Source of the DNA: Berberis thunbergii
Lineage: Eukaryota > Streptophyta > Magnoliopsida > Ranunculales > Berberidaceae
Direction of reading: 5' to 3'
Assembly (NCBI GenBank): GCA_003290165.1
Contig: QNQO01007575.1
Location: forward strand, 248,001 to 312,000
Length of the DNA: 64,000 nt
The translations under genes and the position numbers were made by a program. Shown here in pieces: positions 1 through 64,000 of this stretch (positions are counted from its first letter, which is position 1; the number at the start of each line of letters is the position of its first letter). The notes beneath the pieces were generated by a model that saw only the letters and a list, made by a program, of their open reading frames with translations, did no database searches and was not told the DNA's origin.

Positions 1-811
1 CTGAGGAAATTGAAAGTCAAACTTTTACTCAAAACCAAACAAATCACCACAAAGTTATTATTAGGTTCTTGAGACATGGTTAACAATCTATGCATTGACG
101 AAAAAACAAAGGCTTTATTAGATTAATGTCAGAAATTGAATAAAATTTTATGAGTATCATAGGCTTTCAAATTTGAAAATATTCATGTTGAATGTCAAAA
201 GTTGGGCAAAAATTGACAAGTGTTGTGTAGACCAGCAAAGTATATCCAATTATATTTGTTTCACAAATTAGTGCGCAAAATGATTGCTGTTGGAAAACAC
301 AATTCGTATCATGGATTATAATCTTTCAAATTTGAAGTAAATTTGCTACAGCTACATCAAAAGTTGATCAATTTAGTATACAATACCAAGAAAGAAGGGG
401 AATGGGAATGGGAATGGGAATGGTGGTGATCGGTGGTGTTGGATGTGTGCGTTGAGGGTGTTGTTGCGTGACTTGAGGGAATATAGAAGGTGATTCACAT
501 TGTTGGTAGTAGTGATGGTGTCAACAATGAAGATTGAACAAAGAACATGGATTTCAATTTGGGCTGATCTACGAGGCCCATGAACCCAGCCCAATCAGGT
601 TGAAGCAGTCCAGTATTTGTTTGCATGCTGAAATCCTTGGGACTCTAAAAATTGCCCATTTGGGGTGAGTGGACTTGAAGCCCAAATCCATCCCAAAATT
701 ATTTAGACCTTTTAAGCCACCTAATTCCATAAAGCAGGCCTTTTAGGCTGTTTTTTTGGGGTCCAAAGCTCATATCTCGCTTCGTCTCTCCTCATTCGCT
801 GTATAAATCCT
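1..811. other. Unassigned intergenic DNA
   Basis: I recognise no gene here. The sequence is AT-rich to about 350. A short GGGAAT-type simple repeat lies at about 397-422, and a mixed-composition stretch follows up to the MITE. The only open frame (373-594, minus) contains the simple repeat read as Pro-Phe and has no recognisable domain. Confidence 0.5.
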
Positions 812-1002
812 GAGAAAGGCTACATGGCGAGGAAATGAGCGAGGAAAATAGCGAGGGGAGTGAGGTGGAGGGAGGGGAGCCATTCACCCTCATTGAAATA
901 CGTGTATTGACTTTTTTTATGCACATCCCGAGAAAGGTGAATGGCTCCCCTCACTGCCCTCGCTGGTTTCCTCGCTCATTTCCTCGACATTTAGAATTCC
1001 TG
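812..1002. mobile_element. Hairpin MITE with 9-bp target duplication (Mutator-like candidate)
   Basis: The left arm (about 812-888) and right arm (about 936-1002) are inverted copies. They share the core CGAGGAAATGAGCGAGGAAA and the inner end GGAGCCATTCACC, around a loop of about 47 bp. The element is flanked on both sides by the same nine bases, ATAAATCCT (803-811 and 1003-1011). A 9-bp duplication with long imperfect inverted arms is typical of Mutator-superfamily MITEs. The 81-residue open frame across it is a by-product of the arms and not a gene. Family assignment is inferred from TSD length only. Confidence 0.7.
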
Positions 1003-1227
1003 ATAAATCCTAGATCGAGTTTCGCTGCAAAGACATGCTTTTCGACCGATTTCAGTTCTTCGTCTTCTTCTTCATTGTAAACACTGCATGAGCACAAAGA
1101 GAAATCTCCGTAAAAGACGGGGATAAATCAGTATCAATAATAGGAGGCGCAACATCAGAATCATCATTTTCCAAATCACCTAACATGAGAAAACGTGCGG
1201 CTTTTGATAATGATGATTAGGCTTGAA

Positions 1228-1569
1228 CTATTCATCAAAATTAAAACAATCCTTTGGCACATCTCTCTTGTTATTCAGCCCATGAAAGATGTTTAAAACT
1301 AGAATTAGGCTTGGAGGAAATCTAGAATTAAGCATGAGATTAGTAGGAAATCGGACAAACCCTTTAGATTGGGTAAAGGGTGTAGCAACAATGATATCTT
1401 CATGACATAAGGCTAATTTAAAAGCATAGGTAATAAATGTAGGGTGAAGCAACCAAACTCCAACTTGAATATCAGTTGGCAGACCAGATAAAAAAGATAC
1501 TAATTTGATGAGTTTCGGAAAAGCCTTATACAAAATTTGAGAGTTTTTCAAATTTAGTAATGAATTCAC
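1228..1569 (-). pseudogene. Ty3/gypsy gag fragment (degenerate)
   Basis: The 113-residue minus-strand frame contains a segment resembling the retrotransposon gag domain of plant Ty3/gypsy elements: the 'SGLPTDIQVGVWLLHPT' stretch followed by 'AFKLALCHED', which matches the usual SGL..DI...V.....P.....A..LA..E pattern. No protease, reverse transcriptase or LTR is seen beside it, so this is an isolated remnant. The resemblance is motif-level and moderate. Confidence 0.45.
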
Positions 1570-1622
1570 GAGCCCTGATACAAAATTTGAGAGTTTTTCA
1601 AATTTAGTAATGAATTCACGAG
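1528..1622. repeat. Local 50-bp tandem duplication
   Basis: About 45 bases beginning ATACAAAATTTGAGAG and ending AATTCACGAG occur at 1528-1572 and again at 1578-1622, identical to the eye, with a period of 50 bp. The duplication overlaps the start of the gag fragment, so the second copy lies outside its frame. Confidence 0.85.
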
Positions 1623-1704
1623 TGTTACCTCGTTGAAATAACTAGTAACGAGAGCTACATGGATCAATGCGCTCCCTAAAGAGCTTTAGAAAATTGCTGC
1701 CAAG

Positions 1705-4700
1705 TTTTTATTTTTGATGAAGCTTATTGCATTAATAAAAACTAAATATAATTACATAGTTGTCTTCCTGCAGTAGAAGCCAAAACATGTTCTTCTTGAT
1801 GAAGTTTCGTAGGGATAAAGTTACAAGACCAACCAGAAAGACCTGAAAGAAGTGACTGAATACTACACACTATAGGTCGCCACATCCACCACGAGTCCGA
1901 CTGCCAATCTCCCACATCATAATGCAAAAGTGAGTGTAAAGCCCCAGAATCTCCTAGAAGCAACCCAGTTGGCTAATGTCGTGCTTGAATAAGTAATAGA
2001 GTGACTTCAGTAGTAAAACATTAGGCCATAGTACTGTAAAAAACTTGGTCAGGAATCATGTGCGCCAGTCTAGCACGCACCCTACCAAAAGTGTCTACCG
2101 CAAAGACACCAAAAGCTCACTGTTGAGAGGATGCAAAGAAACAAGCGTCATAAGTAACCAAGATCATATCCAGGGATAAAGTGGTGGGAACGGGTATTGA
2201 CAACGAGTTAAGCCTTTGAGCTCTAACAACCAAAAGTTGACTATGAATAATGTGGAGTCTGGAAGCCCGTTCCTCAGTAATTGGACAAAGTGTAGGGTCT
2301 TCTGTGGGAATATGATTGGTGATGTGGGAGGGATTTGCACAGGTGGCTGTTTCTAGGATATGGTGTAAGGATGTGGGATGTTCAACCTGGTTGTGGGTCA
2401 GGGGACTGAGAAACCACTGCTTTTTCCAAGCCAACAATGTGTGATTGGTGACTTGAAGGAAGTGTTGGACAGAAAACTTGAGCTTTCGAAAAACAATATT
2501 GTTGCGAGTTTGCCAGATAGATTGAACAACTGCCGTAAATTGATAGAGCATTTCATCCCAGACCAAAGGATGTGCTCCTACTGTATCCCATAGGAAATTA
2601 AAGATGACATGGGTAGTGTGGCTTGGAATAGAGGCGACACTCCAATTGACAGGGAGGGGGAAATGAGTTAGAGTCTGTAGACCACTGGACAAAGGAAAAA
2701 ATAATGTTCGATGTCCTCCAAATGATCCTGACAAAAAATGCAATAATTATCCACTGGTACATGGATTCGACACAGTTGGACATAGTGGGCATCAAGTTTT
2801 GGTAGATCTTCCATAACAAGAGAATAACAGTAGCCGAAGCTTTGATTCTCCATAATTCTCGTGAGATTTTAGGATTGAGTTTCTAATGAGGAGGGTCAGA
2901 AGTGGAAGTTTCCCTATCCGAGAGAATAAAGGCTTTGGTGGAACTTTTGACCGAGAACATACCCCGTTTGTCAAAATTCCAGATAAGGGTATCTTGACAG
3001 GGGGATGGGCGAATGATGATATTAAGAATATCTATTGCCACAGGTTGTGGAAATAAGGATGAGATTAGTTCGTCATTCCACTGTGGTCGATGGTCTGTAT
3101 CAAAATTCTAGAGGTCATGGATAGATGAAATGGAGGTGGAGTGTTCAGGTAAAGGTGAGCAGTCGACCAATAGTAAACTCGGTCTAACCCAACAATCATT
3201 CCACAAGTCAATCTCGTTACCAGAACGAATTTGCCAGATAAGGTGTCCTTTCATCTTATTGAGAGCTGTTAGGTTACCCCGCCAAGCAAAGGAGGCAGTG
3301 CTCGGAGGTTTAGAGAGTTGAAAAAGGTTTTTGTTACGAAAATAAATTGCTTAAAGTTGAGCATTGCAGGGGTTATGTGGTTGCACCATTGCGTGCCATA
3401 TGTTTTTAGCTTTTAAAGCAAGATTTTATATTCTGGCCAAGGGGATGTTGAGACTTTCCAAATGGCGCGGAAGGGATTCGTGCCCAAGTGCAAAGGTGTT
3501 TGGCTTTACCATCTTCTGTCCCGTTCCACAAAAAAATTACGAGCCAGAGAATCAATTTGGGTGGTGACTGAACAAGGAAGGAGAAAAGTTTGCATATTGT
3601 AGACTAGTATGGAGTGAATGAAAACTTTAATCATCATTGTTCTCCCTGCTTGAGAAAGAACCTTAGGTTTTCAAGAGGATAACTTGTTTATTTTATCAAC
3701 CGGGAAATGGAAGTCAGAGGCTTTCTTTTTGGAAAGGAGAAGGGGAAAACCAAGATATTTGTCCTTTGGGTTATATAGCTTAGATCCAAGAATTATGTTG
3801 ATCATTTTGGCATGTTTGGGATGAACATTGGAGCTATAGAAAACATGATGACTTGTCATAATTAACTGCTTAACCAGAGGAAGCACAATAATATGTCAAT
3901 AAGTCTTTGACTGAATGAGCCTCCGTGAGCGAAGCTATGCAGAAGAGCAAAATGTCATCAACATAGAGTAAGTGGCTTATGGAAGGAGAATGTATGGGGA
4001 GTTGAATGCCTTTGAGGGTATTGTTGGATTCAACTTGGGCAAGTAAGCGAGACAACACTTCAACTACAATGATGAAGATACGGACATAGGGGGTCTCCTT
4101 GACGGATACCTCTCGTTGGTTTGATAGTATCAAGGGGGAACCATTTAGAAGTACTCTAAGAGAGGAAGTTGAGATGTATTGCTCTATTAGCCTGACCCAA
4201 TTATTAGCAAAACCTAGTAGTTTAAGGATTTGGAGAAGAAATGACCATTCAACTCGGTCATAAGCTTTGGACATATTGATTTTGATCGCCATCCATCTTT
4301 GTTTTTTCTTACGACAATGCTTCATTTGGAAATATGATGTTGTTGAGCAAAGGTTTCATACGATTGGCCAGAATTTTAGAAATGACCTTGTAAGTCACAT
4401 TGCACAGTCCGAATGGTCAAAACTTGTTCGGAGTTGATAAATCACATTGCACACCTTAGGGATCAAAGCTAAGAAGGTTTCATTAAGTTTGGGGTGTAAC
4501 ATTCGGGAGATGATAAATCTGGTGACCACCTCAATAACACCATTTTTAACTATGTCCCAGTAATGCTTGTGACTGCCCATGGCAAAAATGGTTGAATGGA
4601 TTTCTTCTTTATCAAGAATCCTTAAGAATAAGTCATTGTCTGTGTCAGAGACAACATGAGTGAATAAAGATAGGATCCTGATTAGATTCCGGATTTGAAG

Positions 4701-5440
4701 ATCGGAAAATAACATCAAAATATCCATTAAGAATATCGCCAATTGAGGAACAGGAGGATTGCCAGTGGTTTGCCAGTGGTTTGCCGTATCGTGGAGTCGA
4801 AGAATATGATTCCTTTTTCGGCAAAGTAGAGATGAGAGATGGAAGAACCAGGTATTTTGATTACAATCCTGAAGCCATGATTCACCCGATTATTTTTATC
4901 CAGAAAAGTTCTTTTCTAATATAGAGTTCAGAAAGACTATCTTCCCGGACTGAAATAGCAGAAACATTAATTAAGGAAGGAGGAAATTTTTTTTAGTTTG
5001 TCCAAATCTGCTAGGGTTCTTTGATGTTTTGATCAATATTTCAGAAGGCTATTTTGTTCCACCTAGAGAGTTGATAGCTGACTTTTTTTTTGTTTTAATA
5101 TGGAAATTATGAGCAAGGGTAGGGTGTGGATTGGATTCCCAAGAAGACTGGACTAGTGGTGACAACGAGGATCTCTGGTCCACAAGTGAAAGAATCTGAA
5201 GGGCATAGGGCAAAAGTTCTGAGCAAACACTAATTGCAAGGAAATGGCTCTATGGTCCGACTCCAAAGTAGAACTGTGGATTGATTTAGCTAAGGCCGAG
5301 AGAAAATACACCATCCAATTATCGAGATGTTTTAGTCAGGATTTCTTTAGTAATGACCCTACTAGATTGGGGGCAATCCCACTTAGCCATTGTAGGGAGA
5401 CGATCATTCCATGAGTCTCAGGTAGTGCCCCTAAACCTAA
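1705..5440 (-). mobile_element. LINE-D: old, multiply broken LINE retrotransposon
   Basis: Reading the minus strand from the right, the order is that of a plant L1-type LINE ORF2. An endonuclease C-terminal remnant lies at about 5150-5440, with a SDHRAISL-like motif followed by PFRFFHLW. Reverse transcriptase follows in two pieces (4395-4742 and 3870-4325) with a YVDD active site near 3957-3968. An RT thumb remnant with KYLGFP is at 3671-3886, a zinc-binding RT-associated domain at about 2117-2974, and an RNase H-like tail at 1742-1963. The frames are split by many stops and shifts. The 3' end, read on the minus strand, is the TTAATGCAATAAGC stretch near 1705-1740. No TSD was found. It is clearly older and of another family than LINEs A-C. 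Confidence 0.85.
3870..4325 (-). pseudogene. Reverse transcriptase core of LINE-D
   Basis: The longest surviving piece of LINE-D, 151 codons. It carries the RT palm motifs: 'KINMSKAYDRVEWSFL' (motif A, catalytic Asp in the KAYDRVEW block), and 'HLLYVDDILLF' (motif C, YVDD instead of the YADD of LINEs A-C). The usual fingers motif between them ('RGLRQGDPLSP' in relatives) is destroyed here, where 'REVSVKETPYV' stands in its place, so activity is not expected. The upstream fingers continue in another frame at 4395-4742. Confidence 0.85.
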
Positions 5441-7159
5441 AGTGATCATATATAACTAAACAACAAAGTCTAAAAATACCTCCAAAAATCCTTTCTGCTA
5501 GCAAAACCTAGTTGACAATACAATAACACAAAAGTACCAACGCTCCATGCGAACTTTCCAACATCATCCACCTTCATCAGCAACATCAAATATTCAGTGC
5601 TAACCTTTGCTACAAACTTATCACAAAGATAGTTATGCCCAGAAGAAATAACAAGTAACCCCTAGCAACTTGTTTTTTTTGAAGAGAATCAGTTCTACTC
5701 ACTTTCCCACAACACTGGTCTTTATAAGTTTCATCTCCATAAAACTAAGATTTTACTGGACATGCTTTCGTGCTTCACTCTTTTGAATCCCCTAACCATT
5801 CACCAGCAGTTGCACACATTCATCTGCCTTCAATTGGCTTTTTTTTCCACCATAATTGGGTTACTAACAATCGACAACTGAATGATACGATAGATGTCAT
5901 TGATGGTAATGGTCATCTCTTCAAAAGGGAAGTGAAATGTGTTGGTCTCAGATTGCTAATGCTCGACAAAAACACAAATGGTTACCCTATCAACATGATC
6001 CTTACAATGGTCGTAGACCACTCTTATAGACCATTGAAATTACTTTTCTCGACTCCTCACTCAACTTCAAAACTATAAAATTCTTACACTGATGCCGACA
6101 TTTCAACTCACCTCGTTCCTAAATACAACAAGCAATAAGAAACACTTGTCAGTGTCCAAATAATATAAAAATAATAAGTACTGCATATTTAAAAACTTAA
6201 ATATATTATAATTACCTCATAATTAGCCCAATGGACCGAGAAACATGGCCATCATAATCTTCTAATATGGAGCCATATTAAGGACCACCACGATACAAAA
6301 TTTTGTCATGTTTTTCATCTTCATCAGAATCAGGTTCAACCAAAATAACTGGGGGGTTGATTTTGAACCTCCTCATCTCTCACCCTCTTCATTTTGACGC
6401 TCCGCATCCCCATCACCCTCTTCTACTTCCTCAACCTCATTTGCAATACCCTTACCAACCACACCACATTGATTTTGCAATAGCATTAAGATTGTCGTCG
6501 ATTCATCTGAGCCAATCAAATCATTCCCAATTTCATCATCTCTCTTCTTCATTTCCTTTTCCCCCCGTTCTTTTTTTTTTGGCTTTTTTCTCTTTTATAT
6601 TTTCTTTATTTTTTATTGCAATGACATTTCTAAAAAACATTGTCATTGGTCCTCTTTGAGCTAGATGATCGATCCCTTCTACTACCACCATCACCACCAC
6701 CACCACCAATTAAAAAATATGAAACGTCTTTGATTGTCTTTACCATACTAAACATTAAAGCAAAATGATACAATTAAAACAAAAATGAGGCATAGAGATA
6801 ATCAAAGAGATGAACACACAACAAATCACCACCAAATCTTAGAGAATCACACACCAACACACCCCTAAATTGCAACAACCACCTTGTCTGACATAAATCA
6901 CAAAAAAAAAACTCAAAAACGCCCTAGTTTGTATCGCATGGTGAGAGTAAAGGGGTAGAGAATAGAACGAGAAAGTAGATGGAAAATGATGGCGAGAAGA
7001 GGGTGCAAAAATTCAAATTTTTGGAGAGGAAGGAGACCGTTTTGTAGGAGAAAAGAGGGAAAAAAAATTTGATTATGGGAGGTTTAAGGTTTATATTGGC
7101 GGTGTCATTTAGAAGGTGTTGGTGTCTTTCAACAGAACTGGTGGTGTCATTTAGTCATT
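5441..7159. other. Unassigned segment with low-complexity open frames
   Basis: I find no supportable gene here. A plus-strand frame at 5770-6078 (102 codons) has ordinary amino-acid composition but matches no family I recognise. The frame at 6303-6659 is proline/histidine/phenylalanine-rich low complexity. Its complement reads as an acidic stretch, so it could be an eroded exon of an unknown minus-strand gene. A CCA/ACC microsatellite lies at about 6680-6706. The phrase GGTGTCATTTAG occurs twice at about 7101 and 7144, just before the satellite array begins. Confidence 0.4.
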
Positions 7160-9032
7160 GGCATCGTAAAATCCATGATTTTCTTGGTTTTTTTTTAAAC
7201 CAACTTTTGAGACTCAATTTTAGATGAAATAACACTCAATTTCTCTAATTGTTTTCTTTTGTTAACTTTTGATACTTAATTTGAAGGCTATAGTTCATGA
7301 TTTTCTCGATTTTCTTCAGCAACTTTTGCGGTATAATCTTAAAGGCTACAATCCACAATTTTCTTAGTTTTTTTCCCTATGGATTTTTGAAGCTCAGATT
7401 CAAAGGATACGATTTTCTCACTTTTGAGGTTAAATTTTGAAGGCTACAATCCACAATCGAGTTTTTTTATCAACCTTTTGAGGCTCAAATTTAGTCCTCG
7501 AAATTTTGAAATTTTCCTTTCACTTTGGCGGCGCTCGATTTCAAAGGCTATCATCCATGTTTTCTTGGTTTTTTCAAGAACTTTTGAGACTCAATTTCAG
7601 ATGATTTAATACTTGATTTTATCATTTTTATTGACTTTTGAGGCTCAATTTCAATGGATAGTCCACATTTTCTCGATTTTTCCAATCAACATTTGAGGTT
7701 CAATTTCGAAGGCCATAATCCTCAATCTTCTCATTTTTTCGTCAACTTTTGAAGGCTACAATCCACATTTTTGTCTATTTTTGTCCATCAACTTTTGATT
7801 CTCAATTTCGAATGCTATAATCCCCAATTTTCCATTTGTTTTTATCAACTTATGATCCTCAATTTCAAAGGAGTTCACGATTTTCTCGATTCTTGCATCA
7901 AATTTTGAGACTCAATTTCAGATCCTATAATCCTCAATATTCTCAGTTTTTCCATCAACTTTTGATGCACAATTTAAAGGCTACAATCCAGGATTCTCTT
8001 GGGGTTTTTCTTTAAATCAAGTTTTGAGGCTCAAATTCAAAGGCTATAATCCCTAATCTTCTCACTTTTTAGGCTCAATTTTGAAGGCTACAATCTTCGA
8101 CTTTCTCGATTTTTTCATCAACTTTGAAACTCAAATTCAAAGGCTATAGTCAATGATTTTCTTCAAAATTCGATCTTAAAGGCTATATTCCATGATTATC
8201 TCAGTTTTTCCTTTATTTTTAGAGGCTCAATAATGAAGGCCATATTCCATGATTATCTTGGATTTTCATAAACATTTTTAGGCACAATATTGAATGCTAC
8301 AATCTATGATTATCTCAGTTTTTCCCATCAACTTTCGAAGCTCAATTTTGAACTCTACAATCCTAAATTTTATCTCTCTATCTTTTTTAATAACTTTTGA
8401 GGCAAAAATTTGAAGGCTGCAATTCCTGATTTTCCCTTAAATTTTTGTGGCTCGTATTCAAGGGCTATAATCTACACTTTTCTCGCTTTTGAGGCTCAAT
8501 TTTGAATGCTCTAATATACAATTTTTTTGATTTTTTTCATCAACATTTGAAGCTCAATTTAAAGGCTATTAACCCCAATTTTTTTTACTTTTAAAGCTCA
8601 ATTTTGAAGGCTACAATACATCGTTTTCCATCAACTTTTGAGGGCTCAAATCAAGGGTTACGATTTTCTTGGTTTTATCCATCAAAATTTGAAACTCAAT
8701 TTGGAAGGCTACAATCCATGTTTTATCGTTTTTGTAATCAACTTTTGACACTCGATTTTGTAGACTATAATTAATTAAGAAACTCATTGGTGTTTCTTTA
8801 ACTTTTGAGGCTTAAATTCAAAGGCTATATAATCCATAATTTTTTCATTTTTGAGGCTCAATTTTGAAAGCTAAAATTCACAATTATCTCGAATTTTTAC
8901 ATCAACTTTTGAGGCCCAAATTCAAAAGTTATAACTCAACAATTTTGTCACTTTTTAGGTTCAATTTTGAAGGAAATGATTCACATTTTTCTTGATTTTT
9001 TCCATCAACTTTTGTGGATCAAATTGAAAGGC

Positions 9033-9034
<2 letters not shown>

Positions 9035-9081
<47 letters not shown>
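9035..9081. repeat. ATA trinucleotide microsatellite
   Basis: About 15 uninterrupted ATA/AAT units. They have grown out of the GGCTATAAT word of a satellite monomer, immediately before the dispersed repeat insertion. Confidence 0.95.
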
Positions 9082-9083
<2 letters not shown>

Positions 9084-9305
9084 CCAACGTCCTTGTTGAC
9101 ACACTTTCGGCTGGGTCCGGCTCTGATATCATTCTATATCAACTCGATCCACATGGTACAATATTATCCGCTATGGGCCCAAGGTCCGCGCGACTTTAAA
9201 ACACACATTCCCTCACCCATATGATTTGAGACTATAATCCCTCCCTTGATAGCGTTCTAGTCGTACCTCTCACCCCCCGGTGCCCGCCCACACAAGGGTT
9301 TTACA
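9082..9305. repeat. Dispersed plant repeat inserted in the satellite
   Basis: A stretch of quite different composition, containing GGGTCCGGCTCTGATATCATT, a segment with CGCGACTTTAAAACACAC, and the end GCCCACACAAGGGTTTTACA. The satellite word GGCTATAAT before it and CCACGATTTTC after it join into a normal monomer once it is removed. Related sequence occurs at about 22481-22790 and 36608-36650. I recognise the 'GCTCTGATACCAT' and 'GACTTTAAAA' signature as that of a widespread plant dispersed repeat but cannot assign a class. Confidence 0.65.
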
Positions 9306-10184
9306 ACAAGCCACGATTTTCTTGTTTTTTTTCCAAATCTTTAGACACACAATTTCGTAGACCATAATCAATAAACTTATATTTGTCAACTGTTGATGTT
9401 CAATCTGAAAGGCTAGTTTCAAGTCAATAATTCACGATATTATCGGGTTTTTCATCAACTTTTGATTCTCAAGTTCAAAAGCTATAATCCATAAATTTCT
9501 CATTTTTGAGGCTCAATTTTGAAGGCTAAAACCTACAAATTTCTTGGCTTTTTTTAATAAACTTTTGAGACTCAATTTCTTGTGTTCTCATTATTTTCCT
9601 TTCATTAACTTTTGATGTTCAATTTTAAAGGCAAAAGTCCACTTTGGGGATCAATTTCAAAGGTTATAATATACAATTAAAAAAAAAAATTTAAATCAAA
9701 TTTTGAGTGTCAAATTCAATGGATACAATTTTCTTTCTTTAGAGTTCAATTTTGAAGGCCACAATCAACGATCGCGATTTTCTTAATCAACTTTTGTGGC
9801 TCAAGTTCAAATGCTATAATAGTCCTCGAATTTATGAAAATTTTCTTCCATTTTCACTGCTAAATTTCAAAAGCTATCATCCACGTTTTCTAGGTTTTTT
9901 TCAACAACTTTTGAGACTCGATTTTAGATGATTTTAAACTCGATTTTCTCATTTTTTCATTGACTTTTGAGGCTCAATTTCAAAAGTTTACATTCAACGA
10001 TTTTCTCGGATTTTCCATCAACTTTTGGGACTCAATTTCAGATGCTATAACCCTCAATATTCTTAGTTTTTTTTCCACCAACTTTAGATTCACAATTTTG
10101 AATGCTACAATCCACGATTTTCTAGATTTTTTTTAACAACTGTTAAAGCTCAAATACGAAGGCTCTAATATCTAATTTTCTAAT

Positions 10185-12647
10185 ATGATCAATTTTGCGG
10201 CAAACCATGATTCTCCTTGGATGGTCGGCGGCGATTTTAACACCTACTTGCATTCTGGAGAGAAAGTAGGGGGTTTGGAGCCGTCTTTGGCGAACATGTC
10301 TCAATTCTCCGACTGCATAGAAAACAGTGGTTTAATTGATTGTGGTTTCTCGGGTCCTCGTCTCACTTGGTGCAATAACAGGCGGGGCAGTGATCGTATT
10401 TGGGCCAGACTAGATAGGATCTTTACTAATTCAGCTTGGTTGACAGATCTGGGTAGTCCAAAAGTGGAACATCTTAGCCGAACTTTCTCAGATCATTCTC
10501 CATTAGTGGCCTCTATGCCCACTCAAGCAAAAATTGGCTTTGCTCCTTTCCGTTTTCTTAATATGTGGACGACTCACCATGGATTTATGGATCTGGTCAA
10601 GGACACGTGGTTGACCGACATGGGTAACATGAGACCCATTGATAGAGTGGATGTCAAACTTAATCTGACAAGACGCGCTCTGATACAGTGGAATAAGACG
10701 GTCTTTGGTAACGTGTTCAGCAGGATTCGTGCACTAGAAGATGAAATGCAGCAGTGGGAGACAATACTTTTGGCAGGCTTTGCGAATAACAGTATGCAGG
10801 GGCTAAATGTTAGTGCTAATTGGGATGTCCAGGCTTGCTGCAATTTACACCGTTGCCAGGCAGAGTACAGGTTAGCTCTCAAACAGGAGGAATTCTACTG
10901 GGTTCAAAAATTAGGTGAAAAGGAGTTCAAGGAGGGCGATGCTTGCACTAAGTATTTTTTTGCCTCCACTAAGTCCAAACAAAAGCGACGGGCCATCACT
11001 CAGATTACTTTACCATGCGGTCGAATTATTTCAGAACCCGGTGATATCCTTGACGAAGCCAATGGGTTTTTTTCTAATCTGCTGTCTTCTCCGGGTGTTG
11101 TTAGAGAGGATGTGGATTTGCTAAATTGCATCCCGACAGTGTTGGCACCCGGTTGTTGTGAGTTTCTGGTTCAACGCCCTTCATTGCAGGAAGTACGGGA
11201 TGCTGTTTTCGACATACCTAAAAATAGTGCGCCAGGTCCGGATGGATTTACTGCTGATTTCTTTCAATTCTGTTGGGAGGTTTTGAGTATGGATATCTGG
11301 GAGGCTGCTATTCAATTTTTTGAAGGAGAGGCCATGCCGGCGTCTTTCTCGGTGAATTTCTTGGCATTGATTCCTAAAATTGACAACCTAGGTTCCTTTT
11401 CTGACTTTCGCCCAATCAGTTTGTGCAATGTGATTTATAAGATCTTTAGCAAAATCATATGCAAAAGGATGGTTGATATCTTGCCTAGTTTGATCTCTCC
11501 GGAACAGGGGGCTTTTGTCAAAGGCAGATTCATTGGTGAAAATATTGGTCTGGCGCAGGAAATGATCAGAGACATTAACATGAAGGTTTTTGGAGATAAT
11601 GTGGTGCTGAAAATTGACATGGAGAAAGCTTATGACAGACTGGAATGGAATTTTTTGTTTGCAGTTCTTAAAAAGTTTGGCGTTACTGGTAGACTCTGCC
11701 ACAACATTTCTAATTGTATTGCTTTTTGTGGCTTCTCGGTTCTGCTCCAAGGAGTCTACAAAGGTTTTTTCAGATCCACGCGGGGATTAAGGCAGGGAGA
11801 TCCTCTATCTCCTTTTCTTTTCATTATTGCTTCCGAAGTATTGAGTAGGGGCTTGACATCAGCTTTTGAAAACGGCAAAATAGGGTACTATTATACCCCT
11901 AGGTTTTGCCGCCCGGTTTCACATCTTCTATATGCTGATGACACTCTCATATTTTTAAATGGCAGAATGTATTCTGTAAAGGGTTGTATGGAGTTCCTGC
12001 GACAATATTGCAAGGCCTCGGGGCAGAAAATAAATGGGAGCAAAAGTTCTTTTACTTTGGCGGACAAGGTCACAACGGATCGCATTGTAGCTTTAAAGAG
12101 AGGCACAGGTTTTCAATTCCGCGCCGCTCCTTTGAAGTATTTGGGAGGGCCTTTGTTCCAAGGTAGAGTTAAAATCTCGTACTTTGAAGATTTAATCACA
12201 AAAATTCAGGTCCGCATTCAAGGATGGAAGGCAAAATTGCTATCTCCAGGAGGCAGATTGATTTTGATCCGGCATGTGCTCAGCTCTATTCCTATTTATA
12301 TACTTAGCACCATGTGTGTTCCCAGAACAGTTTTAGCTCGGATAAAGGGTTTACTGGCAGATTTCTTTTGGGGGGATTGTGAAGGTCGTCAAAAGAAAAA
12401 ATGGGTGTCTTGGGACAATATTTGTTTTCCTGAGGCAGAGGAAGGATTGGGAGTCAGAGATTTGACGGTAGTGATGAAGGCTTTTCGAGTTAAGGCCCTT
12501 TGGAGACTTCTTACTTCAGATTCTTTATGGGCTAATTTTATGAGGAGTAAATACTGGTTACAAGGCGTGGGTTTGAAAAATCAATTGGTGAAAGGTGGGT
12601 CCTCTCCATTTTTAAAGAGATCATGCTTGGACGAACCTTTGTTTTGA
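10185..12647 (+). pseudogene. LINE-A ORF2 part 1: endonuclease C-terminus and reverse transcriptase
   Basis: 820 open codons. The N-terminal end is a truncated apurinic-type endonuclease: the GGDFN motif (residues about 15-19) and 'SDHSPLV' (about 102-108) are present, but the N-terminal catalytic Asn and Glu motifs are missing because the copy starts too late. The reverse transcriptase follows: 'NSAPGPDGF' (fingers), 'KIDMEKAYDRLEW' (motif A), 'RGLRQGDPLSP' (motif B) and 'LLYADDTLIF' (motif C, YADD near 11931-11942). The frame ends after 'GGSSPFLK' where a frameshift near 12617 moves the coding sequence to the next frame. The first Met is only the first ATG in the truncated copy and not a true start. 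Confidence 0.92.
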
Positions 12648-13366
12648 GTAACTTGATGTGGCGTATCGGCATAGGGAATATCAGTTTTTTTGAGGAGAAT
12701 TGGAACATGGTGGCTTCTTTTGGGAGACCAGAAGCTTTGGCTGCCCATGACGTATGGCCTACGGTCCAGGAGGTGGTTTCTATAAATTATGAATTGGTTC
12801 CTAGAGAGCTCAGAAATTTGGCACGTGTTCTTTTTGCTGATAGACTCCGTAGTGAACCCAATGGAGAGGACTCGTGTGTGTGGACTCCAAATCCGAACGG
12901 GTTATTTTCTATTCAGTCGGCATATGATTTGCTTCGGACTCATGGAAAGGTTAATTCATTAAGTCGTTTCCTTTGGCACGAACATTTGCCTTCTAGAATA
13001 TCAGTTTTTGTTTGGAAACTACTCCGTAGAGGAGTGCCAGTGGACGGTGAATTATACAGATGTGGAATAAGTATGGCCTTTAGATGCCAATGTTGTAAGG
13101 CGCCAAAACAAGAATCTTTGACTCACCTTTTCCTAGACGGCGAAATGGCGTTGCAGGTGTGGAATCATTTTGACAGGAGTTTTGACATTCATGTTCGGCG
13201 ACCAGCAGAATCTCTACGGTTCTGGCAATTTGGTTCAGAAGAGTTAAACGCACTTCGCAAACAGGTGTGTTATTTCTTTTCACTCCAATGTTCATTTTTT
13301 GGGAACTATGAAAAATGCGATGCAAATGTGTGTATGGAAGTGCTACCCCAAATCCAGTTTTTGTGA
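12623..13366 (+). pseudogene. LINE-A ORF2 part 2: zinc-binding RT-associated domain
   Basis: Continues ORF2 in a shifted frame overlapping the end of part 1. It contains the zf-RVT type region: 'SAYDLLRTHG', 'LWHEHLPSRISVFVWKLL', then 'CQCC' and a downstream 'THLFL' block with the conserved spacing seen in LINEs B and C. A second frameshift near 13250-13366 ends the frame before RNase H. Confidence 0.88.
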
Positions 13367-13499
13367 TTTTGAACATGAGGCGTCAGTTGCGAATGGCTAA
13401 TAATTTCATTATCCCTACGCAATTTAGCAGTAATAAGGCTCCCCTTCAGCTTTTGGGTTGGATGTGATCCCTGTCAACAGGAAATCCTTTCGTATTGTT

Positions 13500-14023
13500 T
13501 ATTGGCATCCTCCCCCCATAGATTTTGTTGCACTTAACGTGGATGGCTCCTCATGCAAGGATAGGGCTTCTGGCGGAGTGGTCATTAGAGACTCTCGGGG
13601 TTGCTGTGTTGCGGGAAACAAATTTATTTCGGTGTAAGTGATCATAATAAAGCCGAAATTTTGTCTTTATTTGAAGGTCTTCGCCTATGCCTTGAATTGG
13701 GTCTCACGAAGGTCGTCATACAAACAAATTCGGATTTAGTTTGTGGTTGCTTTATGGACAATTTCAAAATCCCTTGGCATTTGGAGAATATTATAAAAGA
13801 AATCAAGTTGTTGGCAACGACTATGACGTTGGTTTGTCAACGTATCTATAGGGAGGCCAATGCCGTAGCGGCTTCATTATCGGCTAGAGCGAGTCATGAC
13901 GCAGGAACATTTTCTTTCAGGGGGACTGATTTTCCAAGGAGATTAGCAGGATTGATAGTTCTAGATAGAACTCATATGGCGTATATTCGCCACGGGGACG
14001 GGTGTGCAAATTGCTGCAACTAA
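13500..14023 (+). pseudogene. LINE-A ORF2 part 3: RNase H domain, inactivated
   Basis: An RNase H domain of the plant LINE type. It opens with 'LNVDGSSCKD' at about 13530-13562 (first catalytic Asp) in one frame, then shifts near 13600-13620 into the frame 13601-14023, which holds 'AEILSLFEGL' (catalytic Glu). Two catalytic positions appear lost: 'IQTNSDLV' has Asn where relatives have TDS, and 'REANAVAASLSA' has Ala where relatives have 'VADALA'. The domain should therefore be dead even apart from the frameshift. Confidence 0.85.
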
Positions 14024-14625
14024 ACGAGTAGCTGATGTTAGGATGCGTATGGGTGCGCTCTGCAGGTCTGAAGCGTTGAGGCTGCTGCTGTATGCTGATG
14101 TCGCTGCGGCCGCTGATGAGGCTGCTGTTGCGGTTGCAGTTGAGGCTGCTGTTGCGGCTGATGCTGTCCTGTCTGTTGAGGCTGTTTGCTGATGCCGCTG
14201 CTGCTGCTCTGTATGCCGCTGTTTTGCGTTTGCTGCGAAGTTGCTGTTGCTGCGATGTTGGTTGCTGCAGCTGCTGCTGTCCGCTGATAAGGATGCTGCT
14301 GAGCTTTTCGGCTGTGGTTAGATTTTTAGCGTATTGCGTGGATGCGGTGTTGGGGGTGTATGTTTTTTGTTTCGGCAATATTGGGTGAGCTCGGGATTCT
14401 ATTCTATTCCTAGCTGGTCCTCAGTTTTTATGTTTCTTTCTATCCAGGAATTTTGCTTTAAATTTTTATGTTATTCAATTTTGTGATTAAAATTCGTTTT
14501 TAGCATTAAAGCGGGTAAAGTCGTAATGTACCCCCGCAATGATTTGTAAGTTTTCATGGTTAATTAATAAAGGTCTGGCATTCCAGAGGTGCCCCTCCCC
14601 ACTGGAGGTTTTAATTAAAAAAAAA
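14024..14625 (+). other. LINE-A 3' UTR, CTG/GCTG-rich, with conserved 3' tail
   Basis: About 350 bases of GCTGCTG-rich low-complexity sequence (14040-14300) give several spurious open frames on both strands. The last 110 bases carry a tail shared with the two other LINE 3' ends in the window: a GGGTAAAGTCGTAATG block, then AATAAAGGTCTGGCATTCCA, then the CCCCTCCCCACTGGAGG word. This tail is probably the recognition end for reverse transcription in this family. Confidence 0.75.
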
Positions 14626-16046
14626 AAGAGGCTAAATATTGGAGGCTATAGTCAATGATTTCTCTAAAAGATTTTATCAATTTTCAAGGCTCGATCTTAA
14701 AGGCTATAGTCAACGATTTTATCTGTTTTTCTTTATTTTTAGAGGCTTAATATTGAAGGCTATATCCCATGATTATCTTGAATTTTCATCAATTGTTTTA
14801 GGTACAATATTGAAGGCTACAATATTTGTTTTTCTCAGTTTTTTCCATCAACTGTTGAAGCTCAATTTTGAAAGCTATAATTTAAAGTTTTTTTTCCAAC
14901 TTTTGAGGCACAATTGTGAAGGCTACAATGCACGATTTTCTCAAATTCTCCCCTCAACTTTTGGGGCTCAGATTCAAAGGCTATAATCTACAGTTTTCTC
15001 ACTGTGAGGCTCAATTTTGAAAGTTCCAATCTATAATTTTCTCGGTTTTTACATCAAAATTTGAGGCTAAATTCAATAGCTATGATTTTCTCGATTTTTC
15101 TTATCTACTTTTGAAGTTCAATTTCGAAGGATACAATCAACGATTTTTTGGTTTTTTTTATCATCTTTTTTGGCTCAAATTCAAAGGCTATAATCTACAA
15201 TTTTCTTACTTTTAAAGCTCAATTTTGAAGGTTAAAATAAATGATTTTCTCGGTATTTTTCCGACAACTTTTGAGGCTCAAATTCAAGGGCTATGATTTC
15301 TTGGTTTTATCCATAAAAAAATGAAGTTCGATTTTGAAGGTTTATTCCACGATTGTATCGTTTTTTAAAATAAATTTTGACAATCAATTTCGTAGACTAT
15401 AATTAATAAAGAAAATTCTCGGGTTTTGTTTTTCAACTTTTGAGGCTCAAAATGAATGGTTATAAGTAATAATTTTCTCATTTTTGAGGCTCAATTTCGA
15501 AAGCTAAAATCTACGATTATCTTGGTAATTTACATCAACTTTTGAAGCTCAGATTCAAAAGTTATAAATCCACAAATTTGTCACTTTTAGGCTAAATTTT
15601 GAAGGCAACTATTCACGTTTTTATTGGTTGTTTTTCTATCAACTTTTGTGGCTCAGATTGATCAAAGGCTATAATTAAAAAATTTCTCACTTTCGAGGCT
15701 CAATATTGAAGGCTACGTTCCACGATTTTCTCTTTTTTTCCACAACTTTGTCACTCAATTTCGTAGACCATAATCAAAAAACTTCTCGGTTTTTTGTCAA
15801 CTATTAAGGCTCAAATCCAAAAGATATACAATTTTCGCATTTTCTAATCTCAACTTTGAATGCTACAATCCACAATTTTTTCAGTTTTTTTCATCAACTT
15901 TCAAGGCATAATTTCTAAGGGTATATTCCACGATTTTCTAAATTTTTCATCAATATTGGTTGCTCGATCTCAACAGCTACAATTCATGATTTTCTCAATT
16001 TTTTCACATCAAAGTTTGAGGCTCAAATTCAAATGTTATAATCCCC
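14626..16046. repeat. Satellite array, block 2
   Basis: The same monomers as block 1, continuing directly from it after LINE-A. The monomer order in 14640-15680 matches that in 8150-9050 almost unit for unit, including the variants with GATTATCTTG and the CGTAGACTATAATTAAT unit. The block ends in the TCCCC target site of the copia element. No gene. Confidence 0.9.
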
Positions 16047-16329
16047 TGTAAGTTTTGGTAATTGATCTCACACCATAATCGGTGTTGAGTGTTGTTATTT
16101 ATAACTTAACTATTAGTTACAGATATGTGGAGGTGTTACAAATATGTGGGGATATGATTTGGTTGTTACAAATATGTAGGGATGTGATATAGTTGTTACA
16201 CCATATATGAGGAGATATGATTTGATTGTTACAACAGGAGCTGTTGCTGTTTGACTCAGTATCTAAGACTCCTCATTGAGCTGGTCTTGTTGAGAGTTTG
16301 ATTTGGAGCCAATTGGACTTGGTCTAACA
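16047..16329 (-). repeat. Copia 3' LTR (left copy)
   Basis: 283 bp, starting TGTAAGTTTTGG and ending GGTCTAACA on the plus strand. The sequence next to it inside the element, read on the minus strand, is a purine-rich CCGGGAGGTG at 16330-16340, a good polypurine tract. It contains short repeats of ACAAATATGTGGGGATATGA. Confidence 0.93.
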
Positions 16330-16718
16330 CCTCCCGGCAAGTTGAGCGGCGTATCCTGGACGGTTAACTTGTTCCGTAGTAATTGGAAACGTGATGTGTT
16401 CAGTCCCTTGGTAAAAATATCAGCAAGTTGATCTTTGGTAGATCTGAACCATACATCAAGCTGTCAACGGGACACCCGTTCTCGAACGAAATGATAATCA
16501 ATCTCTATGTGCTTGGTGCGAGCATGGAATATTGGATTGACTGTTAAGTAGGTGGCCCCCAAATTGTCACACCATAGTATAGGAGGAGATGGAGTAACAC
16601 AGCTCCTTTAGTAGGGATTCAATCCACATAACTTCTGCAGTGGCAGTAGCCAACCTTTTATATTTAGCTTTGGTACTCGATCTGGACACTGTATTTTGTT
16701 TCCGAGCACTCCAAGAGA

Positions 16719-18497
16719 TTAGGTGCCACCAAGAAATATACAATAACCACTAGTGGATCGACGATCATCAGGACATCCAGCCCAATCAGAGTCTGAATAG
16801 GCATGAAGTTGGAGGTTATTGGATCGTTGTAGATTTAACCCATAAGTGGTTGTGTGTTTGAGGTAACGCAAAATGCATTTGACAGCAACCCAATGATTTT
16901 CATTTGGATCATGCATAAATTGGAAAACCTTGTTGACAGCAACAGAGATATCTGGTCTAGTAAAAGTCAAATACTGTAGAGCACCTACAACACTTCTATA
17001 AAGTGTGGGATCTGGAAATTTGGAGGCACCAAATTGGGACAATTGGGTTTGAGCTGCAATTGGGGTTTGAACAGGCTTCACACCATCCATTTTTTTCTTC
17101 TGTAAAAGGTCAAGAATATACTTCCTTTGTGAGAGAAAGATGCCAGCAGATGAATTGGGGATCACCTCAATGCCAAGGAAATAGTTTAGAGTGCCCAAAT
17201 TTTTGATAGCAAAAGCCGAATTCAGTTGAGCAATCAATTCATTGATATGGGTAGTGTTGGAGCCAGTAACAATAATATCATCAACATAGATTAAAATGTA
17301 AAGAGTATAGGCAGCTGTATTCTTGAGAAAGAGTGAAGTATCGGCTTTGGAGCCCTCAAAGCCAAGCTGAGTAAGATATGTGCTAAGACGAGAGTACCAA
17401 GCCCTTGGTGCTTGCTTAAGACCATATAATGACTTGTGAAGGCGTCACACATGAGATCGAAAGCGAGAGTCAATATACCCCAGTGGTTGTTTCATATATA
17501 CGTCTTCGTTAAGCACACCATGCAAAAATGCATTTTGAACATCAAGTTGACGAAGAGGCCAGTCATTGTGGATAGCAATAGTCAACACTATCCGAATGGT
17601 GCAAGGCTTGACAACGGGACTGAATGTCTCATTATAATCAATACCCTCTTGTTGATTGAAGCTTTTGCTACTAGACGTGCCATGTAGCGATCAATGGATC
17701 CATCGGCCTTTCGCTTCACTCGAAATACCCACTTGCAACCAACAACATTCATTTTTTGTGTAGCAGGAACTAGCGTCCAAGTGCCATTTTTTAATGAGAG
17801 CATTAATTTCATCATCCATAGCACTACGCCAACTAGGATCAATAGCTGCCTTAGAATAACAAGTTGGTTCATCAATTTCAGAAACCTGCAAAGGATGCTT
17901 AGTAACAGTGAGACATAATTTATTGATAGGCTTGGTAATCCCATCACGTGCCCGAGTGATCATGCCATGTCGTGACTGGTTTGTTGGGATAGGATCGTTA
18001 GGTGCATGAATGAGAGTAGTGGGTTGGTCATTGGCAGGTACAGTTGGCGAAGGTAAATTAGAAGGTGAAATAGGTGAAGAAAAATTATTAGTGTGAGCTA
18101 CATTAGGGTGGGGATGAGGGATTGGTTGTGTGAAAAATAGACTTGGTGGTAGACTCTGACTAAGTGGATTTAAATGGAGGTGTTGTGGTGGTGGGGAACT
18201 TAGGTGGTGAGCAATAGTACCTGTGAAGTGATTGTCATTGCTGTGAATGTCCTTGAACTCAGCCGAATAGGGGAAGTGATGCTCCTCAAAAACCACATGA
18301 CGGGATATGTAAATGCGATTAGTAGGGGGGTGAAAACACATGTACCCTTTGTGAGCACTACTATAACCGAGAAAAACACAAGACGTGGAGTGTGGTGATA
18401 GTTTGTGGTTATTGTACGGACGTAAATATGGATAACACAAGCACCCAAAGACGCGCAATGATTTGTAATCGGGAGGCACGATTGAACAATAACTCAA
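16719..18497 (-). pseudogene. Copia integrase C-terminus, reverse transcriptase and RNase H
   Basis: The frame 17691-18497 carries the post-integrase region ('LRVFGCLCYPYLRPY', 'CVFLGYSSAHKGY') and enters the RT domain. The frame 17588-17947 gives '[19 protein letters not shown]'. The active site 'YVDD' lies near 17276-17287. The frame 16719-17237 covers the RT C-terminus and RNase H start ('[19 protein letters not shown]'). At least three frame changes separate these parts, so no full pol can be made. Confidence 0.9.
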
Positions 18498-18599
18498 GCG
18501 GAGATTTGGTGGAGGTTTTGGAAGATGGAAGGCGATTAATTAAGTAGCAGCTCGTATTAAAGCATATTCCTAAAAAAGAAGAAGAACAGAGGCATGATT

Positions 18600-19520
18600 T
18601 AACATTGATAAGCCGGATTCAACGATGTGGCAATGACGTCGTTCGGCAAGGCCATTTTGAGCTGAGGTATGAGGACAAGAAAAGCGATGAAATATTCATT
18701 GACTATCCAAATATGAAGTGAATTTTCGATATTCACCGCCATTGTCGGATTGAAAAGTTTTGATTTTGTGCCCAAGGAGATTTTCAATTTTATTTTTGAA
18801 CACAATGAAAGTGGGTAAGGCATCAGATTTTTTTGCTAATGGAAAAATCCAGGTGAAATGACTAAAAACATCCATTAACAATAAATAAAAACGAAATCCA
18901 TTGCGAGAAATAACAGGTGCAGGGCCCCATAAATCATAGATAATTAAACTCAAAGGTTTTGTATAGGAACTGGAACTAGATGGAAATGGCAGTTTCCTAC
19001 TTTGCTGACATGGCATGCATGACAAAAAGTAATTGTTTTGTTGGAGATAGGAAGATTATTGACATCCACAATGCGTTTCACTGTGCGAAGCATTGGGTGG
19101 CCTAAACGTTGATGCCACAAAGGCAACGACTCTGAAATAAAAGCAGAATGAGAACTAACATTTGGCATATACCGTGCATGATCAAAGCAATAAAGTCCTC
19201 CTCTATTCCAGCCTTGTAGAAGAACATTCTGTGTGCGGCGATCCTTCACATGAAAAAATTGCGGGTGAAATTCAAAGAAAACATCATTATCTTTACAGAA
19301 TTGGGACACTGAAAGGAGGTTTGTAGATATTTTAGGCACATGATACAGGTTATTTAAATGAAATTTGCGAAGAGCTGTAGAGAAAGAGGCATTACCAACA
19401 TGAGCTATGGGTAAATTGTTACCATTGCCGACTCGAATCTGATCTGGACCAGCATAATCTGTTTGAATATGTAAGTTATTCAAATCAGAAGTAAGGTGAT
19501 TAGTTGCACCACTGTCGGGA
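18600..19520 (-). pseudogene. Copia protease remnant and integrase
   Basis: Around 19500-19520 the minus strand reads a PDSGATN-type aspartic protease site, with a TGA in place of the usual preceding Trp and out of frame with gag. Next come the pre-integrase zinc region ('HQRLGH', then 'CHACHVSK') at 18950-19483 and the integrase core in the frame 18599-19025, with 'DLWGPAPV', 'LLMDVFSHFTW' and 'QSDNGGEY' (catalytic Asp residues in the D..D..E pattern). Frame changes near 18950-19025 and 18600-18700 break the polyprotein. Confidence 0.87.
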
Positions 19521-20490
19521 TATCAGTTGCCATCAGTGAATGCACGGGGGCTGCCATATATGCCACAGTAGGAGAACGAACAGGTGGAGCTTGAAAGTTC
19601 TTGTCATAGCGGTGCCAACAATCTATGGCAGCATGATTTTTCTTACCGCATATTTGACAAGGTCCTGAGACAGGTGCAGCAGGTTGAGAGCGATTCAGGG
19701 ACCGAGTAGAGCCACGAGTGTTGTTGTGACTGTTGGGCTGATGAGCCCGGGCACGAGATGTTTTGTGTTGATTTGACCGAGAGAAAGTAGCTACATGAGA
19801 CATTGGATTTTGTTGCAGAAGGGACTGTTGAGTTTCTATTCGCATGTCAAACGCAAGTAGATGGGCATAAAAATCCTCCATATGAATCTCAGTAACTGTA
19901 GTGGTGAGTGTAGTGACAATTGCATCATATGTTGAATCGAGACCATGGAGGATTATTTGCTGTAAGTCAGATTCATGCATTGGATGTCCAGCGGCAGCAA
20001 GGCCATCAGAGAGTTGTTTGGCATGCAAGAAATATTGGGACATGGGTTTAGAACCTTTTCGGATGGTTTGAAGTTCACGTCGAATTTGCATTATTCGAGC
20101 GCGAGATTTGGAAGCAAATTGCTTCTCAAGGGCTGTCCACACAGCACGGGAGGAATCAAGTCCAACAACCTGTGCGAGCACGCTCTCGGAGAGCGAGGAA
20201 AGGAGCCAGCCAAGTAGTATTTGGTCCTGCTTCTGCCATGCAAGAAAGTCAGGATTAATGGAGGTATCGGATGGGGATAAAATACGAGGAGGACAAACAA
20301 GAGCCCATCAACGTATCCCTCGAGTCCATATCCCTTCAATAGGGGTCTGAATTGGGTGAGCCAAATGAGGTAGTTTGAGTCATCAAGTTTGACAGAGATT
20401 AAGTGATGAATATGAGTGGTTTGTAAGGAATGAGAAGTGATGGTGGAGGAAGCAGGTGATGAGTTAGAAGAAGTTTCTGTGCTGGTCATT
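19480..20490 (-). pseudogene. Copia gag with zinc knuckle (frameshifted)
   Basis: The start is probably the ATG near 20489 ('MTSTETSSNS'); upstream codons are LTR. The first frame (to about 20290) holds the 'VKLDDSNYLIW' segment typical of copia gag, then a frameshift leads to the frame ending at 19480. That frame has a UBN2-type gag body ('AVWTALEKQFASKSRARIM') and a CCHC zinc knuckle ('CQICGKKNHAAIDC'). Gag forms the particle and binds element RNA. The frame runs into the protease region with another shift. Confidence 0.88.
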
Positions 20491-20565
20491 GTGGAGAGAA
20501 AAGGACGGGAGTTGCTTGGTTTTGTTTTTGATGAGAAACTTGGTAGAATCAAAGGCTTGATACCA

Positions 20566-20864
20566 TGTAAAGTTTTGGTAATTGATCTCACACCATAATC
20601 GGTGTTGAGTGTTGTTATTTATAACTTAACTATTAGTTACAGATATGTTAGTTACAGATATGTGGAGGTGTTACAAATATGTGGGGATATGATTTGGTTG
20701 TTACAAATATGTAGGGATGTGATATAGTTGTTACACCATATATGGGGAGATATGATTTGGTTGTTACAACATAAGCTGTTGCTATTTGACTCAGTATCTA
20801 AGACTCCTCATTGAGCTGGTCTTGTTGAGAGTTTGATTTGGAGCCAATTGGACTTGGTCTAACA
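20566..20864 (-). repeat. Copia 5' LTR (right copy)
   Basis: 299 bp. Longer than its partner by a duplication of the TTAGTTACAGATATG segment near 20629-20660. Directly inside the element, read on the minus strand, follows TGGTATCAAGCC (20554-20565), which resembles the primer binding site complementary to plant initiator tRNA-Met (canonical start TGGTATCAGAGC). Confidence 0.93.
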
Positions 20865-20869
20865 TCCCC

Positions 20870-22480
20870 AATTTTCTCAATTGTTAGGCTCAATTTTGAA
20901 CGCTACAAGTCACGATTTTCTCAGTTTTTTCATCAAATTTTGATTCTCAACTTTAAATGCTATAATCCATACATTTCTCACTTTTGAGTCTTAATTTTGA
21001 AGGTAAAAGTTCATGATTTTCTCAAACGTTTTTCCAAAACTTCATACTCAATTTCTTAGATTATAATTAAGAAACTTCTAAATTTTTTTTAATATATTTT
21101 TTCAATTTTTGAGGCTCAAATTCAAAGGCTATATTCAATTTTCAAGCTTTTTTTTTATTAACTTTTGAGGCTCAATTTCAAAGGCTACAGTCCACAATTT
21201 TCTTTGTTTTTCCATCAATTTTTTAGGCTTTATTTTGAATTCCATAATAACCAAATTTCTAAGATTTTGTCATCAACTTTTGAGGCTCAAATTTAAAAGA
21301 TATGATTTTCTCAGTTTTGAGGTTCAATTTTCATGGCGATAATCAATGATTTTATTGGATTTTTTAATCAATTTTTGAAGGTCAAATTAAAAGTCTATAG
21401 TCGTTGATTTCTGAAATTTTCTTTCAAATTCGGATGCCAGATTTCAATCACTGTAATCCATGTTTTCTTGGTTTCTTTCAGCATCATTTGAAATTGAATT
21501 TTGGATGATTTAATACTCGATTTTCTCATTTTATTTTCATCAACTTTTGAGGCTAAAATTTAAATACTATATAATTCATAATTTTCTCAATTTTTCGTTA
21601 AGTTTTGAGGCACAATTCAATGGCTACAATTCACGATTTTCTTGATTTTTTTTATCAGCTTGTGATGCTCAATTTCGGTAGCAGTAATCCTCATTTTCTT
21701 CATATTCTTTAATAACTAACAAAGCTCAATTTCAAAAGATACAGTTCACGATTTTCTCAATTTTACCAGCAACATTTGACACTCAAATTCAGATAATAAA
21801 ATCCTTAAGTTTCTCATTTTTGTCAACTTTTGAAGCACAACATTGAAGGCTAAAATCCACGATTTTCTTAGTTTTTCATCAACTTTGAGGCAAAATTTTG
21901 AATTATATAATCAACGATTTTCTTGTGTTTTTATCAACTTTTGACCCTAAATTTCGTAAACTAAAATTAATCAAGAAACTTCTCGGTTTTTGTGAACTTT
22001 TGAGGCTCATATTCAAAGGCTATAAGCGACAATTTTCGTATTTTTAGGCTCAATTCTGAAGGCTAAAATCTACGATTTTCTCGGATTTTTCATCAACTTG
22101 TAAGGCTCAATTTCGGATGGTATAATACCAGTAAACATCTCGGGTTTTTTTATTTACTTTCAATGGTGAAAGTCATGGGCAATAATTAAAAAAATTTCTC
22201 ACTTTCAAAGCTCAATTTTGAATGCTACAATCCAAAATTTTCTCATTTTAAGTTAAATTTTGAAGGCAATAATGTACGATTTTCTTAGTTTTCTCAATCA
22301 ACTTTTGTGGCTCAGATTCAAAGGTTATAATCGATGATTTTTTCTAAGATTGAGGTTCGATCTCAAAGGCTATAGTCGATGATATTCTCAAATTTCTTTC
22401 ATTTTTAGAGGCTGAATATCGAAGGCTACAATTCACAATTTTCTTGGATTTTGTCAACTTTTGAGGCACAAATTTTGTAG
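20870..22480. repeat. Satellite array, block 3
   Basis: Continuation of block 2 beyond the copia element, with the same monomers. The variant pair at about 21395-21555, with ATGATTTAATACTCGATTT, also occurs in blocks 1 and 4. The block stops at about 22480 in a dispersed repeat. No gene. Confidence 0.88.
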
Positions 22481-22790
22481 TGATCTGATCCACATGGTTC
22501 AATATTGTCTGTTTTGAGTCGAAGGCCCGCACGACTTTAAAATTTGTTGTTCCAAGGGGATCCAATCTCGCACATATATAATACATCTCATTCTTTCAGC
22601 CAGGCGATGTGAGGCTATAATAACTAGGCAGCCTGTCAGCCTCCGAATCCGGCAACACAAGGTAGCCAGTCAGCATTTTAGTCCGCCCACATAAGGGTGT
22701 TAATCCATTATCCTTAGGGAGCCCAATGTCCTTGTCTACACACTTTTTGTTGGGTCCAACTCTAATACCATCCTGTAACGACCATATCTT
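22481..22790. repeat. Dispersed plant repeat (second copy, different order)
   Basis: Shares with 9082-9305 the segments GATCCACATGGTTCAATATT, GCACGACTTTAAAA and the CCCACATAAGGGTGTTA end, followed here by the segment GTCCTTGTCTACACACTTT and GGGTCCAACTCTAATACCAT, which comes first in the other copy. It ends TGTAACGACC against the LINE-C poly-T. A short further piece (CTGCCCACACAAGGGTGTTA) sits at about 36625-36650 beyond the LINE block, as if the LINEs entered the next tandem copy. Confidence 0.6.
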
Positions 22791-23231
22791 TTTTTTTTTT
22801 TTTTAAATTTATTTATTTATAATTAAACCTCCATTGGGGAGGGGCAGCTATGGGATGCTAGACCTTTATTACTTGAGGAAATATTCTTGTACATCAGTCG
22901 GGGGTACATGACGACTTTACCCGATAAAAGAAAACAATTGACATACATCATAAACAACCAAAATTAAAAATTCGTCCATGCATCTATGTAGCCACCTGCA
23001 CAGAAGCTATATAAACCCCTGCAACCTAAACATCTTGACAATCCCATTTGCAAATTGCTCATAAACATTTGCATCATACTTACAAATGTAAATAACCATC
23101 AAAGCAACAAATCAAACTACCAACCAAACAAAATGCAATGCCCCAACTTCTGTTGCCAGTCTCGCAAGCCTGCAAGCAGGCACTGCAAATGCAAGTCACC
23201 AAAACAGATCAGCTTGCTGTCCATCCACGCT

Positions 23232-23577
23232 AGGGGTGGGCATCCCATCCCTCAATCCCGATCCCGTCCCGTCTCGATTTTTTCGGGTCTTAATAGGATT
23301 GAATAATTTCATCCCGATCCCGTCCCGTCCCGATCTAGAATGGGATGGGATGAAGATTTTCAATCCCGCCAATCCCGTCCCGTCCTGAGCTAATTTTTTT
23401 AATATTTATTATTAATATTTTATTTATTTATTTATTTTTATTCATATAAACTTAAAGATGACTGACAGAAACTCATGGTTGCATTTGAATCCTTTCTGAG
23501 ATCTTCATCTTTTGATGTTCAAGATTGCATTTGAATTTCATTTATTTTATTTTGGGTTTTATATATTATGTAATATC
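23232..23577. mobile_element. Possible hAT-like terminal fragment
   Basis: Starts TAGGGGTGGGCATCCC and is followed by repeated ATCCCGTCCCGATCCC words and their complements, a composition common at the ends of plant hAT elements. I cannot find the second end or an 8-bp TSD, so this is only a suggestion. LINE-B interrupts what follows. Confidence 0.35.
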
Positions 23578-23709
23578 GATTTAGACTATATATATATATT
23601 TTTTAAAATTAAACCTCCAGAGGGGAGGGGCAGCTATGGGATGCCAGACCTTTATTAATTATCAAAAAATGACTTACATTCTTTACGGGGGTGCATTACG
23701 ACTTTACCC

Positions 23710-24515
23710 GTATTAAAAACCAAGCAAAAAGAGAGAAACAAAAAATATGTCTAACAGGGTGCGACAAAAACCATACCCATACACCAAATGATGGCATCAA
23801 ACGATAGCACAAAACACTCACTACCTATAGAATAGCACACACTATTCTCCATACTAAGAGGCTGTTTAAGAACCATACATATCCAGCCAACCAAAAACCG
23901 CAAATTGCAAAAGCCATTACCACACGTAACCAAACCACAGAGTCTGTCCAAAGAGCACTGAGTCTGTCCAAAAACGCAGATTACAAGAGTCGAACCACAT
24001 ATGCTGTCCTCAAAGCACTTCCACACGCAGACTGCAAAAGTTTGTAAATTGTAAATGCAAATTCGGCAACCAAAAACAAAACAGTGATCATTCTGTCCAA
24101 ATGAGACAGAGTACTTTGTCCAACACGCAGAGCACTCTGTCCAGCCATCTAAAACATAATCCTGCAAAGCCCCATTGTCTTGCCCTCGCCAGAAATACGA
24201 GATAGCACCATCATGATCTACTGAAATTACGCCGTCCAACCAGAAATAAATCTGTCCAGCAAGAACTAACTGTCCCGAAACAGGGTACCAGAAAACGTTC
24301 AGCAATGCAGGCCACGCTGTCCGCAGGCAGGCAGCGCTATATTGGTGCTTAAAACCCGCGAATTGTCCCGACAGAAGCCCTGTCAAAACAGAGTATATCC
24401 CTATTTTTCAGATAAATACTGCTCCTATTTAGCCCCATTGATCCAGCACATGCGCTGAATTGAATCCTAAGACCCTTATACATCCATACCCATATAGTAG
24501 CAAAGAAATTCACGC
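23710..24515 (-). other. LINE-B 3' UTR
   Basis: Non-coding sequence between the RNase H stop and the conserved tail. It is rich in CTGTCCA and GCACTCTGTCC words. One long minus-strand open frame (23751-24386, 211 codons, Cys/Trp-rich) has no recognisable domain. LINE-A also shows only spurious frames at the equivalent position, so I treat this one as chance. Confidence 0.6.
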
Positions 24516-25142
24516 TCATTTAAAAGCCGGAAGTCGAAGATATGTCGTCTTATTCTTGTCAAGAATAATTAGGGACTTTATTCTTTTAGGAAGCGATCCC
24601 CACGAATAAGTACGAGAACTATGCTCCTTTTGTGCTAAAGTAGCCAAGGCGTCAGCCACTGAGTTGGTCTCTCTGAACACATGGATGCAATGCCACCCTG
24701 AATCCTTTATCATCGCCCGTATCTCCCTCCACCAATTACTTAGGAACCAAGGTATTTTTGTTTGTTGGAAAAACCATTGTTTAACCACCATGGAATCCGT
24801 TTGAATGACACATGGTCGGACACCCTGGGCAACACAAAATCTCAAGCCTTCAAGCAAAGCCCTCGTTTCCGCCGAGTTATTTGTTCCTTCTCCGAAACAA
24901 CATTGCCTAGCCGCCACAAAGTGACCCTCTTCATTTCTAATAACAAAACCTCCAGCAATAGTCTTCTCCCTGCAAGATCCATCCACATTGAGCACATACC
25001 ATCCCATAGGAGGAAAAGTCCAATACACCACCCTGGGCGGAGTCAGTGTTACTTTGGTTTCCTGGATACCCAATCTATTGAGCAAAGCCCCATTATTGTC
25101 CTTTGATTTAAGGTTAAAAATTTTGCAACACATTTGATCCAA
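24516..25142 (-). pseudogene. LINE-B ORF2 part 3: RNase H with all catalytic residues
   Basis: 208 codons ending at a natural stop. The RNase H four-acid set is visible: 'LNVDGSC' (Asp), 'SAETRALLEGL' (Glu), 'IQTDSMVV' (Asp) and 'TNSVADALA' (Asp). The C-terminal 'PKRIKSLIILDKNKTTYL' tail matches LINEs A and C ('PRRLAGLIVLD'). It is separated from part 2 only by one frameshift, so the domain itself looks intact. Confidence 0.92.
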
Positions 25143-26875
25143 TGATACACTTTAATGATTACATAGCTGAACGAGCACTCCTTCCCATCATAAAGTTTTC
25201 TGTTTCGCTGAATCCAAAGCTCCCATAAAACAAAAAGAGGAGTGAGATGAATGAGGGTACCTGATAAGGTAGATTTGTTCGCCTTCCTGAACCACGCCTT
25301 TAACATGGTATAGACTTCAACCGGCCTATGAACGTGAATGTCAAAAATCAGGTCGAAATGTCTCCACACTCTGCAAGCTAATTCACCCTCCAAGAAAATA
25401 TGTTTTATAGTTTCCTCCTCAGAATGAACACAACATCCGCATTTAGAGGCTAACTGAAAACCAATTCTTCTAATTTCACCATCTATGGGAATAGCCCTTT
25501 TAATAATTTTCCATGTGAATACGGAAATTTTAGAAGGCAAAAGTGGGTGCCATATCCAATTCCAGAAATCATCAAGTGTCCCTCTACTACCTAGGATTTT
25601 ACACACAGAGCTGATAGAGAATATACCATCATTAGTGGGCATCCAAATTCTGGTGTCTCGATCGCCATCATCACCTTGAACTATTGTCTTATAAGCCTCT
25701 TGAGCACGTATTTTCATCCCCGGATTTAGCATTCTGAAGTTATCCCTGCTCATTAGCCTTAAGGAGGGCCAAATATCATTATTCTCCACGTCTCCATTCC
25801 TTATAAATATTTCATCCTTAGCCCACTGTTCTTCAAAGAAACTGACGCTACCTCTAATAATCATCCAGGTGGAATTTGCCACTATGAAATTTTTATGCAT
25901 CAACAACTCTTTCATGAAAGGTGAGGCCCCAGCTGTAAGCTCCTGCTTTTGGATTGGTACCCTTGGCTTAAAATATTTTTTCTTTAAGAAATTTGCCCAT
26001 AAAGAGTTGGAATATATCAGATTCCAAAGGGATTTAACTCGAAAAGCGGTAATAGTGTCGTCCAGACTTCGAACATTTAAGCCACCTTCTTCCTTAGTAA
26101 TACTGATTTTTTCCCATGCAATCCATTTCCGTTTATGTCTCCCTTCATGATCTCCCCAAAAGAAATCTGCAATCAATTTCTGAATAGAATGCAAAACCTT
26201 CACAGGAACCACTGTAGCTGCTATAGTATAAATCGGCATAGACATTAGGACATGTCGGATCAAGGTCAATCTTCCCCCAGGCGACAGCAATCGTGATTTC
26301 CATCCTTGAATTCTATTGTGGATCTTAGTAACCAAATCATCATAATAGGAAATTCTGCATCTACCTTGATAAATGGGAACTCCAAGGTATGTGAACGGGG
26401 ACTGTTTATAAGAAAAGCTTGTCCATAATCTGATAATGATAAGTTTTTCGGCACTCACTTTTTCATCAATCATGAAAGAACTTTTTGCCGTATTAATTTT
26501 CTCTCCTGATGCCCGACAGTATCTATCAATAAACTTCATACATCCCGCAATGGATTTTTTCCGACCATTCAAGAAAACCAGTAAGTCATCAGCATATAAG
26601 AGGTGAGTAATCGGGGAGGTCGTCCTTAGAGCATGATAAAAACCAATTTCCCCTCTACGAAAAGCTCGAGAGAGTCCTCTACTTAGTACTTCCGCAGCAA
26701 TGACAAAGAGCAAGGGGGAGAGAGGATCGCCTTGTCTAAGACCCCTGGAAGATCTGAAATACCCGTCATACTTGCCCTGCATCAACACCGAAAATCCACA
26801 TTGAGTTACACAATTTGAAATCAGGTGACAGATTCTGTTGTTAAAACCAAATTTACGAAGGACCGCCAGTAGATA
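25049..26875 (-). pseudogene. LINE-B ORF2 part 2: RT and zinc-binding domain
   Basis: Directly continues part 1 in the same frame after the TGA. RT motifs: 'SRGLRQGDPLSPLLFV', then 'LLYADDLLVFLNG' (YADD near 26587-26598). It then reads 'YLGVPIYQGR', the thumb, 'ADFFWGDHEGRHKRKW', and the zf-RVT region ('WIWHPLLPSKISVFTWK', 'CGCCVHSEEETIKHIFL'). Near 25120-25142 a frameshift passes the sequence to the RNase H frame. Confidence 0.93.
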
Positions 26876-26878
26876 TCC

Positions 26879-28660
26879 TCATTCAATTCTGTCATACGCC
26901 TTTTCCATATCCAGCTTGAAAATTACATTATTGCCAATCACTTTTTTGCCAATCTCCCTCATTAATTCTTGTGCCAAGCCAATGTTCTCTGAGATAAGTC
27001 TCCCTTGTACAAAAGCCCCCTGCTCTAAAGAAATAATATTTGGGAGTATCTTCCCCAACCTCAAACAAAGGATCTTACTAAAAATTTTGTAAACCACGTT
27101 GCACAGACTGATAGGTCTAAAATCAGAATAAGATACGAGCTCTTCAATTTTAGGAATGAGAGCTAAAAAATTAGAAGAGAAGCTACCTGGCATCGCTTGG
27201 CAATCAAAAAATTCCGTCGCGGCTTTCCAAATATCCAGACCAATAATGTCCCAGCATTTGTGAAAGAAACCAACTGTAAAACCGTCCGGGCTCGGTGCAC
27301 TATCATGAGGAATGCTAAGAGCTGCTTGTCGGACTTCCTCTAAAGTCGGAGACTTCATGATAGATTCACAGTCCGCTTCCCTTATCAAAAGCGGAATGCA
27401 TTTCATGAGTTCTGGATCCTCGTGATATCCTCCTGCTGATAGCAAAGCTTCAAAAAAATTATTCGCTTCTAAAATAATATCTCTCGGATCCGTGATTAAA
27501 TCCCCTGCCCTGTTATGGATTTTTGATATCATTCGCCTTTTTTGCTTGGATTTGACGGAAGCAAAGAAAAATTTAGTGCATGCATCTCCTTCTTTGAACT
27601 CCTTTTCTCCTGATTGTTGTTGCCAATAAATTTCTTCTCTTACCAGAGCCAGTTTTAGTTCAGCCTGACATCTATTCAGATTAACCATATCATTTGTATC
27701 CCAACCCTGCATAAGACTGAATTCTAATCTGGCAATCTCATCCTCCAAACCTCGAATAGTGCTGAAAATGTTGCCAAAAGTTTCTTTATTCCATATTTTC
27801 AGAACTCCTCTGAGACGCTTAAGTTTCATGGCCACAATAAACATATTCCCAGAACCACCTACCGGAGAGTTCCAGTTTCTATCCACAAATCCCAAAAAAT
27901 CTTCATGCGTTAACCACATATTTTGGAATCTGAAAGGGGACATACCTGCCCTCTGTGTCAGAGGCAAAGACATAAGCAGTGGAGCGTGATCCGAGCACAC
28001 TCGAAGGAGATGATCAATTCGAGAATGCTGCATAAGAATAGACCAGTCTGCATTACCCAAAAAACGATCCAGTCGAGCCCAGGTTCTGTCATCTCCTCTT
28101 TGGTTGTTACACCAAGTAAATTTTGGTCCTTCAAACCCACAATCGGAAAGTCCGCAGTTCGAGATACATCTAAAAAAGTCTGATGTAGCCAGCTGATTGT
28201 AAGGACGACCGCCTAATTTTTCACCGCCGTCAACAATGACATTAAAGTCGCCACCAATGATCCATGCTTCATCCATACTCATTGCAATGTGCTCCATGGC
28301 CTCCCATAATGTTCGTCTCTCTTGAACTGAACATTTTGCATATACAAAGGAAGTGAAGAAAACAATATTGGAAAAAAGGATAGTAATCTTACAATGAATC
28401 AATTGATCGGTGCGGAGTAATATGTCCACTTGTAAGTGATTATCCCAGAAAAGCCATAATTTGCCGCCAAAATCCTCATTCGTTGCAAAGCAAGGCAGAC
28501 TCACTTTGCCTACAATCTCCATGTGCCTTGACGCTTGGATCATCGGCTCCGCAATGGCAAGCATCTTAACATTATTATCTTTAACCAGCTTTTTTAATCT
28601 GCTACGGGTCGCCCGGTTGCCAACTCCCCGTGCATTCCAGAACATTATATTATCTATCAT
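26879..28660 (-). pseudogene. LINE-B ORF2 part 1: endonuclease and RT N-terminus
   Basis: I place the start at the ATG at 28658-28660 ('MIDNIMFWNARG'). An upstream in-frame GTG is less likely. The endonuclease keeps its key motifs: 'FWNARGVGN', 'AIAEPM' (catalytic Glu), 'IGGDFN', and 'SDHAPLL'. The RT then begins with 'SAPSPDGFTVGFF', 'NFLALIPK', 'FRPISLCNVVYKIFSK' and 'KLDMEKAYDRIE'. The frame is closed by a TGA at 26876-26878 exactly where relatives have Trp ('DRLEW'), so a single G-to-A change (TGG to TGA) ended it. Confidence 0.93.
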
Positions 28661-28761
28661 TAGGGACACCTGGATTAGTCATATTGCGTGTTACTCGCCG
28701 GCTCCCTCCCGCGGGTCCATTCTTTGAGCTCTTCTTTTTACCTTTCGTCCTCGCTTCATCA
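28650..28761 (-). pseudogene. LINE-B ORF1 C-terminal stub
   Basis: The minus strand reads in frame from the truncation point to a TAA at 28650-28652. It gives about 36 residues rich in Lys, Ser and Arg ('KGKKKSSKNGPAGG'), as expected for the basic end of a plant LINE ORF1. Its stop overlaps the start of ORF2 (ATG at 28658-28660) in another frame. Confidence 0.6.
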
Positions 28762-28777
28762 GATTTAGACTATATAT

Positions 28778-29393
28778 GAGTGTCTCTTGAGGCTATCATT
28801 TATGGGTTTATCTGAAGTTTCAAGGAGAAAACAGATGAAAACAAAAGCAAATTGAACTCTCCCAAACATCCCAACTAGATTAGCACTTGAGGGAGGTTTG
28901 CAATCAATCACGTACTCGTTACGTATACAATGTTATAAGCATCTTGAGAGACATATTCAGGCATGTCTTTTTTATCCATTATTAATTTGGTTTAAGACTA
29001 AAGCCTGCTAGGTAATATGCTACTCACCCTCGGGCAATAGGAGTTATCTTGTAGTGTCAGAGAACGTATATTCAAGAGCTGATCTGGTTTACGAGGCCTT
29101 GGGTTTTCCATGGGGTCGCCTCTATATTGGTGGGTATTTCACTGCTTAGGTGTTATCTATAACTATTTCCAGATTCCTGCAATTTGCTTGTAGGTTTAAG
29201 AAAGTTATTTTTCACGCTCTATATCAAATTATAAGAAAGTTATTTTTCACGCTCTTATATGATGATAATCTTCGCAGAAGTCACAGGCAGCACGCTGATC
29301 CTGTCAGAATATAAGTCGTGTGACAACTGTCAAGTATTACCAACCCTGCCAAACGCCTCGGTAAGTCATTAGCTCCAAATGTGACAGTCCTAT
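28778..29393 (-). other. LINE-C RNase H tail and 3' flank
   Basis: The first bases left of the CACTA element (29290-29390), read on the minus strand, continue the LINE-C RNase H frame: a 'NDLPRRLAGLVILDS' segment like 'PRRLAGLIVLD' of LINE-A. Removing the CACTA element and one copy of its TSD keeps the frame open. Left of 29290 the sequence is non-coding, with a 35-bp tandem duplication of AAGAAAGTTATTTTTCACGC at about 29197-29256. Confidence 0.75.
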
Positions 29394-31769
29394 CACTACA
29401 ACAATTAAGGCATTTTTCAAGAAAAAATGTCCTTGACAAAACTCAAAATTTTGTTGAAAACTACTTTTAACAAGGAAAAAAATTCGTTGGTGGGTTCCTG
29501 GAGGCATCCCTGTAGCTAAAGGTATTTGCCAAGGAATTACAGTTTTTGTTGGTAAAAGGGATGCTAAGTCAAGAAAATATTTTGTTGATAATATTGACAA
29601 CTACCAAGGAAATTCGTTGGTAAAAATCAAATATCGTTACCTACAAATTGTTTGTTGCAAGAACTATTTTATTTACCTACAAAATTTTTCTCGAAAAATC
29701 TTAAAATCATCAAGGAAAATTGTTGTTGGCAAAGGTAACAACCTTTTTCATAAAACTTTTTCGTTGGTAAAATGCATGAATATCAACGAAAGTTGTCATT
29801 GGTATCGTTACCAATTACCAAGGAAATTATTTTCAATAAAAAAATGATATATTAAAGTTGTCTAAGAGACGACCTAATCTAGGTCCCAAACTCTAAGGAC
29901 ATCACCCACTACCTCCCAAACTCTAAGGACACCACTCTTGATGATAAGACCCCACTATGGAATTTCATATATAATATATTTATTTTTAGGCTTAACGAGA
30001 ATCGAACTTCTGACCTATTGTAAAATCTGTTGCAATATTTACCAATTGAGCTATTTGAATAATTGTGTTGTGTGAAACAACTTTATAGCTTATTAAATCA
30101 AATTACTCATTTTTTGCAATAAAAAAACCATTGCTACGTATATAATAGAGACCAATATATAATATTTCGTCACTATAAATTAAAACTAAATATTTTCACG
30201 ATTATAAGATTTATGTTAAATATCTACCACTTTTAGCAATGAAAAAAATTCACAGTAACACCATTATAATTAGCAACAAAATAGTAATAGCATTTCAATG
30301 CTATATGTTATTGAAATTGGTTATATCTTCAATGAAATAAAATTAAATTGTTGTAAATAAGAAAATGAGCCTTAATAAGAAAAATGTTCATGGAAATTTT
30401 ATCAATATTTAGCAACGAAATAAATTGTTACCATTAATATTATAATTAACAGTAAAATAATGTTGTATTGTTAAATAAATTTTATTTGATTTTTCAGATG
30501 AAATTATATCAATGCTACTAATAAAAAATTTCAACGAATTGATATTTTTTCACTATAAAGAAGCTAGGAGCTTTAAATATAAAAAAATTTCATGAAAAAA
30601 AATTCATTATAAGTAACCAAATAAATCGTTGCAATAACGTGGTAATTAACTAGAGAAAATTTAGTTTTATTGTTGAAGAGACACGAAAAAGTGTTATAGT
30701 GCATTTACTAAGAAAATGTTTGTCAATAATATTAATATTTATTAGCAATGAAATAATTTATTGTAAATGACGTCATTATAACTAACAAACTAAAATTTCG
30801 TTGAAAAAGAAATATTTTGTTGCTAAATAATGTTGGTGGGAAATTGATTTTGGAATAAATATTTTTCGCCATCTCTTTACAAAGAAAAGTTGCCAACAAA
30901 ATAGATTTTGTTACAAAAAGTGACAACTCTATGGTTTTTTCAATGAAATTTATTTTTGTTAGAAATAGTAACATATTAACAAGGAAAATAAAATTTGTTA
31001 GTAACTAAAACATTTTTTGTAGTGAGTATACCAATTTCCAACAAAATAATGACTTGTCGCTATAAAATAGTTAGTGAACTTTAAAGAGAAACAAATTTTC
31101 ATGAAAATAATTATCAGTTTTTACCTAGAAAAAAATTTGTTACGAACAATGTTATAATTACCAACAAAATCTTATTTCATAGCTACAAAGATTTCATTAA
31201 AAATATATATTGTTTCCAACAAAATAAAAAATGTTGCCAATAGTGTGACAATTCTCAACGAAATATTACTTTGTTCCTATAAATTAATAAACGAGTTTTA
31301 ACAAGAAAAAACCTAATGAACAAAATTATCAATCATTATCAATGAACTGAATATCATTACTAATAATGTGATTATTGTCTAGGAAAACATATTTCCTTAC
31401 TAAAGAGGGATGAATAAGATTTAATATTCGTTAACAAGGAAAGTTAGTTGTTGTTAAAATTAATCTTCTTTAGCAACAAAATATTTCATTTCAGATGATG
31501 CCATAATTACCAAGGAACAAGTATTTTGTGGCCATAAAAATAATTTCATTGTTAAATCAATTTAGCGAAAAATTGGGTTTGGAGAGAATGTTTCCCGCCA
31601 CCTATTTAACAATGAATGTTTCCTTCAAAATATATTTTGTTGGAAAATAGTAACAAGTTTATGGCTTTTTCAAGAAAAATTTTTATTCGTTGACAATGCT
31701 ACAATATTAACAAGGAAATCAATTTTCGTAGCAATAATTTTGTTGGTAAAAGATAGATTTCTTGTAGTG
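29394..31769. mobile_element. Non-autonomous CACTA element inserted in LINE-C (TSD TAT)
   Basis: Begins CACTACAACAATTAAGG and ends ATTTCTTGTAGTG, so the reverse complement of the right end starts CACTACAAGAAAT. Flanked by TAT (29391-29393 and 31770-31772). A 3-bp TSD and CACTA ends define the En/Spm (CMC) superfamily. The 2376-bp interior has no transposase. It is AT-rich and full of short words such as AACAAAAT, TTCGTTGG and AACAAGGAAA in both orientations, as in CACTA subterminal regions. An additional CACTA-type end lies inside at 31011-31024. Confidence 0.88.
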
Positions 31770-31772
31770 TAT

Positions 31773-32312
31773 GCTTATTTTGTGCTCTATCAGCTAGCGC
31801 ATCCGCCACCGCATTGGCCTCTCTATAGACATGCTTACAATCAACCGACATATTTTCCCCTAGCAATTTAATTTCTTTAAAGATGTTCTCCAAATGCCAA
31901 GGAATTTTAAAGGTGTCTCTAAACCAACCACAAACTAGTTCTGAATCCGATTGGACAACCACTTTAATAACACCCAAAGAGAAACAAAGGCGCAAACCTT
32001 CCACGAGAGCCAAAGCTTCCGCTTTGTTATTTGATCCTTCCCCGAAAAACAATTGTTTTCCCACAACACACCGCCTTCTAGAATCTCTAATAATCGCCCC
32101 TCCTGTTGCCATGTTTTGTGGGACGATCCATCAACATTAAGCGCCACAAATTTTGCAGGAGGAGGATTCCAATAAACAATTCTCATTTCTTTCCTTTTAA
32201 CTGGGATCACATGTAGCCCCAATGCCCTTAAAGGGGCCTTATTCCAACTAATTTGGTTCGGGATGATAAAGGTGTTTGCCAACTTCAAAATGCGCCTAAT
32301 GTTTAAAATCAC
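31773..32312 (-). pseudogene. LINE-C RNase H domain (interrupted by CACTA)
   Basis: Read on the minus strand in two overlapping frames (31935-32312 and 31699-32112). Motifs: 'ALNVDGSSH' (Asp), 'AEALALVEGL' (Glu), 'VQSDSELV' (Asp), and 'REANAVADALADRAQNKH' (final Asp), after which the CACTA element cuts in. All four catalytic acids are present, but a frameshift sits after the first. The true frame resumes at 29390 beyond the CACTA element. Confidence 0.88.
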
Positions 32313-32512
32313 AAAAATAGCATTTGGAGAGGCATCTTCATAGACACATTTACACCTTTGTTTCCAAATTTTTCATAAAATAAACAAAGGCGTAAGAAAG
32401 TATAGCAGACTTGATTGCGAGTTCATCTTAGCTCTTTTGAACAAATCAATAGCACTGTGACTATTTTTGCGGGTTTCCTTACATGTACATAAAAAATCCC
32501 TTCAAAATGACT

Positions 32513-35500
32513 CTACACCTTTACCGCCACTTCTCCATCAAGAAATAGGTGATTCAAAGTTTCCATCTTCGGAGTAGTACAACACCTGCATCTTGAGGTT
32601 AGGCTAAAACCACATCTATGCAATTCCCCGTCTACTGGCACACCTTTGCGCAATAATTTCCACAAGAAAACTGATATTCTGGAAGGAATAATGTCTTGCC
32701 ATATATTTTTACTTAGCTCATTTACCACCCCGTGATGTCGTAGCAGTTCATACGCCGACTGAAAAAAGAAAATACCATCCGACTTTGGAATCCATACACA
32801 ACTATCATCGCCACCTCTCTCTCCACGCAATCTATCTGCATAAAGGTTACATGCCATTTGCCCGAGGTTTGGGTTAATCAATTCAAAATTACCCAAGCTC
32901 ATTTCCTTTACCGTAGGCCAAATACCACGATTAACCAAGTCCCTTGACCTTCTGAAAGATACCACAAAATTCCAGTTTTCCTCATAGAAGCTAGTATTAC
33001 CCTTTCCAATACGCCAAAACGAATTACTCAAGATCAAAGATTTACAACTCATGATCTCCTTGAAGAAAGGAGAGCCCCCCACCCTTCACAACTTTAGTAC
33101 TCAATGCAACTCTAGGCAACCAATATTTGTTTCTCATGAAAGTAGCCCATAAAGAATCTGAATTAATTAGGTTCCAAAGAGCTTTTAACTCTAAAAGCCT
33201 TCATAACAACTATCAGTTTTCTAACACCCAACCCGTCTTCTTCCCGTGGCATACAAATTTTATCCCATGACACCCAATTTTTCTTCAACTTGCCTTCACA
33301 ATCCCCCCAAAAGAAGTCCGCTAACAAACTGTTGATTCTTGATAAAACTTTCTTGGGCACGCACATAACACTTAGTATGTAAACCAGGACCGAGCTAAGG
33401 ACATGCTTAATCAAAATCAACCTCCCCCCTGGCGATAGCAATTTTGCTTTCCATCCTTGGATACGACGTTGAATTTTATCGATCATCTCTTCGAAATAAG
33501 AAATCTTTGCTTTTCTCTGAAAAACTGGACCTCCCAAATATGTAAAAGGCGAACCTTTATACTAAAATACTGTAAATATTTTCAGAGCCACAATTATTTC
33601 CACTGCCACATTGTTCTCCAACATAAATGAGTTTTTCCCCTCATTCATTTTCTGACCTGAAGTCGTGCAATATCTTTGCAGAAATTCCATGCACCCCAGA
33701 ACTGAAGATTTTCTACCATTTAAAAAAATAAGAGTATCGTCTGCATAGAGTAAATGTGTAACAACATTGCAGGCCCTAGGCGTAAAATAATACCCTATTT
33801 TTCCTTTGCTGAAGGCCAACTGTAATCCCCTACTCAGAACCTCCGAGGTAATGATAAATAATAACGGTGAAAGAGGATCCCTCTGCCTTAATCCTCTGGT
33901 AGATTTCAAAAAACCTTTGTAAACTCCCTGTAACAAAACTGAGAAACCACAAACAGAAAATTCCATTCAAGTCGGTCGTAAGCTTTCTCTATGTCAATCT
34001 TCAAGACTACATTGCCTCCAAAATCCTTCTTGTGAATATCCCTGACCAATTCCTGTGCTAGGTCAATATTTTCACCAATAAATCGTCCTCTAACAAAAGC
34101 CCCCTGCTCCATGGAGATTATGTTTGGCAACACCAATGTCAATCTATTGCAAAAAAATTTACTAAAAAATTTATTACTCACATTGCAAAGACTAATAGGG
34201 CGAAAGTCAGAGAAGGAACCTGGATGCTACTTTTTCGGGATCAGAGCCATAAAGTTTGTAGAAAAAGACACCAGTAATGCCTCTCCCTCGAAAAACTGTA
34301 TAGCGGCTTCCCAAATATCCGTACTCATCAAATCCCAGCATGCCTGAAAAATCCAGCAGTAAATTCATCCGATCCAGGTACACTATTTTTAGGAATATCA
34401 AAAACAACATCCTTAACTTCCCCCAAAGAAGGCCTTTTAACCAAAGCCTCACTCATAGCAACAGAAATGGACATCAGAATGCAATCTATCAGTTCTGTAT
34501 CCACCACACCATTTCCATGTGAAGACAAAAAACTATGGAAAAAACCATTTTCTTCTTCAAGAGTCTCTCCCGGTTCCGAAATGGTCATTCCACCTGATAA
34601 AGTGATTTGAAAGATGGTCTTTCTTTTTTGTTTAGACTTAGTGGATGCAAAGAAATATTTTGTGCAAGCATCCCCTTTTTTGTATTCTTTCTTACCCGAC
34701 TTCTGTATCCAATAAAGTTCCTTTTGTTTGAGAGCTAGTATGTACTCCGCCTGGCATCGACTCAGGTTACAACAAGTGAAAACGTCCCAGTTTACATTAT
34801 CATTGAGACCACTATGACCAATATTTTCCCAGCCAGCCAAGATAATAGTTTCCTACTGTTGCATCTCATCTTCTAAAGATCTGATTCTGCTAAAGACATT
34901 ACCAAAGACCGTTTTATTCCACTGGATAAGAACGCTTCTCACCATTTTAAGTTTCACGTCCATTCTGTCAATGGGTCTCAAACTACCCATGTCTGACATC
35001 CAAATATCCTTGACCATAACGGAAAACCCGGGGTGGGTCATCCACATATTTAGAAAATGAAAAGGAGCAAAACCTATTCTTGATTGGTTTGGCATAGACA
35101 CCAACAACGGAGAGTGATTAGAAAAGGTTCTACTAAGATGTTCCACTTTTGGACTAGCCAAAACTGTCAGCCATGCAGAATTGACAAAAATTCTATCAAG
35201 TCTAGCCCAAATACGGTCTTTACCTCGCCTATTATTGCACCAGGTCAGTCTAGGACCCATGAAATCACAGTCTTGTAAACCACAATTTTCAATACAATCT
35301 GTGAAATTAGACATGCTAGCCAAAGACGGCTCTACTCCCCCAATTTTCTCTTGAGAATGTAAATAAGTATTAAAATCCCCGCCAATCATCCAGGGCAGAT
35401 CATGATTAGAACTGAAATTCACCATATTAGACCAAAGGTCCCTTCTCTATTCAACTGAGCATTTAGCAAAAACAAAAGAAATTAAAAAAAAACTCTTGAA

Positions 35501-35814
35501 GCAGAATCTGTTACCTAATAGTGAATGATCTGATCCGACATATCAACAATAGAAAGGTCTAGAGCAGCATCCCAAAAAATCCATATCTTTCCCCCGACTG
35601 TATCATTTGAGGCAAAACCCGCAAGCTTAATCCTACTGCCAATCTCCATGTATCTGCTAGCGTTAATCATAGGTTCTGCAATCATAAGGATTCTCACATT
35701 GTATTCCGTGATCAAGTTTTTTAACCGTCTTCTCGTAGCTCTATTACCAACCCCCTGAGCATTCCAAAACATGAAGTTTTCAATCATCTTAAACGCGGGA
35801 GGAAAAAACACCAT
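32513..35814 (-). pseudogene. LINE-C ORF2: endonuclease, RT and zinc-binding domain (broken)
   Basis: Pieces in order: endonuclease N-terminus 35515-35814 (likely start 'MIENFMFWNAQG' near 35789; Asn motif and 'IAEPM' present); endonuclease C-terminus 34853-35425 ('IGGDFN', 'SNHSPLL', where Asn replaces Asp of SDH); linker and RT start 34328-34840 and 34207-34452; RT 33906-34181 ('KIDIEKAYDRLEW'), 33562-33966 ('LLYADDTLIF'), 33163-33537 ('ADFFWGDCEGK'); zf-RVT region 32513-33082. Many frameshifts. From 35425 leftward it aligns closely with LINE-A, so both are copies of one family. Confidence 0.9.
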
Positions 35815-35860
35815 TCTTCATCATGGGTCGCGTGCCCGGAGGCACCGCCATTTTGACTTT

Positions 35861-36639
35861 ATAGAGAATTTTTTCAATTTTTCTTGCCTATTTCTCTTGA
35901 TAATTCCATAAGATTAAAAAAAAATTACCATGTCTCTCTTATACACAATACTATACCATCATACAAAAAATATAACCATAAATACATTGTTTGCATCTTA
36001 ATCTATCTCCATCACACCCATGTGATGATCTGAACAAGATCGAAACCTTCTATGACGATTCCACAAGTCACGTAATTTCATCCTGCAAAATGTTTTTTTA
36101 ATCAAATCAGAAGTGTCGAAGTTGTTGCCATCGCCATCGCTCATATTTGATGCAAGTTAGCAAGTGAAAAATTTGGTTTTCTTCAACAAGATTGAGTCAA
36201 ACTCGGTCTCTTCTTCTCAACTTGCAAGTGGTTGGATAGAGAGAAAGAGAGAGTGAGAGAGTTAAAAAAGAGAAAAAATGACATTAATAAAAAAAGAGAA
36301 GTTGGGTAGGTGGGGCTTAAATAAGGTATAGAATGTATGCTTTTTCAACTATTTATCTGAATGGGGCAAACCGGGAGCTAAGAGAGAGGGTGGGGATGCG
36401 GGGTGCATTGGAATGAGGTGAGAATTTAAATAAGAGTGGGTTGGTGGGGGATTAAATAAGATAGAGAGGGTTGGGGATTAAAAACAAGATAAGGGTAAGG
36501 GTTCGGTTTGGTTGTTTCGGATGTGTGAAAAACAAAAATCGAAACCGAACCCAACCAAGTCGGTTCGGTTCGGCCGGTTCAGTCGATTTTTAGTAACCAA
36601 TTAACACCCCTTTTGCCAACCTCAGAGCCTGCCCACACA
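35861..36639. other. Unassigned segment with GGTTCGG-rich end
   Basis: No gene. Contains a GA-rich microsatellite at about 36239-36262 and a terminal region (36490-36610) with repeated CCGAACC and GGTTCGGTTCGG words ending TTAACACCCC. The complement, GGGGTGTTAA followed by GGTTCGG-type repeats, is common at ends of plant hAT-like elements. No second end was found. The last bases rejoin the dispersed repeat (CCCACACAAGGGTGTTACA) and then the satellite. Confidence 0.45.
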
Positions 36640-38134
36640 AGGGTGTTACAATTTTTATGGCTACAATCCACGATTTTCTCCAAGGGGGAGTCATTAACTT
36701 TTAAAGGCTATAATCAACAATTTTCTCACTTTTAGGCTCAATTTTAAAGCCAACGATACACGATTTTTCACATCAACTTTTGAGGTTCAAATTCAAAGGT
36801 TATACTCAACAATTTTCTCAGTTTGATACCCAATTTGGAAGACAACAATACACAATTTTCTTGATTTTTATCAACTTTTGAGGCTCAAATTCAAAGGCTA
36901 TAGACAATGATTTTCTCCAAAATTTCCATCAATTTAGGAGGCTCGATCTCAAAGCTATACTCATGATTTTCTTGGTGTTTCCTTCATTTTTAGAGGCTCA
37001 ATGTTGAAGGCTATTGTCCATGATAATCTCTAATTTTTTAATCAAATTTTGAGGCACAATATTGAAGGTTGTATTCCACCATTTTCTCGGATTTTTTCCC
37101 AGAACCTTTTGAGGCTCAAAATCAAAGGCTATCATTAGAAATTTTCTCACTTTGAGGCTCAATTTTGAAGACAACAATATACAATTTTTTCAAGTTTTTT
37201 CATCAGCTTTTGAGGCTCAAATTCAAAGGCTATAGTCAAAGATTTTCTTCGAAGTTTTCATTAATTTTGAAGGCTCGATCTCAGTGACTATAGTCCATGA
37301 TTTTATCAGTTTTTGTTTCATTTTTAAAGGATTAATCTTAAAGGTTATATTCCATGATTATCATGGATTTTCCATCAACTTTTAAGGAAAAATATTGAAC
37401 GCTATAATCGACGATTTTCACGAAAATTTCCATTAACGTTTTAGACTAGAGTTCAAAGGCTATAATCCACAACTTTCTCACTTTTGAGGCCCAAATTTGA
37501 AGGCTACAAATTTTCTCGGTTTTTTCATCAACTTTTGAGAGTCAATTTTGGATGATATAATACTCATTTGTCTTTATTATTAACTTTTGACGCTCAATTT
37601 CAAATGTTGTCGACAATTTTATCAATTTTTTCATCAACCTTTAAGGCTCAATTTTGAAGGCTATGATTTTCTAACTTTTGAGGTTTAATTTTGAAGGCTA
37701 CAATCCATGATTTTTTTTTCAACAATATTTGCTACTCAAATTCAGAGGCTATTATAGTCCACGATTTTTCTCAAAATTTTCATTCAATTTTGGAAGCTTC
37801 ATTTCAAAGGCTATAATCCATGATTTTCTTGCTTTTCTTCAACAACTTTGAGATTCAACTTCTGATGATATAGTGCTCAATTTTCTCATTTTTTTCATGA
37901 ACTTTTGAGGCTCATTTTCAAAGGCTATAGTCCACTATTTTCTCAGTTTTATCAAATTTTACGGCTCAAATTCAAAGGATACAATTTTTCACTTTCGATG
38001 ATCAATTTTGAAGGATACAATCGATGATATTTTCGAGTTTTTTTAATCAACTTTTAGGGCTCAAATTCAATGGTTATAGTCCACGATTTTCTCAAATTAT
38101 TTTTCATTTCTAAAGGATAAATTTCAAAGCCTAT
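36640..38134. repeat. Satellite array, block 4
   Basis: The same monomer family. The ordered variants CTCGATCTCAAAG, CTTCATTTTTAGAGG and GGCACAATATTGAAGG appear here at 36930-37090 and again, diverged, at 37250-37440. Ends in CCTAT, the target site of the Tat-like retrotransposon. No gene. Confidence 0.88.
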
Positions 38135-38677
38135 TGATGCGTCCAAATCCCGTTCTCATGTGAGTTTGACCTGCAAAACAGATGTTAGATTGCCAAAGAC
38201 CACCTTTTTGGTGGTTGGCCGAAGGCACTCCAATGTTTAAGTAAAAAACTCTGTTTGATAAAGAAAGTAAATCTGGACAAAACTCAGTTAAATCTGCATA
38301 TCATTGTCGATTGCTCCCTTTACCTTATATACTTGTCATTGCTAATTCTTTGCGTTACTTAAGCATGTACGGCGCACTGGAAGGAAATATTCTTCATAAC
38401 AGTCTCCTCTTTTATGAAGATATGTCCGTGGAGGCGTAACTCCCACTCCAACTCTTTTCTTATGTAACATTCCTCTTATTTATGAGAGAACTCGTGCGGG
38501 CTCGAGCTTGGGCCATAATTACAACTTCTTCTGATGGGCCATGTTTGGGCTTTTATGATTGGCTTTCCCTTCTTGGGTTTTATGAGTTGACCCGGTAAGT
38601 GGGGTGCTTGATCCTCGTGATAGATGTTTCCTACCACATGTATGGCTGTGATGACGGTCTATTTTGATGTATCATCA
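38135..38677 (-). repeat. Tat-like element 3' LTR
   Basis: 543 bp from TGATGCGTCC to GTATCATCA. Directly inside, on the minus strand, is a purine tract AAGGGAGGAGTAGC (38678-38691). Its last 30 bases (TGTGATGACGGTCTATTTTG and on) recur at 48691-48721 with one substitution, which identifies the remnant of the second LTR. Confidence 0.75.
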
Positions 38678-39042
38678 GCTACTCCTCCCTTAGTTAGTGG
38701 GCGTGCTGATGTGGCTATTAACTTTGTGATGGTTGGTCTTTCAATTCCATCATTGCCTTGTATTTAATGTTGTCAACAACTTTTGGTGGGTTGGTGTCTC
38801 GATTTCTTGCTCACTCATTCATTTTTGCACACATTTTTGAGATTTCGCATAGCCATCATATCCCGCACATTGTCTCATGAGTAGTCCCTTCATTGCTTGG
38901 CTCTATAAAAGGGGGTGTGATGGGATTATTTTTCCCCTTTTACGTTATTTTTGAAATTAGGATTATTTTCTTCCTCTGTCTTCTTCATTCTCCTTGCTTG
39001 TCCGTTCTCTAGCGATAAACTAAGTGCTAAGCCGATAGCTGC

Positions 39043-41400
39043 TTGCGAAGCTTATTTTTCTCCCAAAAAACTTCTGAAGCAATGTTGGACAACCTTCATT
39101 CTGACTATAATTTTCCACCCGACCTCGAGATTATTTTGCCCAAACAGAATGACAATCCTTGTCGTCCAAGGTTCAGGTACATTGCATTATATATGTGCAT
39201 GTTTTCTTCTAGCCTTCGATTCCCAGTTCTAGAGTTGTTTTGGGAGTATCTGGATTATTTTGGTATTCCTCATGCTCAAATGGGTCCTAATGGCATTCCT
39301 CTGATTGTGAGAGTTCTGATGGTGACCAAGGATATATGTTTTCTCCATTCCTCTGCCTGCTTCGCGAAGCTTAATGACGACATTCGAGACTGGTCAAGGT
39401 CTTGGTTATATGCTTCTGTTAACTTTGGCTACTTCCAATTGCAAGGTCGTCTGATTTTGTGGTTGTTTCGAGTTCCTAACAAATGAAAGGATCTACAATT
39501 GACTGCAGAGAAGCAGAGGGTCAGTGACCATTTCCTGAGGCTTCCTGAGTTCCTTGTGGAGGCATTCCTCTCTGAGGACATCTCGGAGCATAGTGGTTTG
39601 TACACTATGAATGGAGTAGAGTGGACATTGCTTACTGAATCACGTGCAGAGGAAATTGTCGTTCGCACTGCTCTTACTGGCGTTAGTGACACTAGCATTG
39701 ATTGGGAAGTAAGTTTGGACAGGCACGTTACGGATCTCGATGCTCCTGTCAATGTCATTGGCTCGACTTTTAGGATGAGGAAGCTTGCGAGGTCCGCTAG
39801 TCCATCAAAAAATTGTTGGTAGACCCTGGTCGGGTTTAAAAAAAGAAGCGACTCTTTACTCGTAATGTTGCTCGGACTGTATCTCATTCGAGTCCTTGCA
39901 TGGATGTCATAGAAACTACATCTTGTCCAAGTCCTGGAAAGGATGTTACAAAAGAGGATCATGCATCCCTTGAGAAAGTTGAAGAGACGAGGTCGGTGCT
40001 GGAGATGAGCGACAAAGAAAGTACTCGTCCGTTGGACGATAATGAAAATAGGCTCCTTTCCACTTACAATGTTTCAAACGTTGTTTAATGGTATAACGAT
40101 GATCCTCGGGTTATCGATGACAAGATGCTTCAGTTAGTGGTGCAGTAATCTAAATAGGTTGCTGGTAGTCCTCAGAATTTTGAAGTTTTTCCTCCTCGGT
40201 CTCCTTCCATTAATATCAGTGATGCGAACGGATTCCTAGTTTCTTCTCCCACTCTTTTGGACTCCCCTACTCCTGTTGCAACTACTACTTGTTTTTCTCT
40301 TGCTATGGTTACTCCGTTGGGAAGGCAATAGTGGTTTTTTTGTTGTTATCGACGTTCCACCCGCCCTTCCGGCTGTTGGGGTGGTTTCTCTGTGCTTTCG
40401 GATCCTCATGTTCTTAATCACCGAGTTAGCTAGATTGAGCCTAGTTCAGAAGATATTTGTATCAAATCAGACGAAAATTTTTGCTGGTTTTACTCAGCTT
40501 GACGTGCAAGATGGGGCGCGCATGCTGATAAATGAATGACACAAACGGTAAGTGGAAAGACTTTCAATCCCTGTATTGGATCCAAACACTCACCTTGATT
40601 ATGGTTGAGCAGATAATGGACGGGGTGAATCATTACACTTATGCCGGGGTGATGGGCTCGGTTTATCAAGCTGGTCGTGATCAGGTGGTTTCTTTGGAGA
40701 AAAAGTTGGCAGCGTCGTTGCTGGTAATTTTTCACGTCATTTTCCAATTCGACGTGTTAAAAGCATGATGCATAAAGTTGACGAAAGCTGCTGAGGCCTC
40801 GTTGATTGAAGCAAAAAATGTGCGAGATAAGTCTGCAATTGAGCTCGAGTCCTTGAGAACCAAGTTGGATGGAGGTTGTGCCCATGTACGTGATGTGGAG
40901 AAGGAGCTATTTGCTGGGAAGACAACTTATGATGAGGTTGCATGTGTTGTGATTGAGCAATCCGTTAATCGTGATATTGCTGAGAAATAGATGGAACGGT
41001 TGACAGTTGTGCTCGACGAGGTCAAGGCATATACTTTTGTTATTCTCACCATTGCTGAGGGATGACTTGTTGCGGCCAATAATGAACTTGCTATTGCCAA
41101 TGACAAGCTTCGCATTGTCGAGGCTGAGGATTGGAAGCGAGTTGTTGATGGGCGAATTGAGCTTCTTGATTATATCGAGGGGCACGGTGTGGATTTGTCT
41201 AAGTAGTTCCACTTGGTTGATCGAGCTTTCGAAGATGATGATGGCGAAGAAGGTGCCTTGGACCCTTTGAGCGCTCCAGTGGTTGAAGATCGATTGCTTT
41301 TTTTTTCTTTCCGAAGAGAGAGTTTCGCCCCCTCTTGCAGATGATGTCGCTAACAATGTTGTTGTTGCCTCTATTTCATTTCCTACTCCTTCATCTTCTT
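39043..41400 (+). pseudogene. Antisense accessory ORF of the Tat-like element (Transposase_28-like)
   Basis: The frame 39043-39486 contains 'YNFPPDLEIILPKQNDNPC' and 'YMCMFSSSLRFPVLELFWEYLDYFGI', matching the 'putative gypsy type' domain (PF04195, Transposase_28). After a TGA at 39484-39486 coding-like sequence goes on in pieces (39499-39822, then about 39900-40090). The distal part (about 40770-41270) is an acidic coiled-coil-like stretch ('IELESLRTKLDGG', 'NNELAIANDKLRIVEAE') with several in-frame stops. It lies antisense to the gag fragment. Extra antisense ORFs with this domain between pol and the 3' LTR are known from Tat-lineage elements. Their function is not established. Confidence 0.7.
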
Positions 41401-41689
41401 CACTGGATGTAACAAAATAGTTTTATTCATGAAAATAACTTTCCTACTTGGTATTCTTATTTGCATGTTTTCGTAATTTATCTTGCCGACTAGTTGCATG
41501 TTGCTTGTACCGTTTTTACGTCAGTTGTAGTTGTCGAAGTAAGTTGTACCACATATCTCCAGTTTGATTTTGTCGGCCGGCTAGGAGACCTTTACGACTA
41601 TATATATATATTTTTATCATGTCTAAGTTTCTTGACCCGAATTCCTTTATGGCTACTTTTGTTTTGACGCATTGGTCGTCCCGAAGATT

Positions 41690-42740
41690 CTATGGGAAAG
41701 TTGGTTTGTTTGACCAACTTTTTCTTCGTTGGTTTGAATACTAGTCGACCCAAAGTTTTTTTTTAACTAAGTTGACTTGTTTGTCCAACTTTTACTTCAT
41801 TGGTTCAACGTACTAGTTGACCCAAGGTTTTTGAATTAAGTTGACTCATTCGTCCAACTCTTACTTCGTTGGTTTGACGTGCTAGTCAACCTGAAGTTGT
41901 TTTTAATTAAGTTGACTTGTTTGTCTAACTTTTACTTCACTGGTTCGACGTACTAGTCGACCCGAAGCTTTTTTAATTAAGTTGACTCGTTCTTCCATAT
42001 CTTACTTCGTTGGTTTGATGTGCTAGTCTTCCGAAGTTGTTCTTTAACTAGTTTGACTTGTTTGTCCAACTTTCACTTAGTTGGTTCGACATACTAGTCA
42101 ACCCAAAGTTGCTTTTTAATTAAGTTGACTTGTTTGTCTAACTTTCACTTCATTGGTTCGACATACTAGTCGATCCTAAGCTATTTGAATTAGGTTGACT
42201 CGTTCGTTCAACTCCTACTTCGTTGGTTTGATGTGCTAGTCAACCTGAAGTTTTTTTTAACTAAGTTGACTTGTTTGTCCAACTTTCACTTCGTTGGTTC
42301 GATGCACTAGTCAACCCGAAATTGCTTCTTAATTAAGTTGACTTGTTTGTCCAATTTTCCCTTCGTTGGTTCGACGTACTAGTCAACTCGAAGCTTTTTG
42401 AATTAAGTTGACTCGTTCATCCAACCCTTACTTCAGGTTGTTGGTTTGACGTGCTAGTCAACCCGAAGTTTCTTTTTAACTAAGTTGATTTGTTTGTCCA
42501 ACTTTCACTTTGTTGGTTCAACGTATTAGTCGACCCGAAGCTTTTTGAATTAAGTTGACATGTTCGTCCAACTCTTACTTTGTTGGTTTGACGTGCTAGT
42601 CAATCGAAGTTGTTTTTTCATTAAGTAGACTTGTTTGTCCAACTTTCACTTTGTTGATTTGACGTACTAGTCGACCCGAAGCTCTTGAATTAAGTTGACT
42701 CGTTCGTCCAACTCTTACTTCGTGGTTGATCAGACCAGAA
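41690..42740. repeat. 70-bp tandem repeat inside the Tat-like element
   Basis: About 14-15 units of 68-78 bp. Two forms alternate: one with GTTGACTTGTTTGTCCAACT and TTCGACGTACTAGTCGACCC, the other with GTTGACTCGTTCGTCCAACT and TTTGACGTGCTAGTCAACC. The alternation is interrupted twice by two consecutive units of the first type (near 42052-42124 and 42264-42336). Starts of the GTTGACT word fall near 41772, 41842, 41910, 41980, 42052, 42124, 42194, 42264, 42336, 42406, 42484, 42556, 42624 and 42694. Confidence 0.93.
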
Positions 42741-43487
42741 GTTTATTGTATGTATCCGAATTGTGTCCTGATTTCTTTTGGCTTGATATGCCGATTGCTC
42801 TATATTGCCGAGTTTTGATGCCTTTATTTTATTGTCCATGCGTGAGATGGAGATTTTGAATTTGTAATTTTATTGATATTCCTTTCTTGGTATTCTAACT
42901 AACCCTAGCGGTTGTTCTTGAAAAGTTACGCTAGATTGTAGAATGGTTCACTTTGTCCTTCTGGCCATTGCTTGCTGATGTCGATCCTCATGTTGTTAGA
43001 GACTTATGTCTTTGTTGTTTTGTCTCGCATCGCCTATGTCTTCAAGTAGTAGGATTTGCTATTGGTTATGTTTCGTTGGATATGTTATTGTAGCTAATGG
43101 ACTCAGGGTGCTTTCTGACTCGGTTGCTGAGCAATGCTAAATTGTACGATCATGCTCACATTAGCGCATAACTATCCAATCTTGCTCTCATTAGCACCAA
43201 ATTGTCCAATCATGCTCACATCAACACCAAATTGTCCAATCATGCTTGCATCGACACCAACCACCGAGGTTTAATTGAATTTGTCGTTGTCAACTTCGTT
43301 GTTGGTAATTCGGGTTGGGCTTGCTTTTGTCAATAGGGTCCTTGAATTGTGTTAGTTGATTGATGCAAGCTTCTCCATGTTCTTCTACTGTGCATCAGTA
43401 AAATGGTTTGTCTAGTTTCATATGGCATTAGTGCTCCTATACTTCGATATAGATTAGCTCGAGTGGGAGGTGTCTTCGGCTGCTTAT
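42741..43487. repeat. Internal region of the Tat-like element with a short 32-bp tandem repeat
   Basis: Non-coding. At about 43137-43265 a unit of about 32 bp, AAATTGTCCAATCATGCTCA plus CATCAACACC, is repeated about four times with changes. The rest shows no feature I can name. Confidence 0.6.
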
Positions 43488-43870
43488 TCAATTGGGTTGA
43501 TCATTTTGTTCCCTCTGACCATGTAGTGTAGGGCGTATATTAGTTCCTTGGGATGTTCTTTTGATCCCGTAGTGATATCTGCCTTTTATTTTTCCTTTGA
43601 GTTGTTTGTCTGGCATTCCGATGAATTCGTTGAGTCTTCCTCTCTGAACCCAACACTCAATTTCATATTTTGGATTGTAGCAGTCTTTGGTATTGTGCCC
43701 GTGATCCTTGTGGAATGAACAATATTTGCTTTTGTCTATTTCTTTTGGGTATCCTCTCATTCTAAGTGGTCAGTTGACGCCTTCCCATTTCACCATGTGT
43801 TTCAGTATATTGGCCCCTCGTTTTCAAGGTTGTGTACGGTTTGTACATTTTTTTCATTACACTTGTTACT
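43488..43870 (-). pseudogene. Ty3/gypsy gag C-terminal fragment (Tat type)
   Basis: The minus-strand frame 43488-43760 reads 'LRMRGYPKEIDKSKYCSFHKD' (split here as LRMRGY / PKEIDKSKYC) and 'HGHNTKDCYNPKYEIE', the characteristic CxxHxxxGHxTxxC zinc finger of Tat-lineage gag. Upstream, an in-frame stop and a possible shift lead into further gag-like sequence to about 43870. No protease follows, where 43487 and below should carry it, so most of pol has been deleted. Confidence 0.75.
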
Positions 43871-44081
43871 CGCTCGTGTTTGGGCCTTGCTGACTACAAC
43901 TTCCCGGATTCTTGCTGGTTGGATTCGGGCCTCCCATTATTTCGATGCCTCTTCGACTAAATGCTATCCTCCCAAGGTCTGTTATTTATTCTTTTTACCT
44001 CCCTTCTTTGAGTGGTTTTCTCTTTCAGGTACTGATGATAGTTTGCCTGTTATTATTTCATCTATATTGAATTCAAAATAG

Positions 44082-44468
44082 GTTGTCCCAAAGAAGTCGG
44101 GAGATATATTTAATGAGAAACTACATGCCATAGGTAGTGTTAATTCTAGGTTTGGGGGTGTTGTTGAGTCGTCTAACTCATCATCTTGGTGTAATCCATT
44201 TTGTTACGATGAACCTGTACCACCCGATATATTTATAGACATACCTTTTTCCATCCCTTTCATATTGACTGATGCTACCTATGTGGATCCATTGTTTGTG
44301 AGTGAGGAGTTCAATTTTCACCATCCTGATGTGAAAATTATTCAATCTTCTGATTTGGAACTAGACTTAGTATGTTCCATTTTAGGAGTAAGGGAGGATC
44401 CTTTGCTGCATATCACTACTTGCGACCCATTCATGTTTAAGATCCCTACTGACTTCCAAGGAATGTGA
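44082..44468 (+). pseudogene. Unrecognised ORF at the left end of the Athila-like element
   Basis: Open from about 44082 to the TGA at 44466-44468. The internal Met at about 44265 is only the first ATG. Text such as 'DATYVDPLFVSEEF' and 'DVKIIQSSDLELDLVCSILG' has normal protein composition, but I recognise no domain. Position suggests the region between pol and the 3' UTR, where Athila elements often have an env-like frame. I see neither a signal peptide nor a membrane segment in it. Confidence 0.35.
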
Positions 44469-44469
44469 A

Positions 44470-46848
44470 CTTCTTTACAATTTCTATATGATTTTAGATG
44501 GGGTCCTTGCAACTTTTGGGATGTGCTAGTATATCTTGTGTCGCATGTGGTTGCTATTTTTGAGTGGACTGATCCTCAACTTTTCAGGTTGTTGGTATAC
44601 GATTCCTTAACCCTTTTGAGGTGAATGTTCCCTATGTTTTTCCTCGTCACTTCCTGATATATCATTCATGAGGGAGAATATATGTCGGGCTGACGACGTT
44701 AAACCAAGCGCACCTAGGAGGCAGCCTAGCTTTAGTCGTGTGTATTTGCTGTTAGTCTGGATTGATTTTCGAGTGCCCTATTTAGTTGTGTTTCACTCAT
44801 ACTCGTTAGCTCCATAACAGTTTTGACTTACAATTTGCCTTTTTTTTTTTGTTTTTTTTGTTAGTGTCGAGTCTGCATTTTATCGATTTCTAATGAAAAC
44901 TCCATGATTCTTATGTTTGTGAGCCTCATTGGTGGAAGATTTCATCGAAATTGGTAAAAACTTTCCCATGATAATATCCCTTTAACTCTCATCTTTTCTT
45001 TTTCCTGCATTTGTCATGTTCATCATTTTATGCATTGGGGACAATGTTTGGTTTAGGTTTGGGGGTGAGGTTTATGAGTTTTTCTGCATTTTTCAAGAAA
45101 TTTTGAACTAAAATTTATTTCACAATTTACTATTGTATTCTACTCAATCTCCATTGAGTACATAGTTAATTATGATTGTGTGAAAATTTTTCACTTTGAA
45201 AATGCATCCAAGATCTAAGTCCTTTCCAATGAAGAGGATGTGCTTTCAAGTATGCCTGAAATTTTGAGAAATACATGCTTTCACTTGTCACCTTTATATA
45301 TCAACATGAAAACATATGGTTTGATATAATCCTTAAGTTAGGTCTATTTCATGAGATTTTTTTCAACTCGATTACTTTTTGCACTATAAGCCATATTAGC
45401 ATGATTTGAAGTTGATGAGTGAGATATGAGATAGAAAACCTTAGAATAATAGTGGAGACTTAACCCGTGAAAGTTTTGAGCCATTCTTTTCTTTCTGAGT
45501 GTTAGATAAATATACTATAATTTTTCTTGAGTTTGCATTAAGTCGTTGATGATCTCATTATTCTATTTTTTCTTATCAATTGCTTTGAGAATGACATTAA
45601 AATTAAATTATTGCACTAGAACTTTTTAGTTTATTTAGTTGAGATGTCATAATACCAACCTGAACTTAAGAAATGATGTAGGCAAGTTTTTCTTAAACCT
45701 TTAATTTTCTAGCCTTTTGACTTACCTACTCATTAGTTCCCTTTTGAAGCCATTTGAGCCGTTGATAGCCTTTTATTTGTTAACCCCTTATCAATACCCA
45801 ATTTATCTAAGAATGTATATGGATGAATGTTAGTTGGAAATTGGCAATTAGAAAGAGCAGAGTCAAATATACCATGAGTCCTCAGTGTTGAATCATTCTA
45901 TTGAGTAGAAGAGGAAAAGCATGTAGTTGAAAAAAAAAACAAAAAGAAAGAAATAAAATCGATGTCAATGAAAAAAATGAAGAAAGTAATTGATGGTTAG
46001 AACATTGATTTACTCTTCATAGCCCTTGTGTTAGTTTAATGGGTGTATACATTCTTAGAGATTTTTCGTATACTTTTTTCCATTCTTTGTTAGCCATTAC
46101 CTAAGCCCCATTACAACCTATTAAAGTCCTAGTTGATCTTAAGACATGGTTAGTTTCGTAGATGTGGAGATTAAATAAATAAGAACTATGGTGTATGATT
46201 TAACATTCTCAAAAGTAATTGATATTCCTGTCCATGAGATCATATTCATTCCATTCTTGAAAAGTTTTTTCTTCATATATTACTATATGTGAGATATTGT
46301 TTTCCATTATTTACTCTTTTCCTCACATATAAACTGAGTAAAATATCAAATCTCTGAGTGTTTTATTGTGAGTGACATGAGAGGTTTGAAGTCAAAACAA
46401 ACTTTCTAAAGGAGATTTAGTAATTGTTTTACTCTGAAATAAAAAGTTATGTTGATAAGGCCATGCACACACACACTTCGAGTTGGGAATAATTGATGAA
46501 ATTTATTTAACCTTTGGGTATTATTAAATTGTTGTGAGACACTTTGATATATTATTGTGAGACTGTTAGCTATTTTCAAATTTTTTTGGCAATTAAATTC
46601 ATACTCTGAGGATAATAGACTGAGTTACCATGTTTTGAAAATTTATGAGTCATAATGTTTGTGGGTAACATTTCTAGAAACCCTCACGAGACTATAACTC
46701 GTCCACTAGAGGTAATCTAGGGGTTTAAAGCCTTGTTGCACGTTTAAGGTAAGTGCAACCAATGATTCCTGTGAAAGTGAGTTAGATTTTATTTTATTGT
46801 TTTGCTCGAGGACTAGCAAAATATAGGTTTGGGGGTATTTGATATTCA
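44470..46848. other. Long 3' non-coding region of the Athila-like element
   Basis: AT-rich, no gene. Contains the words GCATTGGGGACAATGTTTGG and TTTGGGGGTGAGG (about 45033-45070), familiar from the 3' regions of plant Athila-type elements, and ends at the polypurine tract and LTR start. Confidence 0.55.
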
Positions 46849-48688
46849 CATAATTATTACATAATATATCCCTTAATTTATATATGTTAGTGTTTCGATT
46901 ATTATATTTTATAATAATTATTTCGTTTTAATGTCTTTGTAGGAATTTGAGCGTGAACGATGAAATTGTATTAAGGCGACAATTTAAGTAATGACAATTG
47001 GTCGATTCTAGCGGTGGTACAAAGTAGAGGGACACATATCTAAACTTAACCCTAATAAACCTAGGTCCACCTAATTTAACCTAAGCCCAAACCCAAAATG
47101 CTAACCTAAAAACCCAAGCCCAAGATAATAGGAGAACCCTATTTAGCTCCCCCCATCTTAGAGAAAGCTTCCTCTCTCTTTTTTTTCCACGTTCTTTCTC
47201 CCCTCCTCTCTTTTTCAGCCACCACACCAATCCACCCTGCCGGCAATCCTCACTCGATAGGAGAGCCGACAGTGCGATAATCCCGCCATCACCCTTCATC
47301 TCGTCATCTCTCACCTCGTTTTCTCAGCCAACAACCACCTCCTCCTCCATCCCACTGAAACAGGGGCGTGACAACCCTGTTTCACGTCATCACGCCACAC
47401 AGCCACCACCACCATCTCTCTCTCTCCCTCTCACAGCCACCATCACCAGAGCATCACCTCAGCCACCTCACGCATAGGACAGCCCCTGTTTTTCCTCCTT
47501 CACGAACCGCTGCCACCACTGTTTCTCCCCTCTCTCGGCCTCCTTCCTGTTTACCTCTCTCTTTCTCACTGTTTCTCTCTCTCTCTCATGACCACCGTTA
47601 TGACCAGACCACGCAACCACCGTCGCCGCGAAACAGAGCTCGCGACAGGGAGGCGCTCCCTGTTTCGCTTCCTCCTTCGCGTTCTTTTTATCTATCTCTC
47701 GTTGTTCCTCACCCTCTCTCTCTTTTGCAGGTTCGGAACTAGTTTGGAGCAGGAGGAAGCTCGCGAGGAGCCAAGAATAGCGGTGGAGCAGGCGATGTTC
47801 GGCTGAGAACGACGGGTACTGTAGCAGAGGCACGAGAATTATTCAAAATTTTGTTTTACACTACTGACACCCCGATTTCTGCTCTGTACCACAACAGAGC
47901 TTGTGTAGTTCATTTTCTCGGGATTCGCATCCGTGCAGAGATGACTTCCACCTCCATTGATGCTGTGACCACCGCTACCATGGAGAGCTAAACCCTTCGC
48001 CAAGGCTACGATGAAACCATAGGGTTTTCTAGAGTTTGTTGTATTTAAATTTATTGTTTTCTTTATGCTTGAACGTTAAACACATTTGATTTATGGTTTT
48101 CAATAATTTGCTTTCACCGATTATATCCTGATTAATTATCTAGATTAGTCGGTAGTTAGAAGTACCCTTTGTTGAAATTCAAAAGCCTGATTTAATCAAT
48201 TAATCTGAATCTGTGATTGTGTGTGCCGTAAGAAGACACACAATGCTAGGGGTTTAGGATTAATTAAAATAAACCTGTGATTGTGTGTGCCGTAAGAAGA
48301 CACGCAATGCTAGGGGTTTATACCTTTGCTGAAATCAATTGCGAACTTAGATTAATCTTTAGGTTAGTCATGTTAATTCTTGAAAACAATAATTTGGATT
48401 ACACAAATCTCAAAGAACCTGTGGTGGATTCAATGCCTTGGTTTCCCCTCTCATCTTCTTAACAACCTTTTATTTTGTTTTTTAATTTGATTTTTTTAGT
48501 TTAGATATTTTAATTGTTGTAACCCCCACTTAAATTAGTTTAAGTCAACTCTGAAACTTAATTGCAACCACAGTCCTTGTGGGATCGATCTGTACTTGTC
48601 ATTGTCTATCAGTTAGACACTGTGCACTTGCAGTTATTACAAGTGGGTTAAATTAATCTATTTATTTAGGTTAGTTAAATCTGCATCA
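46849..48688 (+). repeat. Athila-like 3' LTR
   Basis: About 1.84 kb, TGATATTC to GCATCA. Its first quarter is AT-rich. The middle (47080-47760) is CT-rich and yields several overlapping spurious frames on both strands. At 48211-48322 a 61-bp unit containing GTGATTGTGTGTGCCGTAAG is duplicated in tandem. Each copy can fold as a small hairpin (ATTGTGTG/CACACAAT). The end shows the TGCACTTGCAGTTATTACAA region near 48624. Confidence 0.6.
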
Positions 48689-48721
48689 GTTGTGATGACG
48701 ATCTATTTTGATGTATCATCA

Positions 48722-49133
48722 GCTATAATCTACAATTTTCTAGTCTTTTCCAACAACTTTTGAAACTTAATTTTATATGTTTGATGTATATCAAGTTTGT
48801 TGTCTTCATTTATTTTTGTTTATGCTTCGATCTGCGAAGATTATTATATAACAATAATAATCTTTGTATGTGTTATTAATTATAAAATTATTTGTATTTC
48901 AATTTGTATTAAGTCTTCTATTTGATTTGTTCTTAGCAACGACTTGAAAAAACTCTTGTCTAAAAATGGTATCAGATTTACAAGGCTTGTGTCCATGATT
49001 TTTTAGTAACTTTTGTAGTTTAACATCAAAGGCTATAATCTACGATTTTTTCTCAATTTTTTTCATTGATTGTTTAGGATAAATTTCAATTTCTCAATGT
49101 TTTTTCACTGACACTTGTGGCTTAACTCCAAAC
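48722..49133. repeat. Satellite array, block 5
   Basis: Fragments of the same satellite (GCTATAATCTACAATTTTCTAG at the left, TTTCAAAGGCTATAATCTACG near 49030) around a stretch of about 200 bp that does not match it (48780-48990). Ends in ...CTCCAAA, which joins to AAAGGTTATAATAATCC at 56963 to rebuild a monomer. Confidence 0.8.
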
Positions 49134-49149
49134 ACTACACCAAAAGGCC

Positions 49150-49560
49150 CATTTAGCTACACGAAGGTGGCCACGGTCTTAAAGCGTTGGTTTATTTGCC
49201 ATGGTCGAAAACCGTGGCTATAGTGGCCAACGGCCTAAAACCGTGGCTAAAAAAGGCTTGGCCACGGTTCTAAACCGTTGGTGTGTTTGCCACGGCTAAT
49301 AACCGTGGCTATAGTGCCCAATGGCCTAAAATCGTTGCTAAACTGCACACGTATTGCACGTGGAAGTGTGGAGAAGTGGCCACGGTTCTGAACCGTTGGT
49401 TTAATTGCTACGGCTAAAAACCGTGGTCGTGGCTATAACGGCCAACGGTTTAAAACCGTGGCTAAAAACAATACGCCAAAAAGTTGCAACGGTTTATACC
49501 CGCGGTTATAGCTGCGCACGGTTTAAAACGTGGCTATAGCTGCCCACGGTTTAAAACCGT
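49150..49560. repeat. Left subterminal repeats of the 7.8-kb CACTA
   Basis: About ten copies of a palindromic word near CCACGGTTTAAAACCGTGG, with forms such as GGCCACGGTTCTAAACCG, CCGTGGCTATAGTG and AACCGTTGGT. They alternate in orientation at about 30-50 bp. In the En/Spm model such subterminal motifs bind the TnpA protein. The binding protein here is unknown. Confidence 0.85.
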
Positions 49561-49722
49561 AGCTATAGAAAATAGTTTCCCGCTTTTGGCAAAAATAATT
49601 TCGCGCTTTGGCGAAAAATTTTGGTGAAAAATAGACATGGGAGATGAGGGGCTTTGGCGAAAGAAATTGGGGGAAAAAACACAGTGGAGAGGAGAGCAGA
49701 TTTGGCGAAAAAAATTGGGGAA

Positions 49723-49738
49723 AAACTAGGGTTTTTGC
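49723..49738 (+). promoter_or_regulatory. Telo-box-like motif upstream of the captured nucleolin start
   Basis: AAAACTAGGGTTTT lies about 65 bp before the first ATG of the nucleolin fragment. AGGGTTT/AAACCCT (telo-box) motifs are common upstream of plant ribosomal-protein and nucleolar-protein genes. It suggests that some 5' flank of the host gene was captured. Function here is untested. Confidence 0.4.
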
Positions 49739-49783
49739 CTTTGCTCTCCCTTTCTCTATTTTTGTTTCGATCGTCTTCAAAAT

Positions 49784-49896
49784 CTGATTCAATCGATCGA
49801 TGTTCATGTTCTTGGGCAAATCTAGCAAGAAGTCTCAGGTAACACTTCTTCCCCCTTCTCTTGTATTTCTGATTCAATCGATCGATGTTCATGTTC
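49784..49896. repeat. Direct repeat around the nucleolin start codon and in its first intron
   Basis: TCTGATTCAATCGATCGATG followed by TTCATGTTCT occurs at 49784-49813, spanning the presumed start, and again at 49867-49896 in the first intron. Period 83 bp. The copies are essentially identical, so the duplication is recent relative to the satellite. Confidence 0.85.
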
Positions 49897-50693
49897 TCTG
49901 TTTCTCGATCTTGTGTAGGTCGTTGCAGCCACCCCTAATTATGCAAAATCTTCAAAGAAAGGTTTGGTTTGCTTTTTATCTTTCGATTCTTTTCGTTGCT
50001 TGGATTAGAGTCTTATTCGTGTTCGGTTCGGTCCGGACTGATTAATTAGTGTTGGTGTTTTGTGGTTGTTGTTCGTTTTAATAGGCAACAAGAGAGAGGC
50101 TGATGTACCAATCGAGGAAATAGTGGCTATCAAGAAGTAGAAGTTGGACGAGAAGGTCGCCATCAAGAAGAAGAAGGAAGAGACCAGTAGTTCTGAGGAT
50201 GAGGATTCTTCTTCTGATGATGTAAGTGTTTTTTGTTACAACATTGTTAATGGCGGCTTGTTTTATTAGTTTGCAGATTTTTTGAAAAAAATTAAATAAT
50301 ACCTTTTTCTATATGGGGTTTTGTTAATTCGGTGTAGGAGCCTGTTGTTCCTTCAAATAAAAAACCTGTTTTAGTTTCTAAGAATGCTTCTGTTAAAGGA
50401 AAGCCTGAAACCAGCAGTTCTGGTTCTTCAGATTCTGATTATGATGTGAGTGCTTACTCATTCTTGATCTAACAATCATAGAAAAAAAGTTTTTTTTTTC
50501 ATTATTTAGGATGTTTTAGTGTAGATTTACAAATGAAAATTAGAGTGTTTTCTATGGGAGTTGTTTCTTGTGTGTATTGTAGGAGCCTATTGTTAAGAAA
50601 CAACAACCAGTTTCTAAGAAACCTGTAAAGGGAAAGGCGGATACTAGCAGTTTTGATTCTTCGGATTCGAACAGTTACGATGAATCTGACGAC
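49800..50693 (+). pseudogene. Captured nucleolin 5' fragment (five exons)
   Basis: Exons read as 49800-49838, 49919-49961, 50085-50221, 50338-50445 and 50583-50693, all with GT donors and AG acceptors and compatible phases. The product begins 'MFMFLGKSSKKSQ', continues 'SSKKGNKREADVPIEE', then acidic Ser/Asp/Glu runs ('TSSSEDEDSSSDD') alternating with basic Pro/Lys segments beginning 'EPVV' or 'EPIV'. This is the N-terminal layout of plant nucleolin, a nucleolar RNA-binding protein for rRNA processing. The RRM and GAR parts are absent. An in-frame TAG at 50138-50140 stands where Gln is expected ('IKK*KLDEK'). The capture ends near the last donor (GTGAGTG at 50694). Confidence 0.82.
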
Positions 50694-50925
50694 GTGAGTG
50701 CTTGGCTATACTACATTAAATCCTTTGTAGATCAAGATACATGACTAGTTCAAGTAAATATGTATCCATATATTTCTAAGATATATGGTTATATACTACA
50801 CTATTAATGTAGGATATTGTGAATTGAGAACAACAATTGACCAAATTTTTGTCATATAGCTTCTAAGTTCAAATTCCATTTGCTGATATTTATGATCCAA
50901 ACTTGGCAATTTTTGTGACTTTCAG

Positions 50926-53900
50926 GGAAGACTGTAATCACCAGTGATCATGCACTCAAATTGGAGACAGTTCCTGATTGAATAGCTATTGTAGGCAGTG
51001 GTTACATTGGCCTTGAGTTCAGTGATATCTATACAGCACTTGGAAGTGAGGTAAGGATACTTATGATTTTGTACATATCATTAAGTTTACACAAGTTTGA
51101 AGATTTATTTTTCCTATGCATTTTTTAACATTACATGCAAGTCGGATGATCCTCGTCGTAGTAAACCTTTGTGTCACTTAATACAGTTCAATGCAGTAAC
51201 ATTTTCGCGACCTTTGTGAAACTAGCTAACCATGGGTAGTGGCAGGTCACTTTTGTTGAAGCACTAGATCAGCTCATGCCTGGATTTGATCCTGAGATTG
51301 CAAAGCTTGCCCAAAGAGTACTTATAAATCCAAGGAAAATTGATTACTATACTGGTGTATTTGCAAGCAAGGTATAACATGTTTAACACTACTCAATGCA
51401 TATTTTGTTATAAGACCAATGTATCAGAATTTCAATGGTATTACTTTTGCAGATCACTCCGGCAAAGGATGGAAAACCCGTCCAAATTGAGCTTATTGAT
51501 GCAAAGACAAAGGAACCGAAGGATACTTTGGAGGTAATTACCAACTGTTGCAGTTAGATACCTGGGTAAAGACGTAACGTTGTTGGTGTCTTGAGATGAA
51601 TTTCTTGGCCTGATTATTGTTTGTGAAACAACAATTTTCTAAATAAAGTAAAGGAACGTGAGTTACTTCATGGAATAACCAATAACATCCTACTTAGCAA
51701 GGAGACTGAACATACTGATGAATTTGATTCATTGGATACACCTACATTTTCTCTCATTCATCAATAAGAATGATCTAGGGTTTGAGAGTATGAATTGGTT
51801 TTTTTTTTCTTTGGTCCCTTGTATTGGTGTGTGTAAAAGCAAACACATACATGTTTTATTGCTATAGTTACTGTAATCATAACAAGGTGTTGATGCAGGT
51901 TGATGCTGCCCTTATTGCAACGGGAAGGGCCCCATTCACACAAGGTCTTGGTTTGGAGAATGTGAGTGTGGAAGTATAATAAGATTTTATGCTAAAAGTG
52001 TTAAATTTAATTTTTTTTTTTTAATAAGCCGGCTTGACTCATTTGCAGATTAATGTGGAAACACAACGTGGTTTTATTTCTGTTGATGAGCGAATGCAAG
52101 TAATTGTAAAAGTGGAAAGCTGGTTAGTGTCACATTCCCTTGACGAACATTATTTTCATTCATGCATTTTCGTGTATTATTGACACATACCTTCAATATT
52201 TAGGTGCCTTATGTGTACTGCATTGGCGATGCCAATGGAAAAATGATGCTTGCTCATGCAGCAAGTGCACAAGGAATTTCTGGTAACCAGCTTGCTTCTG
52301 CTACCATATATCAAAGAACATTGAACAATGATATTTTTTTTCCTAAATGGATTGCTTTCATTTGACACCTGGCATTATGTTTCCAATTTAGTTGTGGAGC
52401 AAGTTACTGGAAAGGATCATGTTTTAAACCACTTGAGCATCCCAGCAGCCTGCTTCACCCATCCTGAGATCAGTATGGTAGGATATACCGAGGTAATCTT
52501 TTAACTTTTGAACTGTATCCTGTTACTAGGCGTTGGCTGTACATTTTTATTGTGTTGCATATGCTATTCATATGTGCACGGTGCTCTACAACAATATAAG
52601 TTAACTGAAAAAGGGGTGTTCACGAGTTTGGATCAAATTCTTTATGAAAGCCGGCGTCATGTAATTCAATTGTTGGATAGAAAGCTAGCATGCATTGAGT
52701 ACTTACAAATACTTCTACTTATCAGTATTTCCATTCCTGAAAAAAAATATTAAAATTATAATTTTTGGGGTATCAAGATAACAGGTTGAAGAAGATACTT
52801 AAATCCCCAACCTCAGCTGGCATAAAATTTCTTTTATCATCCAATCTCAGCTGGCATAAAATTTTACAGCCACAAGCGAGGGAAAAGGCAGAGAAGGAGG
52901 GATTTGAAGTAAGTGTTGCCAAAACAAGTTTCAAGGCTAACACAAAGGCCCTAGCAGAAAATGAAGGGGAGGGGATTGCTAAGGTGAGGCTATTTTATTT
53001 CTCTGTCTTGCAATTTTGTTTCTTTGTCTTTGCTTCTAACACTTCACACACTATCCACAAAGCACTATCCACAAAGTACTTTATGGAAATACTCTTTTTA
53101 ATATTGTATCCAACAGTCAACATTACTTAAAACTCTTGCGACTCTCATAAGACGATCTCTTGGGCCTTTAGAAAAATCTTTAAAGGCTCGCTGAGATAGT
53201 TTCCTGTAGTGAAATTTATATAGTGAGATTTAGTTCCAGGAGATAGATAATAATCCAGTAACACTAGCCATTTTGTAGACCAAAAGTTCTATCTTTGCCC
53301 ATTTTCTTTCTATAATGAATTACATTTAGAGCTTACCTACTAGCAAAGAACATCTTTCTTCCTCCTACTAGCCAAGAAGAAAGACATTCCTCTTCCTTCC
53401 TTTTTCAATGTGATTACTTCAGCATAAGACAAAAGCTAGTATCACTTGGATCACAATCTATCTTGCAGCTGTCATTCTGTTTCTAATGTTTTACTTTCTT
53501 GGTATCTCGATTGCATTGGTCATCTGGTCCAATCATCCCCATCATCATCATAGTAAATGCAATCTTAAATATTGGTATCAGCAATGGGATTGCTATTCAC
53601 CATTTAACCCTATCTCTAGCTCAGTCAGTATATGCTTCTTCACATTTTCCTCAGTCCTAAACCCTTACCATTCAGCAATCAATAGAATATAGAAATGACT
53701 GACTGACAATTTGACGTTCTAAAAAATGCAACTGGCATAAGATTGAACTAATGTGTGTCCTTTTTTAGTTTAGAACTTGTTCCTTGTTTAATCCATCTAT
53801 TACCCTTCCTGGATTTATTGTATTCTACCACATACATGCCTAAATTTCTTGCACCTTTCTTTATATATGCGAATATGTCTCTGAATTCGCTCTGTTATAT

Positions 53901-54320
53901 TTCTTGCAGTTGATATATAGACCTGATACTGGAGAAATTCTTGGTGTTCATATCTTCGGGATGCATGCTGCAGATCTTATTCATGAAGCATCTAATGCTA
54001 TTGCCTTGGGTACACGTATCCGGGTACTCTTTGTTACCTAAATTTGAGCAAAGACCATCAATTCCGAAGCAAATTAGTAAAAGAAACATCACTTGAAAAC
54101 TTTTTGCAGAAAAGTCTATATCTGGATTCCTTGATCATCTGAACTTTATGACACTTATTTGTTTGTATGTACTTTGAAAGTAATAGTATTTCATCTTTCT
54201 TGAGATTAGATGAAAATTGTTCTAATTGTTTTTCGCAATGCTCGTCTCAAATGTTATTATTTATTTCATTATGTGTTTGCGTTATCTGAAGTACTTGATG
54301 AACTCTTCAAATCAGCTAAG
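50926..54320 (+). pseudogene. Captured plastidial dihydrolipoamide dehydrogenase, 3' half (ten exon pieces)
   Basis: Exons: 50926-51050, 51246-51371, 51453-51533, 51899-51961, 52049-52122, 52204-52282, 52392-52492, 52870-52983, 53910-54023 and a remnant 54282-54320. The product matches the plant plastid E3 subunit (LPD1/LPD2 type): '[20 protein letters not shown]' (NAD-binding GxGxxG), '[19 protein letters not shown]' (FAD-contacting GD), '[17 protein letters not shown]' and the dimerisation domain '[18 protein letters not shown]'. Native E3 reoxidises lipoamide in the plastid pyruvate dehydrogenase complex. Missing: the N-terminal FAD domain with the redox disulfide, and the HAHPT catalytic segment just before 54282. 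Damage: a TGA at 50979-50981 for a Trp, and a 1-base loss near 52107 in exon 5. Confidence 0.93.
52780..52869. repeat. Tandem duplication before LPD exon 8
   Basis: CTCAGCTGGCATAAAATTT occurs twice, about 35 bp apart (near 52811 and 52846), in the intron end preceding the acceptor at 52868-52869. The copy nearer the exon provides the AG used. Confidence 0.75.
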
Positions 54321-56567
54321 GTATATCTCTGATTTCTCCTCTACATCTCATTGAACCCTACTGGCCCTATTAAATGGGCTGGATTAGGAACAATGTTTAG
54401 AAAACGACCTTATAATGGAAAGAGTCACTTCCAAAGTTCCAGCGAAGATCTTTCACATGAGTATCTAAATAACAATGGTCTTTTTGCTATTTTGCGGCCA
54501 CTAAATGTTAAATAACGCCAATTATAACCATAAAAGCTTAGCTTTATTTTTGTGTAATTATTTGCTATGTATATGTATACTTGCATGAATTAGTGTTTTT
54601 CTTTTCCTTTATTTTTTTAAATCCAAAATTTCAATTTTTTTCCTGTCAGATTACAAGTTGGGTTAACTCTTATTTCATTTATGACTGCCATTATGCCTAA
54701 ATAATGGCCATGGTCGTAGAGCTGTTTCCACCTTATAGCAGCATTTTAAAACGTTGATCTCAAAATTCTTTGTTTTGGCATTGATCCTCAAGTGTTTTGC
54801 ACTTGGCCTGGTATCGGTCCAAACTTGCTCCAGCAAGTAATTCTTTGGTCCTGAACTGTTCCAGTGAGAGTGGTTCAGTGACTGGGAATGGTTTACTGTT
54901 ATCATTATCATTATCATTATCATTATCATATGCAGTTGGCGTATGTATCCATCTGTCATGTTATGAAAGGAACATCTAATACCTTGACAATAATAACAAT
55001 TTAAAAAAAAAAAAAAAGTAGTTATGATTTTATTGCCATTGCACTCTAAGCTTCTCAATGTTAGGCATAATTTATCAAAACATATAGTTTCCATTAGGGA
55101 GTCTCTGGAAGCACCACAACATCTTCATTCCAGAAAAAAGAAACAATTTCTAGCAAAATCCCACATCTAAAGACGAATCTCTCTCCACCATATTTGGTTC
55201 ATAGAAGCTTTTATATTTGGTTCTGTGTTGGATCCTCTTTTCAAAAATGTGGTGTTTTTATGCATTACTGCAATTAACTTTCTGGAGAAAATCATTTTGT
55301 CGTAAAAGTTTGGTGAGCTTTCATCTCGCCCTTCATCCTGCAATAATCGCCTTTATAACTGTAATAATAGTATCTATCCTTAACTGTTAATATATAGTTT
55401 TGTGGTGAATCTCTTTATAGAAATACTTTGGGATCTATGCTTTTGGGCATTTAACTTTTTGGAGACGATCATTTTGTCATAAATTTAGGTGAGCATTCAC
55501 AAACACTTCATCTTGCAATTAAAATTCTGAACTGGCATACAGTCAAAACTTTGATTAGGAAATTCCAATGTGACCAAAATCCTGTAATCAAGGTACTAAT
55601 TTCATTTCACATTATTTCAATTGCTGCTTCTTTCTTGTTGATATTGTAGATATTGTAAGAATCTTTAATGTAACTAAATTTTAATGCAAACTTATCTGCT
55701 CTGTCCAGCAATGATTTGTTATCATCTCATCACCTGTTAGCAACAAAAGAGACCAGCAGTTGTATTTTTACATAGCACACTTAAATGTAAGGAGTGGTGT
55801 GGCCATTGCTTGAGGTGACCGATTCTTTTTGCTTCTTTGGTGTATGTAGTCAAATCATTTGTTTATGTAGCTTTCCCTTTGAATGGCATGAATCATGACA
55901 TGATCTACTGATTTCAAACTTATTTTAGGCCTATGCCTCAAGGGGATACTTAATTCTCTTCATAGTTTTCACTAGATATGGTAACAAAATTTCTTGTTGT
56001 CTGTGGAATAGAATCATATCATACGTTGCATTTTGCAGCAAGCTCACTATTTCCCAGCAGCAAAATTTCACATCAAAATTTCTTGATATGGAGTAACAAA
56101 ATTTCTTGTTAACTGTGGAATAGATATGGAGTGTGTTAGTTTGGTTTGCGACCAGCAGCAAGCTCGCATCAGTGCGTCCCTTGCAGAGCAGCAGTTCGTC
56201 CCTCGCAGCAGCAGCAGTGCGTACCTTGCATCATCAGCAGATCGTCCCTTGCAGCAGCAACATTGCGTCACTCACAGCAGCAGCAGCAGCAGCAGCATTG
56301 TTCCACTTTCTTTGTATTTGAGATAATTAAGTTTGTGTGTGTCATTGTATTTGAGATATTATTTGATAGATTTTGTGACTCAATGTAATACATTATCTTA
56401 TTAATTACATTACTTTGCCTCCATTCATGGAAATGTTTAAGTTTAGCACATTAAAATTTTTATTTTCTAGAAATAAAACTTATAAGTTGTAATAAAAGTC
56501 ATTTGATAGCAAAAATAATTAAAATTAAAAAAAATTATTTTAAAAAAAATTATTTAAAAAAAATATA
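54321..56567. other. Right interior of the 7.8-kb CACTA without recognisable gene
   Basis: Directly after the last LPD exon (donor-like GTATATC at 54321) the sequence is AT-rich and non-coding by eye. It may contain downstream LPD introns or flank, but I find no further LPD exon. A TTATCA microsatellite lies at about 54899-54929, and a twice-used phrase GTAACAAAATTTCTTGTT occurs at 55979 and 56094. No transposase motif. Confidence 0.55.
56148..56306. repeat. CAG-rich minisatellite
   Basis: Units of about 25-30 bp such as GCAGCAGTGCGTACCTTGCA and CGTCCCTTGCAGCAGCA, ending in a (CAG)7-8 run at about 56277-56298. Several open frames on both strands arise from it and are not genes. Confidence 0.8.
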
Positions 56568-56950
56568 TTTGCCGCGGTTTTAAACCATGGCTAACTGTTG
56601 CAACGGCTACAAACCGTGACTACCTTGCCACGGCTTATAACCGTGGCTAGTATTGTCCACGACTTAAAACCGTTGCTACAGCTATTGCAACGGCTTAAAA
56701 CCGTGGCCAAACTTGCAACGGTTTTAAGCTGTGGCTACTCCTGCCCACGGCTTAGAACCGTGGCTAAGATTTTGGCAACGGTTTATAACCGTGGCTAAAT
56801 CATCAACCGTCATCGAGATAAAACCGTTGCTAATATTTTAGCCACGATTTTTAGCCGTTACTAGGGATTTAGCGACGCCTCTACAGCCCACGGTTATAAG
56901 TCGTGCCAATGGGTTACCCCCACGGTTTAAAACCGTTGCTAATGGCCATT
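56568..56950. repeat. Right subterminal repeats of the 7.8-kb CACTA
   Basis: About twelve copies of the same palindromic motif as the left end (GCCGCGGTTTTAAACCATGG, CAACGGTTTATAACCGTGG, CCACGGTTTAAAACCG), closely spaced. Sharing one motif at both ends confirms that 49134 and 56962 are the ends of a single element. Confidence 0.85.
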
Positions 56951-57561
56951 TTTGGTGTAGTGAAAGGTTATAATAATCCATGATTTTTTTTTTCAAATTA
57001 ACTTTTGAAGCTTGATTTGAAAGGTTTTAGTCTAGATTTTCTCGATGTTTTATTAGTTACTCTTGGAGCCCAATTTCAAAGGATGTAATCCACGATTTTA
57101 TCGATTTTTCATCAACATTTGAGGGACAAATGCAAAGGCTACAATCCATGATTTTTGGGTTTTTTCATTTGAGGCTCAATTTCAAAGGCCATACTCCGCG
57201 ATTTTCTCATTTTTATTAACTTTTGAGGCACATTCATAACTTTTGAGGTGCAATTCAAAAGGCTTCATTCCACATTTTTTCAAAAAAATTTGGGCCACTC
57301 CTATGGCTTTCTATTAAAGCTTATAATCCACAATTTTCTCAATTTTTTTCAAAAAAAATTAGAAGCTCAACTTCAAAGGTGAGAATCTACAATTTTTTTG
57401 GATTTTTTCATTAAATTTTTAGGTTATATCAAAGACTATAATCCACAATTTTCTTATTTTGAGCAAATTATTAACCTAAATTGAAAGGCTATAATCCACG
57501 ATTTTCTCAGGTTTTTTATTTTATTTTATTAACTTATGAGGTACAATTTTGTAGCCTATTA

Positions 57562-57563
57562 TA

Positions 57564-57631
<68 letters not shown>

Positions 57632-57633
57632 TT
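57562..57633. repeat. TA dinucleotide microsatellite with T-run
   Basis: GTGTGTGTATATATAT followed by about 22 TA units and then some 20 T, inside a satellite monomer. Confidence 0.95.
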
Positions 57634-58635
57634 TGACAACTCTTGTGGGTTAATTTCACGAGCTATATATAACCCACGACTTTCCCATTTTTCAACTTTC
57701 GTGACTCATTTTGTAATCTAGAGTGCACTTTCTTTGTGTTTTTTATAACTCTTTAAACTCAAGTTTAAAGGCATAATCGATGATTTTCTCAAAAAATAAA
57801 ATAAAAAACTTTGAACCTAAAATTTAAATGTTATAGCCCACACTTTTCTGAATGTTCTAGCTCTTATGGCTTAGTTTTAAAGGCTATAATCTACGATTTT
57901 GCCATTTCATCATTAATTTTTGAAGCTCGATTTACAAAGCTATATTCGAGTTTTATTTGTTTTGTTTATTCAATAACTCTTGGAGCTCAATTTCAAAGGC
58001 CATAAGCCATGATTTTCTCAAAGTTTTATCAACTTTTAGACTCAATTTTAAAGGGTATGATCCATGAATTTTCTCATTTTTATTAACTTTGAGGCATAAT
58101 TTCAAAGACTATAATCCACAAGTTTCTTGATATTTTCATCAACTTTTGATGCACAATTTCGAAGTCTATAGTCCATATATATATTATTTTTTTCTTTTGA
58201 CTCTTGTAGGTTATTCAAAAGCTATAATTCATGATTTTCTCATCAACTTTCAAAAAAAATTTCTTTCAAGTTTTGAGTGTCAATTTGGAAGGATAATTCA
58301 CGATTTTCTAAGTTTTTTTTTTTTTTTTCCAAACTTTTGATACTCAATATTTCTAAGGCTATACAGTTCACATTTTATCAATTTTTGTAACAACTTTTAA
58401 GGCCCAATTTCAAAAGCTATAATTCATGATAATTTTATTTATTTATTTATTTTTCATCAACTTTTGATGCTCATTTTCAAAGACTATCATCTTTGATAGT
58501 TTTTTTCATATAGTTTTGAGGCACCATTTCAACAAGTATAATCCCCAATTTTCTCGGGTTTTTTCACCAACTTTTTAGGCTTAATTTCAAAAGCTATATA
58601 ATCCATAGTTTCACATTACTTATTATTTTTTAGCC

Positions 58636-59005
58636 TCAATTTTAGGAAGGGGAATGTCAGACACTGCATGTGATTAAAAGGATTTAAAAAAAGGAACAGA
58701 AAAAAACTTATTATCAATTTAGTACCTTTGCACATGCAAAATTCAAACATGTGAGGAGCACGTCTCACCCTAAACTTTGCAAATCAGAGTTTTGATGACA
58801 GAAAATGGTGGTGATGGAGGCCAAAGGTGGTCCATTGACATTATGAGGGGTTGGGGGTGGTGGTAGCTGAATCAGGAAGAAAATATGAAAAGGGAAAAAC
58901 TCACGTGCTAGCTTTTAATTTTTTTTGAAAATAGGTACCAAATTGTAAATTTATTGCGGTACTAAACATAAGAGAAAAAAGTTTTTAGGTACTATTATGT
59001 ACTTT
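58636..59005. other. Non-satellite insertion of about 370 bp in block 6
   Basis: The satellite stops at CAATTTTAGGAAGGGGAATG and resumes at TTTTAAAGCTATCATACAC. The insert has near-inverted words at its sides (TTAGTACCTTTGCAC at about 58720; GGTACTAAACATAAG and AGGTACTATTATG at about 58950-58995), which would suit a small non-autonomous element. I could not define exact ends or a TSD. Confidence 0.4.
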
Positions 59006-59840
59006 TCTATTTTAAAGCTATCATACACAAATTTCTCAGTTTTTATCAAAATTCTTAGTGCTAATTTCAAAGGCTGTAATCCATGGTTTTCATCATTTTT
59101 TTTTAATCTACGTTTGAGGTTACTTTCATAGGGTAAAATCCACATTTTTCTTAATTTTTTCAATCGAATTTCGAGCCTCAATTTCAAATAATGTCTTTTA
59201 TTTTTTCAAATTTATCATCTACGTTTTGAGGTTCAAAATTCGTGGCTATAATCCAAGATTTCCTCAAATTTTATTTATTAATTATTGAGGCTTAATTCCA
59301 AATGCTATTTTCTTATCAAAATTTTTAGGCTTAATTTCAAAGGCAATATCCACGACAATCTCAATTATTTTCCTCTAATTTTGAGGTTCAATTTCAAAGC
59401 ATATAAACCACGATTTTCTCAGTTATTTTTATCTACTTATTCAGTTTAATTTCAAAGGCTATAATCTAAACCTTTCCTTGATTTTTTTCATCAATTTTGA
59501 GACTCATTTCAAACTTATAATACATGATTTTCTCGTTTTTTTTTTTTTCAACTTTTGGTGCTCTACTTCAGAAGCTATAATCATTGGCTTTCTAAAATTT
59601 TTAATCAGCTTTTGAGGCTAAATTTCAAAGCTTATATTACGCGACTTTCACTATTTTCTTATTCGAATTTTGAGGCTCAATTTCAAAGAGTATAGTCTTA
59701 GATTTTGTCAGTTTCTTCATCTACTTTTCAGGTTCAATGTCAAAGGCGATAATCCCACAATTTTGTTGGGTTGTTTTTTTCATCAGCTTTTGAGTTTCAA
59801 TTTCAAATTTTGATCCACTATTATCTCATCAACAGCCAAA

Positions 59841-60196
59841 AATCATTTTTTTTACAATTTTGAAAATTACTAGCAAAATAGTTTTCAAATGATTGCCTTT
59901 GCCTACATCAAACCCAAGAACCTATGGATTCAGGATGTTTAGTTTGGATGCTCAAATCCCGATCCAATTCAGGTTTTGGACTGGACAATGTCATCCCAGC
60001 AAACTTAAACCCAACTATAATGGACGTCTGATATAATCACTTTGTACTCAACAACATCAAAATGTGTCTTTCAAAGATCTTATAATGATCCTTGATGTAT
60101 GCATCTGAATTTGAATGACACATTGCCTCCAAGCTATGCATTCTTGGATCTTCCAGAGGAACAAATAATGTAGTTTGATGACCAACCTCTGCTAAT
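59841..60196 (-). other. 3' flank of the RING-H2 gene
   Basis: Includes the minus-strand frame 60037-60231 ('NMFELAEVGHQTTLFVPLED', then 'DPRMHSLEAMCHS'), which overlaps the end of exon 3 in a different frame. It could be the original C-terminus displaced by a one-base indel near 60200-60230, or 3' UTR. Beyond it, the sequence to 59841 is non-coding. Confidence 0.5.
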
Positions 60197-63100
60197 TCAA
60201 ACATGTTCTTCGCTTGATTGGAATTCATCAATGTGATCAGGTTGTTCGGGCGGCTTTAGTTTTTTTATGGGCAGAATACGACACCTACAAAGAGGACAGG
60301 TGAAGTTTGCTTGGAGCCAATGGTGAATGCAATCGATGTGAAACAAATGCTTGCATGATGGTATTTGATGCAACTGTTCCTCAAGCTCATAGTCTCCAAG
60401 GCATACACAACATCTGTAAAAGTTGGTAATTTTAATCAATAATAATCAAGCCTAAAACTTTTACCAAAAAAAACAAAGCAGGAAATATTCACTTGGAAAC
60501 ACAGTAAATACATTATTTATTTTGTTGGATGGAGATAGTTTATTGATTATTCGCATTGTGCATGGTATATACTCCCTACACTAACACCATGAATTTTACG
60601 CAATCCTAACTTTTGGTGCAGCAATAGTTTCCTGTAAAAAGATGATTTTCTATGGTGCAAATGATCTAGACTCTTATTCCCTTATCTTGGCTTACTACCA
60701 ATCCTTTAAAGTTTGATTATCTATTACAAAGGATGTTTAAGTGCCAAAAATTGGTTCCTACTTTTCTTTGATTGGTTCATTGAGTCTTGACATTGGATAC
60801 AAACCCTTTTATAGAAAGTATACAAGAACTATTATTATCTGTAAAAAAAAAAAAAAAATTATATATACATATACAAGAATGATGCTGAAATTGTTAGACC
60901 ATTGAATTTAGTATAGTATTGGTGCACATCAGATGCTATGTTGTTATGGCCACTTCTTGTAAAGGTACCTTTGAGAAAAATAGTGGATGTGAATAGAGAT
61001 TCTTACATGGGGGGTGGTGTAAAGTGATGGTTGAGAAGAGTGGAATAGAAAGTTGCCTATAACATTATCTAATATTTTTACCCTATTGGATGACTTGAGA
61101 ATAGCATTGAGAGTGGTTATTCACCCTTCCACCAAAGACTCAAAAGTTGAGCAACTAGCTTTTAATTATACCTTCTTTCTTTTTTTTTCTTTTTTTTTTT
61201 TCACTTTACCTATTACAACATTTGAATAAACTTTGTTCACAAGCTATAGGTTAGGGGACAAAAGGGTTTCCTAATCTTAGCTCAAAGTCTTTTTTTTTTT
61301 TCTTGTAAATCATGTTATATTTTGCAAAACTAACACCCCCATAAACATATTGTAATATACTGTTGGGAAAACGACGTTTTTCGAAAACACTACTCTTAAT
61401 ATGAGTTTTAGTCATAGGTTTAGTAACATTGGAAAGCATAAAGCACAAACGTATAAATTAATGGATGTTCTTCAACTTGTCACTAAATCTATTGCAAAAT
61501 GTATGTTTGAGCATAAGACTAAAAGAACAAAATTTGAAATTGAGAATAGGGCAATATTAGCAAATACAATACTTAGAACACTTAGGGAACAAAATCACCA
61601 TTATTGATTCAAATGTTGCCATCACATATTTATTGAAGAAAAAAAAGGTAAGAATTCTAAGAAACCATTGTACAACTAAGTTCCCATTTTTGTACTAACA
61701 TTTTTCTCTTTTCTTTAATCCTTCTTTTGTGATTGGAAGTTGGAGCACTGGCAACAATGTATAATAACTCAAATAATTGCATATGAACACTAACTTCCCC
61801 ATATGACTTTGAATAGACATTCACCAAAATTTGGTATGAAATTTAGCATTGGGCATAAAATTTTGAGTGAGGCTAGAAAATTATGTTTTGCAACCAGGAT
61901 GATGTGGCATCGTTAGAGGAGTTTTTACAACTTTGAGATATACATAAAATCTTTGGGGATTTCATCATTCTTTCCAGATCATGACACGTCATCCTGATTG
62001 TAAACCATAATTGCAAAAACCTGATTTCCTAGCATTTTTGTAAAATTTTTATCACAAAATCTAACACCATGTATATATATAATACATATAAATCACTTTG
62101 GATTTGACACCAATTGGTTTGCGATGATTTAGTGTTCCATTACAAGCAAAAGGTGTACCAATGAAAAACATATATGGACTCCCTTAGACCCCACTCCTTC
62201 CCTCAAAACCCTAAATCAATTGGTCTTTGCCATCTCACAAACACATTCTCCTTTAGATGGGAAAGGGTCAATCAGTTGAAAGGCTTTAATTCATAATTTG
62301 CATGTGCGCATTAATAATAAAATAATTGATTTTATTCTTTATATCAATCATCGTCATCATTAAAGCCTATTCTTGATATATTTTCAGAGTCGGCTTCATA
62401 GATTTTGGTTCTCAAAGTAATACGGTATTCTCACATATCCTCGCCTAATCCAAACTCAATGATGTTTCTATCATCAAAGCTCATTTTATTCTTTATATAT
62501 AAATTTAATTTTTAAAATGATTCACAATACTAATTACTTGTTGGCATGCATTAATTTATAAATCATAAAGTAAGTAAGTACAGACCATTGCAGGTGGCCA
62601 TAACTTTGAAATTACTAAATAATAATAATGATAATGATAATCTTCATTAAAAGGTACATGCATTCAACAATTATATTAGTTCATAATTTCTTTTTCTTTC
62701 ATCAACATCGGAAGCAATTGCTTCAAGTTGTTTTCTAAAGTATAATTACTTTTAAATTTTTTTATGAAATAAAATTAAGTATTTTATAAGATTGTGGTGG
62801 ATAGCACAAAAAATCTTTCATCTTTTCAAGCAAACCAATATTGGAAATCGTATTATAGTCAAGCAATCAAAATGATGTTTGCTAATTGTTTCTTCTACAT
62901 GATTGATAGCACACACAAATTTTCGATTGTTTATACAATTATAGGTGAAGACTTTTTGTAGTTTACGAAACCAAAGATGGAGATTTGAGATAAAAATAGA
63001 CTTAAAATGAATCAAAATGATATAATTCTTGTTGTGCTAATTTTTAAAACATTTGCGTCCTGGGTAGATATTGAATTTAAAATATTTAACATTTCCGCAA

Positions 63101-64000
63101 TTTATTTATGTTTTAGCATGTTACACCGAATTGATCAAATCTCCTTCGCACAAAACTCTTAACAGCCCGTTTAAAAAGAATGCATGTTTACATTATTTCT
63201 TGAGGGTAAAGCTTTCAAATCGGAAGTAAAATGCCCTTTTAAGGTCTTGATTTGGTAGTGTTTACTCCCTGAACTGAAAATGGAATTTGGAGTCTCCCAG
63301 TGGATTCTCTTACAATACCAGTTAATTGTATTTATTCAAAGAGTTCAAGACACCTGAAAACTAGGGATGGCAGACTGATAAGTATGGTCCATTCTTTTTT
63401 GTGAATTTAGAATGGATCAAGAAAAGAAAATTTGCCAAGGATATGACAGCTCGACGGTTAGAGTTTGACGGATGGTGCTATTAAGTCATGGGTTCAAACC
63501 CAACTTAAAAAAATCCCTGATATAACATGCACGGTAAACATCCCTAGTGAAAACATGCAATTTTTCACTGTATTCGAAATCTAAAAATGAGGATAACTTG
63601 AAGACTTGTCACTTACTGTGATTCCGTGGTTCTCAAATCCTCATCAAACATGATCACTGGTAGCTTCTCTTTAAGCTCTTCTTTCAAAACACCCTCAAAA
63701 GGCTACCAAAAAATAGAACTAAGTTAATAATTCAAACATATTAATATAATCTTTCAAAAACAAATATAAATAATAGAATATTAAGAGAGTGAGTGAAAGA
63801 CTGTACCAAAGGATTAAGTGTTGTTGGTTGATGATGCAAAGTTCTTGGGATTGTAGGAGTAGTAGTAGTAGTAGGAAGGGTGGAATCTCTTCTTCTCTTA
63901 AGATAAAAGAGATAAAACAAGAGGAAAAGAATGATTGAGAAGAGGATTGGGACTGAAAATATAAAGGCTTGATAGAGCTTGAGTTGGAGTGCTTGAGGAT
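60197..64000 (-). CDS. ATL-type RING-H2 E3 ubiquitin ligase (5' end outside window)
   Basis: Three exons on the minus strand: 63807-64000 (open to the window edge), 63617-63702 and 60197-60413, with GT-AG introns and consistent phases. Exon 1 gives a membrane segment, 'LYQAFIFSVPILFSIILFLL', followed by 'FYLKRRRD', then a Thr-rich stretch. Exon 2 gives 'GVLKEELKEKLPVIMF', the region before the RING in ATL proteins. Exon 3 gives a canonical RING-H2: CCVC, 15 residues, CKHLFHIDC, then 'IHHWLQANFT' and CPLC, which fits C-x2-C-x15-C-x-H-x2-H-x2-C-x10-C-x2-C. The family transfers ubiquitin from E2 to membrane-linked targets. The spliced form and 'LYQAFIFS' resemble the ATL58/59/ATL7 group. The stop at 60197-60199 may be premature: the other frame (60037-60231) stays protein-like. 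Confidence 0.88.
60414..63616 (-). other. Second intron of the RING-H2 gene (3.2 kb)
   Basis: Bounded by donor GTAAGT (63616 leftward) and acceptor TTTACAG (60420-60414) on the minus strand. AT-rich, with A/T runs at 60841-60858, 61179-61200 and 61290-61300 and a TAATAATAATGATAATG repeat near 62618. A plus-strand frame of 68 codons (61401-61607, 'MFEHKTKRTKFEIENRAILA') is lysine-rich but unrecognised. I see no transposon ends in the intron. Confidence 0.7.

Follow-up and report, generated by a model that had tools for sequence, protein, structure and literature searches.

A CACTA element of Berberis thunbergii that carries genomic fragments of nucleolin and lipoamide dehydrogenase genes

Introduction

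Several plant CACTA transposons are known to contain pieces of host genes. The Tpn1 family of Ipomoea nil has 339 copies, nearly all of which have 3-bp target-site duplications (TSDs), and rare members that bear a transposase (PMC5105172). In soybean, the 5.7-kb CACTA element Tgm-Express1 contains fragments of five unrelated host genes, introns included (PMC1947982). The wheat 3B CACTA elements (DTC_famc5 and others) are credited with 140 capture events and 17 potential exon-shuffled genes (PMC4290129). A mechanism for Pack-CACTA elements is described in PMC8903248 and PMC13317346.

This report describes an element in a 64,000-nucleotide stretch of Berberis DNA (the window) and its relatives in the 2.24-Gb host assembly. 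The element very probably belongs to a Pack-CACTA lineage, resembling Tpn1 and Tgm-Express1, in which gene fragments were captured one after another and amplified.

The element and its insertion site

Positions 49133-56962 of the window are a complete non-autonomous CACTA element. Its features are listed below, those without direction being marked as unstranded.

49130..49132, unstranded: target-site duplication AAA, left copy (sequence, empty-site test)
49133..49145, + strand: 5' terminal inverted repeat CACTACACCAAAA (sequence)
49167..49575, unstranded: 5' subterminal repeats, ACCGTGGCTA and inverted forms (sequence)
49576..49721, + strand: inner 5' element sequence with ~47-bp repeats, common to the nucleolin-only relative L043
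49722..50712, + strand: captured nucleolin segment (part of the 5'UTR, exons 1-5 and introns)
49783..49812, + strand: 30-bp copy of 49868-49897 (intron-1 sequence), replacing the nucleolin ATG region
49800-49838, 49919-49961, 50085-50221, 50338-50445, 50583-50693, + strand: nucleolin exons 1-5
50713..55594, + strand: captured plastid lipoamide dehydrogenase (LPD) segment, which starts in the intron 5' of exon "a" and ends downstream of the gene
50926-51050, 51246-51371, 51453-51533, 51899-51961, 52049-52122, + strand: LPD exon pieces 1-5
52204-52282, 52392-52492, 52870-52983, 53910-54023, 54282-54320, + strand: LPD exon pieces 6-10
55595..56141, + strand: inner 3' sequence (55739 onwards common to L047 and L048)
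56142..56297, + strand: GCAGCA-rich repeat block, common to L043, which has two copies
56566..56949, unstranded: 3' subterminal repeats
56950..56962, - strand: 3' terminal inverted repeat
56963..56965, unstranded: target-site duplication AAA, right copy (sequence, empty-site test)

The terminal inverted repeats (TIRs), CACTACACCAAAA, begin with CACTA and match perfectly over 13 bp with zero mismatches. Together with the 3-bp TSD and the direct and inverted subterminal repeats at both ends, they place the element in the CACTA (EnSpm) superfamily. The window has 10 occurrences of the motif RCCGTKGCTA, all of them within the two ends of the element, against 0.12 expected from shuffled sequences. 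No PF02992 transposase was found at E 0.01 or better in the six frames of the element, and so it can belong to the superfamily only as a non-autonomous member. A search for the source of 55595-55738, within the inner 3' sequence, found none. The window also has a LINE protein, whose top-ranked match (43%) is from Paulownia.

The insertion site was examined by joining the flanks at 17 offsets. The best match to the satellite was obtained with exactly 3 bases dropped (score 62), and the remaining 16 offsets scored 58 or less against the window's satellite.

The first-pass annotation had proposed that a complete CACTA element encloses genomic fragments from two host genes, and its TIRs, AAA duplication, subterminal repeats and donor-like genes all bear this out. 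Its span of 49134..56962 has the right end; the TIR begins at 49133, and therefore the element does too. Removal of the element, which had been said to restore the satellite monomer exactly, does restore continuity; because the flanking satellite is degenerate, the word "exact" is better avoided. The annotation was correct that at least fifteen exon pieces are present with their introns (five of nucleolin in 49800-50693 and ten of LPD in 50926-54320) and that the two fragments lie in the same orientation about 230 bp apart, the gap from the last nucleolin exon to the first LPD exon being 232 bp.

The captured genes and their donors

The nucleolin piece is 91% identical in DNA, introns counted, to a nucleolin gene in the same genome, and the gene L049 is the host source match for this cargo. 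Homology begins near 49722, about 70 bp upstream of the gene's ATG and downstream of a TATA-like motif. Taken alone, the piece contains no Pfam domain, and its single database match (E 5.8e-10) is to a Papaver nudicaule RRM protein. The 30-bp copy at 49783-49812 is probably templated filler.

The LPD piece is 93% identical to a Bidens chloroplast LPD, 88-93% identical to 120 LPD proteins among the matches listed, and contains the Pfam domains PF07992/PF02852. Compared with the donor-like gene on C2462, it is 97.5%, 94.0% and 96.7% identical across three pieces. The first exon piece has a TGA, the fifth has lost 1 bp and the tenth (54282-54320) is shortened at its 5' side relative to the donor; the ends of the fifth and tenth were taken from reading the sequence. 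Alignment across the junction places the nucleolin/LPD joint, which is blunt, in nucleolin intron 5.

The cargo thus derives from host genes elsewhere (LPD L021 and nucleolin L049). Donor loci, which the first-pass annotation had named as a thing to look for, are present as donor-like LPD genes (C2462/C2308 and C1006/C9592) and nucleolin genes (C210/C6733 and C908/C9345). Therefore, the window does not hold the sole LPD gene; had it done so, this would, by the annotation's own account, have counted against its reading. The donor gene L021 carries exons upstream of the junction; 11 of its 14 exons were located by anchors and have no stops, and the remaining three also lack stops.

Copies and relatives in the genome

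The LPD block was matched in all 40 scored places, among 367 candidates. Two of the 40 are LPD genes, two are set apart and 36, window included, are members or presumed members of the element family. The look for further copies that the first-pass annotation had advised thus finds the LPD block at 35 or more places besides the window. Many of these are near-identical pairs, which are probably haplotypes, and the number of independent insertions may therefore be roughly half of what the counts suggest. C57 (L055) has the 3' LPD part only, 97.1% identical to L021, and neither an upstream LPD exon nor a CACTA end of this family occurs in the 7 kb read there; the family therefore does not explain every partial LPD. 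C57 and its likely partner C5426 were counted neither as LPD genes nor as family members.

The cargo has multiplied together with the element ends. A listed CACTA 5' end lies shortly upstream of 20 of the 36 LPD places (lists compared by eye), and for 21 of the 40 scored nucleolin places a listed LPD place follows 230-235 bp downstream. Three more complete elements have 3-bp TSDs: L022 (AAA, a site shared with the window), L043 (TTG) and L047 (TTC). What is seen of the family's mobility is past insertion. The copy tree is star-like, with eight strong forks, each of them a pair.

The nucleolin-LPD pair of the first-pass annotation is real but too narrow a description: it is one of several cargo sets in a multi-copy family. 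A piece of a MATE gene follows LPD at 23 of the 36 LPD places. Other sets are an SNF8-like piece with LPD, and nucleolin with WD40, DOG1 and SOSEKI pieces; C5908 is a nucleolin-bearing element without LPD. The nucleolin-only relative L043 matches 49133-50712 and then runs on into nucleolin. These relatives suggest a stepwise assembly of the cargo.

The rest of the genome yields 7809 PF02992 candidates, of which 150 were scored, all above the cut-off and many without stops; no transposase-bearing element with this TIR came to light.

How the cargo may have been assembled

We propose that a CACTA transposase made by autonomous elements elsewhere in the genome would mobilise the element in trans, with the TIRs and subterminal repeats serving as the cis parts to be bound and cut. 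An ancestral element would first have taken up a genomic segment of nucleolin, and in a descendant the 3' part of this segment would have been replaced by about 5 kb of the LPD gene. The chimera presumably then multiplied, and branches would have added the MATE piece or exchanged the nucleolin piece for the SNF8-like one. This order is the one that the relatives point to.

Capture most likely involved template switching during the repair of breaks or gaps, together with fusion of nearby related elements. A purer form of the latter, in which two related elements flanking LPD moved together and lost their inner ends, is possible as the source of the LPD piece, although we lean away from it. Such fusion is a published model for Pack-CACTA and Pack-TYPE elements (PMC8903248, PMC13317346), and two relatives speak for it: in L043 the 3' block is present internally (5669-5819), ahead of the SOSEKI piece, and again ahead of the true 3' end, and L054 has a second CACTA element nested in its LPD piece. 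However, the subterminal motif is absent from the interior of the window element, L043 and L047, the blunt joint has no remnant of the inner end that the model predicts, and repair synthesis is indicated by the 30 bp copied from sequence close by.

All seven different cargo genes found (nucleolin, LPD, MATE, SNF8-like, WD40, DOG1-domain and SOSEKI) are sense to the 5' end of the element, and antisense cargo was found neither in the window element nor in the cargo stretches of L043, L046 and L048. On one reading, which we hold to be unlikely, a single CACTA lineage would be a stepwise assembler of host gene segments that always lie in sense to its 5' end; this would suggest that capture or retention is tied to transcription running through the element and not to random repair.

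Coding potential of the chimera

The suggestion that a nucleolar-protein promoter could be joined to a plastid enzyme domain is not supported. A captured promoter was rejected, as the homology begins in the 5'UTR below the TATA-like motif and the promoter lies outside the element; in the window the ATG is lost as well. Normal splicing gives no in-frame joint and meets a stop three codons past it, and an in-frame fusion, with or without skipping of LPD exon a, was rejected.

Constraint on the LPD cargo was also rejected, since exons are no more conserved than introns: over 50713-52812, divergence among 11 copies is 2.36% in exons versus 1.81% in introns. Five of these 11 copies have a stop within the six LPD exons read. 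A nonsynonymous/synonymous per-site ratio of 0.62 rather than 1 speaks the other way, but this figure, calculated without exon e (where the window has its 1-bp loss), compares the 11 copies with one donor haplotype, so that the donor branch, which is under constraint, contributes to it, as do changes that the copies have in common. The chimera thus displays neither the open frame nor the constraint of a functional gene.

Selection of the element for a chimeric RNA or protein acting on the donor genes would fit the amplification of the chimera, the sense orientation of all cargo found and the documented case of a soybean CACTA element with transcribed cargo (PMC1947982). We consider it very unlikely, given the broken frame and the exon divergence described above and the TAG in nucleolin exon 3 (at 50138 in the window), which is common to all 18 nucleolin+LPD places read. 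The gene pieces are best explained as passengers on which no constraint at the protein level can be detected, and no chimeric protein is expected.

Another reading, in which the block is no cargo but arose as a chimeric host gene or by segmental duplication and received its CACTA ends later, is already largely refuted. Both pieces do keep the order of their exons and introns, their sense orientation and almost every splice site. Against this, the block recurs with the same CACTA 5' end at many places, 3-bp TSDs flank the complete copies that were read to both ends (L047 and the window being at different sites) and removal of the whole unit leaves the satellite continuous.

Comparison with known systems

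There is no settled account of how CACTA elements acquire genomic DNA. The genome described here brings together donor-like genes, a nucleolin element that lacks LPD, two-gene and three-gene chimeras and an apparent element-element recombinant. As the cargo retains about 91-98% identity to the genes, one can read off the exact joints and the order in which events occurred, and test competing models of capture. There is also a warning for annotation: LPD and nucleolin exons occur in dozens of transposon copies, which might be mistaken for genes. A literature search for this TIR string with CACTA returned no paper, and none of the titles and abstract openings on nucleolin and CACTA transposons appeared to describe such an element.

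Like Tpn1, the Berberis family has conserved ends, an interior replaced by host genic DNA and 3-bp TSDs (PMC5105172); Tpn1 carries other genes, as far as seen. Tgm-Express1 likewise holds unrelated host gene fragments with introns, but it is one insertion in F3H with demonstrated transcripts (PMC1947982), whereas the Berberis family is multi-copy. The Pack-CACTA and Pack-TYPE elements of Arabidopsis, maize and rice also form clusters with nested cargo gains; the two worked examples carry pieces of ~58-280 bp (PMC8903248), in contrast to the kilobase, multi-exon genomic segments described here. In the wheat 3B elements, too, one captured gene is repeated in several copies, but 19 captured wheat genes are reported to be transcribed and under selection (PMC4290129), while the Berberis chimera is broken.

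In conclusion, gene-capturing CACTA elements are a known kind, and in this case the donors and intermediates are caught in one genome. The series of nucleolin, LPD and then MATE or SNF8-like pieces is, as far as seen, particular to this family.

The element and its insertion site

The first-pass annotation described a complete CACTA element in the window, and its structure bears this out:

49133-56962, complete CACTA element, 7,830 bp

The termini are CACTACACCAAAA and its reverse complement with 0 mismatches, AAA flanks the element at left and right, and both ends have subterminal repeats of the ACCGTGGCTA type (left end, about 410 bp; right end, about 380 bp). The perfect terminal inverted repeat (TIR) is 13 bp long, and beyond it the two ends diverge. 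The exact motif RCCGTKGCTA has 10 matches versus 0.12 expected, and within the 64-kb window it is confined to the element's subterminal ends. A six-frame search found no transposase domain in the element.

The claim that removal of the element restores the satellite monomer exactly stands only in part. When the flanks were joined at 17 offsets, the top satellite match came with exactly 3 bases dropped (62 versus 58 or less), but the satellite is degenerate. This transposon-interrupted repeat of about 54-58 bp occupies 7700-10134, 14796-15727, 36703-37509 and 57087-59464. A 71-bp tandem unit (14.5 copies, 41698-42727) differs from the ~57-bp satellite of the rest of the window. LINE and copia-like ORFs (putative names) are located at 10185-13366, 24516-28669 and 16719-20591; the top-ranked database match of the LINE protein is just 43% identical.

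The cargo and its donor-like genes

Two host genes were said to have been captured as intron-containing fragments, and matches to host DNA agree with this. The nucleolin cargo consists of five exon pieces (49800-50693) whose translation is a basic/acidic N-terminus. No Pfam domain was found in this piece, and a database search gave one match, an RRM protein of Papaver nudicaule (5.8e-10). The host nucleolin gene on contig C210, read in two stretches (RRM exons in L044, 5' end in L049), has 91% DNA identity to 49722-50712, introns included. The lipoamide dehydrogenase (LPD) cargo consists of ten pieces (50926-54320) that span the plastid enzyme from its NAD-binding domain almost to its C-terminus; its translation is 93% identical to a Bidens protein. 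The LPD-A gene (L021, contig C2462) matches the element at 97.5% over 50713-52812, 94.0% over 52827-55389 and 96.7% over 55386-55594, and so the LPD cargo extends from an intron past the end of the gene.

The search for donor genes found donor-like genes for both. Full sets of the LPD exons upstream of the captured part (4/4 query pieces) are present at C2462/C2308 and C1006/C9592, and nucleolin with the exons of both RRMs is present at C210/C6733 and C908/C9345. The LPD exons read in L021 have no stops, and in stretches L011 and L017 the upstream LPD exons adjoin the part common with the element.

These upstream LPD exons recur at dozens of further places, e.g., C44:533753-534169 and C1388:227489-227905 (150 of 167 candidates scored; L052 read), and may stem from another capture of the same LPD gene, also amplified. 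One exon of nucleolin RRM1 (query 23-62) is likewise common to dozens of places, most of them without the second RRM among the matches listed; among the stretches read for it (L029-L042), L036 falls in the element L043 described below.

An amplified family

A search for further copies revealed that the block recurs. The LPD block used as query had 367 candidates; 40 were scored, and each of them matched. Two of them, C2462 and C2308, are LPD genes. C57 has a 3' LPD part (97.1% to the gene) without upstream exons, and the 7 kb read there (L055, C57:1176400-1183400) lacks any CACTA end of this family; C5426 resembles C57 in its pattern of matches. With these four set aside, 36 LPD places are left, the window among them. 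Eighteen were read: 16 have nucleolin directly upstream (L001-L003, L006-L010, L012-L016, L018-L020) and two an SNF8-like piece (L004, L005). A query of nucleolin exons 1-5 (40 of 583 candidates scored, including the nucleolin gene at C210 and C6733) placed 21 of the 40 on the strand of an LPD place and 230-235 bp upstream of it; the window has equal spacing. All 40 matches scored with the 5' end (of 5,359 candidates) begin at one of TIR bases 1-4, 38 of them at base 1, and such an end lies shortly upstream of 20 of the 36 LPD places among the matches listed, the lists being compared by eye.

These place counts for LPD, nucleolin and the 5' end are minimum values, and many of the places come as near-identical pairs. 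Each of the eight strongly supported forks (8/8) in a 20-sequence LPD tree unites two rows. We take the pairs to be haplotypes; the one pair checked, the window and C360 (L022), has the insertion at the same site, with flanks 97.6% and 93.3% identical and AAA likewise.

Proposed stepwise assembly

L043 on C5908 is a complete element with the target-site duplication (TSD) TTG. Its left 1.54 kb is 87% identical to window 49133-50712, and it extends further into nucleolin, to the first RRM, with 94-97% identity to the gene in L044 in three main pieces. No LPD match was found in L043; its right part has WD40, DOG1 and SOSEKI domains. The nucleolin, WD40, DOG1 and SOSEKI pieces lie together in this one element (L043 4372-7621), which has two copies of the 3' GCAGCA block. 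In the window, nucleolin ends at 50712, in intron 5, and LPD begins at 50713; an alignment of the window, the donor LPD, L043 and nucleolin indicates that the joint is blunt.

Other copies have a third gene. In L046 (C97) and L053 (C44) the order is nucleolin and LPD, then MATE. Among 40 of 151 MATE candidates scored, a match lies downstream within 4 kb in 23 of the 36 LPD places and at about 12 kb in two, with none among the matches listed in 11. Three places on C328, absent from the LPD places, are 93-97% identical to the MATE cargo, and we take them as putative donor-like genes. A small deletion at 52812/52827 is common to the window, C360, C181 and the SNF8-like pair; the MATE-bearing copies read keep this sequence and miss about 53058-53338.

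In L004/L005 (C10668/C1657) an EAP30-domain piece, presumably SNF8/VPS22, replaces the nucleolin part except the last 18 bp of the intron. The longer stretch L048, read without the element's 5' end, appears to be a recombinant of two elements because the SNF8-like piece is itself repeated (42 matches, 40 of 471 candidates scored). Both this piece and another one attached to it are multi-copy, and other cargo-bearing subfamilies may exist. In L054 (C13:1358200-1368100) a different CACTA element, with ends CACTACTACAAAT, the TSD ACA and a sugar-transporter domain fragment, is nested in LPD exon a (the first LPD piece) of a nucleolin-LPD element.

Coding state of the cargo

The suggestion that a nucleolin promoter could be joined to a plastid enzyme domain is not supported. 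The nucleolin homology starts some 70 bp upstream of the ATG of the gene and downstream of a TATA-like motif of presumed promoter function, and so the promoter seems to have been left behind. In the window a 30-bp copy of intron-1 sequence stands in place of the ATG region; the ATG is retained in L043 and L050. Nucleolin exon 3 has a TAG, at 50138, in all 18 nucleolin-LPD places read (19 rows, since L010 and L046 represent one place); L043 has CAG there. The phases at the joint do not fit (nucleolin exon 5 ends in phase 0, LPD exon a requires phase 1), so it yields three codons and then a stop. With exon a skipped, the frame is restored, but only as far as a 1-bp loss in exon e, the fifth LPD piece.

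The donor and captured LPD introns were compared as well: the window differs from the donor at 93 of 3,688 non-exon sites and 13 of 917 exon sites, a pattern expected if constraint acted on the donor alone. Over 50713-52812, the copies (11, one per apparent pair) have an exon divergence of 2.36%, above the 1.81% of introns. Against one donor haplotype, their six exons have 32 synonymous, 62 nonsynonymous and 5 stop changes. The per-site nonsynonymous/synonymous ratio is 0.62. A value under 1 argues against full neutrality, but changes on the donor branch and changes shared by copies are counted in it. We read the cargo as passengers. An assumed 7e-9 substitutions per site per year would make the spread of the family roughly 1-2 million years old.

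Mobilization and capture

CACTA transposases are described, in the portions of PMC5105172 and PMC8978399 consulted, as recognizing such element ends. CACTA transposase domains are abundant in the genome (150 of 7,809 candidates scored, 150/150 above the cut-off); among those scored, none was linked to the window element's TIR. For the capture itself, repair with template switching is favored: the joint is blunt, and the filler is a 30-bp copy. Fusion of neighboring elements would fit the doubled 3' block of L043 and the nested element of L054. Both processes may have acted, at different steps.

Comparison with known CACTA elements

Gene capture by CACTA elements is documented, in the portions of the sources consulted, for Tgm-Express1 (PMC1947982), Tpn1 (PMC5105172), Pack-CACTA (PMC8903248) and wheat (PMC4290129). 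Capture of several unrelated intron-containing genes is among these records, and the window element is a further case. Less usual are the size of the segments, the cargo orientation (sense in 7/7 cases seen), and the amplification of chimeras of two and three genes, found alongside donor-like genes and intermediates.
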